This document shows positions 1 through 64,000 of a stretch of 64,000 nucleotides of DNA, in pieces. The stretch covers positions 62,001 through 126,000 of the forward strand of contig JAJYYH010000033.1 in NCBI GenBank assembly GCA_021801255.1, written 5' to 3'. Made by a program: the position numbers and the translations under genes. The stretch is from Pseudomonadota bacterium (GTDB taxonomy: Bacteria > Pseudomonadota > Alphaproteobacteria > Acetobacterales > Acetobacteraceae). The notes under the pieces are model-generated. The model had not been told where the DNA came from and searched no databases. It saw nothing but the letters and a program-made list of their open reading frames with translations. The first letter of the stretch is position 1; every line of letters starts with the position of its first letter.

Positions 1-109
1 CGCGCACGGCATCCGCGAGACGTTCCCGCGCGTGCCCCAGCGCCTCGCGCTGCACATCACCGAGATCGAGCGCCGCCAGGCGGCGGGCAAATTCGCCAAG
101 GCCGATCAT
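1..109 (-). CDS. Partial prophage structural protein (N-terminal 36 residues only)
   Basis: This gene runs off the left edge of the window, and only 36 residues are readable, beginning MIGLGEFARRLAALDLGDVQ. Its ATG shares one base with the TGA that closes the -1 reading frame of the tail assembly chaperone (TGATG), so the two are translationally coupled. Its place after sheath, tube and chaperone genes makes a phage tail or tail-completion function likely. The helical, charged N-terminus does not identify a family, so no function is assigned. Confidence 0.6.
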   Translation of the reverse strand, partial: MIGLGEFARRLAALDLGDVQREALGHARERLADAVR

Positions 110-282
110 CAACCAGTCTCCTGCCAGGCGAGAGTTGACCAATCAAAGCGCCGACCATCGAGCGTGCCGAGGATCACCACAAAGGCGAGCCGCTCGTCAT
201 CGGGCAAGCTGAACGCGACGTCGAAGGGCACCCCGTTCCGAACGAGATAGAGGCAATCGATCAGATCGGGGTGCCCACTCAG
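109..282 (-). CDS. -1 frame extension of the tail assembly chaperone (frameshift product, 57 extra residues)
   Basis: This reading frame has no ATG of its own near its 5' end. It starts where the chaperone frame stops and runs 57 codons to a TGA that overlaps the next ATG. It is entered by a -1 slip on the A-AAA-AAC heptamer at 282-288. The translation contains VPFDVAFSLPDDERLAF and GTLDGRRFDWSTLAWQE, which look like real protein and not a shadow frame. Joined to the 115 upstream residues it gives a 172-residue fusion, as in the lambda G/GT arrangement, where the fused form helps load the tape-measure protein during tail assembly. Confidence 0.75.
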   Translation of the reverse strand: MSGHPDLIDCLYLVRNGVPFDVAFSLPDDERLAFVVILGTLDGRRFDWSTLAWQETG

Positions 283-626
283 TTTTTTGCCGCATCCAAC
301 TGCGCCGCGCGGCTGCTCTGGGTCGCGGCGAAGGCGGCGGCGACGGCGGCGAGCCCGGACTCGCCGAGCTTTTGCACGACCATCTCGATCTGTGCCTCAT
401 TGGCCGGGTTTGGCAGCGGCACGTCCTCGATCGCCGCCACCGCGAAAGCCAGAAGCGCGATCGCGAGATAGGGTTCGTTCTGCGCAAGCTGCGGCCCGAC
501 CGCCTTGAACAGACGGAGTTTCTCGAGTGCGCCGATGCGCCGGAGCGTGATCCGCCGGCCCTCTTTGTCAGTAATCACCGGCGCCGCCTCGGCGGCGGCG
601 ACGATACGCTGCTGGGCGCCGCTCAT
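279..626 (-). CDS. Phage tail assembly chaperone
   Basis: This 115-residue protein begins MSGAQQRIVAAAEAAPVITD and carries a ITLRRIGALEKLRLFKAVG segment typical of small helical tail chaperones encoded between the tail tube and tape-measure genes. Its ATG overlaps the stop of the tube gene (ATGA). It ends in AAKN immediately before a TGA that follows a slippery heptamer, so part of the product should be extended in the -1 frame. The role, helping to assemble the tail around the tape measure, is known for this gene position in tailed phages and is inferred here from position, size and the frameshift. Confidence 0.7.
   Translation of the reverse strand: MSGAQQRIVAAAEAAPVITDKEGRRITLRRIGALEKLRLFKAVGPQLAQNEPYLAIALLAFAVAAIEDVPLPNPANEAQIEMVVQKLGESGLAAVAAAFAATQSSRAAQLDAAKN
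282..288 (-). promoter_or_regulatory. Programmed -1 ribosomal frameshift site (A-AAA-AAC)
   Basis: Read on the minus strand, the last codons of the chaperone are GCA AAA AAC TGA, so a perfect X-XXY-YYZ heptamer lies in the zero frame directly before the stop codon. Both tRNAs can re-pair after a -1 slip, and the adjacent stop would favour pausing. The next codon in the shifted frame is CTG, which opens the 57-codon extension. I did not establish a downstream stimulatory stem or pseudoknot. Confidence 0.75.
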
Positions 627-1054
627 CAGACGCGGATGCGGCTGGAGGCGAAGAACTCGAGCCGCTGGCGCACCGCCGCGTCGCCCTTCCAGGTGCCCGC
701 GTTGGCCAGCCGGAACACGACGCTGCTGTATTGATAGGTCGAGGTGGAACCATCAACTTCGTTGACATACTGATAAAGTGTCGAGGTCTGCATCGCGCCG
801 CCGCTGTAGTAGGCGGCCTCGATGCCGGCGATGAAGTCATCGACCTCGGAGGAGCCGCGTTCGAGATCGAAGCCGCCTTCCCAGCCTTTCGGCAGTTCGG
901 CGCCCATCTGCACGCCGTCGAGCCGATCGACGCGCACCTGCGCGGTGAGCTGGCGGCTCTCAAAACCGGTGACATAGGTGAGATCGATCTGCCCGGAAGG
1001 GGCGATGACGACCAGCGTGCAATCGCTGCCGATGGAAAATTGTGTAGCCGGCAC
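626..1054 (-). CDS. Phage tail tube protein
   Basis: This is a 142-residue protein directly downstream of the tail sheath gene, the standard sheath-then-tube order of contractile-tailed phages. The length and the beta-rich sequence suit an inner tube protein, with regions such as FSIGSDCTLVVIAPSGQIDL and a central segment around residues 35-60 containing LPKGWEGGFDLERG. Its stop overlaps the start of the chaperone gene. Identification rests on order, size and composition and not on a signature motif. Confidence 0.65.
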   Translation of the reverse strand: MPATQFSIGSDCTLVVIAPSGQIDLTYVTGFESRQLTAQVRVDRLDGVQMGAELPKGWEGGFDLERGSSEVDDFIAGIEAAYYSGGAMQTSTLYQYVNEVDGSTSTYQYSSVVFRLANAGTWKGDAAVRQRLEFFASSRIRV

Positions 1055-1102
1055 GATGTTATCTCCTCATGCGGAGGGGAAGGGTGGAGGGGCAGCTGGG
1101 GC

Positions 1103-2680
1103 TCAGGAAATCTGGCCGGTCGGTAGCGTCTGATGCTGCACCGTCACGGTCTGGCCACCATCGACATTGACGATGAACTTCTCGTTGATCGCCATGTACT
1201 GCACTTGCACGTCGGCCTGGACATAGCCGAGCGCGGTGCGCGAGGCGGGGTTGTTCGAGGTGTCACAGACCACCTGGAACGGCGTGCCGCTGCCGGTCGC
1301 GCCGAGCATGCCCTGGCCGAGCATCGCTTGGAGAAATGCCAGCAGGGTCGCGCGGATCTGGGAGAACAGGGCGGCGTTGATCGGCTCGCCGACAAACTGC
1401 CCCATGCCGGAGGCGAGGGTCGCCGCGATATAGTTGGTGAGGCGGGTGTAGTTGTCGCCGTCATTTGCCGGATTGGACGAGGTGTTGTGTCCGGCACGCA
1501 CGCCCCAATAGGCGCCGCCCGGCTGCGGGTTGGCGATCACGTCGATGCCGGCCGAGATCAGCGCTTGCAGATCGGCGGTGGAATAGGTGTTGGCGAGCGG
1601 CGCCCCGGGCGCGCCCGAGCGCTGACTGCCGATGACGCCGTAGAGCGGCTTGTTCAGGCTTGACTGCGCGGGCGAAAGATTGGCCAGCCGCCCGGCGGTA
1701 AAGCCTTGCGGCGAGACCAGGCGCGTTTGATTATTTGTCTGATCGTTCCACCAGATCCAATCGCCGAACATCATTTTCGCGGCATACGAATCAAGCCCGA
1801 CGCTCTGAATGGTGGCGACCGCGTCGCTGATGGTGTCACCCTGGGGGCCGGTCAGGATCATGTAGATCCCCTCCGACAGCCCGAACGCCGCTTGGGTCGT
1901 CCACTGCGTGCTGTTATCGGCATCGGCGAGGAGCGCAATCGAGCAGCCCTGACCGCTCAACGCATACATCCCCGCGCGCGGCGTGAGGTTCTGCCCGATC
2001 AGGGTCGCGGCGGTGACATTGCTCGCGCCATCGCTGCCCGGCGTGCCATAGCTGAACGCGAAGGTTTCGGCGGTGGGCGCGATGGTCAGCGTATTGCCCA
2101 GCGAGGCGGTAACGATTTGCGACGGCCCGCGCATATTGCTCTGGCCGAGATTGATGGCGTTGACGACGTTCTGCCAAAACGCCGCGCCGGTGCCGCCGAT
2201 ATTGTTGAAGACTTCGGGCGTGAAGCCGGGCAGGCTGAGCGTGATCTGCCAGGTTCCGGCCTGGCTGCCCGGCATGATGCTGCCGGCGATCTGATTGCCG
2301 AAACTGCCGGAATAGAGCGCGGTCAGCACCAGCGGGCCGTTGGTCCCGGTATAGAAGAGCCCGAGCACGGCGGCGGTGTCGGTGCCGTCGGTGACCCGCA
2401 CGCAGCGGAAATTCTGTGCGCCTTGCTGGATCGCGGTCGCGACCTGCGTGCCCATATCATACTTGCGGGGCTGCAACGGCCCGAATGCGGCGACGTAGTC
2501 GGACATCGTGCCGATGATCGCGGGCTGGTTGACCGGGCCCCACGTGGCGGTGCCGACAACGCCGATGATATCGGTCGGCACGCCGTTGAGCACGAGGGTT
2601 TGTGGTGGCACGATCTGGACATAGAGATCGGGCACCACGAGGGCGGTGGTGTTGAGGCTGCCTTGGGTGACGATCGGCAT
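1103..2680 (-). CDS. Phage tail sheath protein
   Basis: This 525-residue protein begins MPIVTQGSLNTTALVVPDLY. The N-terminal segment around residues 20-60 (PPQTLVLNGVPTDIIGVVGT followed by a WGPVN stretch) matches the opening of contractile tail sheath subunits. A middle subtilisin-like sheath region and a C-terminal domain that ends near a Q-V-Q-Y-M-A-I-N-E-K-F segment follow. It forms the outer contractile cylinder of the tail. Its presence makes this prophage a myovirus-type particle or a tailocin-type derivative, although the intact head genes upstream argue for a whole phage. Confidence 0.88.
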   Translation of the reverse strand: MPIVTQGSLNTTALVVPDLYVQIVPPQTLVLNGVPTDIIGVVGTATWGPVNQPAIIGTMSDYVAAFGPLQPRKYDMGTQVATAIQQGAQNFRCVRVTDGTDTAAVLGLFYTGTNGPLVLTALYSGSFGNQIAGSIMPGSQAGTWQITLSLPGFTPEVFNNIGGTGAAFWQNVVNAINLGQSNMRGPSQIVTASLGNTLTIAPTAETFAFSYGTPGSDGASNVTAATLIGQNLTPRAGMYALSGQGCSIALLADADNSTQWTTQAAFGLSEGIYMILTGPQGDTISDAVATIQSVGLDSYAAKMMFGDWIWWNDQTNNQTRLVSPQGFTAGRLANLSPAQSSLNKPLYGVIGSQRSGAPGAPLANTYSTADLQALISAGIDVIANPQPGGAYWGVRAGHNTSSNPANDGDNYTRLTNYIAATLASGMGQFVGEPINAALFSQIRATLLAFLQAMLGQGMLGATGSGTPFQVVCDTSNNPASRTALGYVQADVQVQYMAINEKFIVNVDGGQTVTVQHQTLPTGQIS

Positions 2681-2693
2681 GGGTGCCTCCTTC

Positions 2694-2834
2694 TCAGGCC
2701 GCGGATGTCGGCACGCGCACCACGGCGGTCGCGTGTTCGCTGGCGAGGACCGCCGCGATTGTCGTGGGCTCGGTGATCACCGCGCCCTTGGCGTATGCGC
2801 CGAACGGGCGCACCACTACCAGCTTGATATCCAT
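2694..2834 (-). CDS. Small phage protein upstream of the sheath gene
   Basis: This is a 46-residue open frame beginning MDIKLVVVRPFGAYAKGAVI and ending PTSAA. It lies between the 275-residue tail-region protein and the sheath gene on the same strand, with short spacing on both sides. Small DUF-type proteins of this composition commonly sit just before sheath genes in proteobacterial contractile phages. No catalytic motif is visible and the function is unknown. Its conserved placement in a tightly packed operon is the main reason to believe it is translated. Confidence 0.6.
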   Translation of the reverse strand: MDIKLVVVRPFGAYAKGAVITEPTTIAAVLASEHATAVVRVPTSAA

Positions 2835-2866
2835 GTTCTACTCTCCGCAAAAAATTGCAGGCGGGC

Positions 2867-3694
2867 TCAGTCTGTGAGCGAAACGGCGAGCGTCTGGGCA
2901 GTGCCGATGGCGGCCGTGCCAAACAGCAGCGCCGGCAGGGTTTGGGCCAGGAGTGTCGGATATTCGACGCTGTAGAGCAGATCGCGCCGATAGAGGTTGG
3001 CGTTTTCCTGGCGATCGAGCGTCAGACTCTGGCGAAAACGGAGCCGCCCGACACTGCCATCGGCGAGCGGCAGAAAATAGATCGCGGCCAAGGCGCCATC
3101 GAGCGCGCTCATCGCGGCGTCGCGCAGGCCGGGATCGGCGCACCAGCCGATGAGGCGAAAAACCTGTTCCTGGCGGCGGATTTGTGTGAAAATGCCCTGA
3201 TCGGCGACGGTGCGCGCCAGGAGCCGCCCGACACCGGGCAGGGTGATGGTCGCGTTGGCAAGCTGCACGATGCGATTGGCCATGATCTGGCTTGCGAGAT
3301 TGGCCGCGACATTGGCCGGCGCGTCGCCCGCCTGGCAGCGATAGACATAGGTGATGCCATCGGCGAGAATGCCCGCCACTTGGCCGGCCCCGGCGGCGCC
3401 GGAAAACGTCACGCTATCGGCGATGACGCTGACCGCGAGTGTTGGTGTCAGCGGCGCCGGGTTGAGCCATTCCGGGAGATAGCGCGTGGTGTTGCGCTCG
3501 CCCGCGACATCGGGAAAAACCGTGATATTGACATAGCCCGCGGCGAGATCGGCATCGAGCGCGCGACTTTCGGGCCAGCCGCGATAGAGCCTGACCGGCG
3601 CGCCGCAGGCCGAGGGGCCGCTCAACCCTTGCGGGTAGAGCGCCGCCATCGCCGCCGCCACCAGGGCCTCCTCGACATCGCGCTGGTCAGCCAT
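2867..3694 (-). CDS. Prophage head-tail or tail-region protein, function unknown
   Basis: This 275-residue protein begins MADQRDVEEALVAAAMAALY. Its start overlaps the stop of the upstream gene. The central part contains a repeated interface-like pattern (VSVIADSVTFSGAAGAGQVA, then TYVYRCQAGDAPANVAANLA). The C-terminal third has the segment GRLRFRQSLTLDRQENANLY. It lies between the capsid and the sheath, where connector, neck and tail-completion proteins are encoded, so a neck or head-tail joining role is likely. I do not recognise a named family. Confidence 0.6.
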   Translation of the reverse strand: MADQRDVEEALVAAAMAALYPQGLSGPSACGAPVRLYRGWPESRALDADLAAGYVNITVFPDVAGERNTTRYLPEWLNPAPLTPTLAVSVIADSVTFSGAAGAGQVAGILADGITYVYRCQAGDAPANVAANLASQIMANRIVQLANATITLPGVGRLLARTVADQGIFTQIRRQEQVFRLIGWCADPGLRDAAMSALDGALAAIYFLPLADGSVGRLRFRQSLTLDRQENANLYRRDLLYSVEYPTLLAQTLPALLFGTAAIGTAQTLAVSLTD

Positions 3695-4350
3695 CAGCTC
3701 GCCACCTGCCGCACGCCGAGCCGCCAGCCGAGAGCTGAAAGTTCGGCGCTGCTGACAATGAAATTGCGACCGAGATCATCGGCGAGCAAATCCTCGACAC
3801 GCAGCACGATCGCGGGGGTTGCTGGCAGCAGCACGGTAAAAGCCGCGAGCCGGACATCGGAGGGCAGATCGCCGGGATAGCGCGCGCCCCCGCCGGCGCC
3901 GCCCTCGAGCATGCTCGCGGGCCAGGTGGTGAGCAGGGCCTCAAGCGTGCCCTGTTGCACACCGCCATAGTGCTGCACGCCAAAACCGCACGGCCCCGCC
4001 GGGCGCACGAGGCTCACGACGCGCTCGGCGAGCACGCAGACATTGGGCAGCAGCGAAGGCTGGGCGGCGATGAAGAAGGTGCGCCCGGTTTCCACCTCGA
4101 CGAGATAATCGCCAGTTTCCGTATAGGCGGAATCGAACACGCCATACCACACCGGATGGCCGTAGGCATTGGCACGGACGAAATGCGGATCAGCGGCGTT
4201 GAAGGCGGCGCGCAGTTGCAGATAGCGGTTTTGCGGCGCGCAGGGCGTGGTTGCGCCACTGGGGCGAAAGGCGTTGCAGAGGCGCCCCGCCTTGAGCGCC
4301 GCGCGCCCCATGCCGCGATCGATCATGTCCTGCAAATGATCCGGGTTCAT
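3694..4350 (-). CDS. Prophage head-tail region protein, function unknown
   Basis: I chose the ATG four bases after the upstream stop, giving 218 residues that begin MNPDHLQDMIDRGMGRAALK. A GTG four codons earlier (at 4362) would overlap the previous gene. Recognisable local segments are RPSGATTPCAPQNRYLQLRA and a YGVFDSAYTETGDYLVEVET stretch near the middle, where the pattern resembles minor capsid or neck subunits. Function is inferred only from placement between the capsid and sheath genes. Confidence 0.6.
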   Translation of the reverse strand: MNPDHLQDMIDRGMGRAALKAGRLCNAFRPSGATTPCAPQNRYLQLRAAFNAADPHFVRANAYGHPVWYGVFDSAYTETGDYLVEVETGRTFFIAAQPSLLPNVCVLAERVVSLVRPAGPCGFGVQHYGGVQQGTLEALLTTWPASMLEGGAGGGARYPGDLPSDVRLAAFTVLLPATPAIVLRVEDLLADDLGRNFIVSSAELSALGWRLGVRQVAS

Positions 4351-4354
4351 CGCA

Positions 4355-4756
4355 TCACACAATCAGCGCAATGCCGCCATAGGAGAGTGCCGGGCCGGGC
4401 GGGATGCCGAGAAATCCGCAGAGCCGGCGCCGCCAGTCATCGAACAGCTCCTGACGCTGATGCACTTCCTCGTGGTTGTGCGTCCACACCGCCGCGGCAT
4501 CGGTATCGAGATTGCCCGCGGCCTGCGGGATCGCCACTTCCAAGGGATAGAGCTGCACCAGATAGGTCGCGCGCACCACCGCGTATTCCGCTGGCGCCAG
4601 GTTGTTCATGCGGTATTCCAGCGTGCCGTAGGCCTGGAAAAACCGCCAGCTCTGAAACCCCGCGGCCCCCGCGCCATACGCCGGATAGCCGCAGAAGCGG
4701 CGGATGTCGGTTTTCTCGGCATCGCTGAAGGGCTGGGTGAGCGGGCTCGCCGACAT
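4355..4756 (-). CDS. Prophage head-proximal protein, function unknown
   Basis: This 133-residue protein begins MSASPLTQPFSDAEKTDIRR. The SDAEKTDIRRFCGYPAYG start, followed by LEYRMNNLAPAEYAVVRATY, is a pattern found in small proteins encoded after the capsid gene in Acetobacteraceae prophages, as far as I recall. The size and helical content would fit a head-completion (adaptor) protein. It is separated by 2 bp from the preceding 102-residue gene and stops just before the next one, so it belongs to the same transcript. Confidence 0.6.
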   Translation of the reverse strand: MSASPLTQPFSDAEKTDIRRFCGYPAYGAGAAGFQSWRFFQAYGTLEYRMNNLAPAEYAVVRATYLVQLYPLEVAIPQAAGNLDTDAAAVWTHNHEEVHQRQELFDDWRRRLCGFLGIPPGPALSYGGIALIV

Positions 4757-4758
4757 GG

Positions 4759-5067
4759 CTAATAGACCGTTCCCTGGCCGCGCGAGAGATAGACATTGCC
4801 GCTGCCCGAGGCCAGCACGACGGATGCGGATTTCGCGAATTCTCCTGCGTGGATCAGCATGCGCGCGCCCGGCGGGATCGGCATGTCGGCGCTCGTGGCA
4901 GGTACGCTGCCATCCATGCCGAAACGGAGAAAGGCGATCGCGGAACTCGCGTTATAGACCAGCACGGCCTCGCCGGTGCCGAGCAGCGCGGCATGCGCCG
5001 AGGTGGTGCCGGCCGCGATCGTCACCGTCGCGGAAACCCGGAGCGGCTGGGTGGATCCCGTGGACAT
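4759..5067 (-). CDS. Small prophage protein downstream of capsid (possible head decoration)
   Basis: I chose the ATG at 5067, giving 102 residues that begin MSTGSTQPLRVSATVTIAAG. The longer open frame upstream overlaps the capsid gene and has shadow-frame composition. The sequence is rich in short beta-strand-like segments (AVLVYNASSAIAFLRFGMDG and ASVVLASGSGNVYLSRGQGT). It directly follows the major capsid gene with a 5 bp gap, where decoration or head-fibre proteins are often encoded, but no family signature is visible. Confidence 0.55.
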   Translation of the reverse strand: MSTGSTQPLRVSATVTIAAGTTSAHAALLGTGEAVLVYNASSAIAFLRFGMDGSVPATSADMPIPPGARMLIHAGEFAKSASVVLASGSGNVYLSRGQGTVY

Positions 5068-5072
5068 GGCGC

Positions 5073-6395
5073 TCAGCCCACATGCTCGATCATCACCGCG
5101 CGCTTGTAGGCGGCGTTGGTGGCGGTCGGGATGGTGGTCGGGTTGGTGGTGACATCGGTCGGCGCGCAGAACCCGCCGATCCAATACCAGGATTGCGCGA
5201 TGATCTGCTGCAGGCGATCGATCGGCTCGCGTGTCACCATCGCGACACCATCGATAACACTGATGATGGCATCACGCGGGGCGACATCCTCCTCGGTCAT
5301 GCCGGCATAGTCGCCCTCGATCAGCGCGCCCTGGCCGCAGACGATCGGGCGGCGCACCAGCAACCCCGCGAGGGTCGGGTGCGGCTGCACATAGGCTTCC
5401 GTGGTCGGCACGAAGCGCAAGCCGAGGAACGGGCTCACGAGCTGGCCGCGGCGGAAGGTTTCGGTGTCGTAGCCCATGGTGAAAAGCTGCTTGAAATCGG
5501 GATCGGCGAACAGCTGCCGGGCCGAGGCGGGATCGAGATGGCAGTGATAGACGCCGCCGAGATCGGGGACGTTGTTGAGGCGGAGCTTGGCCACCGCGTC
5601 GAGCAGGCTCGACATGGTGAGCGTGTCGGTCGCCTGGAGCTCGGCGGTGTTGGTGCCGCCACCCGGGCGCAGGATCACCGAGGCATTGGCCGCCTGCACG
5701 GTGTTGCCGACGCTGCCATCGGAAATCGTGACGTTGCTGGAAAAAGTCAGCTCGCCCGAGATGCCGCCCGGCGTGGTCGAGACGTTGCTCGCGTCCACCG
5801 CCACGGCGATCAGCGAATAGACGTCGGAGCCCACGGTCACGGTCAGTGTGTTGCTGCTCGAGACCGAGGTCGGCACGCCATTGACCCAGACATTCTGGAA
5901 GCCGCGCACGTCATCGACAGTGATGGTCGCGCTCGGCGCGCCGAGCGCCTGCGTCACGCGGGTATTGCCACCGAAATAGGCGGAAAATAGCTGATTGCGC
6001 GCCAGCTCGTCGAGCGAGCGCCGCGCCTGCTCGCCATTGATCGAGGCGTTGAGCATGAACTGCGAGGCGATGCCGACGCGGCTCGTCACCATGTTGAGAT
6101 CGGTGGTGGCGCCGAACAGATTGATCGAGAGGGTGTACTGCTCGATGTTGAAATACTGCGGCGTCAGGCCGTTGTCGAGATTGGTGTTGGTCGCGGGCGC
6201 GAGCGGCGTCGTCACCGAGGGCTTGAGCCCGGCGCGGGTCTTGGTCAGCGTCTCACCGATGCCGACCGAGAAGACCTCGCGATCGGCAATGTCGCGGTAG
6301 CCCAGGCGCGAGTGCAGCGCGGCCTCGAATTCGCGCTCGAGAAAGCCCTGCTGGATGATCGGCTGCAAGGCCGCGGGAAAATTGTTGATACCCAT
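5073..6395 (-). CDS. Phage major capsid protein
   Basis: This 440-residue protein follows the portal and scaffold-like genes, which is where the coat protein is expected. It starts MGINNFPAALQPIIQQGFLE. It has a long helical N-terminus with RAGLKPSVTTPLAP, an insertion rich in beta strands around residues 150-240, and a C-terminal half with YHCHLDPASARQLFADPDFK and VSPFLGLRFVPTTEAYVQPH. The latter half resembles N4-gp56-type or other HK97-fold coat proteins. The order terminase, portal, scaffold, coat supports the call more strongly than any single motif. Confidence 0.75.
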   Translation of the reverse strand: MGINNFPAALQPIIQQGFLEREFEAALHSRLGYRDIADREVFSVGIGETLTKTRAGLKPSVTTPLAPATNTNLDNGLTPQYFNIEQYTLSINLFGATTDLNMVTSRVGIASQFMLNASINGEQARRSLDELARNQLFSAYFGGNTRVTQALGAPSATITVDDVRGFQNVWVNGVPTSVSSSNTLTVTVGSDVYSLIAVAVDASNVSTTPGGISGELTFSSNVTISDGSVGNTVQAANASVILRPGGGTNTAELQATDTLTMSSLLDAVAKLRLNNVPDLGGVYHCHLDPASARQLFADPDFKQLFTMGYDTETFRRGQLVSPFLGLRFVPTTEAYVQPHPTLAGLLVRRPIVCGQGALIEGDYAGMTEEDVAPRDAIISVIDGVAMVTREPIDRLQQIIAQSWYWIGGFCAPTDVTTNPTTIPTATNAAYKRAVMIEHVG

Positions 6396-6485
6396 GGGAG
6401 ATCCTCTGTGTCAGAAGCGGCGAAGGCGCGCCGGGTTGGCGGGCGGCGGCGCGCCGAGCCAATAGCGCGCCGGGTTGGGGTTGGT

Positions 6486-6890
6486 TCAGCGCCGGCGCAG
6501 CAATTCGGCGCGGGCGGCGCGGTATTCGTCGGGAGACATCTCGCTCGCGCGCTTCTGGCGCGGCGGCTCGGCCGCGGGCGGCGTGGCGCGCGAGGAGGAT
6601 GAGAGCGCGCCGAACAGCCAGGGCTTGTCGCGTTTGAACTTCGCCATGATCGCGCTCGCGCCCTCGACCTCGCCGTCGCTGTTGAGTTTGATGGTGCCAG
6701 CATCGAGAAGTTTCAGCCCATCGAGATCGATCATGCCGGCCCGCACGGCCTCGGCCTTCAGCTCGGCGCGGATGACGCGGGCGCGCGCGGTCTCGGTCAC
6801 TTCCTGCAACTGGCGCTGGAGAGACGCGGTTTCGGCGCGCAATTCCTCGATGGTGGGCTCTTCTTTCGGGTCGTCCTGCGGTTCGGTCAT
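6486..6890 (-). CDS. Scaffold-like phage protein
   Basis: This 134-residue acidic-to-basic protein begins MTEPQDDPKEEPTIEELRAE. Residues 12-45 form a clear coiled coil (ETASLQRQLQEVTETARARV). A LDGLKLLDAGTIKLNSDGEV segment and a basic C-terminal tail (SPDEYRAARAELLRRR) follow. A short coiled-coil protein with a basic C-terminus between portal and coat genes is typical of capsid scaffolding proteins, which hold the coat shell in shape during assembly and are then lost. Its start overlaps the portal stop. Confidence 0.65.
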   Translation of the reverse strand: MTEPQDDPKEEPTIEELRAETASLQRQLQEVTETARARVIRAELKAEAVRAGMIDLDGLKLLDAGTIKLNSDGEVEGASAIMAKFKRDKPWLFGALSSSSRATPPAAEPPRQKRASEMSPDEYRAARAELLRRR

Positions 6891-8296
6891 GGCGTTCCTT
6901 GTTGGGCTTCGAGTGTGGCAAGCTCGCCGGTCACATCCTCGATGTCGTAGGTGGCGGCGAGGCTTTTTGCCGCGCTCGCGCGGCTCATGAGATTGGCGTT
7001 GGTCAGCGCGACGAGGGCTTCAGCGTCCTTGAGCCGATCATCGGCGGAGGGCGGATACCAGCGCGGCCATTTCAGGCTGATGGCGGCCTGGGGATCGAGC
7101 GCGGGCAGGGCCGCGCCATTGACCCGGAGCTTGTAGTGTTGGCTGGCACGCAGCACCATGCGGGCAAGCTCGGCGAGCGCGCCTTCACCGTACGAAATGC
7201 GCAGATTATCGGCGAGCCACACCAGGCCCTGGTTCATCATCTCGAGCGCGCGGCCCGAGGTCGGCGCGCTGAAACGCTGCGCATCGGCGCGGTTGCCGTG
7301 GATGCTCTCCAAGGCCAGCTCGCGCAGCGTCCGCACATAATCGATCACCGCCGCCGAGGCGGTGCCGCCGATTTCCAAGAGCCGGGCATCGCCTTTTTCG
7401 GAAACCACCAGCGCGTTGGCCGCGCCCTTGATGATCTGGTTATCGGAAGTCGCCGGCTCCTTGATCAGCAGCGTCGGGTCGGAGCTGTATTTCAGCCCGC
7501 GCCCGGCCTGCGACAACTGATAGTCGATCTCGATCTGGGTTTCGATGGCGGCGCGAAAGGTCGAGGCGCCATCACGCATGTCGCCGCTCGCCGAGGGGCC
7601 GGGCAGGTTCTTCACCCACACGACCGGGACGAAGCCGAGGCCGTGGCGGACGCTGCGCGCGGCATCGACCAGCGGCATCTCCGGCGCGCCCACCGGCCAG
7701 GGCTCGTACCACCACTCCCATTCCGTGTCCCAGCGCCGCATGAACCAGTATTGCCCGTTGGGATCGGGGATCTCGAAGCCCTGATCGCGCAAGGTGGCGC
7801 CCGCGACCTTGAATTTCTCGGTGACCTGCTCCAGCGTGTCGGGGGCATCGGCCTGCCAGCGTGGCGTCAGATAGAGCGTCGCGAGACTGGAAAAAAACAC
7901 CCGCCCGCGCAGCACCCGCAGGAGGAGCGCGACCGAGCCCACCGCACCCCGCATCGCGGCATCGATCATCACCTCGTTGAGCCGCGCTTCCTTGGCGATC
8001 GCGGCGAGCGCGTCGCGCACCGTTGCGTCGGGCGAGTCGAATTGCGGGAAATGGCCTTCCGAGAACACCAGCGCGACCGAATCCTCAACCACGACGCGGC
8101 AGAGATTGTAGCGCACGCTCGGGCGGCGCTGGCGGAGCGGGATATATTCCCCGCCCAGGCTGCGCTCGTCGTGAAACTCGTAGGGCAGCACGTCATAGAT
8201 CGTGCCATCGAGGACGCGCCCGAGAATGTCCATTTGCCGCGTGCGCGCGGGGTAATCGGCATCGCGCGGGATCAGGCTGCAGAGGGTTTCGAACAT
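6887..8296 (-). CDS. Phage portal protein
   Basis: The start was set at the ATG at 8296 (MFETLCSLIPRDADYPARTR), immediately after the terminase stop. Forty further upstream residues would overlap the terminase and look like shadow sequence. The product is 469 residues. The N-terminal domain has NLCRVVVEDSVALVFSEGHF, a middle region has IETQIEIDYQLSQAGRGLKY, and the helical C-terminus includes SAPTSGRALEMMNQGLVWLA, which corresponds to the helix-rich stem and crown of portal rings (SPP1 gp6-like). It would form the dodecameric channel through which DNA is packaged. Confidence 0.82.
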   Translation of the reverse strand: MFETLCSLIPRDADYPARTRQMDILGRVLDGTIYDVLPYEFHDERSLGGEYIPLRQRRPSVRYNLCRVVVEDSVALVFSEGHFPQFDSPDATVRDALAAIAKEARLNEVMIDAAMRGAVGSVALLLRVLRGRVFFSSLATLYLTPRWQADAPDTLEQVTEKFKVAGATLRDQGFEIPDPNGQYWFMRRWDTEWEWWYEPWPVGAPEMPLVDAARSVRHGLGFVPVVWVKNLPGPSASGDMRDGASTFRAAIETQIEIDYQLSQAGRGLKYSSDPTLLIKEPATSDNQIIKGAANALVVSEKGDARLLEIGGTASAAVIDYVRTLRELALESIHGNRADAQRFSAPTSGRALEMMNQGLVWLADNLRISYGEGALAELARMVLRASQHYKLRVNGAALPALDPQAAISLKWPRWYPPSADDRLKDAEALVALTNANLMSRASAAKSLAATYDIEDVTGELATLEAQQGTP

Positions 8297-8297
8297 T

Positions 8298-9743
8298 TCA
8301 GCGCGCCAGCAAGGAAAGTGAGAGCTGCCGCGTCGGCGCGGGGGCAAACGCCAGATGCGCGAAGGCGCGGGAGAGAGCGTCCACCTGATCGTCCTTGTGG
8401 CCTGCTGGGAAATCACGCAATTCGTCGAGGAAGGGATGGGTGAAGGCGGCGCGCAGCACCGCGAGATTGCCCGCCGCCGCTTGCGCCGCGACGGGGCTGG
8501 CGCGGGTTAATTTCGCGCCCGATTCCGGGCTCGCGATGACGTGGTAGCCGGCGAGCTTGCGCGTCAGATAGAGCACCTGCGCGCGCCCGGCCTGGCCGGG
8601 GTCTTGCGGCAGCAGGATCGGCGTCGTCGTGCCGTCCTCGCGCGCCGTGGCCAGGATCGCCTGCTCGACCTCGTGCGGGCCGCCTCGCAGGCGCTTGATA
8701 TCGTCAACGATGAAGCGCCCGGCTTCATCGCGCCCCATGCGGAGCCCGACCGTCCAATCCGGATCGCGCCCCGGGGCCGGCAGGCTCGCCGCCAGATCCC
8801 AGGCGCGCACCCGCGCGCTGAGCGCGGGCAGGGCGTCGAGAACCGTGATGGTTTCAGTGCGGAACAACAATCCCTCCGAAGGGCGGGGTGTCTGCTGATA
8901 GAGCGCGGAGAACGCGCGCTCGCCGATGATCATGCGTTTGCGCGCCAGATCGGCGGCCGATTCCCACTCCGGCCACAACGCCTGCCCGGGTTCGCGCCCG
9001 AGCGGATCATCCGCCTCGGCAAGAGCGGGAAAGCGCAGTGTGCGCCAGCGATCGCCGCCCGCGGCCTGGGCCGCGAGCAGGCGCCCGCCGAGATCGTCTT
9101 CATGCCAGCGGGTCATCACCAGGATGATTTTGCCGCCCGGCTTGAGGCGCGAGATCAGATCGCTTTGATACCATTGCCAGACCTGCGCGCGCGCCGTGGC
9201 CGAGGCCGCCTCGGCCTGCGATTTCACCGGATCGTCGATCAGCACGAGATCGGCGCGCCGCCCGGTGATCGGCCCGCGCACGCCGGCGGCGTAGTAGCTG
9301 CCGCCCTGATCGAGACTCCAGCTGGCGCTGGCGCGGGCGTCGCGGGCCAGCGCCAGGCCGAGGCGGGTGCCGTGTTCGGCGATCAGGTTGCGCGCGCGGC
9401 GGCCGAAATGGCTGGCCAGCGGCGCGGTATGGCAGGCCGCGATGATCTGGCTTGTCGGCGCCTGGGCCAGCCACCAGGGGGGAAAGATGACGCTGGCGTA
9501 GGTGGATTTCGCCGAACCCGGCGGCATGAGCAGCATCAGCCGGTCGTTTTCGCCCCGCGCCAGGGCTTCGAGTTCAGCGATCAGCGCCCGGTGATGCGCC
9601 GCCGGGCGCTGGCCCGCCTGAGCCAGCGCGAGATGCGCCCAGGCCGTCAAGGAGGTCCGGATTTGTTTCCTGAGCGTCGCCTCCAGGCGCAAATCGGTCG
9701 CCTCCGGGCGCAAGTCTATGGATCTCGCGCAGGAGTTCGGCAT
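8298..9743 (-). CDS. Phage terminase large subunit
   Basis: This is the packaging motor ATPase and nuclease. About 481 residues are read from the ATG at 9743, but the start is uncertain. Walker A is LMPPGSAKSTYAS, the DEAD-like Walker B is LVLIDDPVKS, and a coupling-like motif VMTRWHEDD follows. The nuclease half begins at VRAWDLAAS and ends near HKDDQVDALSRAFAHL, with acidic residues placed as in RNase-H-like terminase nucleases. The N-terminus overlaps the upstream small gene by more than 100 bp and contains a 21-bp tandem repeat, so the true start or a frameshift needs checking. The gene abuts the portal start. Confidence 0.85.
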   Translation of the reverse strand: MPNSCARSIDLRPEATDLRLEATLRKQIRTSLTAWAHLALAQAGQRPAAHHRALIAELEALARGENDRLMLLMPPGSAKSTYASVIFPPWWLAQAPTSQIIAACHTAPLASHFGRRARNLIAEHGTRLGLALARDARASASWSLDQGGSYYAAGVRGPITGRRADLVLIDDPVKSQAEAASATARAQVWQWYQSDLISRLKPGGKIILVMTRWHEDDLGGRLLAAQAAGGDRWRTLRFPALAEADDPLGREPGQALWPEWESAADLARKRMIIGERAFSALYQQTPRPSEGLLFRTETITVLDALPALSARVRAWDLAASLPAPGRDPDWTVGLRMGRDEAGRFIVDDIKRLRGGPHEVEQAILATAREDGTTTPILLPQDPGQAGRAQVLYLTRKLAGYHVIASPESGAKLTRASPVAAQAAAGNLAVLRAAFTHPFLDELRDFPAGHKDDQVDALSRAFAHLAFAPAPTRQLSLSLLAR

Positions 9744-9951
9744 CGCTGAGGTGCTGTGGGGCCGGTTTGGCGCGGGCGCTGGGGCTGGCTTGGGGCGCGC
9801 GGCGCGGGTGCAGATAGGGGGCGGCGGCGCGGGCAAGCAGCGCCGCGCCATCGGCGTCGCCCTCGGCCCATTTCGCGCGCATCACCGCGAGCAGGATTTC
9901 AAGCGGCGACGGCCCCTCCGGCGCGCTGTCGGGGAGGGCGGGCGCGGACAT
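9574..9951 (-). CDS. Small gene before terminase (possible terminase small subunit or terminase N-terminus)
   Basis: This open frame of 125 residues begins MSAPALPDSAPEGPSPLEIL. Residues 15-45 are helical (LLAVMRAKWAEGDADGAALL) and residues 70-82 read LSDAELLREIHRL. After that the sequence becomes Gly/Ala/Pro-rich and reads like an out-of-frame translation of the terminase gene. Two explanations are open: a small terminase subunit with a long overlap, or one terminase gene whose reading frame has shifted at the 21-bp duplication. The position immediately upstream of the large subunit supports either. Confidence 0.45.
   Translation of the reverse strand: MSAPALPDSAPEGPSPLEILLAVMRAKWAEGDADGAALLARAAAPYLHPRRAPQASPSARAKPAPQHLSDAELLREIHRLAPGGDRFAPGGDAQETNPDLLDGLGASRAGSGGPAPGGASPGADR
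9675..9716 (-). repeat. 21-bp tandem duplication in the terminase N-terminal region
   Basis: Two adjacent 21-bp units (9675-9695 and 9696-9716) differ at only a few positions. In the terminase frame they encode DLRPEAT followed by DLRLEAT, and in the overlapping small-gene frame LAPGGDR and FAPGGDA. The unit is a multiple of three, so copy-number change would keep both frames. Confidence 0.8.
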
Positions 9952-10041
9952 CGACGGGTTCCGGGGCAGGGAGGGGGGGGTGGCTTTGACGCAATCAGCC
10001 AGTGTGGCGAGGCTTATACGCTTTTCCGGGGTGCGTGGGAA

Positions 10042-10095
10042 GGATTTTTTCCGCAGTTCGGAGATTTTTTTCCCGAGTCCGGGGATTTTTTCCTC
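10042..10095. repeat. Three short tandem-like repeats (GGA-TTTTTT-CC type)
   Basis: Three units of about 18-22 bp, each carrying a run of six or seven T between GGA and CC, follow one another between the terminase region and the cytochrome gene. A related, more diverged sequence lies at about 10535-10567 just beyond the other side of the cytochrome gene. The region upstream of the small terminase gene (9952-10106) is otherwise without a convincing gene. Confidence 0.5.
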
Positions 10096-10106
10096 TGGGC
10101 TGGGCG

Positions 10107-10448
10107 CTACTTGTCGCTGAGGCTCAGAATATAGGCGACGAGATCGGCGCTCTCGTCGCGGGTCAGATGGTAATCCGGCATGCGCACATGCGGGGTTTGC
10201 AGGAAGGCGCGGAGCGACATCTCGGTGGTCGAGGGCATGCGGGCGATCGCGGTGAAGGTTGGCGCGGCGTCCCCGGCGCGCTTTTCGCCGGGTCCGGTCA
10301 TGTGGCAATGGCCGCACCATTTCTCGGCGATGGCCTTGCCGTCCGCGAGATCGGGGGTGCGCACCGCGAGGTCGGCGGCGCGGGTGCTGGCCCAGCCCAG
10401 GGCCAGGAACAAGCCGGTCGCCATGAAACAAGTCCGCGCCAAGCGCAT
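10107..10448 (-). CDS. Periplasmic c-type cytochrome
   Basis: This 113-residue protein has a signal peptide (residues 1-24, MRLARTCFMATGLFLALGWA then a STRA-A cleavage region). A single haem-binding CGHCH motif lies at about residues 45-49, and the probable axial methionine is in the HVRMPDYHLT segment near residue 91. The fold is the small class I cytochrome c type that ends with LVAYILSLSDK. It would carry electrons in the periplasm. It is flanked by short T-run repeats and is not a phage gene, so it marks the edge of the structural module. The partner oxidase is not in the window. Confidence 0.85.
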   Translation of the reverse strand: MRLARTCFMATGLFLALGWASTRAADLAVRTPDLADGKAIAEKWCGHCHMTGPGEKRAGDAAPTFTAIARMPSTTEMSLRAFLQTPHVRMPDYHLTRDESADLVAYILSLSDK

Positions 10449-10550
10449 CTTCGCCTCCGTCTTTTGCCGCGCCGCAGCGCCGAGGCAGCATGGCGGAGCG
10501 CGCGCGGGGGCGCAAGAAGGGGGGCACTTGGGGGGAGTTTTTATCCGGGG

Positions 10551-10973
10551 TCAGGGATTATTTTCCGTGGGCTGGGTGGATGGCGGGACGAGCAGGATGG
10601 GTTTGCGCAGGGCGACCCGCCATTTTCCGCTATCCCCCCAGCGCGCATGGAGTTCGAGATTGCCGGGTTCGGTGATTGGAAGAGGAAGCGGGGGCGTGAA
10701 GAGAGCGAACGGCTCGCCCGCGGCCGGGATATCGAAACTCAATGTCATCTCCGCTGCCGGCGAGATTTTCGGAGTTATAATGCGCAAAGTCAGCGCAAAT
10801 GATCCGACGTCAGTCGCTTTCATGGCGAGCCAAAAAGCGAGCGGGCGTTGCGCGGGGAAGGCGTGCACGGCAATCATGCCGCTATAGACACCGATCAGGA
10901 TATGCTTGTGCGTGATTTCCTCGCGTACATCGTCGCAGACGAGAACTGTCGAAATCACAGGCTCACGCGGCAT
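10551..10973 (-). CDS. DUF6941-like protein of unknown function
   Basis: This 140-residue protein begins MPREPVISTVLVCDDVREEI. The pattern of VCDDVREE followed by K-H-I-L-I-G-V-Y-S-G resembles the DUF6941 family, small all-beta proteins of unknown function. That assignment is from memory of the pattern and not from a search. Its start overlaps the stop of the HTH gene by 11 bp, which makes it the third gene of an operon that starts at 11831. No signal peptide or membrane segment is visible. Confidence 0.6.
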   Translation of the reverse strand: MPREPVISTVLVCDDVREEITHKHILIGVYSGMIAVHAFPAQRPLAFWLAMKATDVGSFALTLRIITPKISPAAEMTLSFDIPAAGEPFALFTPPLPLPITEPGNLELHARWGDSGKWRVALRKPILLVPPSTQPTENNP

Positions 10974-11415
10974 TTTCGTGACGTGTCCGCAGTTGCACCA
11001 CAGATGGCGACGTCGTTGGCGTGAGTAAATTCTGGCGAATTGACTCGTCCTTGATCGTCAACGTCTGGGTGATGCCACGGGGACCGTTCGTCGTCATCTG
11101 CGCCCCAGTCTCGTGAAAAAAATTCCGCCCCACACGCGGCGGCGCGTTAATCCTTCGCGCCGCGACGTCCATCTCGTAGCCAAGGGCGGCGAGAAACGCG
11201 GCGACGGTGCGGAGTTCCATATTCTCGCCACCCGAGAGCTTGCGCGTGACGAAGGCTTTGTCGCGCCCAAGCCGGCGGGCAAGCTCGGCGCGGGTGATGG
11301 TGCCGAATTGGCTCTCCGCCGCCAGCGCGCCGGCCAATTCCCGCGCGACATCGGCGGCCAGGCGGGCATAAACCCGCTGCCCTTTGGCATCCAGTGGTTC
11401 GCGTTTGCCCCTCAT
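10963..11415 (-). CDS. XRE-type helix-turn-helix regulator
   Basis: I used the ATG at 11415, giving 150 residues that begin MRGKREPLDAKGQRVYARLA. A helix-turn-helix of the Cro/C1 type occupies roughly residues 42-80 (TRAELARRLGRDKAFVTRKL, then GGENMELRTVAAFLAALG). The C-terminal 60 residues are polar and probably disordered. The ATG overlaps the TGA of the upstream 139-residue gene (ATGA). Small protein first and HTH protein second is the order of HigBA-like toxin-antitoxin pairs, but the upstream protein is not a recognised toxin. Binding to the promoter at 11851-11879 would be the simplest role. Confidence 0.7.
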   Translation of the reverse strand: MRGKREPLDAKGQRVYARLAADVARELAGALAAESQFGTITRAELARRLGRDKAFVTRKLSGGENMELRTVAAFLAALGYEMDVAARRINAPPRVGRNFFHETGAQMTTNGPRGITQTLTIKDESIRQNLLTPTTSPSVVQLRTRHENAA

Positions 11416-11831
11416 CGGTAAGTCTCCACAGTGAATGACGAAAGCTCGTTGAGCTCTGGAAGGGCGCGGCACGCCCCATACCAAGCGGCGCTTTTCAACG
11501 CGCCGCCTTTCTTGGCGTTGAACGCGGCCTTTGGCTGCACGTCGAGCACCACCATCACCGTCTTGCGCAAAAACACCACCCCGGCGCGCACCGAGCGCGT
11601 TTTGAGAACGAAGAGTTTCTGCCCGCGCGGCTCGACATCATGCCCGATAAGAAGTGCCCCGCCGGCGCAGAAACGATCGAGCAAAACCTTGATCTGCTCG
11701 CGCGGCACCGGATCGGGATTTTCGCCGGAAGGGGCATCGGGGAGGGCCTTGATCTGTTCGTGACACACCGGGCGGAGATAGACGTAACCCTCCGGCTGCT
11801 GATCGAAACGGAGCCGAGGCGCGTAGCGCAC
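11412..11831 (-). CDS. Protein of unknown function coupled to the HTH gene
   Basis: I chose a GTG at 11831 because a GAGGA ribosome-binding sequence lies seven bases before it and a strong promoter overlaps the earlier in-frame ATGs at 11882 and 11852. The product is 139 residues, starting at the RYAPRLRFDQQPEGYVYLRP segment. It has no membrane segment. A basic, beta-rich C-terminal half (FVLKTRSVRAGVVFLRKTVM) precedes AAWYGACRALPELNELSSF. I do not recognise the family. Coupling to an HTH gene suggests a regulated or toxin-like product, which is inference. Confidence 0.55.
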   Translation of the reverse strand: MRYAPRLRFDQQPEGYVYLRPVCHEQIKALPDAPSGENPDPVPREQIKVLLDRFCAGGALLIGHDVEPRGQKLFVLKTRSVRAGVVFLRKTVMVVLDVQPKAAFNAKKGGALKSAAWYGACRALPELNELSSFTVETYR

Positions 11832-11850
11832 GAGGCGATCCTCGGTCAGC

Positions 11851-11879
11851 ATTATGTCAAGCGTTGTATTAAAAGTCAA
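11851..11879 (-). promoter_or_regulatory. Sigma-70-type promoter for the HTH operon
   Basis: On the minus strand, TTGACT and CATAAT are separated by exactly 17 bp. The -10 element overlaps an in-frame ATG, so translation from that codon or from the one at 11882 is unlikely, and the downstream GTG with a GAGGA site is favoured. Confidence 0.55.
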
Positions 11880-12047
11880 CATTCCTGTGCGTGCTCTCGG
11901 CTCCCTGGCGGGCGGCGAGCCGCTAAATCCACCAATATCCGCACGTATAGCCCGAAACCTTGCGCCCAAGCCCGATTTGTGATTGTTTTCGCCCATCGCC
12001 GACCCGGAGGAGACGTTCATCCCTGTCACGTATAGGAAAACAGTCTT

Positions 12048-12521
12048 ATGAAGCCAATGCGCATTCTGCCTGGGGCGATGGCCTCGCTGCTGCTTTTGGG
12101 CACCCACGCGCGGGCCGCCGAGCCGGCGCCGCAGGTCGTGCCGCCAGCCCATAAATCACCGCACAAATCCCTCCACAAAACCGCCCAGCGCCGGCTCGGC
12201 GTGCGGCGCGTGGGGCGCGCGGGGGAGCACGCGGCCTCGGCCGAGACCGGCACGGCGTCGTGGTATGGGCCGGGGTTTCGCGGCCACCGCATGGCGAGCG
12301 GGCGGCGCTTTGACTCGCAATCCCTGGTCGCGGCGCACGCCTGGCTGCCGCTTGGGGCACGGGTGCGGGTGTGGCTGGTCGGCACCGACCGTTTCGTCGA
12401 TGTCACCATCACCGACCGCACCGGCAACCGCGCCCGCGTCATCGACCTCTCGGAGGGTGCGGCGCGCCAGCTCGGCATTCTGCGCAGCGGCACCGCCGAG
12501 GTGGTGGTCTCGCCGCTCTGA
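12048..12521 (+). CDS. rlpA: RlpA-like septal ring lytic transglycosylase family protein
   Basis: This 157-residue protein has a signal peptide (MKPMRILPGAMASLLLLGTH, then ARA-A), a basic His/Lys linker, and a double-psi beta-barrel domain from about residue 66. The domain is recognisable by GTASWYGPGFRGHRMASGRR, LPLGARVRV and ITDRTGNRARVIDLSEGAA. RlpA family proteins cleave or bind denuded peptidoglycan strands during separation of daughter cells. The C-terminal SPOR domain found in longer RlpA proteins is absent. A second exported-type reading frame begins at its stop codon. Confidence 0.85.
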   Translation: MKPMRILPGAMASLLLLGTHARAAEPAPQVVPPAHKSPHKSLHKTAQRRLGVRRVGRAGEHAASAETGTASWYGPGFRGHRMASGRRFDSQSLVAAHAWLPLGARVRVWLVGTDRFVDVTITDRTGNRARVIDLSEGAARQLGILRSGTAEVVVSPL

Positions 12522-12997
12522 GCGCCCGCCCCCGGAACCTCCCCCCGAACCTCCCTTGGGGGCTTCTGCTCGGGCTTGGCGCGGCGCTGGGGCTCGCGGC
12601 GTGCACCTATGTCAGCAAGCAGATCACGACGCAGGTCTATGACGACCGCTTCACCGGCGAGCTGGAACCGGCCGGGGGCACGCACTGCCCCGAGGCGATG
12701 CCGGCGACGCTGGTGACGCGGGCGAAAGACCACAGCGTGACCTTTGCCCCCAATGACGGGGTGCTGCTGCTGCGCGGCACGATCGGGCCGGATGGCAGCG
12801 TCGCGGCGAGCCTCAACACCGCCCCTCCGAAACACCCGCCCTATCTGCTGAGCCTCACCGGCCAGCTCGGCAAGGACGGGTTCAGCGGCCGCTATCAGAC
12901 GCCGCAATGCAGTTTTAAGGCGGAGCTTACCCGCCCGGCGCCGCTGCCCCGCCGCTTCGTCGATCCCAAGAACGTGCTCGGGATTCCCAATCCGTAG
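12518..12997 (+). CDS. Putative lipoprotein with no standard start codon near its signal sequence
   Basis: The frame encodes a lipoprotein signal (LLLGLGAALGLAAC followed by T) and a mature part of about 130 residues with HCPEAMPATLVTRAKDHSVT and LTGQLGKDGFSGRYQTPQCS. It ends at TAG. No ATG, GTG or TTG lies between the rlpA stop and the signal sequence. The only nearby candidates are a CTG overlapping the rlpA stop (12518) and a GTG deep inside rlpA (12371) that would place about 65 unrelated residues before the lipobox. Use of CTG with coupling to rlpA, or a frameshift joining the two genes, are alternatives. Cys and Trp/Gly placement suggests a small outer-membrane-anchored protein of unknown role. 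Confidence 0.6.
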   Translation: MSARPRNLPPNLPWGLLLGLGAALGLAACTYVSKQITTQVYDDRFTGELEPAGGTHCPEAMPATLVTRAKDHSVTFAPNDGVLLLRGTIGPDGSVAASLNTAPPKHPPYLLSLTGQLGKDGFSGRYQTPQCSFKAELTRPAPLPRRFVDPKNVLGIPNP

Positions 12998-13049
12998 GCG
13001 TTATATGAATAAGTGGGCGTTATACGAATAAGAGCGTGATGCGAATAAA
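12998..13049 (+). repeat. Three imperfect 16-bp direct repeats (GCGTTATRYGAATAAG type)
   Basis: Copies begin at 12998, 13017 and 13034. The first two differ at one base and the third is more diverged. They lie directly after the lipoprotein stop codon and before a stable hairpin. They look like a small array, possibly protein-binding or a replication slippage product. Confidence 0.6.
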
Positions 13050-13075
13050 AGGCGGCCCGATCACTCGGGCCGCCT
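13050..13075 (+). terminator. Stem-loop after the rlpA/lipoprotein genes
   Basis: A perfect 11-bp GC-rich stem (AGGCGGCCCGA paired with TCGGGCCGCCT) with a four-base loop follows the repeats. There is no long T-run, so it may stabilise the 3' end or act as a weak terminator. The rest of the gap to 13254 holds no gene that I can support. Confidence 0.55.
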
Positions 13076-13254
13076 GGTTCTCAGGAAGAGAAGGAGAAAC
13101 CCACTGAACCCCGGGCTTGCCGTTCGGGAGATGACCTGGAGGGTAAACGCCCGTGACATGCCCACGTTCTTTAGCTTCAGGGGCGGGGACAGTTTAATCC
13201 CGTATGAGACGGGTCTGTCAAGGGGGAGCGCGCGGCGGGGGCGTTAATTTTTCG

Positions 13255-13283
13255 TTGACAACAGCGGGCCACTCAATTATGAG
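13255..13283 (+). promoter_or_regulatory. Sigma-70-type promoter of the PEP-CTERM pair
   Basis: A consensus TTGACA (13255-13260) and TATGAG (13278-13283) are separated by 17 bp. The start codon at 13345 lies about 55 bases downstream of the expected transcript start, which leaves a short leader. Confidence 0.6.
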
Positions 13284-13344
13284 CCGATTGCCGTAATATG
13301 TTCATCAGGATTAGGTCCTGAGCGGCGACAGAACGGGGGGTTCC

Positions 13345-13986
13345 ATGCGATCAGGCCTTTTGGCGGGCGCCGCGCTGGCGGCCGTGCTCACCGCTTTCAC
13401 CACCGTCCCGGCCTGGGCGATCGTCGCCGTCACGCCAACCGACACGATCACCGTGGACGGCAATTATAGCGCCGGCGCTTTTGGCGTCGGCACCGCGCCC
13501 TTCATCGCCGGCCCCTTCACCCTCAGCTTCAGCGTGCCGGAATCCGGGTTCGCCCCCACCGGCTCGCTCTTGTTCGAGAATGTTATCGGGACGGGCAGCT
13601 ACGCCAATGGCGGCACGACCACCACGTTCGGCAACGGGCAATTGAATTCCTTCTTTGATAGCAACAACGGATTTCAGGTCGGCGGGTATATCGGCCCGGT
13701 CACGAACAGCTCGGTTTCGGTAACCTTCACCGTGACGACGACGACCCCGATTTTTACCACCATGGCCGAGTCGGGCGGCACGGAATACAGCCTCGTTCCC
13801 GGCTCCTACGCCCTGGCCAGCAGCGGCAACACCGCCTTTTTCAACAACGATCCCGCCTTCACCGGCGGCGGCGTCATCATCGCCGGCCCGGCGAGCAATT
13901 CGGTCCCCGAGCCCGCGACGTTGGCGCTGCTGCTCGCCCCCCTCGGCGCGCTGGCCTTCCTGCGCCGGCGCGCGTCGGGCGCATGA
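13345..13986 (+). CDS. PEP-CTERM sorted exported protein
   Basis: This 213-residue protein has an N-terminal signal peptide (MRSGLLAGAALAAVLTAFTT, then VPAWA). The middle is Thr/Ser/Gly-rich and probably beta-sandwich. The C-terminus has the sorting signal VPEPATLALL followed by a hydrophobic stretch and a basic RRRAS tail. Such proteins are exported, cleaved at the C-terminal signal by an exosortase and released to the surface or matrix. The exosortase is not in this window. Its stop overlaps the start of a second PEP-CTERM gene (ATGA), so the two are translated together. The adhesive or matrix role is inferred from the family. Confidence 0.85.
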   Translation: MRSGLLAGAALAAVLTAFTTVPAWAIVAVTPTDTITVDGNYSAGAFGVGTAPFIAGPFTLSFSVPESGFAPTGSLLFENVIGTGSYANGGTTTTFGNGQLNSFFDSNNGFQVGGYIGPVTNSSVSVTFTVTTTTPIFTTMAESGGTEYSLVPGSYALASSGNTAFFNNDPAFTGGGVIIAGPASNSVPEPATLALLLAPLGALAFLRRRASGA

Positions 13987-14651
13987 GGGGCGCGATCCGG
14001 CGCCTCGCCGCGCTGTCGCTGGCCGCGGCGCTGACGCTCGGCGCCGCGCCGGCCTGGGCGCTGGTCGCCATTTTCCCCGCGACCCCGATCGGCACGGCGA
14101 CCGACACGCTCACCCTCAACGGCACCTACACCTCGCTGCCGACCCCGCGCGCGCAGCCCTTCGCGGCGTCGGATTTTACCCTGAGCCTGACCCTGCCGGC
14201 CGAAATCATGGCCCCGCCGCTCGCGCCCTATCCGGGTTTTTCCCTGAGCGTCAGCGGATCCTACACCAATGCCGGCCAGACCGAGACCTTCACCACCCCG
14301 CTCGCGACCTTTCGCACCGGCTGCCTCGGCTGCACCGGCGCGCAATCCTCGGACTTCGAGGTGGGGGTTTCGGGGCTGCTCACGCCTGGGGATTTCTTCA
14401 ATATCGCTGCCCTGACCGCAGCGCCGCTCTTTAGCGGGGGGAGCACCACGACCGCGGCGCCGGCGTATTTTTCCGACATCACCCTCAGCCAGTCCTTCGC
14501 GGTGGACGGGCTGGTGACTTACGGGCTCGATCCCGCCTTCACCGGCACGCTCAGCCTCACGCCGAACGCCTCGGTCCCCGAGCCGGCAACCCTCGCCCTG
14601 CTCGCAGCACCGCTCGCCGGCCTCGCGTTCCTGCGCCGCCGCCGCGCCTGA
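13983..14651 (+). CDS. PEP-CTERM sorted exported protein, second copy
   Basis: This 222-residue protein follows the first PEP-CTERM gene with a four-base overlap. It has a signal peptide (residues 1-27, ending in APAWA). The middle is low in Lys and rich in Thr, Pro and Ser, and CLGCTGAQSSDFEV near residue 115 holds two cysteines. It ends with SVPEPATLALLAAPLAGLAF and an RRRRA tail. Length and layout match the upstream protein, so the pair probably arose by duplication. A strong terminator follows. Confidence 0.85.
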   Translation: MRGAIRRLAALSLAAALTLGAAPAWALVAIFPATPIGTATDTLTLNGTYTSLPTPRAQPFAASDFTLSLTLPAEIMAPPLAPYPGFSLSVSGSYTNAGQTETFTTPLATFRTGCLGCTGAQSSDFEVGVSGLLTPGDFFNIAALTAAPLFSGGSTTTAAPAYFSDITLSQSFAVDGLVTYGLDPAFTGTLSLTPNASVPEPATLALLAAPLAGLAFLRRRRA

Positions 14652-14667
14652 GGCGAGCGCCCCCCAA

Positions 14668-14697
14668 CGCAACCCGCCGCGCCCATGCGGCGGGTTG
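14668..14697 (+). terminator. Rho-independent terminator after the PEP-CTERM pair
   Basis: A perfect 12-bp stem (GCAACCCGCCGC paired with GCGGCGGGTTGC) closes a six-base loop and is followed by TCTTT. It ends the 13345-14651 transcript. Confidence 0.75.
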
Positions 14698-14755
14698 CTC
14701 TTTGCCCGCCGGGAAGAACACGATAAGAACGACGGCGCAACTCAAGGCCGCGCCG

Positions 14756-16096
14756 ATGCCAGACACCCCAGACCTGCCGCCCGCGCTAAAGAGCAAGATT
14801 TTCGAAGATGCCGCCAACTTCGCCGGGCACGTGTTCGAGGAGGAGGCGGACTTCGTGGGGGCGACGTTCCAAGCTACCGCGGACTTCAGCGGCGCGACGT
14901 TCCAAAAGTTCGCTAATTTCAGCGGCGCGACGTTCCAAAAAGGCGCTAATTTCGCCGATGCCGTATTTTCTCTGGAGGCATCCTTTCTGGTCGCCACGTT
15001 TAAAGATTCAGCTATCTTCGAGCACGCGAAGTTCCGAGCGGGGGTGCAATTCGCAGAGGCAAGCTTCACCAAGCGTGCAACGTTTACGGGCGCGTCATTC
15101 CGGGGGCGCACCGGCTTCAGACGCGCGGAGTTTACCGATTCCGTTGATTTCGATCGAGCGCGCTTCGACGTATTTGTTCCGAGGAACCCAGTGGTAGTGG
15201 CTAACTTCGAAGCGGCCCATTTTCGGGGCAAGGCGAGTTTCAGCGGCACGTCGTTCGCCGGCAAGATCATCTTCTCGGGCGTGCACTTCGCGGCGGAGGC
15301 CATCTTCGACCGCGCGAGATTTGATACACTAGCCCAATTCAAAGGCGCGACCTTTTCGCAGATAACTCACTTTTATGACGCGCGTTTTGGCTTGGTTGCC
15401 GATTTCGAAGGAGCGACCTTCGAAGGCCACCTCGCATTCAACCGTGCGCGCTTCGTGGGGGTTGCATCGTTCATAAACGCGGAAATGAAATCTCGAACAA
15501 GCTTCAACCGCGCTGTCTTTCGCGAGCGGCCGCCCGATCTCGCCGGCGCCAAGCTGCACGAAGGCACGACATGGTTCGGCGTAAAATTGCCGCCTGCACC
15601 GGCGACCATTGACGCGGCGGAAGACACCGTCGGCTACTACGAACGCCTGAAACTGGAAATGGACCGACTCAAAAAACACGAGGACGAGCTGAACTTCTTC
15701 ACCCTGGAACTCCAAGCCCGCCGCGTTCTTGGCGGCAAATGGTCCTCGCTCACCGGCTGGGCGATCGGCGCCTATGGCCTCTTGAGCGATTACGGGCGGA
15801 GCATTCTGCGCCCGCTCGCGGGCCTCGGCGTTGTCATCGGCCTCGGCGCGCCGGCCTTCTGGGCGCATGACGCTTGGCCGGCATGGCGCGATTGGCCGGC
15901 CTGGCGCGCGGCCCTCGGCCTCAGCGCCGCCAACACCCTCGGCGTGTTCAACTTCCGCCAGGCGTTTTTCACGGCCGACGAAATCGCCAAACTCCCCGGC
16001 TGGCTGCAAGTGCTTTCCGCCGGGGAAACCATCCTCGGCGCGCTGCTGCTGTTTCTCCTGGGCCTTGGTCTGCGCAACACGTTCCGCCTGCGCTAA
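14756..16096 (+). CDS. Pentapeptide-repeat membrane protein
   Basis: This 446-residue protein was started at the ATG at 14756 (MPDTPDLPPALKSKIFEDAA). Residues about 20-270 are built from A(D/N)FxxAxF repeats such as ATADFSGATFQKFANF, the signature of the right-handed quadrilateral beta helix. A charged coiled region follows (YERLKLEMDRLKKHEDEL). The C-terminal 130 residues carry at least two hydrophobic segments (LRPLAGLGVVIGLGAPAFWA and ETILGALLLFLLGLGL). Pentapeptide proteins fused to a membrane domain exist in many bacteria but their function is not settled. Base composition is a little less GC-rich than the neighbours. Confidence 0.8.
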   Translation: MPDTPDLPPALKSKIFEDAANFAGHVFEEEADFVGATFQATADFSGATFQKFANFSGATFQKGANFADAVFSLEASFLVATFKDSAIFEHAKFRAGVQFAEASFTKRATFTGASFRGRTGFRRAEFTDSVDFDRARFDVFVPRNPVVVANFEAAHFRGKASFSGTSFAGKIIFSGVHFAAEAIFDRARFDTLAQFKGATFSQITHFYDARFGLVADFEGATFEGHLAFNRARFVGVASFINAEMKSRTSFNRAVFRERPPDLAGAKLHEGTTWFGVKLPPAPATIDAAEDTVGYYERLKLEMDRLKKHEDELNFFTLELQARRVLGGKWSSLTGWAIGAYGLLSDYGRSILRPLAGLGVVIGLGAPAFWAHDAWPAWRDWPAWRAALGLSAANTLGVFNFRQAFFTADEIAKLPGWLQVLSAGETILGALLLFLLGLGLRNTFRLR

Positions 16097-16175
16097 CCGC
16101 GCTCAGCCGCGGGCGCGCCGAGGAAAAGGGGCAGCCCCCAAACGAACGGAAGCCACCCCATGCCCGGCCCGTTCC

Positions 16176-17027
16176 TCAGCCGCGCGCCCGCCGGCGCGCG
16201 AGCGCGAGCCCGGCAAGCCCGGCGCCGAGCAACGCGAGCGAGGCCGGCTCCGGCACGCTCGCCGGCACGCTCGCCGGCGGGTCATCGACATTCAGCGCCG
16301 AGAGCGCCACCGCGCCGGCTTCGCTGGACGTGTTGCTTTGGCCATCGCCGGTGCCGACGACGTCGATGGTCATGCCGGTGAGGCTGGTTCCGGCCCAGCT
16401 CGACGGCAGGACAAAGCTCTGCTCATCGAGGCGCTGGCTCAGATTCTGGCCGTTATTGCCGTTGTTCCACCAATTCTCCGCCGTCACGTCGCCAAGCGCG
16501 GACGTGGTGTTGGTTCCTGGCAGCGTGTCGGAAAAGACGTTTTGATTATAGTCGCGAACCGTCTGACCGCTTTGCAGGCCATAGGTCGCGGTGTTGCCGG
16601 CGGAATTGGCGAAGGTGATCAACACCGCGGCGTTGTTGTCGGCGGTGTTGCCGATGAGGCCGTAGAACTCATTGAACAATGACTGCACGGTGGCGCCGGC
16701 GGTCAAGGCGATCGGGGCGAAATTATTGATCGTCAGCGTATTGCTTCCGGCTCCCATGCTGGTTGCCGGAACGGCGACATAGTGCCCGCTCCAATCGGCG
16801 AAGGTGATGCCGGTGGCCTGGTTGCCGCTGGTTGTTGCGGTGATGATGGAGCTGCCGCCAACCTCCTGGCTCCACAGGCCGGTGAAAAATGTCCCGTTCG
16901 TGCCCCCGCCGTAATAGGCGGAGAGATTGATCGCGGTGATGGTATCAGCCCAGGCCGGCGCCGATGCCGCCGCCAGCCCGCCAAGTATCGTCGTGGCGAG
17001 GGCCGTGAACGTGAAAAACCGTCTCAT
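16176..17027 (-). CDS. PEP-CTERM sorted exported protein, third copy
   Basis: The ATG at 17027 (MRRFFTFTALATTILGGLAA) is preceded by an AGGAAG ribosome-binding site, giving 283 residues. A signal peptide ends near PAWA. The mature part is rich in Asn, Thr, Ser and Gly (SGQTVRDYNQNVFSDTLPGT). The C-terminus has SVPEPASLALLGAGLAGLAL and an RRRARG tail. It is convergent with the pentapeptide-repeat gene and unrelated in length and sequence to the tandem pair at 13345, although it uses the same sorting signal. Confidence 0.85.
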   Translation of the reverse strand: MRRFFTFTALATTILGGLAAASAPAWADTITAINLSAYYGGGTNGTFFTGLWSQEVGGSSIITATTSGNQATGITFADWSGHYVAVPATSMGAGSNTLTINNFAPIALTAGATVQSLFNEFYGLIGNTADNNAAVLITFANSAGNTATYGLQSGQTVRDYNQNVFSDTLPGTNTTSALGDVTAENWWNNGNNGQNLSQRLDEQSFVLPSSWAGTSLTGMTIDVVGTGDGQSNTSSEAGAVALSALNVDDPPASVPASVPEPASLALLGAGLAGLALARRRARG

Positions 17028-17231
17028 CGTCGTGCTTCCTTCATGCGGTGTTACGTCAAACGCCCCCCTCAGCGCCACCGCCGGCTGGTTTCGGCCAGTG
17101 CCGCCGCGCTGTGAACGTTACGGAACGTTAGCACACAAAAAATTGTAAATTTATGATAATTTGACGATTATCACGAAAACGTGATCGTGCCGCTCACGCC
17201 CCGGCCCCGTCCAGCTATAAATACCCCGCAA

Positions 17232-17270
17232 CATCAATCTGTTGCAGGTGAGGGGCGGCGGCGCGTTAAA
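17232..17270 (+). pseudogene. Remnant of a DUF2589 gene 3' end with an internal deletion
   Basis: Twenty bases at 17232-17251 are identical to 18984-19003 inside the second DUF2589 gene. They are followed by the last bases of that gene up to its TAA stop. Compared with the intact gene, 29 bases lying between two GGCGGCGCG repeats are missing, as expected for slipped-strand deletion. The palindromic repeat then follows in both places. Confidence 0.7.
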
Positions 17271-17384
17271 AAGGCCAGGGGCTTTGCCCCTAGACCCCAG
17301 CAAAGGCGGAGCCCTTGGAACCCGTCCCGAATTGCGGGTCTGGGGGCGCGGCCCCCAGTGGGTCCAGGGCAAAGCCCTGGCCTA
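17271..17384. repeat. Dispersed palindromic repeat, copy A
   Basis: About 114 bp begin with AAGGCCAGGG and end with CCCTGGCCT. Nested inverted repeats inside read as GGGGCTTTGCCCC and CTGGGGGCGCGGCCCCCAG. Copies B (19051) and C (61455) share the outline. The rest of the 17028-17489 gap holds the gene remnant, an AT-rich stretch with direct repeats of short motifs near 17140-17200 and a promoter candidate. Confidence 0.8.
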
Positions 17385-17426
17385 ACGCTGCGCAAAAACG
17401 GCATTAATGCTGACCCGAAATAGTTC

Positions 17427-17456
17427 TTGACCCGGACCCACTCCCGGAGCTACACG
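17427..17456 (+). promoter_or_regulatory. Candidate promoter of the DUF2589 operon
   Basis: TTGACC (17427-17432) and TACACG (17451-17456) are 18 bp apart. A GGGAGGC ribosome-binding site stands before the ATG at 17490. The -10 element is weak, so confidence is low. Confidence 0.3.
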
Positions 17457-17489
17457 TTTTCGTGATCCATACCAGGTGGGAGGCAAAAA

Positions 17490-18119
17490 ATGTCCGGCAC
17501 CGTGCAGACCCAGGCGACCAATCTCCTGAGCGGCATCCCCTTCGGCTACCTCATCGGCGCGCCGTTGGTCGCCGCCATCGACGCCCAGGGCCTGGCGGCG
17601 ATGGAGACGGTGAAATTCATCGAGGCGGTGGGTTTCACCTCAAGCGGCTCCCCGCCCGTCACCACCGCGCAGACCGTCACCTTCACCTATACCAAGCCGG
17701 TGACACCCACGGGCGGCGGCACGCCGGTCTCCGAGACGATGACGCTGACCGTGCCGCTGCTCTCGATCGTGGACATCCCATTTCTCCGCATCAGCCAGAT
17801 GACCATCGCCTTCACCGCCAATATCCAGGCTGATACCTCGACCCAGGTGACCACCGCCAACACCACGGCCTTCACCGCGAACCTCTCGACGAGCGCCAAT
17901 TTCTTCTTCGCCAGCGCCAAGCTCAACGCCTCGATTTCCAACACCTCCTCCACCAACACCACCGCCAATTCCACCTATAACGTGCAGTACACCATGGGCA
18001 TCAACGTCACGGCGGAGCAGGATTCGATGCCGGCGGGGTTGCAGGCGATCCTCAACATTCTCGCCAACGCCATCGCCGCCCAGTCCCCCGCCGCCGCCGC
18101 CGCGAGCAGCGGGCATTGA
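17490..18119 (+). CDS. DUF2589 domain protein
   Basis: This 209-residue protein begins MSGTVQTQATNLLSGIPFGY. The family pattern is clear: IGAPLVAAIDAQGLAAMETV near the start, VGFTSS, a VPLLSIVDIPFLRISQMTIA core and a C-terminal MGINVTAEQDSMPAGLQAIL. DUF2589 proteins often occur as two or three adjacent genes and have no established function. The central segment is very rich in Thr, Ser, Asn and Ala. It is first in a three-gene operon whose genes overlap by four bases, bracketed by palindromic repeats. Confidence 0.85.
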   Translation: MSGTVQTQATNLLSGIPFGYLIGAPLVAAIDAQGLAAMETVKFIEAVGFTSSGSPPVTTAQTVTFTYTKPVTPTGGGTPVSETMTLTVPLLSIVDIPFLRISQMTIAFTANIQADTSTQVTTANTTAFTANLSTSANFFFASAKLNASISNTSSTNTTANSTYNVQYTMGINVTAEQDSMPAGLQAILNILANAIAAQSPAAAAASSGH

Positions 18120-18484
18120 GCGAGGCCGCTTCCGGGCGGGTGGTGCCGGCGGCAGTGCTCGCGGAGGCGGCGCGGGCGGCGCTGCTTGGCGCCGAGGCGC
18201 TGGCGCGGGCGGCGGCGCCCTGGCCGGCCGACCTCGCCCGCCTCGGCCTGGCCGCGCCGGCCTTCCGCATCGCCGAGCTGCGCCTGGCCCTGCCCTGCCT
18301 GCCACGGAGCCCGCCCGGTGCCGCCCTGGTGGTCGAACTGCTCGGCGCCGACCGGCACCCGCCGGGGCTGCGGCGGCTCGTCCTCCGCGTCGCGGCCGCC
18401 GCATCCGGGGAGACAAGTGTCGCCGTGAGCCTCGCCGCCCCGGATGAACGCCCCGAGGCCGTATCCCCTGGGGGTGTGTCATGA
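18116..18484 (+). CDS. Middle gene of the DUF2589 operon, function unknown
   Basis: This 122-residue frame starts at a TTG that overlaps the TGA of the upstream gene (TTGA) and ends four bases into the next gene. The composition is Ala/Leu/Arg-rich (AEAARAALLGAEALARAAAP), with a possible degenerate DUF2589-like core at LRLALPCLPRSPPGAALVVE. No other known motif is visible. Tight coupling on both sides suggests a shared complex, which is inference. The high GC and the Ala-rich sequence call for caution that this is a real protein. Confidence 0.5.
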   Translation: MSEAASGRVVPAAVLAEAARAALLGAEALARAAAPWPADLARLGLAAPAFRIAELRLALPCLPRSPPGAALVVELLGADRHPPGLRRLVLRVAAAASGETSVAVSLAAPDERPEAVSPGGVS

Positions 18485-19050
18485 GCGAAACCCCGAGTGC
18501 CGCCCTGGTCGCGCGCGAGCCCGCCGATTTCGAACTCCATCAACTGCTCGCCGCCCCGCTCGCCGCGCTCGTCCGCGCCGAGGCGCTTTCCGCCATGGCG
18601 CTGCTCGATGTCATCGGCCAGATCGGGTTTCAGCCGTCTGCCGCCGCCGCGCCGGAGACTCTCGGGGCCTTGCGCATGGCCTCCTTCACCTATCCGCGCC
18701 AGCTTCCCGACGGCTCGGTGCGCACCATGACCATGGAACTGCCGCTGCTCTCGCTGGTGCCGCTGCCGGTGCTCGCGGTGAAGGATGGCAGTTTCGTCTT
18801 TGACGTGGCGCTGACCGGGCTGCGCGCGGTCCCGCCCACCGAGGCGCAGCGGGCGAGCGGGATGAGCGAGGTGGCGCTCACCGTCGCCCTGCCGCCCACC
18901 GCCGCGAGCGGCACGACCGCCCCGGCGCCGCCCGTGATGAACGTCCATCTCAACGTCGTCCGCGGCGATTTTCCCAACGGCATCATCAATCTGTTGCAGG
19001 TGATGAACGGCGGCGCGCTGCTGCGCGAGACGCCGCCGGCGGCGCGTTAA
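18481..19050 (+). CDS. DUF2589 domain protein, second copy
   Basis: This 189-residue protein has the same layout as the first: LHQLLAAPLAALVRAEALSA near the start, RMASFTYPRQLPDGSVRTMT, then MELPLLSLVPLPVLAVKDGS, and a C-terminal DFPNGIINLLQVMNGGALL region. The end is the sequence copied upstream at 17232. The protein is shorter and less Thr-rich than its neighbour, so the pair is not a recent duplication. Function unknown. Confidence 0.8.
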   Translation: MSETPSAALVAREPADFELHQLLAAPLAALVRAEALSAMALLDVIGQIGFQPSAAAAPETLGALRMASFTYPRQLPDGSVRTMTMELPLLSLVPLPVLAVKDGSFVFDVALTGLRAVPPTEAQRASGMSEVALTVALPPTAASGTTAPAPPVMNVHLNVVRGDFPNGIINLLQVMNGGALLRETPPAAR

Positions 19051-19140
19051 AAGGCCAAGGGCGGCGCCCTTGGAACCCTTCCCATGACGCGGGTCTGGGG
19101 GCGCTGCCCCCAGCGGGTCCAGGGCAGCGCCCTGGCCTTA
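19051..19140. repeat. Dispersed palindromic repeat, copy B
   Basis: About 90 bp begin with AAGGCCAAGG directly after the DUF2589 stop codon and end with CCCTGGCCTT. It is shorter than copy A because the segment around AGCAAAGGCGG is missing, but keeps CTGGGGGCGCTGCCCCCAG and GGTCCAGGGC. Confidence 0.8.
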
Positions 19141-19229
19141 CACTTTCGCCGATAGCGCCAAACGCAAGCCTCTTGCACGGCGGCCGCGGCGTGCCAAATT
19201 CTAGAGAAGTGTCACGAGGGAGCGGGGAT

Positions 19230-20033
19230 ATGCGGGGGAAGTCGCGGTTCTTTCAGGGCGTGGTGATCGCCGGCGTGCTCGGCTTTGCGCTGGCCGCGCC
19301 GGCCGTGCTTGCCAAGGGTGCCGGTGGCGCGGGCGCGGGCGGCGCGGGTGGAGCTGGTGGTGCGGGCGCGGGCGGCGCTGGGGCTGGTGGCGCCGGCGCG
19401 GCGGCAGGGGTGGGCGGCGCGGCCGGGCATGGACATGGCTCGGTGGGCGCGGTGGGCCCGGTCGGGCCGATGGTCAGCCGCCACGGGCCGACCTCGGTTT
19501 CGCATCTCCCCCTGGTTCGCGTTCATTCCGCCCGCCCGCTCGCCCGGCATGCCCCGCGCCCGGCGAGCCGTGGGCAGTTGACGGCGGCGCTCGGGCCGCT
19601 GAACGCCGCCCACGCCGCGCCGGCCGCCCTGGCGCACGCCTCGCCACGCTCGATGGTGGGCAAAATCGCGACCTATGACCGCGCCATGCTGGCGGCGCTG
19701 GCAATGCCGGCGCGCACCCCGGCGCAAATCGCCGCGCGCAACGACGCCATCACCGCGGCGCGCGCGACGCTTGCCGCCCAGACCGGGCGGACGCTCTCGC
19801 CCCCGGTGATCGCTCGGGTCGATCACCTGCTCGGCCTGCCGCCCGTGCCCGCGACGCTTGCGCCGCCTGGCCCCGTTCCCCCTGGCCCCGTTCCCCTTGG
19901 CGCCCCCCTTCCTGGCCCGACGCCGTTGGCGCCCCGCGCGCCGATCCAGCAGGCGACGCTGCCGCCACCCGGCCCATCACCCGCACCCGCACCCGCGCCA
20001 TTAGCGCCCGCGCCGCCGGCGCCGAGCCTCTAG
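19230..20033 (+). CDS. Exported Gly/Ala- and Pro-rich protein
   Basis: This 267-residue protein was started at the ATG at 19230 (MRGKSRFFQGVVIAGVLGFA), which gives a signal peptide ending near AVLA-K. Residues about 32-75 are a GGAGAGGAGG low-complexity tract. A basic His/Arg/Ala region and a helical stretch follow (TPAQIAARNDAITAARATLA). The last 70 residues are Pro/Ala repeats (PGPVPPGPVP, PAPAPAP). The layout suggests a surface or matrix protein. No enzymatic motif is visible. The repeats make its length likely to vary between strains. Confidence 0.65.
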   Translation: MRGKSRFFQGVVIAGVLGFALAAPAVLAKGAGGAGAGGAGGAGGAGAGGAGAGGAGAAAGVGGAAGHGHGSVGAVGPVGPMVSRHGPTSVSHLPLVRVHSARPLARHAPRPASRGQLTAALGPLNAAHAAPAALAHASPRSMVGKIATYDRAMLAALAMPARTPAQIAARNDAITAARATLAAQTGRTLSPPVIARVDHLLGLPPVPATLAPPGPVPPGPVPLGAPLPGPTPLAPRAPIQQATLPPPGPSPAPAPAPLAPAPPAPSL

Positions 20034-20045
20034 GCGCGGGCGGCT

Positions 20046-20252
20046 CTACGCCGGGGTGTCATGCGGTGGCATGGCGGCCAGACGGAGGACGCCGCCCTCG
20101 GGTCGGGTGATCTCGATGATGGTTTCCAGGCGCACCAGGCGGGCCTGATGGTTCTCGACCTTGCCCGCCAGCGCCTTGACCCCATCGGTCAATGTCGTCA
20201 CCCGCTCGGCCAGCGCCGCCAGGCGGGCGAGCCGGTCAAACCAGTCGCTCAC
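20046..20252 (-). CDS. Small coiled-coil protein beside the ribbon-helix-helix gene
   Basis: I used the GTG at 20252, giving 68 residues that begin SDWFDRLARLAALAERVTTL. Heptads (LAALAERVTTLTDGVKALAG then VENHQARLVRLETIIE) form a probable coiled coil. It starts 10 bp after the ribbon-helix-helix gene stops, on the same strand. Such pairs are common near relaxase loci, but no relaxase lies in the window. Function is not known. Confidence 0.55.
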   Translation of the reverse strand: MSDWFDRLARLAALAERVTTLTDGVKALAGKVENHQARLVRLETIIEITRPEGGVLRLAAMPPHDTPA

Positions 20253-20262
20253 GCCGCACCGG

Positions 20263-20532
20263 TCACGCAGCACCGATCTGGGCGAGCGCGGCAATCGCGC
20301 CATCGAGATCGGCCTCCATCCGCGCGATCAGCCCGTCCATCTGGCGGAGCGCCGCCTCCGGGCTCGCCTCCGGCGCGGCGGCGATGCCGAGCGCGCGCTC
20401 GCGCAGATAGGCGCTGACCGAGAGCCCGGCGGCCGCGGCTTGCCGGGCGATTTGCGCGGCCTCGCCGTCGTTGACCAGAACCGTCAGGCGCGTGCTCCGA
20501 CCGGGGACCGTCGGCGTCAGGGCAAGGCTCAT
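20263..20532 (-). CDS. Ribbon-helix-helix mobilisation-like protein
   Basis: This 89-residue protein begins MSLALTPTVPGRSTRLTVLV. The segment RLTVLVNDGEAAQIARQAAA followed by GLSVSAYLRERALG is the beta strand plus two helices of MobC/NikA-type DNA-binding accessory proteins, which help relaxases at transfer origins. The C-terminal 40 residues are helical. I see no relaxase beside it, so this may be a remnant or an orphan regulator. It suggests the region was acquired by a mobilisable element. Confidence 0.6.
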   Translation of the reverse strand: MSLALTPTVPGRSTRLTVLVNDGEAAQIARQAAAAGLSVSAYLRERALGIAAAPEASPEAALRQMDGLIARMEADLDGAIAALAQIGAA

Positions 20533-20618
20533 GGCTCTATCCTCTCCCGCTTCGCCCCAACATACACATACACCTACACATGTTCAAGCCACGCCGCCGC
20601 CGCCGGGTCTCGGGCGGA

Positions 20619-20759
20619 TCAGGCGGCCTCGGGCAGCTCGGCGCTCCAGGCGTCGATCAGCGGCTCGGTCGGCCCCCGGCGCAGGCGCACCCAACCTCCA
20701 CCACCCCCGGCTGACACCGCCCGCGAGCAGGAGATGAGGAGCCGGGCCGGGCGGATCAT
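20619..20759 (-). CDS. Small ORF coupled to the P-loop NTPase gene
   Basis: This 46-residue frame begins MIRPARLLISCSRAVSAGGG. Its ATG overlaps the TGA of the large NTPase gene in an ATGA, as between the other genes of this operon. It ends LIDAWSAELPEAA. Nothing else supports it, and its translation is unproven. The remaining 20533-20618 carries a simple CA-rich repeat (TACACATACAC type) and no other gene. Confidence 0.35.
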   Translation of the reverse strand: MIRPARLLISCSRAVSAGGGGGWVRLRRGPTEPLIDAWSAELPEAA

Positions 20760-22234
20760 GCGCGGGGCCTCATACCACCCTTTCGCCTCACGTTCGCCTG
20801 GAGGCGGAAGAGATCGGGCATGTTGATCCGGCCATCGGCGAGACGAAAGAAAATCTTGAGGCGGACGAGTTGCTCGACGAGAAGCTCGTAAGCGTCGTCC
20901 TCGGGCGCCGCCAAAACATCACCGGGTGGAATATAGCGGCTATCGTTATTTCGCTTTTCCGCTTCTGACTTGAGTTTTTGCAAAGTCCCCCGCTCTTGCC
21001 AGCGCGCGGCGAGATCGCTTTCCGTCAGAGGCACGACGAGAGAGGCCATGTCGCCAAGAGCCGTAGTCATCCAGTGATAATCCTCGGTCAATTCCTCCAC
21101 CCGAATTTTGGATGCGTGTCGTGCCCCTGATTCGATACCGGATTTATCGAGAACGGTCTCCCTGGATTTTGTCTCCTTGGCGGCTCTTTTCATCGCCAAA
21201 AGAAAGCTGCGCGGGGCGGCGAAGCCGGCGGCGTCGGATAGGTGATTGGGCACCCATTTATACGTGTCGCCCCTCTTCGGCCCAGCACCCATGAAATCCC
21301 CGGCCAGAGCGTGGAAGACTTTTTGTTGCGAAATTTCATCCTCGGCCAGATCATTGGATGGACGCCAGACGTTATCGACCAAGTTGAATTTTGCGCCGAA
21401 TGCCGAAGCGCAAAAATCTCGGAATGATCGCGCGGAGTCGTCCCTGTTAGCATTGGCCAGCAAGGTCCACAGCAATCCATAGAGATCGCGGCGCTTCCAG
21501 GTGAGTTCAACTTCGCTGTGACGGAGCTTGGAGGCGTCGCCAACCGTCCATAACCCGCTATCCTCCGCCATATCTGGGCGGATGAATATTTTGAGGCGGA
21601 CCGCTTTCAATGCGCGCACCGCCAGCGCCAGACGAATGATGCCCGCCATCTGCCTGCGGATGCCCTCCCAATCCATGGCAAGCCGATCGAGTGCGTCCAG
21701 CGCAAGGACATAAATGGCGTTGTTTCTGATCAGCGCTTCATCGAGCGTCCGAAACGCAGCGTTGCATCTTTCCGGGCTAGCGGCCGTCCATTGGGTCCAG
21801 TCCAGCCAAGAAGCATCATATCCGGGGGTGTTCTTGTCCGGGATCGGAGCACGCCTTAAGGTGACTGCGCGCCACAAATCTTCTGCCGAATGTCCGGCGG
21901 TCATGATTTTCGCAATCACTGGCCGTGTCGGGTGCTCGCTATTGAATTCATCATCCGAAAATCCGAGGCGTCCCTCAACACGATCTAGTTTCAGCCGTGG
22001 GTATGATTGCGCAACGAGTTGTCTGATGTTCTTATTGACTAGAACGCTCGACCAAAAGCTTTTGCCCGTGCCCCGGTCACCGACGACGATCGCGCGATTG
22101 GGATCGAGCGCGCCGGCATGATCGGCCGGCGTGAACACGGCTTTTTCCTCGGGCGCCCGCGCCGCGATGTGCGAGGCCTCGTCGGGCAAGGATTCGAAAG
22201 ATTCCCGAACGATGATGGGGAATCGTTGCGTCAT
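20756..22234 (-). CDS. P-loop NTPase, third gene of the HEPN operon
   Basis: This 492-residue protein has Walker A VVGDRGTGKSFW (residues 51-62), and a probable Walker B is VLALDALDRLA around residue 177. It looks like a STAND/AAA-type ATPase that ends in an all-alpha region. A charged helical segment (KRAAKETKSRETVLDKSGIE) lies in the C-terminal half, and PDLFRLQANVRRKGGMRPRA closes the protein. There is no nuclease or membrane motif. Its ATG overlaps the stop of the KGGVGR ATPase gene (22231-22234). In the operon the likely role is sensing or energy coupling, which is inference. Base composition is less GC-rich than the surroundings. Confidence 0.75.
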   Translation of the reverse strand: MTQRFPIIVRESFESLPDEASHIAARAPEEKAVFTPADHAGALDPNRAIVVGDRGTGKSFWSSVLVNKNIRQLVAQSYPRLKLDRVEGRLGFSDDEFNSEHPTRPVIAKIMTAGHSAEDLWRAVTLRRAPIPDKNTPGYDASWLDWTQWTAASPERCNAAFRTLDEALIRNNAIYVLALDALDRLAMDWEGIRRQMAGIIRLALAVRALKAVRLKIFIRPDMAEDSGLWTVGDASKLRHSEVELTWKRRDLYGLLWTLLANANRDDSARSFRDFCASAFGAKFNLVDNVWRPSNDLAEDEISQQKVFHALAGDFMGAGPKRGDTYKWVPNHLSDAAGFAAPRSFLLAMKRAAKETKSRETVLDKSGIESGARHASKIRVEELTEDYHWMTTALGDMASLVVPLTESDLAARWQERGTLQKLKSEAEKRNNDSRYIPPGDVLAAPEDDAYELLVEQLVRLKIFFRLADGRINMPDLFRLQANVRRKGGMRPRA

Positions 22235-23538
22235 GTCAGCCTCAAAATCTGTTCAACGCCGGCCAAGAAGGGGCCGAACGCCGGAAGATAGCGCTCGGCG
22301 GTGAGCAAAGACTTGTCCGCCCGCGGGTCAAAACGCGCATAGCTCTCGTCCGCGCGGATTTCGAGCGGGTAATGCGGCGCATCGTCGTCGTCAACGTCGA
22401 ACGTGAAAGCCAGAGCCTCAGACGCGGGCGAATCCGCTGTCGTGGATTGCGTCTCGTCGTCGTATAAAGATTCTCTCCAGAGATCCCAGCTTTTCTCACG
22501 GAATTCCGAAAGCGCATTTTCCTGCGGCGGCGCTTTGGCGTGTACCATTTTGAACGCACCGCGAATATCCGCGCCACCCACCTCAGGATCGAAGGCGCTG
22601 CGCAGGCCGTCGAACAAAATGGTGAAATCATCAAAGCTTTGCTCGCTCGCCGTCGCGAACAAAAGCACTTTGCCGCCGAGGCCGAGAAGCAAGCTGCCGG
22701 AAGTCTCATGCAGGCCAGCCCGGCCGTCGATCAGAACGATGTCATACGCGCGCCGCTCGCAAAGTTTTCTGATCAATAGATCGGCTTTTTGCGCGAAGTT
22801 GAAACCGGCAAACGTCGCGCTGACCGAGCCGGGGATATAAGCCCGCGCGAGTTTGGAGAGATAGGCGCCTGGCGCGCGCCCGCGCGCCGGCACGACGTCG
22901 ACCACCGCTCTGTTTGAGGTGAACGAGCTTGGGCTGATCATGTCCACTAGCATCTCGTCGCTTTCAGCACCGGCGGCGAGCGCGGCAAACCAGTCCACAA
23001 CGCCAAAATCTGGCATCTCGTCGCGGCCGAGCAGCGTCGAGCCAAGTCCCGGCGCCTCCAGATCGAGATCGACGATGAGAAGGTTATAGCCGCGCGCGGC
23101 GAGATGCGCCGCCGTAATGGCAAGCGCCGTCGAGCGTCCGACGCCGCCTTTCACCGAGTGAAAAACCAGGCGTTGCGGCTGTTCGGCCAGCGGCGCCGGC
23201 CGCACCAGCCACTCGCCCCCAGCCACGCGGCGATCGATCAGCCGCACCGGGGAATCGGCGGCGATCGCGAGCGAGGGCTCCCGCAAGAATTCTTGCAGCT
23301 TGGTCTCGGCAACGCCGGTGACCAGCCCTTCGCCCGGCGCGGCATAGGCGCCAAGCCGGGCGCGGACGCTCTCGAGATCCGCTACCAGACGCTTGGCGTT
23401 ATCCTCTATCGTCACCAGGCGCAACTGGCCGTAAATGTCGCGGATGAGCCGGCCCTTGCCCGCCCCCTCGCGGCCAAGTTTACCCTCGATCCAGCGCGCA
23501 AATTCCTCGGGGGCGTTATCGAAGGTTACGTTGGGCAC
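22231..23538 (-). CDS. ParA/MinD-like ATPase with a KGGVGRS deviant Walker A
   Basis: This 435-residue protein has a P-loop of the SIMIBI type at residues 130-136 (KGGVGRS), where the usual invariant lysine of GKT/GKS is an arginine and the signature lysine K130 is kept. A VDLDLEAPG motif at residues 156-164 and IVLIDGRAG near 268 complete the nucleotide site. The N-terminal 120 residues form a helical region of unknown role (EFARWIEGKLGREGAGKGRL). Arginine in the P-loop may reduce hydrolysis. It starts 3 bp after the HEPN stop and overlaps the next gene, so all three are co-translated. Confidence 0.8.
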   Translation of the reverse strand: MPNVTFDNAPEEFARWIEGKLGREGAGKGRLIRDIYGQLRLVTIEDNAKRLVADLESVRARLGAYAAPGEGLVTGVAETKLQEFLREPSLAIAADSPVRLIDRRVAGGEWLVRPAPLAEQPQRLVFHSVKGGVGRSTALAITAAHLAARGYNLLIVDLDLEAPGLGSTLLGRDEMPDFGVVDWFAALAAGAESDEMLVDMISPSSFTSNRAVVDVVPARGRAPGAYLSKLARAYIPGSVSATFAGFNFAQKADLLIRKLCERRAYDIVLIDGRAGLHETSGSLLLGLGGKVLLFATASEQSFDDFTILFDGLRSAFDPEVGGADIRGAFKMVHAKAPPQENALSEFREKSWDLWRESLYDDETQSTTADSPASEALAFTFDVDDDDAPHYPLEIRADESYARFDPRADKSLLTAERYLPAFGPFLAGVEQILRLT

Positions 23539-23541
23539 GGT

Positions 23542-23928
23542 CTAGGGTCTCCCCATCTGCTTAAACACGCTATCGACATCCTTATGCCAGTTTTGCCATC
23601 GCGTCTCGGCGTCGGCTTTTTTCATATTCGGCTCGTAGCGTAAATCTGCCGTCCAGCCGTCAAGGAACTTGGGCGCCAACACTTGCGATACCTTGGACAT
23701 GACATGACCATAACCGCTGTTGCTTATTGCCGCTTGCAAAGCCGGAAAATGGCAGCGAAGGCCCGATTTCCAATCAATGGTTATGCCGGCGCGCGTGAGT
23801 TCTGCCTTGACGAGGCACTCCGCCGCGAATCCAATCAGATGCCCCGCGTTCTGATACCGGCCATGCTCGGCAAGTTTTTTCGCGTCTCTCCTGTGACGTT
23901 CCGCCGCCTGTCCGAAATCATCTGCCAT
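23542..23928 (-). CDS. HEPN-domain protein with intact R-x4-H motif
   Basis: This 128-residue protein starts at the ATG at 23928 (MADDFGQAAERHRRDAKKLA). The four-helix HEPN layout is visible: AGHLIGFAAECLVKAELTRA near residues 28-48, and the C-terminal helix has R110-W-Q-N-W-H115, an R-x4-H motif used by HEPN ribonucleases as the catalytic site. Acidic and basic partners around it are unremarkable. HEPN proteins often act as RNA-cleaving effectors in toxin-antitoxin and defence systems. First gene of the operon at 20756-23928, with a 107 bp gap upstream to the replication genes. Confidence 0.75.
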   Translation of the reverse strand: MADDFGQAAERHRRDAKKLAEHGRYQNAGHLIGFAAECLVKAELTRAGITIDWKSGLRCHFPALQAAISNSGYGHVMSKVSQVLAPKFLDGWTADLRYEPNMKKADAETRWQNWHKDVDSVFKQMGRP

Positions 23929-24035
23929 CGTTTGTCCGCGTTTCCAGGGCGCCTTTGGCCCGGCGACGGGCGTCGGCACGAGCGATTCCGGCGATAGCGT
24001 AACACGGGCGCAAGCAATGGAAAATCCGCGCTCGC

Positions 24036-24617
24036 TCACCGCCCCGCCAGCGCCACCACCAGCAACCCCACCGCCTCCCTGTGCCAGCGCTGCACCGCCT
24101 TGTGGTCGGCGCCCAAGGCGGCTCCCAGGCGGCGCCACGGATAAAGATGGCGGCCGGTGAGGGGGTGGGTGAGGGCGCGGGCGGCGGCGATGCGGCGGAG
24201 CACGTAGCGCGCGTCGGGGATCAGGGCGAGCCAGGAAAACGCCTCGTCCATGCGCGAGATGCGCGCCGCACTCGGCACCGGCGGGCGGAGGCGGGCGCTC
24301 TCGTCCCAGCCATAGGCCTCGGCGGCCGTGCGGACGATCTCGAGCGTGCCCATGCGCAGCCCGGTCGAGTAGCCGCGCATGGGCAAGGCGAGCAGCGTCG
24401 CCCCGGCTTCCTCCAACCGCGCGATCACCTCCTCCGCGCCATATTGTGCGCCATGGGGCGCGCCATGGGGCGCGCCATTCTCGACCGCGGGCAAGTGCCG
24501 CAGGGCGGGGTGCGGCGCGCCATTCCTCCCCGTCTTCGACGGGGAGAATGGCGCGGCCCACCCAGCGCCCGCCGCCCGCGCCAAACCCGCGCCATACCCT
24601 CTCTCTTGATCCGGCAT
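24036..24617 (-). CDS. DUF6362-like phage protein
   Basis: The ATG at 24617 gives 193 residues (MPDQERGYGAGLARAAGAGW). The longer upstream frame is shadow sequence. The last 130 residues contain EEVIARLEEAGATLLALPMR, VRTAAEAYGWDESARLRPPV, ISRMDEAFSWLALIPDARYV and AALGADHKAVQRWHREAVGL. This pattern of R-M-D-E with a late W-R-L-G helix resembles the DUF6362 family of phage and element proteins with a helix-turn-helix-like end. Low-complexity repeats of GAPH type occupy residues 50-60. It follows the RepA-type ATPase gene directly. Confidence 0.6.
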   Translation of the reverse strand: MPDQERGYGAGLARAAGAGWAAPFSPSKTGRNGAPHPALRHLPAVENGAPHGAPHGAQYGAEEVIARLEEAGATLLALPMRGYSTGLRMGTLEIVRTAAEAYGWDESARLRPPVPSAARISRMDEAFSWLALIPDARYVLRRIAAARALTHPLTGRHLYPWRRLGAALGADHKAVQRWHREAVGLLVVALAGR

Positions 24618-24619
24618 CG

Positions 24620-25849
24620 TCACTCTCCTGTCGTGGCATTGGCGCCCCGCGCGCCGGGGCGTTTGGCGTCCATCACGCGCACGCCCTGGCGCTGCTTGCG
24701 CTGGGCGGGGTCGCGGTATTCGGTCTCGTAGAGCAGCCCGTGTTCGAGCCAGGTGCCGATGACCTGCGCGGCTTGCGCCTCGGTCAGGGCAAAGCGCTCG
24801 ATCAAGACGCGCCCGGCCCAGCGCGCCGCGCCCAGGCCACGGCGATGCGCGGCGTAGAGCAGGCCGGCTTCCGGCCCGGCGGCGATCAGGTCGAGCGCCT
24901 GGTTGCAGTCCTCCGGGGAAAGCCTGGCCCACACCGTGGCGGGGCGAAACCGCGCGATGGCCGCCACCCAGTCGCCCTTGGGATAGGCGGGCGTGGCGTT
25001 GCCGAGGGAAACACTCTCCAGCCGGTACCAGGCCGCGCGGGCGGCGCGCGGGGCGAGGTTGGTTTTCACGTCGTCGAGCCGGACATGGCGCCAGCGCTCG
25101 GCCTCGGGGATGCCGATCTCGCCGGCCTCCTCGGCGCTCATCGGCGAGAGGATCTGGGCGATGCGCGCGGCATCCGTCAGCGCCTTGGCGCCGCGCGCCG
25201 CCTCGACATCCGCCCCCGCGCCCTTCCGCACATGGTGGATCAGCAGCACCGCCGCCCCCGTCGCCTCCGCCACTTCCGCCCAGGCGGTCGCGGCGGCGTC
25301 CATGTGCGGGTTGGAGTTTTCCTCCAAATGGTGCGATTTGACGAAGGGATCGACGATGATGCAGCCGATCGCCCCCGCCCGCGCCGCCTCGATCACGCCC
25401 TCCTGGTCGGGAAAAATGACGCTGCGATCAGGGGTTTCCTCGGCCATCACGAGCCGGCGCGTGCGCCCGGAATGGAGGAAGAGGCGGCCGAAAACCTCCT
25501 CGCGCGCGATGCCGTGGTGCAGCATGCAGGCTGCGACGCGGCGGTTCAGCTCGTCCATCGGGTCTTCGAGGTTGAGCAGCCAGACCGGCGTTGCGTGATG
25601 CACGCGCTCGCCGAGCAGCGGCCGGCCGGTGGCCAGCGCCAGGGCTTCCGCGATGGCGAGCGCCGATTTGCCAACGCCGCCCGGCGCCACCAGCACCGAG
25701 ACGAAGCCCGCGACGAGGGCCGTGCCATAGAGCCAGGGCCGGGGCGCGATCGTCGCGGGGGCGGGGAGGGCGGCGGGGACGGCGAGCAGCGGCTCGGCGG
25801 GCCAGAACTCCCACCCCGGGGCGAGACCGTTTCCCCCCGCTTGCCTCAC
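24620..25849 (-). CDS. RepA-type replicative helicase/ATPase
   Basis: This 409-residue protein begins MRQAGGNGLAPGWEFWPAEP. Walker A is LVAPGGVGKSALA (near residue 54), Walker B is CIIVDPFVKSHH, and LLIHHVRKG follows, all as in the RecA-fold AAA_25/RepA primase-helicase proteins of plasmids and phages. The C-terminal 90 residues include a winged-helix-like ALTEAQAAQVIGTWLEHGLL. It unwinds or loads the replication fork of the element. The ATG overlaps the stop of the upstream HTH gene (25846-25849), and the next gene follows 2 bp downstream. Confidence 0.8.
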   Translation of the reverse strand: MRQAGGNGLAPGWEFWPAEPLLAVPAALPAPATIAPRPWLYGTALVAGFVSVLVAPGGVGKSALAIAEALALATGRPLLGERVHHATPVWLLNLEDPMDELNRRVAACMLHHGIAREEVFGRLFLHSGRTRRLVMAEETPDRSVIFPDQEGVIEAARAGAIGCIIVDPFVKSHHLEENSNPHMDAAATAWAEVAEATGAAVLLIHHVRKGAGADVEAARGAKALTDAARIAQILSPMSAEEAGEIGIPEAERWRHVRLDDVKTNLAPRAARAAWYRLESVSLGNATPAYPKGDWVAAIARFRPATVWARLSPEDCNQALDLIAAGPEAGLLYAAHRRGLGAARWAGRVLIERFALTEAQAAQVIGTWLEHGLLYETEYRDPAQRKQRQGVRVMDAKRPGARGANATTGE

Positions 25850-26130
25850 GCGAAAACCGGCAGCGGATAGGCGCTCCCGGCGAGCAGGGTGTTTTCCGTG
25901 AGCAGGCCCCAGGCGAGCGGGTGGCCGGCGGCCAGCGGCGCGCGATCCGGGACCGGGGCGGGCATGGCGGCGCGCGGGGCGCGGGTTGCGCCGATTTTCC
26001 GCCCGCGCTCGATCACCGCGTTGCGGCTGACGCCGAAGGCCCGCGCGATCTCATCCCAGGAGAGCCCGGCCGCGCGGGCGCGTTTGAGGGCGAGGTCGTT
26101 GGGTTCGGTCCAGGTGAGTTTTTGCGGCAT
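25846..26130 (-). CDS. GcrA-like helix-turn-helix protein
   Basis: The ATG at 26130 gives 94 residues beginning MPQKLTWTEPNDLALKRARA. The first 45 residues form a three-helix DNA-binding unit (LKRARAAGLSWDEIARAFGV then SRNAVIERGRKIG), similar to the GcrA or phage early-region HTH. The C-terminal half is low-complexity. It leads the minus-strand replication operon, divergent from the XRE repressor, with the operator region in between. Confidence 0.65.
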   Translation of the reverse strand: MPQKLTWTEPNDLALKRARAAGLSWDEIARAFGVSRNAVIERGRKIGATRAPRAAMPAPVPDRAPLAAGHPLAWGLLTENTLLAGSAYPLPVFA

Positions 26131-26158
26131 GGGCGTCTCCTCCGGGGTGGGCGGCCGC

Positions 26159-26210
26159 ATTGTTAGTTATGCTTTCTAACAATGTCAACAATTCTAACTG
26201 GCATTGTTAG
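26159..26210. promoter_or_regulatory. Operator array between divergent HTH genes
   Basis: The half-site ATTGTTAG occurs at 26159-26166 and 26203-26210. Its exact reverse complement CTAACAAT is at 26176-26183, giving a perfect dyad with a 9-bp spacer. A shorter dyad (CTAAC, seven bases, GTTAG) is at 26194-26210. This is the layout of CI/Cro-type operators that control both the XRE gene and the minus-strand replication operon. Confidence 0.7.
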
Positions 26211-26215
26211 AAAAA

Positions 26216-26584
26216 ATGACCTATGCCCCGGAGATGGCCACCACCCCGCCTGTTCCGCCCGACACCGTCGGCGCCCGCATCCGCGCGGCGCGGGCCGAAC
26301 GTGGGCTGACCCAGGAGGCGCTGGCGGCGCGGATCGGCGTCTCGCGCTCGGCGGTGGCGCAGTGGGAGACCGAGCGGGCCGGCCAGATCCGCGGCAATCT
26401 CGGGCGCATCGCCGAGGCTCTCGCGGTCTCGGTGGAATTTCTGCTCTTCGGCGCCGACAAACAGGCCCCCCGCGAGGCCATCTCGGGCGACGAACTCGCC
26501 CTCCTGCGCCTCTACCGCGAACTTTCCCCCGAGGACCGCGCGATGCTGCTCACAACGGCACGGCGGCTGGCGCGGGGAGGGTAG
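26216..26584 (+). CDS. XRE-family repressor
   Basis: This 122-residue protein was started at the ATG at 26216 (MTYAPEMATTPPVPPDTVGA). An ATG at 26234 would give a shorter form. A classical Cro/C1 helix-turn-helix spans residues 22-75: [20 protein letters not shown], then RIGVSRSAVAQWETERAG. The remainder is a short helical domain (LRLYRELSPEDRAMLLTTA). It is most likely the lysogeny-type repressor of the replication module, acting on the half-sites just upstream. Confidence 0.8.
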   Translation: MTYAPEMATTPPVPPDTVGARIRAARAERGLTQEALAARIGVSRSAVAQWETERAGQIRGNLGRIAEALAVSVEFLLFGADKQAPREAISGDELALLRLYRELSPEDRAMLLTTARRLARGG

Positions 26585-26711
26585 GGGGCGGAGTGCCAGA
26601 ACAAAGCTTGAGTCCTTGTGAGAGAGGGCGCATGCCTCGCGACATCCCACGATAATAATCCGTGCCGGCCCATTTTTATCCGGCCTAGCCAGGCAATGAC
26701 AGGGAGTCTCC

Positions 26712-27527
26712 ATGGCCATCGAAGACGCGCGCTACCTGAAAACGGTGCTCGACCCGATCCGGGTGTGCGCGCGTTACCGTCCGAAATTCGGGCAAGGAGC
26801 CAAGGGCAGTGGCCTCACGCTCGCCGAGTTTCAGACCCTCTATCGGAACGATCCGTTTTATAGCTGGTTCGGTCTCGATAATCCGCTGATCTACGCAGCC
26901 CATAAGGCGGCGGGTGGCCTGACCAGTGTTTATCGCCAGATTGGCATGGGCTGCGAGAGACTGTTCCGCACTATTCTGCAAGACGCGCTCGGTCTCGCCG
27001 CGTCCGATGTAACTTGGTCCTACGAGGCGCCGACGCAGAGCGGGAAGGTTCGCACGCTCCATCTTGACGGCAGGGTGCCGCTCGACAGGATTGGCGACGC
27101 CAGGAAGCGCGACCGTTTCCATGCCTGGATGAAGCGGTCCGCGGAAAAGATTGGCGTTGATCAGGGGATATTTGAGAAACTAGGCGGCGCTGTCTTCGAA
27201 GTTCGCCAAGGCTACAAGAGCAAGGACTCGAAGCGTCAGAACGCCGATATCGCCAACGCGGCGTCCGCCTACAGCAAGGCTTATCTTCCTTGCGCGGTTA
27301 TTCTATCGGCACAGATCGACAGCGACATTCTGCTGCGCTACCGCGCGGCGAAATGGGCCATCGTGATCGGGATCGAGGGAGCCAACGACCCCGTGACATC
27401 GACCTACGATTTCATGCGTGACGTGGTGGGCTATGATCTCGCTGCATTTTTCATGCGCAATAGCGCGACGTTTCAGGCGGAAATCGCCGCCGCCCTCAAG
27501 ACCCTCCTAACCCCGGAAGCAACATGA
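26712..27527 (+). CDS. Probable restriction endonuclease or partner protein of the methylase
   Basis: This 271-residue protein begins MAIEDARYLKTVLDPIRVCA. The segment VFEVRQGYKSKDSKRQNADI near residues 155-175 carries the charged residues expected of a PD-(D/E)xK-like nuclease site, though the motif is not a textbook match. The rest shows no other motif. It ends by overlapping the methyltransferase start (27524-27527), the arrangement of many type II restriction-modification pairs. No known family was recognised, so the nuclease call depends mainly on the partner. Confidence 0.55.
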   Translation: MAIEDARYLKTVLDPIRVCARYRPKFGQGAKGSGLTLAEFQTLYRNDPFYSWFGLDNPLIYAAHKAAGGLTSVYRQIGMGCERLFRTILQDALGLAASDVTWSYEAPTQSGKVRTLHLDGRVPLDRIGDARKRDRFHAWMKRSAEKIGVDQGIFEKLGGAVFEVRQGYKSKDSKRQNADIANAASAYSKAYLPCAVILSAQIDSDILLRYRAAKWAIVIGIEGANDPVTSTYDFMRDVVGYDLAAFFMRNSATFQAEIAAALKTLLTPEAT

Positions 27528-28768
27528 GCGCCACGTTGAGAGAACGGCTTCGCCAGCGCGCGGATTACACACATAAGCACAATCTCGGAACGGGGCGGCA
27601 CGGATGGCTCAGATTGACCCCCGCCTATTCGGTAAAGATCGTCGAGGAGCTTATCAGCCAATATCCGAAGGGGCTGCGGATTCTTGATCCATTTTGCGGC
27701 ACCGCGACGACCGCTCTGAGCGCCGCCTATCACGGGCATCAGGGCGTGACGACGGACATCAATCCGTTTCTTGTCTGGCTAGGCCAGGCCAAGGTATCCC
27801 ATTATCCTCCTGGCACGATCGCGGCAACGCGCGACGCATGCACGCATGCGCTCGCCCTCGTGCGGAAGCGAAAAATCGCGCCAGCGTCAACCCCGCCGAT
27901 CCATAAAATCGAAAGATGGTGGAGCAAGGAGGCGCTCGATTTTCTGCGCGCCCTGAAAGCGGCGATCGCGGCCGCGACGGAAGCCGGCTCCGGCGAGCGA
28001 ACGCTTCTGGACGTCGCTTTCTGCCGGACGCTGATCGCTGTTTCGAATGCCGCCTTCAATCACCAATCGTTATCATTCAAGGATAATGGACAGACAGCCT
28101 TCGCGCTGGACCACGACATGACAGGAATGTTCGCCAAGGATGTGCGTTTCGTTCTGGATGGCGCCGCCGACAACCCGGATGGTTCCGGCCGGGTGCTGCT
28201 CGGGGACGCGCGCAATCCAACCGCCGGGCTTGACGGCCAGTTCGATCTGGTCATTACCTCCCCGCCCTATGCCAACCGGATGTCGTATATACGTGAATTG
28301 CGACCCTATATGTACTGGCTGAATTATCTTGCGAACGGCCGTGACGCGGGGGATCTCGACTGGTTGGCGATCGGTGGAACCTGGGGCATTGCCACGAGCC
28401 GTCTCGTCGAATGGGAACGGGGAGCGGACATGCTCGTCAACGCCACCCTCGACTCCGCGCTTGATCGCATCGCGCATCATGACAACAAGAATGGGCGTAT
28501 CCTGGCCAACTATGTCGCAAAATATTTTGACGATATGTGGATACATTTTCAGGGGCTGCCGCGTGTTCTGGCTTCGGGCGCCGAACTGCACTACATTGTC
28601 GGGAACTCGACATTCTATGGCGTTCTTCTGCCGGTCGAGCAAATCTACGCCGAGATGCTGGCGGCACTTGGCTTCAGCCGGATCGAGTGTCGCCCAATCC
28701 GTAAGCGCAACTCAAAAAAAGAGCTGATCGAGTTCGACGTTACCGCGCGCTGGCTGGCGCGGGGATAG
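27524..28768 (+). CDS. DNA methyltransferase (gamma class, N4-cytosine or N6-adenine)
   Basis: This 414-residue protein has motif I LRILDPFCGTATT near residue 52, then motif X-like and helical segments. The catalytic motif IV is TSPPYANR near residue 243. The presence of SPPY indicates methylation of an exocyclic amino group (N4-cytosine or N6-adenine). Motif I precedes motif IV, as in the gamma class. It starts 4 bp inside the upstream gene and ends before the AlbA_2 gene. The recognition sequence cannot be read from the DNA. Composition is clearly less GC-rich than the host background, which supports recent acquisition. Confidence 0.85.
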   Translation: MSATLRERLRQRADYTHKHNLGTGRHGWLRLTPAYSVKIVEELISQYPKGLRILDPFCGTATTALSAAYHGHQGVTTDINPFLVWLGQAKVSHYPPGTIAATRDACTHALALVRKRKIAPASTPPIHKIERWWSKEALDFLRALKAAIAAATEAGSGERTLLDVAFCRTLIAVSNAAFNHQSLSFKDNGQTAFALDHDMTGMFAKDVRFVLDGAADNPDGSGRVLLGDARNPTAGLDGQFDLVITSPPYANRMSYIRELRPYMYWLNYLANGRDAGDLDWLAIGGTWGIATSRLVEWERGADMLVNATLDSALDRIAHHDNKNGRILANYVAKYFDDMWIHFQGLPRVLASGAELHYIVGNSTFYGVLLPVEQIYAEMLAALGFSRIECRPIRKRNSKKELIEFDVTARWLARG

Positions 28769-28785
28769 GGGAGAGGAAAAAGGCC

Positions 28786-29937
28786 ATGGCTCTGCGTTAT
28801 ATTCTGTTTGACGACATCACGGAACAACATCTTCGCGGCTTGATCGAGAACAAGGCGGCGGAGAGTCTTGACATCGACTACAAGCGCCAGACCTATGGCG
28901 GGAAAGATTCGGACAGGAAGGAATTTCTTGCCGATGTCTCCTCCTTCGCCAATGCCGGAGGCGGCGATATCGTCATCGGCATGGCGGAAAAAGAGGGTGT
29001 TCCGATCGCCATAGCCCCTTTCACGGAAGACGCGGATAAAGAGCGCCGCCGGCTCGAACAGATGGCACGCGACGGGATCGAGCCGCGCATCATCGGGCTT
29101 GCCGTTCGCATCGTTCCGGTTTCCGGCGGTGTTGTTCTCGTCGTGCGGATTCCAAAAAGCTACAACCCGCCGCATCGGGTCGCGTTTCAAGGCGCCAAAC
29201 GGTTTTATGCGCGCAGCTCGGGCGGGAGATACGAACCCAATGTCGAGGAACTGCGCAATCTGTTCCTCGCGACGCCGCATCTTCATGAGCGCATCCGCGC
29301 CTTCCGCATGGAACGCATCGCCCGCATCCTGGCCCGCGAAACCCCGGTGCCACTTTTCACATATCGCAACCGGTTTTTCGTGCTGCATGTTGTTCCCTAC
29401 AGCGCATTTGGCATGGGGCAGGCGTTGGTGCTTGAGCAGGCGATGCATAGTTTGCAGTTTCTTGCCCCTCTTGGCAGCGAATTCCCAAGCGGTCAGCGTT
29501 TTAATTTCGATGGATTTATTGCGCTAACAAATCCTGATAAAGATGCGCCTGCTCAACGGGCATATTGCCAGGTGTTTCGCTCCGGCGCGGTCGAGAACGT
29601 GGCCGCGCTCGACGCACGCTCAGTCATATCGACGCAGAAGCTGAGCGTTTGGGTCAAAGACTATGCGTCCAAACATGCTAGGGCGCTTGGGAAGTGCGGT
29701 GCCGCTCCGCCCTACGCGGTGCTGGTGAGCCTGCTCGGGATGAGAGGTGTGCGCTTCGGCCTCTACAGAAGTGTAATGCAGGAATACACCCTCCCTGCGG
29801 ATCGCGACCATTACCATTTCGCTGAAGGCGTGTTCGAGACGCTGCCGCGCGATGACCCCGAGGCGAGAGCCGCGCTTCGCCCGACGCTTCACCACATGGC
29901 AAGCCTGATGGGCCACGCTCATAGCACGATCGCTTGA
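28786..29937 (+). CDS. AlbA_2 (Schlafen-like) domain protein
   Basis: This 383-residue protein has an N-terminal AlbA_2 domain, visible as SLDIDYKRQTYGGKDSDRKE followed by EFLADVSSFANAGGGDIVIG and MAEKEGVPIAI. The remaining 250 residues are mixed alpha/beta without an obvious motif (SVWVKDYASKHARALGKCGA). AlbA_2 proteins are nucleic-acid binding and some belong to defence loci. It starts 17 bp after the methylase stop, so may be part of the same transcript. Function is inferred only from the domain and the surroundings. Confidence 0.8.
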   Translation: MALRYILFDDITEQHLRGLIENKAAESLDIDYKRQTYGGKDSDRKEFLADVSSFANAGGGDIVIGMAEKEGVPIAIAPFTEDADKERRRLEQMARDGIEPRIIGLAVRIVPVSGGVVLVVRIPKSYNPPHRVAFQGAKRFYARSSGGRYEPNVEELRNLFLATPHLHERIRAFRMERIARILARETPVPLFTYRNRFFVLHVVPYSAFGMGQALVLEQAMHSLQFLAPLGSEFPSGQRFNFDGFIALTNPDKDAPAQRAYCQVFRSGAVENVAALDARSVISTQKLSVWVKDYASKHARALGKCGAAPPYAVLVSLLGMRGVRFGLYRSVMQEYTLPADRDHYHFAEGVFETLPRDDPEARAALRPTLHHMASLMGHAHSTIA

Positions 29938-29964
29938 GCGCTCCGCCATCCCCCCGTACCCTTC

Positions 29965-30040
29965 GGGAAAAAAGTTCTTTGGTTCTTTCAAGAAAGAACT
30001 TCTTTTTTACAAAAAAGAAGCAAAAAACTTTTACCCCGTT
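29965..30040 (+). repeat. AT-rich direct repeat, copy 1
   Basis: About 76 bp begin with GGGAAAAAAGTTCTTTGG and end near CAAAAAACTTTTACCCC. Small inverted repeats inside (TTCTTTTTT paired with AAAAAAGAA) suggest hairpins. It is nearly identical to 31658-31738 except for a four-base insertion there, and stands out from the GC-rich background. Confidence 0.85.
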
Positions 30041-30888
30041 TAGGTCGGTGGCCAGGGTTGTGGTTGGTCGTAGAATGCGTTCCTGATGTACTCGGCGACG
30101 GCGATATAGGGCGGGGGGGAGCGGGGGGGCGGCGGTCGCGCGGCGCTTGGCGGCAGGTAGTCGCCATGGTCGTAGTTGTCCGCCTCTGGGATCCGCCAGG
30201 GCCCCTCGACCAGCGCGGCTTCCGGGCGCGACGGCCCGGCATAGCCGAGCGCGGGCTGAAACGGCGGGTGGTCGTCGTGCAACAAATCGGCGAAGGGATC
30301 GCCCAGGGGAAACGCGAGCTTCAACACCCTATCGGCCCGCGAGGCGAGCATCGAGAGGTCCATCGGGTTGCGCGCGGCGGCTCGGTATTCCTCGATCAGG
30401 CAGTTCTGGTTGATCGCGCCGGCGAGCAGCGTCACCGAGCGCGCCGGTCGCCCCAGCCCGAGCAGCGCCTGGAGCACGACGCGTGCGCCGAGGCTATGGG
30501 AGGCGAACGACAAACTGCGCGCCTCTGCGAGATGATCGCGGCAGAATTTGGCGATGGCGTTGCCCGAGGTGATCGCGACGTCGCCCTCGAACGGATAATC
30601 GATCACCGGGATCCAGCTATCGCCCGGCCACAACACGCCGATCGCGACATCGTTCGCCGCGAGGTCGAGGAGCGGGTGCAAACGCTCAAACATGCGCGCC
30701 CCGGCCGCGAAATCGACGTTGAAGCCATGCACGATGAACAGCAGATTGCGCCCGCCGAGCAGGCGCGGAACCTCGCCCCAAGGCAAACCCGCGAGCGCGC
30801 CGGTCTCGCCGTTGCCGGCAAGCATATAGGGCTCGCTCAGAACAAAGCCGCCGACCCTGGAGCGGCGGAGGTTGAGATAGAGCGTCAC
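30040..30888 (-). CDS. Alpha/beta hydrolase (DUF900-like)
   Basis: This 282-residue protein begins MTLYLNLRRSRVGGFVLSEP. The nucleophile elbow is SHSLGAR near residue 153, and an oxyanion strand reads LLFIVHGFNVDF. The catalytic acid is plausible near EADNYDHGDYL, and the last residues are Pro-rich. The DUF900-type fold is an alpha/beta hydrolase of unknown substrate. It overlaps the membrane-protein gene by 4 bp (30885-30888), and both lie between two AT-rich repeats. Its stop lies right next to repeat copy 1. Confidence 0.7.
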   Translation of the reverse strand: MTLYLNLRRSRVGGFVLSEPYMLAGNGETGALAGLPWGEVPRLLGGRNLLFIVHGFNVDFAAGARMFERLHPLLDLAANDVAIGVLWPGDSWIPVIDYPFEGDVAITSGNAIAKFCRDHLAEARSLSFASHSLGARVVLQALLGLGRPARSVTLLAGAINQNCLIEEYRAAARNPMDLSMLASRADRVLKLAFPLGDPFADLLHDDHPPFQPALGYAGPSRPEAALVEGPWRIPEADNYDHGDYLPPSAARPPPPRSPPPYIAVAEYIRNAFYDQPQPWPPT

Positions 30889-31562
30889 CGCAACAGCGCG
30901 CGCAACTTGCCGCTCGCCGCGACCGCGGTGCTGAGCGCGGTGGTGAGATCCTTGGTGACGGGGGCAAGCGGCGTTGCGACCAGGCCGACCAGCACGGCGA
31001 GCAGCACATGTTTCATATCGAACGGGCTGCTCACGGCATAGCCGCCGATGAGGGCGAGCACAACGGCGATCGCCGCGGCCAGCACCTTCGCCGCGTTGCG
31101 GTAGTGCTGGTCGGCTTTTTCATAGGCGGCATCTATCACCGCGCTGAGGATCGCATCGAGATGGCCGTAGATATTGACCTCCGCGGGCGTAAGATCGGTG
31201 CCTGCCGCGATCTTTTCCGCGAGGGGGTTCAGGGCCGCGCGATCCAGCCCGGTGGCCGCCGCCAGCGCCGCCACGGTTTCTGGCCGCAACCCGAGTTTGA
31301 TCAGCGCCTTGACCTTCGCCTTCTGATCCCCGATCGCCACGCCATTGATCCAGAGCCCATCAATCGTGTCGAACGCCGCGCGCTCGGGGATGGTTTCGAG
31401 GAGGGTGTTAAACGGCTTGATCTGCTCGCGGATGGTTTTGAGCCCGACATGGGAGATGCCGAGGGCAAACAATTTGGTGGTGTCCACCAGCCCGGAAGCG
31501 GCGGCGCCGAGGGCGCCAATGGCGCCGAGGATCGCGGCCAATTGGGTGGGATCCGGCAACAT
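30885..31562 (-). CDS. Membrane protein paired with the hydrolase
   Basis: The ATG at 31562 gives 225 residues (MLPDPTQLAAILGAIGALGA). A helical, partly hydrophobic N-terminus and a soluble middle (AGTDLTPAEVNIYGHLDAIL) are followed by two hydrophobic segments near the C-terminus: VLAAAIAVVLALIGGYAV and HVLLAVLVGLVATPLAPV. The C-terminal tail reads KDLTTALSTAVAASGKLRAL. I recognise no family. A membrane protein next to a hydrolase may form a two-part effector, but there is no direct evidence. Confidence 0.65.
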   Translation of the reverse strand: MLPDPTQLAAILGAIGALGAAASGLVDTTKLFALGISHVGLKTIREQIKPFNTLLETIPERAAFDTIDGLWINGVAIGDQKAKVKALIKLGLRPETVAALAAATGLDRAALNPLAEKIAAGTDLTPAEVNIYGHLDAILSAVIDAAYEKADQHYRNAAKVLAAAIAVVLALIGGYAVSSPFDMKHVLLAVLVGLVATPLAPVTKDLTTALSTAVAASGKLRALLR

Positions 31563-31657
31563 GCTTTCCTCCCCTCCGGAAAGCCGAATATTGCCCCATT
31601 GACTACACCATCGCAACATAATTATCGCCGACAGACCACAGGATAAAGCGAAAGACA

Positions 31658-31738
31658 GGGGAAAAAAGTTCTTTGGTTCTTTCTTTCAAGAAAGAACTTC
31701 TTTTTTACAAAAAAGAAGCAAAAAACTTTTTATCCCTT
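31658..31738 (+). repeat. AT-rich direct repeat, copy 2
   Basis: About 80 bp in the same orientation as copy 1 and nearly identical, with an extra TTTC. Together the two copies bracket the hydrolase/membrane-protein pair. The sequence from here to the pheS start (31739-31873) contains no gene that I can support, and a phenylalanine-leader attenuator could not be recognised. Confidence 0.85.
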
Positions 31739-31873
31739 GGGGGGTGTGCCCAGGCGCCGCGCGGGGTGCCCGGGTTTTTCCGCCCAGCCGGATTGCTCAA
31801 TCGCCCGCGTCGCGCCAAAAGGCGGCTTGCTTTTCCTGCCCCCATTTTTCCTTGCCAAGGACACGCGCCGCGC

Positions 31874-32944
31874 ATGACCGACGACCTCGCCACCCTCGCC
31901 GCCGCCACCGCGCGCGAACTTGCCGAAGCCCGCGATCTTCGGACGTTGGAGGAGGTTCGGGTCGCCGTGCTCGGCAAATCCGGCCGGCTCACGGCCCTCC
32001 TCAAGGCGCTCGGCGGGCTGCCGCCCGAGGCGCGGCGGGCGCGGGGGGCGGCGGTGAACGCGCTCAAGGAGCAACTCACGGCGGCGATCGAGGCGCGGCG
32101 CGCGGCCCTCGAGGAGGCGGCGCTGGCGGCGCGTCTCGGCGCCGAGCGGGTCGATGTCACGCTTCCCGCCCGGCCCTCCGCCCTGGGCCTGATCCATCCG
32201 ATCAGCCGCACCATCGAGGAAATCGCCGCGATTTTCGGCGCCATGGGGTTTGCCCTGGCCGAAGGCCCCGATATCGAGAGCGACTGGCATAATTTCGGCG
32301 CCCTCAACATTCCCGCGCACCATCCGGCGCGGGCCGATCACGACACTTTTTACCTCCCCGCCAGCGCCCCCGGCCAGCCGCCGCGCGTGCTCCGCACCCA
32401 CACCTCGCCGGTGCAGGTGCGCACCATGCTGGCCGCCCCGCCGCCGATCCGCGTCATTGCCATGGGCCGCACCTACCGCGCCGATCATGACGCGACCCAC
32501 AGCCCGATGTTCCACCAGTGCGAGGGCCTGGCGCTCGACCGCGCTCTCACCCTCGGCCATCTCAAGGGCTGCCTGATCGATTTCCTGCGCGCCTATTTCG
32601 CCCTGCCGACGCTGCCCGTGCGCTTCCGCGCCAGCTATTTCCCCTTCACCGAACCCTCGATGGAGGTCGATATCGGCTGGGACCGCAGGAGCGGCGAGAT
32701 CGGGCAGGGCGGCGACTGGCTGGAGATCCTCGGCAGCGGCATGGTGCATCCCAAGGTCCTGGCCAATGCCGGCATCGACCCCCGCGAATGGCAAGGCTTC
32801 GCTTTTGGCATGGGGATCGAGCGCATCACCATGCTGAAACACGGCATCAACGACCTCCGCCCGTTTTTCGAGAGCGACCCGCGCTGGCTGCGCCACTACG
32901 GCTTCAGCCCGCTGGCGCCGGCCCTGCTGCACGAGAGGGTGTGA
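31874..32944 (+). CDS. pheS: Phenylalanyl-tRNA synthetase alpha subunit
   Basis: This 356-residue protein was started at the ATG at 31874 (MTDDLATLAAATARELAEAR). The N-terminal coiled coil is followed by the catalytic core with motif 2 and 3 features (THTSPVQVRTML, YRADHDATHSPMFHQCEGLA, GMGIERITMLKHGINDLR). With PheT it charges tRNA-Phe as an alpha2-beta2 enzyme. The neighbouring pheT starts 4 bp after the stop. Length and order are standard. Confidence 0.95.
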   Translation: MTDDLATLAAATARELAEARDLRTLEEVRVAVLGKSGRLTALLKALGGLPPEARRARGAAVNALKEQLTAAIEARRAALEEAALAARLGAERVDVTLPARPSALGLIHPISRTIEEIAAIFGAMGFALAEGPDIESDWHNFGALNIPAHHPARADHDTFYLPASAPGQPPRVLRTHTSPVQVRTMLAAPPPIRVIAMGRTYRADHDATHSPMFHQCEGLALDRALTLGHLKGCLIDFLRAYFALPTLPVRFRASYFPFTEPSMEVDIGWDRRSGEIGQGGDWLEILGSGMVHPKVLANAGIDPREWQGFAFGMGIERITMLKHGINDLRPFFESDPRWLRHYGFSPLAPALLHERV

Positions 32945-32948
32945 GGCG

Positions 32949-35402
32949 ATGAAGTTTTCGCTTTCCTGGCTGCGCGATCATCTCGAGACCGCGGCGCCGC
33001 TGGCGCGGCTCACCGCGACCCTCTCGGCGATCGGGCTGGAGGTCGAGGGCGTAGCCGATCCCGGCGCGGCGCTGGCCCCCTTCCGCATCGCCCAGGTGAT
33101 CGCGGCGGAGCCGCATCCCGACGCCGATCGCCTGCGCGCCTGCCGCGTCGATGCCGGCGCCGGCGTGGTTTCGGTGGTGTGCGGGGCGCCGAACGCGCGG
33201 GCCGGCATGAAGGCGGTGTTCGCGCCCCCCGGCAGCGTCATTCCGGCGACCGGCATGGTTCTGAAAACCGGGAAAATTCGCGGCGTCGAGAGTGCCGGGA
33301 TGCTGCTTTCGGCGCGCGAGATGGGTCTCGGGGAGGACCATTCCGGCATCGTCGAGCTGCCCGAGAGCGCCCCGGTCGGGGAATCCTATGCGCGCTGGGC
33401 GGGGCTCGACGATCCGGTGATCGAAATCGCCGTCACCCCCAACCGGGGCGACGCGCTGGCGGTGCGCGGCATCGCCCGTGATCTCGCCGCCGCCGGGCTC
33501 GGGACGCTGAAGCCCTTTACCCCCGCCCCGGTGCCGGCCGCGTTCGCGAGCCCGCGCCACTGGCGGATCGCGTGGCCCGAGGCCTGCCCCTACGTGCTCG
33601 GGCGGAGCTTTCGCGGCCTCTGCAACCGGCCGAGCCCCGACTGGCTCGCCCGGCGCTTGCGCGCCATCGGCCTGCGCCCGATCAATGCCCTCGTCGATAT
33701 CACCAATTTCTTCACTTTTGATCTCGGCCGTCCGCTGCATGTCTTTGATGCGAATAAACTAACGGGCGCGTCCCTGGTGCTGCGCCGGGGCGCGGGGGAG
33801 CGGCTTTCGGCGCTCAACGGGCGGGAATATGTTCTCGGGCCGGAGGATTGCGTCATCGCCGATGACCGCGCCGCCCTCTCGCTCGCCGGCATCATGGGCG
33901 GGGCCGAGACCGGCTGCGATGCGGCGACGACCGAGGTTTTCCTCGAATGCGCGATCTTCGATCCCGTGCGCATCGCGCAGACCGGCCGGCGGCTGCAAAT
34001 CCACTCCGACGCCCGGGCGCGCTTCGAGCGCGGCGTCGATCCCGCGCTGCTGCCCGAGGCGATCGCGGCGGCGAGCCGCATGGTCCTCGAGCTCTGCGGC
34101 GGCGAGGCCTCCGAGGTGGTGGCGGCGGGCGCCGAGCCGGCCTGGCGGCGGAGCGCGAGCTTGCGTTTCTCCCGGCTCGAACAATTGGGCGGCCTGGCAC
34201 TTCCGCCCGACGAGGCCGTGGCGCGGCTCACGCGTCTGGGTTTTGCCCTCGAAGCCCGCGATCTCGATGCCGCGCGCTTCGCCGTGCCGTCCTGGCGCAA
34301 CGACATCGCCGCCGGCCAGAAGCTCGATCTCGCGCCGGGCATGGAGGCCGCGCGGGCGCGGGCGGTGGCCGAGGGGGCGGCGCGGATCGAGCCCGAGGTC
34401 GAGCTGATCGAGGAGGTGCTCCGCCTCGGCGGGCTCGACGCCATTCCCGCGGTTTCGCTCCCCAACGCCCCGCCGGTGCCGGCGCCGAGCTTTTCCCCCG
34501 CCGCGACGCGCGCCGCCCGCGCCGCCCGCGCCCTGGCCGCGCGCGGCCTGCTGGAATGCGTGAGCTTCAGCTTCCTCGCCCATGAACAAGCAGGATTTTT
34601 CGGCCCCATCCCGGAGAGTCTGCGCCTGCAAAACCCGATCGCCGCCGATCTCGACCAGCTCCGCCCGACCCCGCTCGCCGCCCTCGTCCAGGCCGCCGCC
34701 CGCGCCGAGGCGCGCGGGCTTCTGGAGCGCGGGTTTTTCGAGATCGGCCCCGGCTTTACCGCCGCCGGCGAGCGCCCGATCGCCGCGGCACTGCGCGCCG
34801 GGGCGAGCCCGCGGCACTGGGCGGAGCCGGCGCGGGCGTGGGATGCGTTCGACGCCAAGGCCGACGCGCTGGCGCTGCTCGCCGCCCTCGGTATTGCCCC
34901 GGAGAGCCTGACGGTGACGGCGGAGGCGCCGGGTCATTACCATCCCGGCCGCTCGGGCGCGCTCCGCCAGGGGCCGAAAACCGTCTTGGCGACCTTCGGC
35001 GAGCTGCATCCGCGGCTCTGCGCCGCCTTTGAACTCAGCCCCCCGGTCGCCGCCTGCGAGGTGTTTCTCGACGCCATCCCCGAGCCCCGCCGGCGCCGCC
35101 GCGCCGCGCCCGATCTGCCGGCACTCCAGCCGCTGCGGCGCGATTTCGCGTTTCTCCTCGATGCCGAGATCCCGGCGGAGGCGGTGCTGCGCGCCGCGCG
35201 CGGGGCGGAACGGGCGCTGATCGCGGGCGTCACGCTGTTCGACCTCTATGGCGGGGAAAAACTGCCGCCGGGGAAAAAATCGCTCGCCATCGAGGTGACG
35301 CTGCAGCCCCGCGCCCAGGCGCTGACCGATGCCGAGATCGAGGCGGTCTCCGCCCGCGTCATCGCCGCGGTCGTCCAGGCCACGGGGGCGAACTTGCGAT
35401 GA
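32949..35402 (+). CDS. pheT: Phenylalanyl-tRNA synthetase beta subunit
   Basis: This 817-residue protein begins [20 protein letters not shown]. It has a tRNA-binding OB fold ([20 protein letters not shown]), B3/B4 editing domain and the C-terminal FDX anticodon-binding domain ([20 protein letters not shown]). The editing domain removes mischarged Tyr. The stop overlaps a possible early start of lepA by four bases, giving the pheS-pheT-lepA operon. Length is normal for alphaproteobacteria. Confidence 0.95.
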
Positions 35403-35443
35403 TCCTGGCTGACAGCGGAGCGGAATCGCCCTATCCCTCCCGC

Positions 35444-37246
35444 ATGACCGACACAGCCCTCCGCCATATCCGCAATTTCGCGATCATCGCCCATATCGAT
35501 CACGGCAAATCGACGCTCGCCGATCGGCTGATCGAGGCCACCGGCGCGCTGTCCAACCGCGAGATGACCGAACAGGTGCTCGACACCATGGAGATCGAGC
35601 GCGAGCGCGGCATCACCATCAAGGCGCAGACCGTGCGGCTGTCCTACAAGGCGCGCGACGGCGAGACCTATGCGCTCAACCTCATGGACACGCCCGGCCA
35701 TGTCGATTTCGCCTATGAGGTGAGCCGCAGCCTCGCCGCCTGCGAGGGCTCGCTCTTGGTCGTCGATGCCAGCCAGGGCGTCGAGGCGCAGACGCTCGCC
35801 AATGTCTATCAGGCGATCGAGGCCGGGCACGAGATCGTCCCGGTGCTCAACAAGATCGACCTGCCGGCGGCCGAGCCCGAGCGCGTGCGGCGCCAGATCG
35901 AGGACGTGATCGGGCTCGACACCTCGGACGCGGTGCTGATCAGCGCCAAGACCGGGCACAATATCGCGGGCGTGCTGGAGGCCATCGTCACCCGCCTGCC
36001 CCCGCCCCAGGGCGACCCCGAGGCGCCGCTCAAGGCGCTGCTCGTCGATAGCTGGTATGACGCCTATCTCGGCGTCGTCATCCTGGTGCGGGTCAAGGAT
36101 GGCCGGCTCGCGCGCGGGCAGAAGATCCGCATGATGGCGACCGGCGCGGTGCATGTCATCGAGCAGACCGGCGTCTTTTCCCCGCGCATGGTGGCCGCCG
36201 CCGATCTCGGCCCCGGCGAGATCGGCTATATCACGGCCGGCATCAAAACCGTCGCGGATTGCCGCATCGGCGATACCATCACCGAGGACCGCCGCCCGGC
36301 CGAGGCGCCGCTGCCCGGCTTCAAGCCCTCGGTGCCGGTGGTGTGGTGCGGGCTCTATCCGGTGGACGCCGACGATTTCGAGAAGCTCCGCGAAAGCCTC
36401 GGCAGATTGCGCCTCAACGACGCGAGTTTCCACTACGAACCCGAGACCTCGGCCGCGCTCGGTTTCGGTTTCCGCTGTGGTTTTCTCGGGCTTTTGCATC
36501 TCGAAATCGTCCAGGAACGGCTTGCGCGCGAATTCGGCCTCGACCTCATCGCGACCGCCCCCTCGGTGGTCTATCGCATCCATCGCACCAACGGCCAGGT
36601 TGCCGATCTGCACAACCCGGCCGACATGCCCGATGGCAGCGTGATCGATAAAATCGAGGAGCCCTGGATCAAGGCGACGATCATGGTGCCCGATGAATAT
36701 CTCGGCGCGGTGCTGCATCTCTGCAACGAGCGCCGCGGCCAGCAGGTCGATCTCACCTATGTCGGCAACCGCGCCATGGCGGTCTATCGCCTGCCGCTCA
36801 ACGAGGTGGTGTTCGATTTCTACGACCGCCTGAAATCGGTCTCGCGCGGCTATGCCAGTTTCGATTATCAGATGGATGGCTATGCCGAGAGCGATCTCGT
36901 GCGCATCTCGATCCTGGTCAACGCCGAGCCGGTTGACGCGCTCGCCTTCATCGCCCATCGGAGCGCCGCCGAGACCCGCGGGCGGGCGATCTGCCAGCGC
37001 CTGAAAGACCTGATCCCGAAACAGCTTTTCAAGATCGCGATCCAGGCGGCGATCGGCGGCCGCGTCATCGCGCGCGAGACCATCGGCGCGCTGGCCAAGG
37101 ATGTGACGGCGAAATGCTACGGTGGCGATATCTCGCGCAAGCGCAAGCTGCTGGAAAAGCAGAAGGAAGGCAAGAAGCGGATGCGCCAGTTCGGCAAGGT
37201 GGAGATCCCGCAATCGGCGTTCCTGGCGGCGTTGAAGACCGGGTAG
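35444..37246 (+). CDS. lepA: Translation elongation factor 4 (LepA GTPase)
   Basis: The ATG at 35444 ([20 protein letters not shown]) gives 600 residues and matches the family start. A GTG-free alternative ATG at 35399 overlaps the pheT stop and would add 15 residues. The GTP-binding motifs are all present: HIDHGKST (G1), RGITI (G2), DTPGH (G3), NKID (G4) and SAKTG (G5). The C-terminal LepA domain is visible in AYCEK-like [20 protein letters not shown]. LepA acts on the ribosome, where it affects translocation. Neighbour order is unusual for pheT but the protein is intact. Confidence 0.93.
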
Positions 37247-37286
37247 GGGGGCTTTGGCCCGCAATCGTGAAATGGGAAAGGAGGGT

Positions 37287-37979
37287 ATGATGTCCATGAC
37301 AAGTCGCGTAGGCGCTGAGTTTCTTGGCACTTTCTGGCTGGTTTTCGGGGGCTGCGGCGCGGCGGTTCTGGCCGCGGCGTTTCCTGGCCTCGGCATTGGC
37401 TTCCTCGGCGTGGCGCTGGCCTTCGGCTTGACCGTTTTGACCATGGTCTTCGCGGTCGGCCATATCTCCGGGGGGCATTTCAACCCGGCGGTCACCATCG
37501 GGCTCTGGGCGGGCGGGCGTTTCAAGGCCGCCGACATCATCCCCTATATCGTGGCGCAGGTGCTGGGCGCGATCGCCGCCGCGGCGGTGCTCTATCTGAT
37601 CGCCACCGGCAAACCCGGTTTTGCCGCCGGCGGTTTCGCAACGAACGGCTACGGCGATTTGAGCCCCGGCCATTATGCCTGGCTCTCGGCATTCTTAGGC
37701 GAGATCGTCGCGACATTTTTCTTCCTGATCGTTATTCTCGGCGCGACATCCCCGCGCGCCCCGGCCGGCTTCGCCGGCATTCCGATCGGCCTCGCGCTAA
37801 CCCTTATTCATTTGATCATGATCCCGGTCGATAACACCTCGGTCAATCCCGCCCGCAGCACCGGCCCGGCATTCTTCGCGACGACCGGCGCATTCCACCA
37901 ACTCTGGCTGTTCTGGCTCGCCCCCATCATCGGCGCCCTGCTCGCCGGCGCCGTGTCACGCCTGCTGCAATCGGAATAA
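37287..37979 (+). CDS. aqpZ: Aquaporin Z
   Basis: This protein of 230 residues begins [20 protein letters not shown] (ATG at 37287 or 37290), with a GGAAAGGAGGG site upstream. Six membrane helices and the two half-helix signatures HFNPAVT and SVNPARST are present, along with an aromatic/Arg filter region in [13 protein letters not shown]. The pore is selective for water in this family. It is transcribed after lepA but with its own ribosome-binding site. The stretch after its stop (37980-38054) contains an AAACGCTCAGCGTTT dyad over the end of the regulator gene on the other strand. Confidence 0.93.
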
Positions 37980-38054
37980 CGCGAGGGCGGCGGCTCTGGA
38001 AATATTGGTGTTTTTCGCCGATCTCGGGGCAAGAGGGCGGGTTTTTTCAAACGC

Positions 38055-39446
38055 TCAGCGTTTCGCCTCGAACGGGTAGGGGCTCATGCCGCGGCGCGCG
38101 GGGTCGAAGGCCAGGCGGTGTTCGAGGGGAGGGAAGGCGCGGGAGCGGCAATCGGGGCGGTCGCAGAGCCGGCAGGAGAGGCCGATGCCGATCGCCGCGC
38201 GGTCAAGGTCGAGCCCCTCGGCATAGACGATCTCGGGGGCGTAGGAGATCGGGCTGCCCATCGCGACGACGTGCACGGGGGGCGGCTCGCCCCAGCGCGC
38301 GGCGGGGCCGGTGACGGTGCGGGCAAAGCAGAGAAAGCGCGCCCCGTCGGGGAGTTCGGCGACCTGCACGCGGAGCGCGCCGGGCGAGGCGAAGGCGGTA
38401 TGCACCACCCAGCGCGGGCAGGAGCCGCCGAAGCGGGCGAAGGGAAAGCCGGCCGCGGAAAACCGCTTGGAAACATTGCCGGCGGGATCGACGCGGAGGA
38501 AGAAGAACGGCACGCCGCGGGCGCCGGGGCGCTGGAGCGTCGAGAGCCGCTGGCAGGCCTGCTCGAACGAGACGCCGAAACGCGCGGCCAGCGCCTCCAT
38601 GTCGTGGCGCAGGCTGGCGGCGGCCTCGCGATAGGGGAGGTAGGGCATCAGCAGGGCGCCGGCGGTGTAGTTGAGCAGGCCGATGCGGATCAGCGCGGCG
38701 GCTTCCTGGGTTGAGGGTTTTACCGCGCCCAGGACCCCCTCGACCGCCTCGTGGGCTTCCAGGAGGGCGAGCTGGAAGGCCATGTGGAAGCCGCGGCTTT
38801 CGCGCGGGAGCGACTCCGAGAGCGTGAGATGGCGGGCCGCGGCGTCATAGGCGCGCAGGCCCTCGAGCGGGCGGACGGTGACGGTCATGCCGTGGCGCCG
38901 GCGCAGCCGCTCGGCGATCGCGTGGTTGCGCTCGGCCGGCGCCACGTCGAGTTCGGTGGCGATCGCCTCGGCCGCGGCCTCAAGCTCGGGGAAGTAATTG
39001 GCGCGGTCATCGAAGAGGTCGCGCGCCTCCTCGTTGGGGAGCAGAATGCGCCGGCCCGAGGGCAGCGCGATGCCGCTCGCGTCCTCGCGCGCGACGCGCC
39101 AGGCGCGGTAGAGGGCAAGCACCGCGCGCGCCGCGTTGGGCGCGGCCGCGGCGAGCTGCTGCACCTCGGCCTCCGCCACCGCCTCGGCGCCGAGCAGGGG
39201 GTCGGCGAAGGCTTCCCGCAACCCGACCTCCAATTGCCGCTCGGCCGAGCCGGAAAGCTCGGCCAGCTCGACGTGAAACGTCTCGGCGAGCTTGATCAGC
39301 AGGGCGGCGGTGACGCTGCGCTGGTCGTGCTCGATCAGGTTGAGATAGCTCGAGGAAATGCCGAGCCGGGTGGCCAGCGCCTGCTGCGTGAGGGCGCGTT
39401 CCTGGCGCAGGCGGCGGACGGTGCGGCCGATCAGCGGTCCGGTCAT
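38055..39446 (-). CDS. ScfR/RamB-type short-chain fatty acid regulator
   Basis: This 463-residue protein has an N-terminal XRE helix-turn-helix ([20 protein letters not shown], then [15 protein letters not shown]). An ImmA/IrrE-like middle domain has [13 protein letters not shown] in place of the metal-binding HExxH, so it is not expected to be a protease. A C-terminal domain has four cysteines in [17 protein letters not shown]. This layout is that of regulators that control acetate, propionate or glyoxylate genes. It is divergent from isocitrate lyase, separated by 148 bp, so aceA is its likely target. Confidence 0.85.
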
Positions 39447-39510
39447 TTTTTACAGCCTTTACCATTTCAGCGGCGGCGTTGTGAAACCCGCGACAGGTTC
39501 CCGCGCCATT

Positions 39511-39542
39511 CCGCAGTTTGCGGGTTTTCTTCGCGGCCGCAA
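39511..39542. promoter_or_regulatory. Operator-like dyads between scfR-type gene and aceA
   Basis: Three TGCGG/CCGCA half-sites lie close together: CCGCA (39511), TGCGG (39519) and CCGCA (39537). The first two form a dyad with a three-base spacer and the last two a longer one. They stand before aceA and behind the divergent regulator gene and are the best candidate for its binding site. Confidence 0.35.
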
Positions 39543-39594
39543 TGTGAAAAATTTACGCTCATCGAACGCCTTCGAACGCCTCAAGGAGCACGCC

Positions 39595-40986
<1,392 letters not shown>

Positions 40987-41115
40987 CGCCTGGTTCGACC
41001 ACCGCAACGGGTCGGGGCGCTGCCCCGGCCCGTTTTGCGCATCACTTGCGGAAACGCCCACGCTCCGCCTAAGCTCCGGGACAACCCGGCCAAGAGCCGA
41101 GAGAGGGGAGGCTGC

Positions 41116-41962
41116 GTGCGGAACGGGTCCGTGTCTTTGCCGGCCGAAAAGCGTGATTGGGAACAGGGCGCGCGGGATGCACGCACCGCGGGAGAAGTGG
41201 TCCCACTTTTGCGCGTCGAAGATTTGGTGGTGCGGTTTGGCGGCGTCACCGCGCTCAATGGCGTCTCCTTCGCGGTTGCCGAGCGGCAGATTTGCGGCCT
41301 GATCGGGCCGAACGGCTCGGGCAAGACGACGCTGTTCAACTGCATCAGCGGGATTTACCGACCCCATGCCGGGGAAATCGTCTTTGCCGGACACAATCTC
41401 GCGCGCCTGCCGCGCGCCCGCCTCGCGGGCCTGGGCATCGGCCGCACCTTCCAGAACGTCGCCCTCTTCGACAGCATGAGCGTGCGCGAGAACATCCTCG
41501 TGGGGGCGCACCATCTCGGCCGCTCGGGCTTCATCGCCAACGCGCTGCGGCTGCCGGTGGTTGCGCGCGAGGCGCGGGCGGCGGAAGCCGCGATGGCGGA
41601 TTTATTGGACCTGCTCGATCTCGGCGCGGTCGCCGACCGCGTGGTCGCGGGCCTGCCGTTCGGCACGCGCAAGCGGGTGGAACTGGCGCGCGCGCTGATC
41701 GGGCGGCCGAAGCTGCTGCTGCTCGACGAGCCGGCGGGCGGGCTCAACCATGACGAGGTGGCAAATCTCGCCGATCTGTTGGGGATGTTACAAAATCGTT
41801 TCGCGCTCGCCATCCTCCTGGTCGAGCATCACATGAACCTGGTGATGCGGGTTTCCGCCAAGGTGGTGGCGCTCGAGCTGGGCGCCAAGATCGCCGATGG
41901 CACGCCCGATGAAGTGCGCAACGAGAAGCGGGTGATCCGCGCCTATCTTGGTGAGGCCAGCG

Positions 41963-41979
<17 letters not shown>
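41116..41979 (+). CDS. livG: Branched-chain-amino-acid-type ABC transporter ATP-binding protein
   Basis: The GTG at 41116 is preceded by GAGAGGGGAGG and gives 287 residues. Walker A is GPNGSGKTT, the signature region is LPFGTRKRVELARAL and Walker B is LLLLDEPAGG, followed by the LivG-type VEHHMNLVM. It powers an importer with LivF. The family includes importers for branched-chain amino acids, urea and amides, so the substrate is not fixed. The LivF gene starts 17 bp before the stop of this one. Confidence 0.85.
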
Positions 41980-42673
<694 letters not shown>

Positions 42674-42694
42674 CAACGGACGCAAGAACACGCG

Positions 42695-43567
42695 ATGCAA
42701 GCTCTGCTGCACCAGATTTTCTCGGGTATCGCCACGGGGGGCATCTACGCGAGTGTGGCCCTCGCGCTGGTGATGATTTATCAGGCGACGCATCATGTAA
42801 ATTTCGCGCAAGGCGAGATGGCGACTTTTTCCACCTATATCGCCCTCACCCTGATCAATTACGGGCTGAGCTACTGGCTCGCTTTCCTGATCACGCTCGT
42901 GGTCTCCTTCATCATCGGCCTGATCATCGAACGGGTCTTGATGCGGCCGATGGCGAGCGCGCCGGTGCTGTCCTCGGTCGGGGTCTTCATCGGCCTCCTG
43001 CTGATTTTCAACAGCGTCACCGGCTGGCTTTTCTCCTACACCGTCAAGGCCTTCCCGAGCCCTTTTCCCGAAGCCATGCCCGCGCTCGGCGGCTGGGTTT
43101 CCCCGCACGAGGCCGGGGCGACGGCGGTGACGTTGATTGTTTTGCTGCTGGTCTATGGGTTTTTCCGTTTTACGCGGCTTGGGCTGGCGATGCGGGCGGC
43201 GGCCTATAATCCGGTTTCCGCGCGCCTCGTCGGCATTCGCGTGGGCTGGATGCTGGCGCTCGGCTGGGGGCTCGCGGCGGCGATCGGGGCGATCGCCGGG
43301 ATGATGATCGCGCCGATCGTCTTTCTCGATCCCAACATGATGGCGGGGATTCTGCTTTACGCTTTCGCCGGGGCCTTGCTCGGCGGCATCGACAATCCGC
43401 TCGGCGCGGTGATCGGCGGCTTTGCCGTCGGCGTCATCGAGAATATCGCCGGCGCCTATCTGGTCGGCGCCGAATTGAAGCTGACGCTCGCGCTCGTGAT
43501 CATTCTCGGCGTCCTGGTGCTGAAGCCGGCCGGCCTTCTCGGGCGCGCCGTCGTGAGCCGGGTGTAG
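42695..43567 (+). CDS. livH: Branched-chain-amino-acid-type ABC transporter permease (LivH-like)
   Basis: This 290-residue integral membrane protein begins MQALLHQIFSGIATGGIYAS. It has eight or so hydrophobic segments, a NFAQGEMATFSTYIAL loop near residue 40 and an EAA-like AAAYNPVSARLVGIRVGWML region near residue 170 that contacts the ATPase. It forms the translocation pore with LivM. The gap to livF is 21 bp and to livM 2 bp. Confidence 0.88.
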   Translation: MQALLHQIFSGIATGGIYASVALALVMIYQATHHVNFAQGEMATFSTYIALTLINYGLSYWLAFLITLVVSFIIGLIIERVLMRPMASAPVLSSVGVFIGLLLIFNSVTGWLFSYTVKAFPSPFPEAMPALGGWVSPHEAGATAVTLIVLLLVYGFFRFTRLGLAMRAAAYNPVSARLVGIRVGWMLALGWGLAAAIGAIAGMMIAPIVFLDPNMMAGILLYAFAGALLGGIDNPLGAVIGGFAVGVIENIAGAYLVGAELKLTLALVIILGVLVLKPAGLLGRAVVSRV

Positions 43568-43569
43568 CC

Positions 43570-44583
43570 ATGCGCGCCGAGAGAAATCCCCTGCTGATCG
43601 GCCTCGCGGTGGTGGTGGTCGCGGTGGCGCTGGCGTTTCTGCTCAGCAATTACCATCTGTTCCAACTCACCATGGTGGTGGCTTACGCCATCGCCATTCT
43701 CGGGCTTGACATGCTGACCGGCTACACCGGGCAGATTTCGCTCGGCCACGGCGCGTTCTATGCGGTCGGCGCCTATGTCGCGGCGATTTTGATGGCCAAT
43801 TTCAACGTGCCCTACTGGGCAACCCTGCCGGTCTCGGCGGTGGTCTGCGCCGGTTTTGGATTCGCCTTTGGCTTTCCCGCCTTGCGCCTGGGCGGGCTCT
43901 ATCTCGCGCTCGCCACCTTCGCCCTGGCGATCGCGGTGCCGCAATTGCTGAAATACAAACTGCTCGAGGACTGGACCGGCGGGGTTCAGGGCATCGTGAT
44001 CAGCAAGCCCGACGCGCCGTTTGGGCTGCCGCTCAATCAGGATCAGTGGCTCTATCTTTTTACCCTCGCCGTCGGGGTCGTGCTGTTCGTGCTGGCGCGC
44101 AATCTGCTGGGCGGGCGGATCGGGCGCGCGATGCGCGCCGTGCGCGATCATGGCGTTGCCGCCGAGGCGATGGGGATTGATATCGCGCTGCTGAAAACCC
44201 GCAGTTTCGCCTTGAGCGCGATGTACACCGGCATCGCCGGCGCGCTCGGCGCGATCGCGGTGCAGTTCGTGGCGCCTGACAGTTTCGCGGTGTTCCTCTC
44301 GATCACGCTCTTTGTCGGCCTCGTGGTGGGCGGCATCACCTCGCTTTCGGGGGCCGTGTTCGGCGCCATCTTCATCGTGTTCCTGCCGAATTTCGCTGAT
44401 CAGATCTCGAAGGCGGCACCGGGGGCGATCTATGGCGTGATCCTGATCGCGTTCCTCTATCTCGCGCCGAAAGGATTTGCCGGCCTGCTGCGCCGCCTCG
44501 TCGGCCCGCGCGCCCCGCATCTCGCGGCGCCGGCGTCATCCACCCCCGCCGCGCCGCCACGCCCGGCGCGGGCCAAGAACTGA
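43570..44583 (+). CDS. livM: Branched-chain-amino-acid-type ABC transporter permease (LivM-like)
   Basis: This 337-residue membrane protein begins MRAERNPLLIGLAVVVVAVA. Typical LivM features are GYTGQISLGHGAFYAVGAYV and the coupling region RAMRAVRDHGVAAEAMGIDI. The C-terminus has a low-complexity Ala/Pro tail of about 25 residues. It is followed after 28 bp by the first binding protein gene. Confidence 0.88.
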   Translation: MRAERNPLLIGLAVVVVAVALAFLLSNYHLFQLTMVVAYAIAILGLDMLTGYTGQISLGHGAFYAVGAYVAAILMANFNVPYWATLPVSAVVCAGFGFAFGFPALRLGGLYLALATFALAIAVPQLLKYKLLEDWTGGVQGIVISKPDAPFGLPLNQDQWLYLFTLAVGVVLFVLARNLLGGRIGRAMRAVRDHGVAAEAMGIDIALLKTRSFALSAMYTGIAGALGAIAVQFVAPDSFAVFLSITLFVGLVVGGITSLSGAVFGAIFIVFLPNFADQISKAAPGAIYGVILIAFLYLAPKGFAGLLRRLVGPRAPHLAAPASSTPAAPPRPARAKN

Positions 44584-44611
44584 CATCACGCATGAGAGGG
44601 AGAAACAGCCA

Positions 44612-45829
44612 ATGAAGATGGATCGCCGCACGGCAATGATCGGAGCCGCCGCGCTGGGCGCGGGTTTCATGCCGCGCCTCGCGTTTGCCGCCGACATGCC
44701 GGGCGTGAGTGCCAGCGAAATCAAAATCGGTGGCACCATGCCCTATAGCGGCCCGGCCTCGGCCTATGGCGCTGATGGCCGCGCCGAGGTCGCCTATTTC
44801 AAGATGGTCAATGACCAAGGCGGCATCAATGGCCGCAAGGTCAATCTGATGTCGGTCGATGATGGCTACAGCCCGCCCAAAACGGTCGAGCAGACGCGCA
44901 TGCTGGTCGAACAGGAAGGGGTCGCCTTCATGTTCAACGGGCTGGGCACGCCGACCCAGACGGCGGTGCAGAAATATCTCAACATGAAGAAAGTGCCACA
45001 GCTTTTCGTCGCCACCGGGGCCGATAAATGGGGTGACTACAAGCATTTCCCCTGGACCATCGGCTATCAGCCGAGCTACCGGGTGGAGGCGCAGATCTAC
45101 GCCAAATACGTGCTGAGAACCAAGCCCGACGCCAAGGTCGCGATCATTTATCAGAACGATGATTTCGGCAAGGACTATCTCAACGGCGTCAAGGATATTT
45201 TTGGCGATAAATACGCCAAGATGGTCGCCAAGGACATCTCCTACGAAGTCACCGACCCCACCACCGACCAGCAGATCGTCATCCTGCAAGCCTCCGGCGC
45301 CGACACCTTGATGATTTTCGCGACGCCGAAATTCGCCGCGCAAATCGTTCGCAAGGTTTACGACATCAACTGGCATCCAACCCAATTTCTCACCAATGTC
45401 TCGATTGCCGTGGGCGCGGTGATCAAGCCCGCCGGGGTCGAAAAAGCGGTCGGCATCATCACCGGCGGCTATCTCAAGGACAGCACCGATCCCGCCTGGG
45501 ACAACGACCAGGGGATGAAGGATTGGCACGCTTTCATGGACAAATACATGCCCGGCGCCGATCAGACCGATGGCGACTACATCTATGGCTATGCCGTGGC
45601 GATGACGCTCGCCCATGTGCTCAAGCAATGCGGCAATGATCTCTCGCGCGAGAACATCATGCGCCAGGCAACCAATATCCATGATCTCGAAATTCCGATG
45701 CTGCTGCCAGGGATCAAGGTCAATACCAGCCCGACGAATTACCATCCGCTGCGGCAGTTGCAGTTGGCGCGCTGGAACGGCAAGACCTGGGAGCGCTTCG
45801 GCGAGATCATCGAGGGCGCCGGCGCGTGA
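44612..45829 (+). CDS. ABC transporter substrate-binding protein, first tandem copy
   Basis: This 405-residue periplasmic protein begins MKMDRRTAMIGAAALGAGFM. The signal has a twin-arginine-like RR. The mature part has GGTMPYSGPASAYGADGRAE, VAIIYQNDDFGKDYLNGVKD and TLMIFATPKFAAQIVRKVYD of the LivJ/LivK-type two-lobed fold. It delivers ligand to the LivH/LivM complex. The downstream gene encodes a very similar protein, with long identical stretches such as NMKKVPQLF/NMKKIPQLF and the final RWNGKTWERFG. Confidence 0.88.
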   Translation: MKMDRRTAMIGAAALGAGFMPRLAFAADMPGVSASEIKIGGTMPYSGPASAYGADGRAEVAYFKMVNDQGGINGRKVNLMSVDDGYSPPKTVEQTRMLVEQEGVAFMFNGLGTPTQTAVQKYLNMKKVPQLFVATGADKWGDYKHFPWTIGYQPSYRVEAQIYAKYVLRTKPDAKVAIIYQNDDFGKDYLNGVKDIFGDKYAKMVAKDISYEVTDPTTDQQIVILQASGADTLMIFATPKFAAQIVRKVYDINWHPTQFLTNVSIAVGAVIKPAGVEKAVGIITGGYLKDSTDPAWDNDQGMKDWHAFMDKYMPGADQTDGDYIYGYAVAMTLAHVLKQCGNDLSRENIMRQATNIHDLEIPMLLPGIKVNTSPTNYHPLRQLQLARWNGKTWERFGEIIEGAGA

Positions 45830-45928
45830 TCATGCCCGAAAGCGCGCCACGGCGTGCCAAATAGCCGCGACGACCAGCGTTCCGGCTGCCCGGCCGCTGG
45901 CAAGCAATCAGCAAAGGGGAGAGACGCG

Positions 45929-47149
45929 ATGAAGACGGGACGGAGAACGGTGATCACCGGCATGGCCGCCGGGCTGCTCGGGGGGCTTCGCGCCCGCGGC
46001 GCGGTGGCTGCCGAGATGCCCGGCGTGAGTGCGACCGAGATCAAGATCGGCAACACCATGCCCTATAGCGGCCCGGCCTCGGCCTACGGCACGATCGGCC
46101 ATGCCGAGACCGCGTATTTCGGCATGATCAACGACCAGGGCGGCATCAATGGCCGCAAGATCGTCTATCTCACCGAGGATGACGCCTACAGCCCGCCCAA
46201 AACCGTCGAGCAGACGCGCCGGCTGGTCGAGCAGGAGGGCGTTGCCTTCATGTTCAACGGGCTCGGCACGCCGACCCAGACGGCGGTACAGAAATACCTC
46301 AACATGAAGAAAATTCCTCAGCTTTTCATTTCCACCGGGGCCGATAAATGGGGTAACTACCAGGATTTTCCGTGGACCATGGGCTGGCAGCCGAGCTATC
46401 GCATCGAGGGCCAGATCTATGCCAAATACATCCTCAAGAACAAACCCGCGGCCAAGATCGCGGTGATTTATCAGAACGATGATTTCGGCAAGGATTATGT
46501 CAATGGCGTCAAGGATATTCTCGGCGCCGACTATGCCAGGATGGTGGTCAAGGAAGCGACCTACGAGGTCAGCGATCCGACCACCGATTCGCAGGTGGTG
46601 GGGCTGCAATCCTCCGGCGCGGATACGCTGCTGACCTTCGCCACGCCGAAATTCGCGGCCCAGATCATCCGCAAAGTCTATGATATCAACTGGCATCCTC
46701 TGCATTTTCTGACAAATGTCTCGATCTCGGTGGGCTCGGTGATCAAGCCCGCCGGCGTCGAGAAGGCGGTGGGCATCGTCACCAGCGCCTATATCAAGGA
46801 CGGCACCGATCCCGCCTGGGCCAACGATCCGGGTCTCAACGCGTGGCGCGGTTTCATGGACAAATACATGCCCGGCGCCGATCGCACGGAGACCAATTAC
46901 ATCTTCGCCTATGGCATTTCGTTCACCCTGGCGCAGGTGCTCAGACAATGCGGCAATGATCTCTCGCGCGAGAACATCATGCGCCAGGCAACCAATATCC
47001 ACGATCTCGAAGTTCCCGTGCTGCTGCCGGGGATCCGGGTCAATACCAGCCCGACCAACTACCATCCGCTGCGGCAGTTGCAGCTCGCGCGCTGGAACGG
47101 CAAGACCTGGGAGCGTTTTGGCGGTCTCATCGAGGGCGCCGGCGCGTAG
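45929..47149 (+). CDS. ABC transporter substrate-binding protein, second tandem copy
   Basis: This 406-residue protein begins MKTGRRTVITGMAAGLLGGL and aligns over its whole length with the gene before it, with the same signal type (twin arginine), same motifs and same C-terminus. Differences cluster in the ligand-facing half, for example VGLQSSGADTLLTFATPKFA in place of IVILQASGADTLMIFATPKF. The duplication probably broadens the ligand range of one importer. It is separated from the first copy by a 99 bp gap with no gene. Confidence 0.88.
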   Translation: MKTGRRTVITGMAAGLLGGLRARGAVAAEMPGVSATEIKIGNTMPYSGPASAYGTIGHAETAYFGMINDQGGINGRKIVYLTEDDAYSPPKTVEQTRRLVEQEGVAFMFNGLGTPTQTAVQKYLNMKKIPQLFISTGADKWGNYQDFPWTMGWQPSYRIEGQIYAKYILKNKPAAKIAVIYQNDDFGKDYVNGVKDILGADYARMVVKEATYEVSDPTTDSQVVGLQSSGADTLLTFATPKFAAQIIRKVYDINWHPLHFLTNVSISVGSVIKPAGVEKAVGIVTSAYIKDGTDPAWANDPGLNAWRGFMDKYMPGADRTETNYIFAYGISFTLAQVLRQCGNDLSRENIMRQATNIHDLEVPVLLPGIRVNTSPTNYHPLRQLQLARWNGKTWERFGGLIEGAGA

Positions 47150-47227
47150 CCGCTGGTGGCGGGGTGATCTGGACGATCCTTCCCGCCTGTGCCAAGCCTG
47201 CGCGGGAAACCTCGCCGGGAGCGCGCC

Positions 47228-48232
47228 ATGAGCCGACCGTCCAGCATGACCTATATCGCCGCCCAGGGCGCTGGCGGGCCCGAGGTGCTGCGCCCCGCGA
47301 GCGGCCCGGTGCCCGTACCCGCGCCCGATGAAGTGCTGATCCGTGTCGCCGCCGCCGGGGTCAACCGCCCCGACATCACGCAGCGCCAGGGCCGCTATCC
47401 GCCGCCGCCCGGTGCCAGCCCGATCCTCGGCCTCGAAGTCGCGGGCGAGGTCGTCGAGACCGGCGCCGCCGTCGGGCATCTCGCGCGGGGCGATCGCGTG
47501 GCGGCGCTGGTCAATGGCGGCGGCTACGCGGAATACTGCGTGGCGCCCGAGCGGCAATGCCTGCCCTGGCCGCGGGGCTACGATGCACTCCGCGCCGGCG
47601 CCCTGGCGGAGAATTATTTCACTGTCTGGGCCAATCTTTTCGATCTCGGCCGGCTCAAATCCGGCGAGCGCGTGCTGATCCATGGCGGCACCAGCGGCAT
47701 CGGCGTCACCGCCATCCAGCTCGCCACCGCCTTCGGCGCGACGGTCTTCGCAACCGCCGGCACGGCGGAAAAATGCGCCGCCTGTCTCGGCTTCGGCGCG
47801 CACGCGGCGATCAATTACCACACCCAGGATTTCGGCCGCGAAATCGCCCGCCTGACCGAGAATGCCGGCGTCGATGTCGTGCTCGACATGGTCGGCGGAC
47901 CCTATGCCATGGCCAATCTGCGGGCTCTCGCGCGGGACGGGCGGCTGGTGCTGATCGCCTTTCTCGGCGGGCCGAAAGTGGAAAACTTCGATCTCACCCC
48001 GATCATGGTCAAGCGCCTTACCGTCACCGGCTCGACCATGCGCCCGCGCAGCACCGCGGAGAAAGGCGCCATCGCCGATGCCTTGCGGGAAAGAGTCTGG
48101 CCGCTGCTCGATGCCGGGCAATGCGGCCCGGTGATCCACGCGGTTTTTCCCTTGGCCGAGGCCGCGCGCGCCCATGAGCTGATGGAAACCAGCGCGCATA
48201 TCGGCAAGATCATGCTCAGCGTCGCCGCCTGA
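47228..48232 (+). CDS. NAD(P)H-quinone oxidoreductase (zinc-free MDR family, PIG3-like)
   Basis: The ATG at 47228 gives 334 residues (MSRPSSMTYIAAQGAGGPEV). The cofactor-binding fold is clear from HGGTSGIGVTAIQLATAFGA followed by TVFATAGTAEKCAACLGFGA. It lacks the zinc ligands of alcohol dehydrogenases. The PIG3/TP53I3-type enzymes reduce quinones with NADPH. It is probably transcribed with the following EamA gene, which starts 5 bp after its stop. Confidence 0.85.
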   Translation: MSRPSSMTYIAAQGAGGPEVLRPASGPVPVPAPDEVLIRVAAAGVNRPDITQRQGRYPPPPGASPILGLEVAGEVVETGAAVGHLARGDRVAALVNGGGYAEYCVAPERQCLPWPRGYDALRAGALAENYFTVWANLFDLGRLKSGERVLIHGGTSGIGVTAIQLATAFGATVFATAGTAEKCAACLGFGAHAAINYHTQDFGREIARLTENAGVDVVLDMVGGPYAMANLRALARDGRLVLIAFLGGPKVENFDLTPIMVKRLTVTGSTMRPRSTAEKGAIADALRERVWPLLDAGQCGPVIHAVFPLAEAARAHELMETSAHIGKIMLSVAA

Positions 48233-48236
48233 TCGC

Positions 48237-49178
48237 GTGCGGGCGGGGGTAGGGATTTCCCGGGTGGGAACTGCGCCGCCGCGGCATGCGGCGAGCGGGG
48301 AGATTTCGGCCGCCGGGCTCGCGGAACTGGCCGGCGCCGTGGTGCTGCTGGGCGGCGCCTGGCCGATGACGAAATACGCGGTCGCGCTGGGCGCCAGCCC
48401 GCTCTGGTTCGCGCTGGGCCGCGCCGGGTTCTCGGCGCTCGCGTCGTTTGCCCTGCTCGGCGCGCTCGGCCGGCTCCGCCTGCCGGGGCGCGCCGATGGG
48501 CCGGCGCTGTTCGCGGTTGGGGTGTTGCAGCTCGCGGGGTTTTTCGCGCTCGCCCATATCGCCGTCGCCTATGTTCCGGCCGGGCGCACCGCCATCCTCT
48601 CCAACACCACGACGATCTTCGTCGTGCCGCTCTCGGTGCTGGTGCTGCGCGAGCGGCTGACGCTCCGGCGCCTGCTCGCGGTGCTGGTGGGGCTGGCCGG
48701 CATCGTGACGCTGCTCGGGCCGTGGGCGATCGACTGGCATCGGCCGGGGGTGGTGATCGGGAACGGGTTTCTGCTGGGCGCGGCGGCTTCCTGGTCGCTC
48801 GCCATCATCGCCGTGCGGCGTTTCCCCCCGCGCCTCTCGATGCTGGAATTGCTGCCCTGGTGCTTCGCGCTCGGCACCCTGCTGCTCACGCCGCTTGTCC
48901 TGCTGCATGGCGGCATCGGGCGCTGGCCGCCCGGCGCGCTGGCGGCGGTCGGGCTGATCGGGTTCATCGCCGGGCCGATCGGCACCTGGTGCGTGATGCA
49001 GGCCGCCGTCAGCTTGCCCGCGCTGGTTGCCTCCGTGGGCTTCCTCGCGACCCCGGCGACCGGCTTGCTGCTCGCGACGGTGACGCTCGGCGAACCCCTT
49101 GATGGTGCGACCGTGCTCGGGGCGGCGCTCATTCTGGCCGGCGTCGGCGTTGCGGTCTGGCCGGGGCGGCGCCGCTGA
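48237..49178 (+). CDS. EamA/DMT-family transporter
   Basis: This 313-residue membrane protein starts at a GTG (48237). About ten hydrophobic helices and two EamA halves are visible: AELAGAVVLLGGAWPMTKYA first and FLLGAAASWSLAIIAVRRFP in the second. A SNTTTIFVVPLSVLVLRERL segment in the first half is typical of the family. Drug or metabolite export is the usual role, and the substrate is unknown. The next gene begins on its last base. Confidence 0.85.
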   Translation: MRAGVGISRVGTAPPRHAASGEISAAGLAELAGAVVLLGGAWPMTKYAVALGASPLWFALGRAGFSALASFALLGALGRLRLPGRADGPALFAVGVLQLAGFFALAHIAVAYVPAGRTAILSNTTTIFVVPLSVLVLRERLTLRRLLAVLVGLAGIVTLLGPWAIDWHRPGVVIGNGFLLGAAASWSLAIIAVRRFPPRLSMLELLPWCFALGTLLLTPLVLLHGGIGRWPPGALAAVGLIGFIAGPIGTWCVMQAAVSLPALVASVGFLATPATGLLLATVTLGEPLDGATVLGAALILAGVGVAVWPGRRR

Positions 49179-49942
49179 TGCTTTTGCATGTCATCGAGGC
49201 CGGCACCGGGCCGGCGGTTGCCATTCTGCACGGGCTGTTCGGCGAGGCGCGCAATTTCGCCACGGTGCAGCGCCGCCTCGCTGACCAGTATCGCGTGCTC
49301 GCGCTCGATCTGCGCAACCACGGCGAAAGCCCGCACGCGCCGGGGATGGACTATGGCGCGCTGGCCGCCGACGTGCACGAGACACTGGCGGCGGTGGCGG
49401 CGCTGCCGGTGGCGCTGATCGGCCACTCCATGGGCGGCAAGGTGGCGATGCGCCTGGCGCTCGACGTGCCGGGGGCGATCCGCCGGCTGGCGGTCTGCGA
49501 CATCGCCCCGGTCCGCTACCCGCCGCGCGATCATCGCGCCTTGATCGCCGCGCTCCGCGCCCTGCCGCTCACGCCCGGACTGACGCGGTCAGCGGCCGAT
49601 GCCGCGCTGGCGCCCGCGGTGGCGGATCGGGCGCTGCGGCAATTCCTGCTGCACAGCCTGCGTTGCGGGCCGGCGCCGCGCTGGCGGCTCGGGCTGGCCG
49701 AGATCGCGCGGGCGATGGACGAGATCGAGGATTGGTGGGCGCCCCCCGGCGCGCACTATGACGGGCCGACGCTGTTTCTCACCGGCGCCCGCTCGGACTA
49801 TGTGCGCCCCGAGCATCGCGCGACCATCCGCGCCCTGTTCCCCCACGCCCGCTTCGCCGCCCTGCGCCATGCCGGGCACTGGCTGCATGTCGATGACCCG
49901 ACGGGGTTTCTCGCCGCCATCACGGCGTTTCTGGCGGGCTGA
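49178..49942 (+). CDS. Alpha/beta hydrolase
   Basis: This 254-residue protein begins MLLHVIEAGTGPAVAILHGL. The oxyanion region is HGLFG, the nucleophile elbow GHSMGG near residue 86, and the catalytic His is in RHAGHWLHVDDP near the end. The Asp is in LTGARSDYV. This layout is that of esterases similar to YbfF. It starts on the last base of the EamA gene, and a long inverted repeat follows its stop. Confidence 0.85.
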   Translation: MLLHVIEAGTGPAVAILHGLFGEARNFATVQRRLADQYRVLALDLRNHGESPHAPGMDYGALAADVHETLAAVAALPVALIGHSMGGKVAMRLALDVPGAIRRLAVCDIAPVRYPPRDHRALIAALRALPLTPGLTRSAADAALAPAVADRALRQFLLHSLRCGPAPRWRLGLAEIARAMDEIEDWWAPPGAHYDGPTLFLTGARSDYVRPEHRATIRALFPHARFAALRHAGHWLHVDDPTGFLAAITAFLAG

Positions 49943-49946
49943 GAGT

Positions 49947-50019
49947 TTGAAAAAGAATGCCCTCGTGCCCCAGAATCGACCGAGAAAAATCAATGTTTTC
50001 AGAGGGTATTCTTTTTCAA
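49947..50019. terminator. Long inverted repeat between convergent genes
   Basis: Two 18-base arms (49947-49964 and 50002-50019) pair with one G-T mismatch and a 37-base loop. They lie between the hydrolase gene and the convergent alkA gene, so either strand can form a terminator hairpin with its own T-run (CTTTTTC). The left arm resembles a sequence at 61573-61590 beside repeat copy C. Confidence 0.65.
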
Positions 50020-50032
50020 GTTCGATTGATTT

Positions 50033-50692
50033 TCAGGCTCTGAGCGCCGGCGTGGCCGGCTCCTTCAACGCCGCCGGGGCGCGCCAGAGATACCATGCCG
50101 CGATGCTGCGATAGGGCGCCCAGGCCGCGCCGATCTCGGCCAGCGCGCGCGGCTTGGGCTGGGCGTCGAGGCCGCACAGCACGCGCCAGCCCTCGCGCAC
50201 GCCGAAATCATCGACCGGCAGCACGTCGCGCCGGCCGAGGGTGAAAATCAGCAGCATCTCGACGGTCCAGCGGCCGATGCCGCGAATCGCCACCAGCCGC
50301 TCGATCAGCGCCGCGTCTTCCATCCGCGCCGCCGCCCGCCAGCTCGGCACCAGACCAGCGAGGCTCTGGGCAGCAAGATCGCGGAGCGCCGCGATCTTGC
50401 TCGCCGAAAGCCCGGTTGCCCGCAGCACGGGCTCGGGGGTCGCGAGCACGGCCTCGGGAGGGGGGAACTGGGGGGGCGGAAAATCGGCCGCGTAGAGGGC
50501 GCAAAACCGCTCCAGTATGGCCTCGGCGGCGCGGCCGTGGAGCTGCTGATGGGCGATCGCGCGGGCCAGCGCCTCATAGGGGCTGCGGTCCCGCGCGGGG
50601 CTGAGCGGACAGGGGCCGACGCGCGCGATCAGCGGGCCAAAACGCGGCTCGACCGCGCGTAAATGGCGGAGCGCCGCCTGATGGCGCGGCAT
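50033..50692 (-). CDS. alkA: DNA-3-methyladenine glycosylase II
   Basis: This 219-residue protein begins MPRHQAALRHLRAVEPRFGP. The helix-hairpin-helix region IRGIGRWTVEMLLIFTLGRR is followed by VLPVDDFGVREG with the catalytic Asp. HhH-GPD glycosylases of this type remove alkylated bases. The N-terminal barrel of some AlkA proteins is shortened here. It is convergent with the hydrolase gene, and the inverted repeat at 49947-50019 is its terminator region. Confidence 0.88.
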   Translation of the reverse strand: MPRHQAALRHLRAVEPRFGPLIARVGPCPLSPARDRSPYEALARAIAHQQLHGRAAEAILERFCALYAADFPPPQFPPPEAVLATPEPVLRATGLSASKIAALRDLAAQSLAGLVPSWRAAARMEDAALIERLVAIRGIGRWTVEMLLIFTLGRRDVLPVDDFGVREGWRVLCGLDAQPKPRALAEIGAAWAPYRSIAAWYLWRAPAALKEPATPALRA

Positions 50693-50709
50693 GGTCGCGG
50701 CCGAGCGGT

Positions 50710-50868
50710 TCAGACCAGGAAAATCGCCATCAGGATGAGCAGCAACGCCACGGCGGCGGCCACCCAGAAGGCGAAATGCGTGAACCCGACCCAGAAATGC
50801 CGACGATCCGCGAGGAAGGAATCGAGATCGACTTGGGAGGAGAGGGTTGGGCTGGAGTGCTCGGCCAT
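50710..50868 (-). CDS. aa3-type cytochrome c oxidase subunit IV
   Basis: This 52-residue protein begins MAEHSSPTLSSQVDLDSFLA. The family pattern of acidic head, then HFWVGFTHFAFWVAAAVALL with a single helix ending LILMAIFLV is clear. The subunit sits in the oxidase complex and has no known catalytic part. Other oxidase genes are not in the window. It ends 17 bp after the start of alkA. Confidence 0.8.
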   Translation of the reverse strand: MAEHSSPTLSSQVDLDSFLADRRHFWVGFTHFAFWVAAAVALLLILMAIFLV

Positions 50869-50956
50869 GCGATTGCCTCGGGGTTTCCTGATGGGGTTTT
50901 TTAGCAAGCCAGGGGAAAAAGGCAAGACGCGGGGCCGCTCTGGCGGCACCGGCGGT

Positions 50957-52201
50957 CTAGCGGGCGGGCTCGGCGAGCGCGCGGATCGCCTCCTCGGCGG
51001 CCCGCACGCCACTTTCATAGGCGCCGTGGGCGGTCGAGAAATCGGTCCGGTGCGTGGCCTCCCCGGCAAAGAACAAACGCCCCTCGAACGGCTGGGCCAG
51101 GACGCCGCGCGCCGCGGCCTGTCCCGGCAAAGCGTGGCTGTAGGCGCCCGCGATCGAGGGCGTTCTGGCCCAGTCGGAAGCGGCGAGCGGGCGGAGGGAT
51201 TTTCGCACATCCGCGCCGAACAGGGCGGCGAGCTGGTCGATCGCCCGCGCGAAGGCCGCCTCGTGCCCCGCCGTGGCGACGGCCCGCGCGCCGGCGCCGC
51301 CGAGATAGCACATGACGACCGGCCAGCCGAACGGCCGGATCGCGTAGGTGCCGGTCGTGGCATCCCGCGGGTCGCCCAGCACCCGGGTTTCGGCCGCGAA
51401 CGGGTGGGCGCCGACGATCTCGAGGAAAAGCTTTTCGTTGCTGCCGAGTGGCAGACGGGCGGCGGCGTCGCGCCAGGGATCGAGCGCCGCGGGCAAGGCG
51501 ATCGTGCCGCCCGCGAGAACATTCGTCGAAACCGTGAGGATCGCGGCGCGCGCGCGGATTGTGCCTGAGGGCGTGTGGAGCGCCACGCGACGCCCCGCGA
51601 GCGAGATCGCCTGGACCGGCGTCGCGAGGCTGAGTGTCGCCGTGGTGGGCAGATGGGCGGCGATGAGCGCCCCGTAGCCGCCGGGAAGGCGCCAGTTGAG
51701 ATCGCTCGCGGCCATGTCATAGGCGGCGTAATCGCGGGCGGAGATGCGCTCCAGCTCGTCGCCGCTGATGAAGCCGCTCATCGCCTGGAGATAGGCGGTC
51801 CATTGGCCCTCCCGATCGAGGGCGTCGGCGGCGCAGTCGCTGGCCGGCGGCGCGGCGATCAGCCGGGCGCTCCAGGCGGCGAATTCCGCCCGCGCCGCGT
51901 CCTGTTCGGCCGCCGAGAAGCCGAGGTCGCGATATTGCCGCCGCCAGCCCGGCATGTCGCGCTGCACGGCGAACCCGCCGGCTTCGGCGAGGCGCGTCCA
52001 GGGATTGCGCTCGGCCGAATGCAGCCATTCGCAGCCGAGATCGAGCTTCATGCCGGCCACGTCCCGCGTCCAGGCGCGGCCGCCAACCCGCGGCAGGGCG
52101 TCAACGATCAGGGTGGAGAGACCGCTCTCAGCCAGACGGCGCGCCGCGCCGATACCCGCGGCGCCGGCGCCAACAATAGCGATGTCGGGTTCATGGTTCA
52201 T
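50957..52201 (-). CDS. Flavin-containing amine oxidase
   Basis: This 414-residue protein begins MNHEPDIAIVGAGAAGIGAA with a full Rossmann dinucleotide motif. RVGGRAWT and the C-terminal FAGEATHRTDFSTAHGAYES are the FAD-binding parts of the monoamine oxidase family. No signal peptide is present. It oxidises amines in the cytoplasm with release of aldehyde and peroxide, and the substrate is unknown. The nearest upstream gene on the same strand is the Lrp-like one. Confidence 0.85.
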   Translation of the reverse strand: MNHEPDIAIVGAGAAGIGAARRLAESGLSTLIVDALPRVGGRAWTRDVAGMKLDLGCEWLHSAERNPWTRLAEAGGFAVQRDMPGWRRQYRDLGFSAAEQDAARAEFAAWSARLIAAPPASDCAADALDREGQWTAYLQAMSGFISGDELERISARDYAAYDMAASDLNWRLPGGYGALIAAHLPTTATLSLATPVQAISLAGRRVALHTPSGTIRARAAILTVSTNVLAGGTIALPAALDPWRDAAARLPLGSNEKLFLEIVGAHPFAAETRVLGDPRDATTGTYAIRPFGWPVVMCYLGGAGARAVATAGHEAAFARAIDQLAALFGADVRKSLRPLAASDWARTPSIAGAYSHALPGQAAARGVLAQPFEGRLFFAGEATHRTDFSTAHGAYESGVRAAEEAIRALAEPAR

Positions 52202-52291
52202 GACGTCCGAGCCTGGCGCGCGCGGGCCGGGTGCGCAACACGACCGCCGCGGGGAAGCTTCGCCATCGTTTCTTCCTTGTGGGAGCTCATG

Positions 52292-52549
52292 CTAAACTTT
52301 CGGCCCCGCGAGGAACGCGTTGAAGGTGATCAGGGTGTGGGTATCCTTGACGCCGGGGAGGGCTTGCACCCGCTCGGTGACGAAATGGCCGATGTCTTGT
52401 TCGGGTTCGAGATAGAATTTGCCGAGCAGGTCGTAGGGGCCGGAGATCGAGTAGAGCTCCGAGAGTTGATCGATGCTATCGGCGGCGGCGCGGGCCACGT
52501 GATAGGCTTGGCCCATTTCGCATTTGATCAAGACGAAAATCGCGCGCAT
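52292..52549 (-). CDS. Stand-alone Lrp/AsnC ligand-binding domain protein
   Basis: This 85-residue protein begins MRAIFVLIKCEMGQAYHVAR. It has the RAM fold pattern with ISGPYDLLGKFYLEPEQDIG and a GVKDTHTLITFNAF ending, but no DNA-binding domain. Such stand-alone domains bind small ligands. It is divergent from the thiamine-diphosphate enzyme gene, separated by 111 bp. Confidence 0.85.
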   Translation of the reverse strand: MRAIFVLIKCEMGQAYHVARAAADSIDQLSELYSISGPYDLLGKFYLEPEQDIGHFVTERVQALPGVKDTHTLITFNAFLAGPKV

Positions 52550-52660
52550 GGCGGTGCTCCTTTCTGGCGCTTCCCCCCCGGCTCTGGTGCAACCCCTGGC
52601 GTGACGCGCGGGCGGGAGAGGCTTATCGTCGTCGCCAGTTTATCCGGCAAGGAGGGGCCA

Positions 52661-54451
52661 ATGGAACTGACGCAGGCGCGCAAGGCGCGTTTCATGCCGC
52701 GCTCGGGGGGCCGTCTGCTCGCCGATGCGCTGATCGCCCAAGGCATCGATCATGTCTTCGCGGTGCCCGGAGAAAGCTATCTCGACGTGCTCGATGGTCT
52801 CTATGCGGTGCGCGAAAAGCTCAAGCTCGTGACCTGCCGTTTCGAGGCCGGCGCGGTCGATATGGCCGAGGCCTATGGCAAGCTCACCGGGCGGCCGGCG
52901 GCGGCGATGGTGACGCGCGGGCCGGGCGCCTGTCATGGCGCGATCGGCGTGCATATCGCGCGCCAGGACAGCACGCCGCTTTTGCTTTTCGTCGGCCAGA
53001 TCCCCTTCGCCGAAACCGATCGCGAGAGTTTCCAGGAAATCGACTACCGCCAAATGTTCGGCCCCCTCGCCAAATGGGTGACGCAGATCGATGACGCGCG
53101 GCGCATTCCCGAACTCGTCGCCCACGCCGTCGATGTCGCAACGCGCGGCCGGCCCGGCCCCGTCGTGATCGCGCTTTCCGAGGAAATGCAGCGCCACATC
53201 GTCGAGGTGCCCGATATCGGCCCGGCGCTGGTGAGCGCGCCGCATCCCGATCCGGCGATGTTCGCGCGGCTGCACGGCCTGCTCGGGCGTGCCCGCAAGC
53301 CGCTCGCTATTCTCGGCGGTTCGTGCTGGAGCGAGGCGGCGCGCGGGGCGATGCGGGCGTTTCTGCACGGCCATGAGATCCCGGTGGCCGTCAGTTTCCG
53401 CCGCCAGCATCTCTATGACGCGACTTTGGCGAATTTCGTGGGCGATCTCGGCGTCGGCGCCGATCCGGCACTGGTCGCGAAGGTGCGCGAGGCGGATCTC
53501 ATTCTCGCTTTCGGCACACGACTTTCCGAAGCGGTGACAGCGGGCTACACGCTGTTCGATCTCGCTGGCGCAACGCCGATCGTGCATGTCTATCCCGAGC
53601 CGGAAGAGATCGGCCGGGTGTTTCGTCCGGCGCTCGGCATTTGTTCGGATCTCAACGCTTTTGCCCTGGCGCTCAAGGACTTGCCGGAGATCAGCGTGCG
53701 CTGGCGGGCGTGGTGCGGCGAATTGCGCGGCCTGCGCGTGGCGAGCAGCGCGGTGCCGGCGTACAAGGGTCCGCTCAATCTCGCCGAGATTTTGCATCAG
53801 TTGCAAGACATGCTGCCCGAGCATGCGATTCTCACGTCCGATGCGGGCAATTTCGCGGGCTGGGTTTCGCGCTTCATGAATTTCGCCGATCATCAGCGGT
53901 TCATCGGCCCGACCAATGGCGCGATGGGCTATGGCGTGCCGGCGGCGATCGCCGCCAAGCTCCTGGCGCCTGACCGCCTCGCCGTCGCGTTTGTCGGCGA
54001 TGGCGGTTTCCTGATGACCGGCCAGGAGATCGCCACCGCCTTTCATCACGGCGTGGCGCCGATCGTTCTGGTGTTCAACAACCAGATGTACGGCACGATC
54101 CGCATGCATCAGGAGAAATTCTTTCCCGGCCGGGTCTCCGGCACCGCGCTCACCAATCCCGATTTCGCGAAATTCATCGAGGCCTTCGGGGGGCATGGCG
54201 AGACGGTGAGCACCACCGAGGAATTCGCCCCGGCCTTCGAGCGCGCGCTGGCGAGCGGCAAGCCGGCGGTGATCGAACTCGTGATGGATCCCGAGCAGGT
54301 AAGCTCGCGCGCCACCATCGCCGAGCTCCGCGCCAGCGCGGCGCTGGCGGTCCCCAAAGGGGGGACGGGCAAAGCCGGGATGGCCAAGGCGGGCGTGGCA
54401 AAGCGCAAGCTGGCGCCGCGGTTGCCGCCGAAGCGCGGGACGCCACGATGA
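52661..54451 (+). CDS. Thiamine-diphosphate enzyme of the acetolactate synthase family
   Basis: This 596-residue protein begins MELTQARKARFMPRSGGRLL after a GGAGGGG site. The activating Glu is in CRFEAGAVDMAEAYGKLTGR and the cofactor-binding motif is GDGGFLMTGQEIATAFHHGV ending VFNNQMYGT. The FAD region of acetolactate synthase is weak. A basic tail of about 35 residues (GTGKAGMAKAGVAKRKLAPR) extends past the usual end. Substrate could be pyruvate or another 2-oxo acid. No small regulatory subunit lies nearby. The next gene overlaps its stop. Confidence 0.85.
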   Translation: MELTQARKARFMPRSGGRLLADALIAQGIDHVFAVPGESYLDVLDGLYAVREKLKLVTCRFEAGAVDMAEAYGKLTGRPAAAMVTRGPGACHGAIGVHIARQDSTPLLLFVGQIPFAETDRESFQEIDYRQMFGPLAKWVTQIDDARRIPELVAHAVDVATRGRPGPVVIALSEEMQRHIVEVPDIGPALVSAPHPDPAMFARLHGLLGRARKPLAILGGSCWSEAARGAMRAFLHGHEIPVAVSFRRQHLYDATLANFVGDLGVGADPALVAKVREADLILAFGTRLSEAVTAGYTLFDLAGATPIVHVYPEPEEIGRVFRPALGICSDLNAFALALKDLPEISVRWRAWCGELRGLRVASSAVPAYKGPLNLAEILHQLQDMLPEHAILTSDAGNFAGWVSRFMNFADHQRFIGPTNGAMGYGVPAAIAAKLLAPDRLAVAFVGDGGFLMTGQEIATAFHHGVAPIVLVFNNQMYGTIRMHQEKFFPGRVSGTALTNPDFAKFIEAFGGHGETVSTTEEFAPAFERALASGKPAVIELVMDPEQVSSRATIAELRASAALAVPKGGTGKAGMAKAGVAKRKLAPRLPPKRGTPR

Positions 54452-55530
54452 GGGTTGGCGCGATGAAGCTTGCGGGGATTTTCCTCGTGCTGGCGCTGGC
54501 GGCGAGCGCGCCGGCGCGCGGTCAGACGCCGATGGTGATCTACGAGAACGATCTGGTATTGCACGACGTGGTGTTTCAGAACGGCGAGCGGATGGCCGAT
54601 CTCAAACTGCACTACACGACGCTCGGCCTGCCGCTCCGCGATGCCGCGGGGCACGTGCTGAACGCGGTGCTGCTGCTGCATGGCACCACCGGCACCGGCA
54701 AGAATTTTCTCGCCCCGACCCTTGCGAATAATCTTTTCGGCCCCGACCAGCCGCTCGACACCCGCAAATATTTCGTGGTGCTGCCCGATGGCATTGGCGC
54801 CGGCGGCTCGAGCAAGCCCTCCGATGGGCTGCACGCGCGGTTTCCGCAATACGGCTATATCGATCAGGTCGAGCTGCAATACCGGCTGCTCGGCGAGGCC
54901 TTCGGCGTGACGCATCTCCGCCTCGTGCTCGGCACCTCGATGGGGGGCATGCAGACCTGGCTGTGGGGCGAGCGGCATCCCGGTTTCATGGATGCGCTGG
55001 TGGCGATCGGGGCGATGCCCATTGCGGTCAGCGGGCGCAACATGCTGTGGCGCGAAATGGTGATCCGCGCGATTCGTGATGATCCAGACTGGCGCGGTGG
55101 CGAATACGACCCGGCGCAGCCGCCGCATCTCTGGCTGGAGACGGCGGCGCCGCTTTTCGCGCTGATGACCGGCAATGCCGCGCGTCTGCAGCAGGCGGCC
55201 CCGACCCGCGGGGACGCCATCGCGCTCGATAACCGGCTGGTGGCGGAGGGGCGCAAATGGGACGCCAATGACATGCTCTACACCTGGGAAAGCTCGGCCG
55301 ATTACAACCCGGCCCCGGATCTGGAAAAAATCACCGCCCCTTTGCTCGCCATCAATTTCGCCGATGACCTGGTCAATCCGGCGAGCCTCGGCGTGATGGA
55401 ACCGGCGATGCAGCGGCTCCGGGCGGGGCAATACGTGCTGATCCCGCGCGGCCAGACCTATGGCCATCAGACGCTGAACTACGCCGATATCTGGGGCCAT
55501 TACGTCGCGGCGTTTCTGGCCAAGCACTAA
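54448..55530 (+). CDS. MetX-like alpha/beta hydrolase, exported
   Basis: This 360-residue protein begins MRVGAMKLAGIFLVLALAAS with a probable signal peptide. The nucleophile elbow is GTSMGGMQTW, and the His-containing end is RGQTYGHQTLNYADIW. The fold is that of homoserine O-acetyltransferase, but export and the lack of neighbouring Met genes argue against that activity here. It overlaps the thiamine-diphosphate enzyme gene by four bases and is probably co-translated. Its stop is 48 bp before dnaJ. Confidence 0.75.
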   Translation: MRVGAMKLAGIFLVLALAASAPARGQTPMVIYENDLVLHDVVFQNGERMADLKLHYTTLGLPLRDAAGHVLNAVLLLHGTTGTGKNFLAPTLANNLFGPDQPLDTRKYFVVLPDGIGAGGSSKPSDGLHARFPQYGYIDQVELQYRLLGEAFGVTHLRLVLGTSMGGMQTWLWGERHPGFMDALVAIGAMPIAVSGRNMLWREMVIRAIRDDPDWRGGEYDPAQPPHLWLETAAPLFALMTGNAARLQQAAPTRGDAIALDNRLVAEGRKWDANDMLYTWESSADYNPAPDLEKITAPLLAINFADDLVNPASLGVMEPAMQRLRAGQYVLIPRGQTYGHQTLNYADIWGHYVAAFLAKH

Positions 55531-55577
55531 AATGCCGCGCCAGGACTTGTCTGGCGTCGGGGTTTGCGCGTAGCGGT

Positions 55578-56726
55578 TCAGCGCCCGCCTTCAAAAAACT
55601 CCTTCACCTTGGCGAAGAAGCCCTCCGTCTCGGGGCTGTCCTTGCCGCTGCCCTTGCTCTCGGCCTCGGCCTCGAATTCCTCGAGCAGCTCGCGCTGGCG
55701 GCGGGTGAGGTGCTGCGGCGTCTCGACCACCACCTGGATATACATATCCCCGCGCGCCGCGCTGCGCAGCACGGAAAATCCCTTGCCGCGCAGGCGGAAC
55801 TGATCGCCGGTCTGGGTGCCGGGCGGGATCTTGACCTTGGCGCGCGAGCCATCGATCACCGGCACGTCGATCTCGGCCCCGAGCGCCGCCTGGGTCATTC
55901 TGAGCGGCACCCGGCAGAGGATATTGGCGCCCTCGCGCTGGAACAGCGGGTGCGGCTTGATCGCGATATGGACATAGAGATCGCCGGCGGGCGCGCCATT
56001 GGCGCCGGCCTCGCCCTCGCCCGCGAGGCGGATGCGGGTGCCGTCCTCGACCCCGGCCGGGATCGTCACCTGGAGGCTGCGCTCGCGCGCCACGGTGCCG
56101 GTGCCGCGACACACCCGGCACGGGTTGCGGATCACCCGCCCGGCGCCGCCGCACGTGGCGCAGGTCCGCTCGATGACGAAAAATCCCTGCTGTGCCCGCA
56201 CCTTGCCCGCGCCGCCGCAGGTCGGGCAGGTCTCGGCGCCGGCCTTGCGGTCTTCCGCGCCGGTGCCGCCGCAGGCATCGCACGTCACCCGCGTGGGCAC
56301 GCGGAGCGTGACCTTGGTGCCGTGGAAGGCCTGGGCGAGATCGATTTCGACCCCTTGGCGGAGATCGGCGCCGGCTCGCGGCCCACGCCCGCCGCCGCGC
56401 CGGCCGCCGACGAATTCGCCGAACATCTGATCGAAAATATCGCCCAGCCCGCCGGCCCCGAAATCGAAGCCGCCGGCCCCGGCGCCGGGGCTGCCACCGG
56501 TCTCGAAGGCGGCGTGGCCGAAGCGGTCATAGGCGGCGCGCTTCTGGTCGTCCTTGAGAACGTCGTAGGCCTCGCTGATCTCCTTGAAGCGCGCCTCGGC
56601 CTGCTTGTCTCCCGGATTGCGATCGGGGTGATACTGCATGGCGAGCTTGCGGTAGGCCTTTTTCAGATCTTCGGCCTTGGCGTCGCGCGCCACACCGAGC
56701 GTGGCGTAGTAATCCTGTTTCGCCAT
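55578..56726 (-). CDS. dnaJ: Chaperone protein DnaJ
   Basis: This 382-residue protein begins [20 protein letters not shown]. The J domain has YHPDRNPGD with the HPD motif. A Gly/Phe linker is followed by four zinc-binding CxxCxGxG units ([32 protein letters not shown]) and the substrate-binding C-terminal domain. It delivers clients to DnaK and stimulates its ATPase. It ends about 130 bp downstream of dnaK, the usual order. Confidence 0.95.
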
Positions 56727-56772
56727 CTCAGCCCTCTTTCCCGGCGCCGCCTGGGGACGCGCCCGCCGGGAA

Positions 56773-56832
56773 CCCGGCGCGGGCGCGCCCGCTCAAGCCC
56801 ATCCCGGCGCAGGCGCGCCCGCTTACGTCCAT
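56773..56832. repeat. 30-bp tandem repeat between dnaJ and dnaK
   Basis: Two 30-bp GC-rich units, 56773-56802 and 56803-56832, differ at a few positions (CCCGGCGCGGGCGCGCCCGC and CCCGGCGCAGGCGCGCCCGC). They can form GC-rich hairpins in the dnaK-dnaJ message. Confidence 0.7.
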
Positions 56833-56854
56833 GCTAGCGTGTCTTTTCTGCAAA

Positions 56855-58780
56855 TCAGGCGGATTTTTTCTTGTTTTTGTCGTCGATCTCCTCGAACTCG
56901 GCGTCCACGACCTTGTCGCCGCCGCCACCACCGGCGCTGCCGGTCTGCGGGCCGGCGCCGGCGCCGGGCTGTTCGCCCTGCGCCTTGTACATCGCCTCGC
57001 CGATCTTCATCGCCACCTGCGAGAGCCGATCGCTCGCCGATTTCAGGGCGGCGGCGTCATCACCCTCCATGGCCGTGCGCACCGCGGCCAATGCCGTCTC
57101 CGCCTCGCTCTTGTCGGCGTCGGCGATCTTGTCGCCCTGCTCCTTGAGGGTCTTTTCGACCTGGTGGGTCAGCGCGTCGGCATGGTTGCGCGCCTCGACG
57201 AATTCGCGCCGCTTGTGGTCGCTTGCGGCATTGGCCTCCGCCTCCTTGACCATGCGCTCGATATCGGCCTCCGAAAGCCCGCCCGAGGCCTGGATGCGGA
57301 TCTGCTGCTCCTTGCCGGTCGCCTTGTCCTTGGCCGAGACCGAGACGATGCCGTTGGCGTCGATGTCGAAGGTCACCTCGATCTGCGGCACGCCGCGCGG
57401 GGCGGGGGGAATGCCCATCAGGTCGAACTGGCCGAGCATTTTGTTGTCGGCCGCCATCTCGCGCTCGCCCTGATAGACCTTGATGGTCACCGCCGTCTGG
57501 TTGTCGTCGGCGGTCGAGAAGATCTGCGACTTCTTGGTCGGGATGGTGGTGTTGCGCTCGATCAGCCGGGTGAAGACGCCGCCCAGCGTCTCGATGCCGA
57601 GCGAAAGCGGCGTGACATCGAGCAAGAGCACGTCCTTGACGTCACCCTTGAGCACCGCGCCCTGCACCGCGGCGCCGATCGCCACCACCTCGTCGGGGTT
57701 GACGTTGCGCGCCGGCTCGCGGCCGAAGAACTGCTTGACGGTCTCGATCACCTTGGGCATCCGGGTCATGCCGCCGACCAGGATCACCTCGTTGATCTCG
57801 CCCGCCGTCACCCCGGCATCCTTGAGCGCGGCGCGGCAGGGCTCCAGCGTGCGCTGGATCAGGTCATCGACCAGGCTTTCGAGCTTGGCCCGCGTCAGCT
57901 TCATCACGAGGTGCTTGGGCCCGGTGGCGTCGGCGGTGATGAAGGGCAGGTTGACCTCGGTTTCCTTGGCCGAGGACAGCTCGATCTTGGCTTTTTCGGC
58001 CGCTTCCTTGAGGCGCTGCAGCGCCAGCTTGTCGCGCCGGAGATCGATGCCCTGCTCGCGCTGGAATTCGGCCGCGAGATAGTCGATCACCCGCGCGTCG
58101 AAATCCTCCCCGCCCAGGAAGGTATCGCCGTTGGTGCTTTTGACCTCGAACACGCCGTCGCCGATTTCGAGGACGGAGATGTCGAAGGTGCCGCCGCCGA
58201 GATCATAGACCGCGACGGTGCCGGTTTTTTTCTTGTCCAACCCGTAGGCCAGCGCCGCCGCCGTCGGCTCGTTGATGATGCGCAAGACGTCGAGCCCGGC
58301 GATGCGCCCCGCGTCCTTGGTCGCCTGGCGCTGCGAATCGTTGAAATAGGCCGGCACGGTGATCACCGCCTCGGTGACCTTCTCGCCGAGAAAAGCCTCG
58401 GCGGTCTCCTTCATCTTGGTCAGCACGAAGGCGCTGATCTGGCTCGGCGCGTAGCGCTCGCCGCGCACCTCGACCCAGGCATCGCCATTGTCGCCACGGA
58501 TGATGGTATAGGGCACCAGGCCCTTGTCCTTGGCCACCACCGGATCCTCGAAGCGCCGCCCGATCAGCCGCTTGATGGCGTAGAGGGTGTTGGACGGATT
58601 GGTCACCGCCTGGCGCTTGGCGGCCTGGCCGACCAGGCGCTCGCCGTTATCGGCGAAGGCGACCATGCTCGGCGTGGTGCGCGCCCCTTCGGCGTTCTCG
58701 ATCACCCGGACATCCTTGCCTTCCATGATGGCAACGCAGGAATTGGTGGTGCCGAGGTCGATCCCGATGACCTTGCTCAT
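56855..58780 (-). CDS. dnaK: Chaperone protein DnaK (Hsp70)
   Basis: This 641-residue protein begins [20 protein letters not shown]. Hsp70 signatures are intact: [11 protein letters not shown], a [20 protein letters not shown] and [20 protein letters not shown]. The C-terminal substrate-binding domain and lid end in a Gly-rich tail with [14 protein letters not shown]. It folds or protects proteins with DnaJ and GrpE. The gene lies between grpE and dnaJ. Confidence 0.95.
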
Positions 58781-58858
58781 GTGATGCTATCTCCTATGCA
58801 GCGGTGGCGTGCGGCCCGAAGCACCGCGCGCTTCCCCGCGTTTGGTTGGGTCATTCTC

Positions 58859-58887
58859 GATGTATTGAGCGCCAGCGCCACGGGCAA
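58859..58887 (-). promoter_or_regulatory. Candidate heat-shock-type promoter before dnaK
   Basis: On the minus strand TTGCCC and TACATC are 17 bp apart within the grpE-dnaK gap. The -35 part CTTGCC is like the RpoH consensus. The evidence is weak. Confidence 0.35.
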
Positions 58888-58918
58888 GAGTTGCGTGCGC
58901 ATTTATTGTGCATCGCAA

Positions 58919-59545
58919 TCAGGCGCGGGTGTCGACATGCGCGGCCGGCGGCGGCCCCTTGGCCACCACCACCATGGCCGGGCGCAGCAGCCGCCCGTTC
59001 AGCGTCCACGCCGCCGTCCAGGCTTGCAGCACGGTGCCTGGCGGATGGGCCTCGCTCGGCTGTTCGGCCATGGCCTGATGCAGGTTGGGGTCGAAAAGCG
59101 CCCCTGTCGGATCCTCGGCGCGGATGCCGTGGCGCTCCAGGATGGCGAGGAAATTGCGCTCGATCCCGGCCAGGCCCTCGCGCAGCCGGGTGATGATCGG
59201 CGGCTCGCCGGGCTCGGGCGGGGGCAGGCTGGCCAGGCCGCGGCGCAGGTTTTCCGCCGCTTCCACGACATCGGCGGCGAATTTCTGCACCGCGTATTGC
59301 CGCGTCTCCTCGACCTCGCGCTTGGCGCGGGCGCGAAGATTGGCGTTGTCCGCCTCGGCGCGCATCCAGCGCTCGCGCATCTCCTGGCTTTCCGCCTCGA
59401 GGCTGGCGATGCGCGCGGAAGCCGCGGCCATCAGCGCCTCGGCGCTTTCCGGGGCGGTATCGGGCGGGGTGTTGCCGGACGGGGTATTACCGGGCGGGGC
59501 GTTGCCGGGCGGGTCGGTGGGGAGTGTTTCGGGTTCGTGCATCAT
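58919..59545 (-). CDS. grpE: Nucleotide exchange factor GrpE
   Basis: This 208-residue protein begins MMHEPETLPTDPPGNAPPGN. The N-terminal 35 residues have Pro/Gly-Asn repeats, followed by the long dimer coiled coil and GrpE signature FDPNLHQAMAEQPSEAHPPG. The exchange domain ends in VVAKGPPPAAHVDTRA. GrpE releases ADP from DnaK. The gene precedes dnaK on the same strand with a 138 bp gap. Confidence 0.93.
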   Translation of the reverse strand: MMHEPETLPTDPPGNAPPGNTPSGNTPPDTAPESAEALMAAASARIASLEAESQEMRERWMRAEADNANLRARAKREVEETRQYAVQKFAADVVEAAENLRRGLASLPPPEPGEPPIITRLREGLAGIERNFLAILERHGIRAEDPTGALFDPNLHQAMAEQPSEAHPPGTVLQAWTAAWTLNGRLLRPAMVVVAKGPPPAAHVDTRA

Positions 59546-59616
59546 CGCGGCTCAGTTAAGACGTGGCGTGGCCCGAGACAAGGGTGTCTCTGCCCTTGCC
59601 GCGTGCCCGCGCCCAA

Positions 59617-59650
59617 CCCTTCCCCGTGCCCAGCCCTTCCCCGTGCCCAG
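59617..59650. repeat. 17-bp tandem repeat between grpE and the chemoreceptor gene
   Basis: Two perfect CCCTTCCCCGTGCCCAG units lie side by side. A CAAGGG/CCCTTG hairpin is close by at about 59578-59599. The 205-bp gap between divergent genes holds no other gene. Confidence 0.8.
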
Positions 59651-59750
59651 CCGTTAAGAGAGTGGTGACATTGCCCCGCCATACTCGCGCCCCGTGGCCA
59701 CGGCCCCTTGTGCCGAAGCCGCGCGTGTTTCTGTTCCGGCGGAGAAAATC

Positions 59751-61430
59751 ATGCAGTGGGTTGCCGCTCTCTCGATTGGTCGCAAGATCGTCCTCGGCTT
59801 CGCGATCATCCTGCCGCCGCTGGCGCTTGGCGCCGGCTTCGATTTCTGGCAGCTCGCCACGCTCGACCGCGACCAGGCGCTCACCGGCCGCTCCTTCGCG
59901 CTGCTCGGCGCCGCCGAGCAGGTCGGGCTCGCCCTGGCCGACGCCGAGAATGAGCTGCGCGGCTTCCTGATCACCGGGGACGCGAAATTCCTGCAACTCC
60001 ATCACGCGCGCATGGAGGCGTTGCGCCAGGGGCTCGCCGTGCTCCGCGCGGAAGCGCGTGACGATTCCGAACAGCAGCGCCGCATCGCCGCCATGGAAAA
60101 AGCCGCGGCGGCCTGGCAGAGTTATGCCGAGGGCGAGATCGCCGCGGTCAATGGCGGCAACATGGATGCGGCGCGGGATCGCGAGGTGGCGGGGGCCGGC
60201 CAGGCGCAGGCGGAGGCGATGCGCGCCGAACTCAAGCCCTTCGTCGAGACCGCGCAGAGCCGCTTCAGCGCGCGCCGGGCCGAGGAGGGCCAGGTTCTCG
60301 CCCGCCTCCGCTACCTCAATCTCGCCGGCGGCCTGGCGCTGCTGGCGCTGAGCGTCGCCGTCGTTGCCGCGATCATGCGGGGGATGGTGGCGCCGTTTCT
60401 CCGCCTTACCGCCGCCACCAACCAGCTCGCCGCCGGCGATCTCGGTATCGCGCTGCCGGCGCTCGCGCGGGGTGACGAAATCGGCGCGCTCGCCCGCGCG
60501 ATCGAGGGGTTCAAACAGGCGGTCGCCGATGCCCGCCGGCTGGAAGGCGAGCAGCAGGCCGCCAGCGCGGCCAGCCTCAAGCGCGCCGAGACGGTGGGGC
60601 GGATGATCGCCGCCTTCGATACCGCGCTCCGCACCGAGTTCGATCAGTTGACCCGCGCCGCTGCCGATCTCAACCAGGTCGCGCAGGGCATGCAGAGCAC
60701 CGCCGCGCGCACCAGCCACCAGGCGCAATCCGTCGCGGCGAGCGCCAACCAATCGGCGGTCAATGTCCAGACCGTCGCCGCCGCCGCCGAGGAGATGGCC
60801 GCCACCATCCACGAGGTCGCACGCAATATCGGCGCCTCGGCGGAGATCGCGCAGCGCGCGCGGAACGAGGCCGAGCGCACCGACCGGGCGGTGCAGGGCC
60901 TCTCCGACGCGGTGCAGAAAATCGGCAGCGTCGTCGCGCTGATCTCCGATATCGCGGGACAGACCAATCTGCTTGCGCTGAACGCGACGATCGAGGCGGC
61001 GCGCGCCGGCGATGCCGGAAAAGGCTTCGCGGTGGTGGCGAGCGAGGTGAAGTCGCTGGCGACGCAAACCGCGCGCGCGACCGAAGACATCGCGCAGCAG
61101 ATCGCCACCGTCCGCGAGGTCACCGAAAGCGTGGTCGGCGCCATCCGCACCATCGGCGAGACCATCGCCGAGATGAGCGGGATCGCCGGCAGCGTCGCCA
61201 GCGCCGCCGAGGAGCAGACCGCGGCGACGCAGGAGATCACCCGCAACATCGCCGAGGCGGCGCGCAGCACCACCGAGGTTTCCGATCATATCAGCGGCGT
61301 CAGCGAGGGCGCGCGGGAAACCGGGGACGCCGCCAGCCAGGTGCTGCACGCGGCGCACACGCTGGGTGGCCAGTCCGAGACCCTGCATGCCAATATCGCG
61401 GGCTTTCTGAGCCAGGTGCGCGCCGCCTGA
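59751..61430 (+). CDS. Methyl-accepting chemotaxis protein
   Basis: The ATG at 59751 follows GGAGAAAATC and gives 559 residues. A membrane segment near residues 11-32 ([20 protein letters not shown]), a periplasmic domain of about 160 residues, and a second membrane helix ([20 protein letters not shown]) are followed by a HAMP region. The signalling tip is [20 protein letters not shown] with [18 protein letters not shown]. It senses a ligand and signals to CheA. No Che genes are in the window. Confidence 0.93.
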
Positions 61431-61454
61431 GGGGGCGTTGAGACATAGATGCAT

Positions 61455-61573
61455 AAGGCCAGGGGGTTTTGCCCCCTGGACCCCCAGCAAAGGCGGAGCC
61501 TTTGCAATCCTTCCCATGATGCGGGTCTGGGGCCGCCGGCCCCAGCGGGTCGAGGGCGGAGCCCTCGCCTTAT
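61455..61573. repeat. Dispersed palindromic repeat, copy C
   Basis: About 119 bp begin AAGGCCAGGGG and end GAGCCCTCGCCTT. The same parts as copy A are present: AGCAAAGGCGGAGC, GCGGGTCTGGGG and the final palindrome. It lies after the chemoreceptor gene. The stretch that follows (TTTTGAAAATGAATGCCC) resembles the left arm of the inverted repeat at 49947. Confidence 0.8.
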
Positions 61574-61622
61574 TTTGAAAATGAATGCCCGCCCACCCAG
61601 AACCCCGCGGATTCCGGGTCTA

Positions 61623-62390
61623 TCAGGCGAACAGCGAAAGAATCCCGCCGCCCGAGGCGCCGCTGCCGATGAGATCGGAGACGGTTGCCGGCTGCGCCGG
61701 CGTTTGCGGGTTTTCCTGGTTGAGCACCAGGAATTTCTGCACGAATTGATTAACGTAGCTGGGGTTCTGGAATTTCGTCAGGTCGAGGGAGGTGCTCAGG
61801 ATGTTGACCTGCTGGCTGTAGTTGAGCAGACCGAACTGAACCGGCAGCCCGAGCGCCGTCTCGGCGACGTTGAGCAGGGTGGGATCGGCAAGGATTTCCG
61901 GGATGGTGGTCACCGCGCCGATGGTGCGGGTGAAATAGAGCGCCGCCTGCATCCCCGGGCTCTGCTGATCGGCGCTCGCCTCGAACTGATTGGTCTCGTA
62001 TTGCTGGGTGATACGGGCGAGGGTTTGCGGATTGGCGAGCGGCGGCGGGTTCCAGTTCGCCATCACCTTGGCGAAGTTGAGATAGGTCGGGTTGGCGAGT
62101 TGTTGCACGAGCGAGTTGGGCGCCGCCGGATTCTGCGTCATCAATTGTTTCAGAAGGCCTTGCTCGTTGATCATGCCGCTCATGTTGAAGGCGCCGAGCA
62201 CGACCTGCAACGCGCGATAATTCTGCAGCAGGGCGGTGGGCGTGGTAAGGTTGGGCGCCTGGCTCCGCAAATACTGCACCGCGAGTGCCGTGCTCGGGTT
62301 GCTTTTCGCCGCCGCATCCGCGTATTGCGTTTCGTTCTTGCTGTAGAGCTCATACATCGGTATGGGCGGCAAGCCGGAGATGCCAGACAT
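61623..62390 (-). CDS. DUF1217 flagellar-associated protein
   Basis: The ATG at 62390 is preceded by a GAGGAA site and gives 255 residues (MSGISGLPPIPMYELYSKNE). An ATG at 62444 would add 18 residues. The helical segments (LAVQYLRSQAPNLTTPTALL, ALLQNYRALQVVLGAFNMSG) are those of DUF1217, a family encoded next to flagellin in alphaproteobacteria. It is divergent from flagellin. Its role in flagellum assembly is not known. Confidence 0.75.
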   Translation of the reverse strand: MSGISGLPPIPMYELYSKNETQYADAAAKSNPSTALAVQYLRSQAPNLTTPTALLQNYRALQVVLGAFNMSGMINEQGLLKQLMTQNPAAPNSLVQQLANPTYLNFAKVMANWNPPPLANPQTLARITQQYETNQFEASADQQSPGMQAALYFTRTIGAVTTIPEILADPTLLNVAETALGLPVQFGLLNYSQQVNILSTSLDLTKFQNPSYVNQFVQKFLVLNQENPQTPAQPATVSDLIGSGASGGGILSLFA

Positions 62391-62573
62391 CGAGGGTATT
62401 CCTCTATCGCTAAAGCCAGAGATCGCCAGACCAGAAATCGTCATGCGGCGCCAGCGGCCGAAAGATTTTTGGATGACGCCTTATTTTATGAGAGTTTCGC
62501 CCATTTTTGTAAACATTGCATTAAGCATTTTTCCGGATGATCGGAATGTTGCTCACAAAAGGGAGACACACCG

Positions 62574-63707
62574 ATGTCCTTTTCCATCAACACCAATCTT
62601 GGTGCCCTCGCCGCGCTGCAATCGCTCGATGCCACGCAGCAATCCCTCAACAACACCACGAACATCATCTCGACCGGCCAGTTGGTTTCGAGCGCCAGCA
62701 ACAACCCGGCGATCTACTCGATCTCGCAGACCATGCAGGCGAATATCGCCGGCCTGGCCGCGGTTCAGGACAATCTTTCCTTCGCACAATCGGTCGTCGG
62801 CGTGGCCAGCTCGGGGGCTTCGCAGATTTCGAGCCAGTTGGCGACGCTGCAGAACACCATCACCCAGGGCCAGCAGAGCGGCCTCAACGCGACCACGATG
62901 CAGAATCAGATCAACTCGATTCTGCAGAACATCAATCAGTTCGCCGACAGCGCGACCTTCAACGGCGTCAATCTGCTCAATGGAACCAGCTCGCCTTTGA
63001 CCACCACCGCCAACATCACCGGCTCGACGCTCACGCTTTCGAACCAGAGCGCAACAACAACGGGTCTTGGCTTGGCCGGGTTGCAGGTCAATTCAACCGC
63101 CGTCGCCGTTGACTTCAGCAGTTCACTGGCACCCTCGAACGGGTCCAGCCTCACTCTGTCGAACGGCACGAACAGCTATGTGTTCGAGTTCTCCAACGGC
63201 ACGACGGCCCTGACCGCGACGCCTACGCCGACGACGCAGGTTTTCGCGGTGCAGATCAACTCGACGATGTCGAATACCCAGATGATCGGCGCGCTGATGC
63301 AGTCCCTGCAGCAGAACGGTTTCGGCGCCGGCTATGACAGTTCCGGCAATCTCGATATCACCGGCAACAATGTCGTGGCGGCCTCCAGCTCATCGGCGAT
63401 CACCGGGGCCACCCTGAGTTCGGTGGGTGGTGCCACGGCGGCGATTTCCGTGGTGACCAACGCCATTTCGACGATGAACACGAAATCGGCGACGCTCGGC
63501 GCTTTCGAGGATCAGTTGACGGGTCTGCAGAATTTCAGCTCGTCGCTGAGCACCTCGCTGACCACCGGCCTCGGCGCCCTGACCGACGCCAACATGGCCG
63601 CCGAGAGCGCGCAGTTGAACTCGTTGCAGACCAAGCAGCAGCTCGCCATCCGCACGCTCTCCATCGCCAACGCCCAGCCGCAGGTTCTCCTGAATCTGTT
63701 CCAGTAA
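62574..63707 (+). CDS. Flagellin
   Basis: This 377-residue protein starts at an ATG after AAAGGGAGA. The N-terminus (MSFSINTNLGALAALQSLDA) and C-terminus (LNSLQTKQQLAIRTLSIANA, QPQVLLNLFQ) form the D0/D1 coiled coils, with a Thr/Ser/Asn-rich middle that is surface exposed. There are no cysteines. The divergent DUF1217 gene is 130 bp to the left, and flaF follows. Confidence 0.93.
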   Translation: MSFSINTNLGALAALQSLDATQQSLNNTTNIISTGQLVSSASNNPAIYSISQTMQANIAGLAAVQDNLSFAQSVVGVASSGASQISSQLATLQNTITQGQQSGLNATTMQNQINSILQNINQFADSATFNGVNLLNGTSSPLTTTANITGSTLTLSNQSATTTGLGLAGLQVNSTAVAVDFSSSLAPSNGSSLTLSNGTNSYVFEFSNGTTALTATPTPTTQVFAVQINSTMSNTQMIGALMQSLQQNGFGAGYDSSGNLDITGNNVVAASSSSAITGATLSSVGGATAAISVVTNAISTMNTKSATLGAFEDQLTGLQNFSSSLSTSLTTGLGALTDANMAAESAQLNSLQTKQQLAIRTLSIANAQPQVLLNLFQ

Positions 63708-63721
63708 CGCCCCCTGGTTAG

Positions 63722-63744
63722 CGGCCGGGCCTGGCGCCCGGCCG
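63722..63744 (+). terminator. Stem-loop between flagellin and flaF
   Basis: A perfect 9-bp stem (CGGCCGGGC with GCCCGGCCG) has a five-base loop and is followed by TTT. It may let a high level of flagellin message form while only part of it continues into flaF. Confidence 0.6.
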
Positions 63745-63784
63745 TTTGCCGCAAGCCTTCCAGAAAGGAAGAGTGGAGACAGCC

Positions 63785-64000
63785 ATGCCCCACACCTACG
63801 CGCAATATGAAGCCGCCCGGCGCCAGGCGGCCCTCCCACAAGACAACGAAATTCTGATCTTCACCCAGATCAACGCCGAACTCGCCAAGGCGAGTGACCG
63901 GCCGAGCCGCATCCAGGCGCTGTTCCGCAATCAGCGCCTGTGGTCATCGCTGGTGAAGGATGTGGCCCTCGACAGCAACCGGCTCGACGCCGAGGTCAAG
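63785..64000 (+). CDS. flaF: Flagellar regulator FlaF (partial, right edge)
   Basis: The ATG at 63785 opens a protein of which 72 residues are in the window, starting MPHTYAQYEAARRQAALPQD. The segment IFTQINAELAKASDRPSRIQ with FRNQRLWSSLVKDVALDSNR is the FlaF signature of alphaproteobacteria. FlaF supports flagellin synthesis and works against FlbT. The gene runs off the window. Confidence 0.85.
   Translation, partial: MPHTYAQYEAARRQAALPQDNEILIFTQINAELAKASDRPSRIQALFRNQRLWSSLVKDVALDSNRLDAEVK

Follow-up and report, generated by a model that had tools for sequence, protein, structure and literature searches.

PDC-M28, a conserved HEPN–ATPase–ATPase gene trio, as an uncharacterised candidate defence system

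Our results show that three adjoining genes in the window (the whole stretch of 64,000 nucleotides analysed, from a member of the Acetobacteraceae) form a real, conserved and catalogued candidate system, which is hence uncharacterised rather than undescribed. The genes encode a small HEPN protein (A), a ParA/MinD-type ATPase (B) and an AAA+ ATPase (C). In PADLOC-DB 2.0, they match PDC-M28A, PDC-M28B and PDC-M28C (models PDLC04558, PDLC04559 and PDLC04561) in that order and over nearly their full length, with E-values of 5.7e-22, 5.4e-100 and 2.2e-131, respectively. With all three models matched and the genes adjoining on one strand in one order, the trio belongs to PDC-M28, and we found no difference between the two. 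In PADLOC, "PDC" denotes a phage defence candidate (PMC11514479). A preliminary description of this DNA had proposed an undescribed defence system and suggested a comparison with the PADLOC models. The comparison takes away "undescribed", since the trio is already catalogued; it leaves standing that this is not a characterised system, for PDC-M28 is a candidate without a published mechanism or test in the literature searched.

Queries with PDC-M28, KGGVGR and Sll1717 found no naming paper in that literature, which mostly excludes subscription papers, so a description under another name may exist. The available parts of recent papers on BREX (2026), phosphorothioate systems (2024), NTP-dependent conflict systems (2020) and DefensePredictor (2026) do not describe the trio. 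We consider A, B and C to be one functional unit that has spread horizontally and that most likely acts as an anti-invader defence with a HEPN protein gated by NTPases, a reading to which we give about even chances.

As the preliminary description had stated, the genes form an operon (window positions 20756-23928, all on the minus strand), with 3 bp between A and B and a 4-bp overlap between B and C. It was also right about their composition: the G+C content is 0.55 for A, 0.63 for B and 0.57 for C, against 0.66 for the whole window. The setting is likewise as described, with a NikA-like mobilisation protein, a replication-type AAA_25 ATPase and a type II restriction enzyme with its methyltransferase (Table 1). 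The host genome has one copy each of A and C.

Table 1. The trio and its neighbours in the window.
Feature	Position	Strand	Remarks
Gene A	23542-23928	-	128 aa; HEPN, HEPN-T/AbiV-like type (PDC-M28A)
Gene B	22231-23538	-	435 aa, GTG start; SIMIBI (ParA/MinD-type) ATPase, KGGVGR variant (PDC-M28B)
Gene C	20756-22234	-	492 aa; AAA+ ATPase, predicted ORC/Cdc6-STAND architecture (PDC-M28C)
Mobilisation protein, NikA-like	20263-20532		
DUF6362 and AAA_25 (replication-type ATPase) proteins	24036-25849		
XRE-type regulator			Among the neighbours of the trio
Type II restriction enzyme	26712-27527		PADLOC E 1e-83
Methyltransferase of the type II restriction enzyme	27524-28768		
Schlafen AlbA_2 protein	28786-29937		

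The proposal had been made to depend on the three genes occurring together elsewhere in the same order, and they do so across phyla. C was used as the bait, which makes the presence of A and B alongside it informative. A profile scan with C gave 93 loci from more than 10 phyla, 80 of them in isolates and metagenome-assembled genomes and 13 in IMG/VR, and C is also present in 20 plasmid records. We examined about 100 loci, namely those of the profile scan plus eight on plasmids and some from whole genomes, and detected A and B alongside C in nearly all of them. The phyla with the trio include Pseudomonadota, Actinomycetota, Cyanobacteriota, Chlorobiota, Chloroflexota, Spirochaetota, Myxococcota and others. 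The order A-B-C is kept in all 77 clean loci, with an A-B gap of at most 15 nt (a 4-nt overlap in 45 loci) and a B-C gap of at most 105 nt. PDC-M28A is matched by all 74 A homologues that we collected, and each of the 13 plasmids with B also carries C. The distance matrices of the three proteins are correlated as well (r = 0.80, 0.81 and 0.89; shuffled maxima 0.05 to 0.10), a co-variation to which host relatedness contributes. The A-B-C trio is genuinely conserved as a unit and has traits of a conflict system, be it of defence or of mobile elements.

The exceptions are mostly contig ends or damaged copies. Gene A is interrupted by an IS transposase at one locus, split at two and missing at another; B is broken at two loci (L032 and L056), and deletions were found at two more. 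At two loci, C has no detectable A or B. These damaged copies bear on an explanation other than defence, in which the trio stabilises plasmids or islands in the manner of a toxin-antitoxin system instead of sensing phages; A would be the HEPN toxin, counteracted by B as the antitoxin, with or without the help of C. Such a role was proposed for gene pairs of a HEPN (MAE_18760) and ParA/Soj (Anantharaman et al., 2013; PMC3710099), HEPN-MNT modules operate in this way, and the trio is carried by plasmids and mobile elements. However, A is not a HEPN of the MAE_18760 type and lacks the MAE_18760 motif, and the trio always retains an ATPase as its third component. Moreover, the two loci with a frame-broken B, both in metagenome-assembled genomes, retain an intact A, a combination incompatible with a strict toxin-antitoxin pair, although a sequencing error could produce the same picture. 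Overall, we regard this explanation as unlikely.

Within the class of the host, the C model was matched in 8 of the 240 genomes, with four full-length and high-scoring matches. One of the five other genomes of the window's genus has a relative of C, with 36% identity, and that stretch also carries A and B. Such patchy and divergent occurrence within a genus is as expected for horizontally moving genes. The trio had no match in complete E. coli genomes (blastn with the Enterobacter copy as query), and C had none in 50,697 GenBank phage records (tblastn).

The genomic contexts of the trio argue partly for a defence role. On a plasmid of Streptomyces sp. NBC_01334, it is located between pglW and pglX of a BREX-2 system; some copies adjoin integrases, and the IMG/VR contigs that carry it also carry terminase, integrase and replication genes. 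The position inside BREX-2, the adjoining restriction-modification genes in the window, and the presence on IMG/VR contigs with terminase or integrase all favour defence. This reading is weakened by the lack of a match in the GenBank phage records and by neighbours that are mostly ordinary genes. Among 131 immediate neighbours, the commonest Pfam family was phage integrase (5 of 131), and PADLOC families, a minority, appeared once or twice each (type I and IIG restriction, PbeA, PD-T4-6 and mad6); with no background rate to set against these counts, we claim no enrichment in defence islands. A constant fourth gene was sought among the same neighbours and not found, so no fourth partner is fixed to the trio.

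This last result also speaks against a replication or partition module of mobile elements, without any defence role, in which B would act like ParA and C like an initiator. The ParA-type and ORC/Cdc6-type folds point in that direction, as do the mobilisation and replication genes beside the trio in the window. Yet, unrelated genes surround most homologues, and no ParB, origin or replication partner accompanies them constantly; the constant partner is a HEPN protein, and the Walker-A lysine of B is always arginine. We therefore consider such a module very improbable.

Gene A matches a HEPN family of Pfam (E 1.3e-4). The preliminary description had credited it with an intact R-x4-H catalytic motif, to be checked by conservation in homologues. 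The letters R110 and H115 do exist, but position 110 is arginine in 16 and position 115 histidine in 3 of the 74 aligned homologues, and the two residues occur jointly in one of them, the window's own A. Both lie inside the last helix (helix 4, residues 104-124). We dropped this pair as the catalytic motif. An Rx4-6H motif beginning at R97 was dropped too; R97 itself is invariant, but R97-x4-6-H occurs in 7 of the 74 sequences. Hence, A lacks the mark of the canonical HEPN RNases, a conserved Rx4-6H placed where helix 3 ends.

What is invariant in the 74 homologues is another set of residues, G33, E37, K41, H60, W92, R97 and Y98, with R11 and H12 nearly so. In the predicted model of A (pLDDT 95; helices 5-21, 25-46, 63-70, 75-83, 94-98 and 104-124), R97 ends the penultimate helix and H60 belongs to the insert that follows helix 2. 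The structures nearest to this model are the HEPN-T proteins 1o3u, 1ufb and 2hsb (Z about 11). In a direct alignment with two PF05168 proteins, E37, K41, H60 and R97-Y98 align with an ordinary HEPN of that family (L148). At an E-value of 0.01, PF05168 was reached by 2 and AbiV by 4 of the 74 homologues; the Pfam family HEPN MAE_18760 was not matched by A at E-values up to 1, and a profile of A gave no credible relative among the sequences of solved structures.

These features can be compared with the survey of Anantharaman et al. (2013; PMC3710099). In canonical HEPN proteins, the motif arginine ends helix 3, and helix 2 bears an E-x3-[KR] element. AbiV and the AF0298-type proteins (2hsb) lack the motif histidine and have instead a conserved histidine in the insert between helices 2 and 3, a possible alternative active site, while HEPNs without conserved polar residues were called likely inactive. 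All 74 homologues of A have the E-x3-K element, the insert histidine and the arginine at the motif position, as placed by the model. As judged from alignment and model, A fits the survey's description of alternative-histidine HEPNs feature by feature, and it is a candidate for RNase activity.

Gene B carries the sequence KGGVGRST and is a member of NCBIfam NF047398 (AAA_KGGVGR), with an E-value of 3.2e-47 and 161 bits against a cut-off of 90. This is in line with its earlier description as a ParA/MinD-like ATPase with a KGGVGRS P-loop. The Walker-A lysine is replaced by arginine (R135) in all 80 homologues, 79 of the 80 retain K130 as the signature lysine, and D157, D159, R273 and G275 are invariant. 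The N-terminal part of about 118 aa belongs to no named family. Arginine at the position of the Walker-A lysine often allows nucleotide binding and impairs hydrolysis; by analogy, the arginine P-loop of B may permit binding and impair hydrolysis, as we infer. In the class of the host, the matches to NF047398 above the cut-off were the trio genes and one KGGVGR-TPR protein, and the weak matches were ParA/MinD relatives. The KGGVGR motif family is also seen fused to TPR-like repeats.

Gene C had been described as a large P-loop NTPase. Its P-loop, GDRGTGKS, follows the family form GxRGxGK[ST], in which all fixed positions are invariant. G52, R54, G55, G57, K58 and D180 are present in all 77 homologues, and position 183 is D or E. 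The P-loop residues of both B and C are thus conserved, as the proposal of a functional trio had demanded. C scored 64.6 bits against NF047389 (ATPase_Sll1717), below the cut-off of 75, and is by that rule a distant relative and not a member. Its model (pLDDT 95.2) resembles the archaeal STAND-like ATPases 2fna and 2qen (VIA Z 14.4 and 14.2), CED-4 (Z 13.0), and Cdc6/ORC and plant NLRs (Z 12-13) over most of its length, and the top Foldseek rows were ORC2, Cdc6/Orc1 and BrxC (9zdx). A profile of C gave no credible relative among the sequences of solved structures. The predicted fold together with the Walker A and B residues narrows the description of C to an ORC/Cdc6-STAND-type AAA+ ATPase. 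The AAA+ core of the model is secure, whereas the ORC/STAND placement is likely, because many further AAA+ proteins also match the model at a Z of about 10.

The resemblance of the C fold to the DNA-binding ORC/Cdc6 and BrxC, and the likeness of B to ParA, would suit a trio whose output comes from the ATPases, for instance by blocking the replication of an invader on DNA. In that case, A would bind RNA, a nucleotide or a partner. Since the canonical Rx4-6H motif is absent, A might be a non-catalytic RNA-binding protein. On the other hand, the charged and polar residues E37, K41, H60, R97 and Y98 are invariant and form a set that was treated in 2013 as a possible alternative site (PMC3710099), and we think it improbable that A lacks a catalytic role in this way.

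The best reading remains that the HEPN protein is the effector and is gated by the two NTPases. C, of ORC/Cdc6-STAND type, and B, with its arginine P-loop, may together act as a sensor or gate under nucleotide control, perhaps on DNA. An invader would perturb this gate, upon which B and C would license A. A, as a small HEPN-T protein, might then bind or cut RNA (tRNA or mRNA), with a putative alternative site made up of H60 and R97 with E37 and K41, and perhaps R11 and H12, and its action could arrest the growth of the infected cell. Computation supports the operon, the co-variation, the conserved residues and the folds; we infer from these the role in defence, RNA as the target, A as the effector, the control exerted by B and C, and the trigger. 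More specifically, and quite tentatively, the trio may represent a three-part immunity in which ORC/STAND and arginine-P-loop ParA-type ATPases gate an RNA-cutting HEPN with a non-canonical H60/R97/E37/K41 site. To our knowledge, no characterised defence system has such a gating arrangement and active site.

The trio is present in many phyla with its gene order strictly kept, yet we found no published mechanism. Our analysis replaces a wrong catalytic pair by a set of invariant residues, places C as a predicted ORC/STAND-type ATPase, and names the residues and folds to test. If active, the trio would be a test case for the role of an arginine-P-loop ParA-type ATPase in immunity. It would likewise be one for the question, raised in 2013, whether the alternative-histidine HEPNs (HEPN-T and AbiV) are RNases.

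Several known systems share single components with the trio. With the ORC/Cdc6-STAND ATPases (SSO1545, 2fna; PABY2304, 2qen; CED-4; BrxC), C shares the predicted fold over most of its length. It differs from them in that no protein of solved structure is related to it by sequence, and beyond the aligned part it shows no additional sensor domain of the repeat type. HepT-MntA (HEPN-MNT) resembles the trio in that a small HEPN protein is controlled by a neighbouring nucleotide-using protein. There, the partner is a nucleotidyltransferase that AMPylates the HEPN, and the HEPN has a canonical Rx4H, which is absent from A.

The pairs of MAE_18760 and ParA/Soj (Anantharaman et al., 2013) are similar in that the gene for a HEPN protein is next to one for a ParA-type SIMIBI ATPase. 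However, they are pairs instead of trios, no ORC/STAND ATPase was reported for them, and their HEPN belongs to another family with an intact Rx4-6H, to which A does not belong. HEPN-T (PF05168; 1o3u, 2hsb, 1ufb) and AbiV (9bj7) share with A the fold, the E-x3-K of helix 2, the histidine in the insert between helices 2 and 3, and the R-Y that ends helix 3. In contrast, their sequences are very distant from A, which adds a conserved R11-H12 and W92 and an operon with B and C.

In a Streptomyces plasmid (locus L016, NZ_CP130719.1 15135-30541), the trio, the operon of HEPN gene A, KGGVGR-variant ATPase gene B and gene C for a predicted ORC/Cdc6-STAND AAA+ ATPase, has a BREX-2 system around it, with pglW on one side and pglX on the other. 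Some genomes carry more than one copy. In Pseudomonas lopnurensis (L024), an extra A-B pair adjoins the full trio on the opposite strand, and two copies each were likewise found in Thioalkalivibrio halophilus (L025, L050) and in one alphaproteobacterial MAG (L020, L049).

Other loci depart from the full trio. For instance, an insertion sequence splits gene A in L035 (OY282378.1 275745-291190), and genes B and C are still intact despite this insertion. In L081 (PEAO01000003.1), C is present without detectable A or B; by eye, the unrelated 275-aa protein preceding it appears DUF4393/Abi-alpha-like.

Elsewhere in the window, a Schlafen AlbA_2 protein may be a further defence component. The 244-aa protein encoded beside a DUF900 hydrolase had no Pfam match; hydrophobic segments were seen by eye towards its C-terminus. 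Two small proteins end, also by eye, in PEP-CTERM-type tails (VPEPATLALLAAPLAGLAFLRRRRA and similar).

Locations of features in the window and in the loci compared
Feature	Location	Strand	Remark
L024, A-B pair	2250-4063	minus	
L024, trio	5308-8470	plus	
L035, split gene A	3225-5713		
L035, transposase ORF	3585-5390		of the insertion sequence
L081, region with C	5373-7909		
L144 (G035:C75), fusion	1-2079	minus	
Schlafen AlbA_2 protein	window 28786-29937		immediately behind type II restriction-modification pair
DUF900 alpha/beta hydrolase and 244-aa protein	window 30040-31619		gene pair, 4-nt overlap
Small protein	window 13983-14651		secreted-looking, by eye
Small protein	window 16176-17078		secreted-looking, by eye

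In L144, long TPR-like repeats are fused to a KGGVGR-type ATPase domain. Because this fusion stands outside any trio, the KGGVGR family extends beyond the PADLOC candidate PDC-M28.
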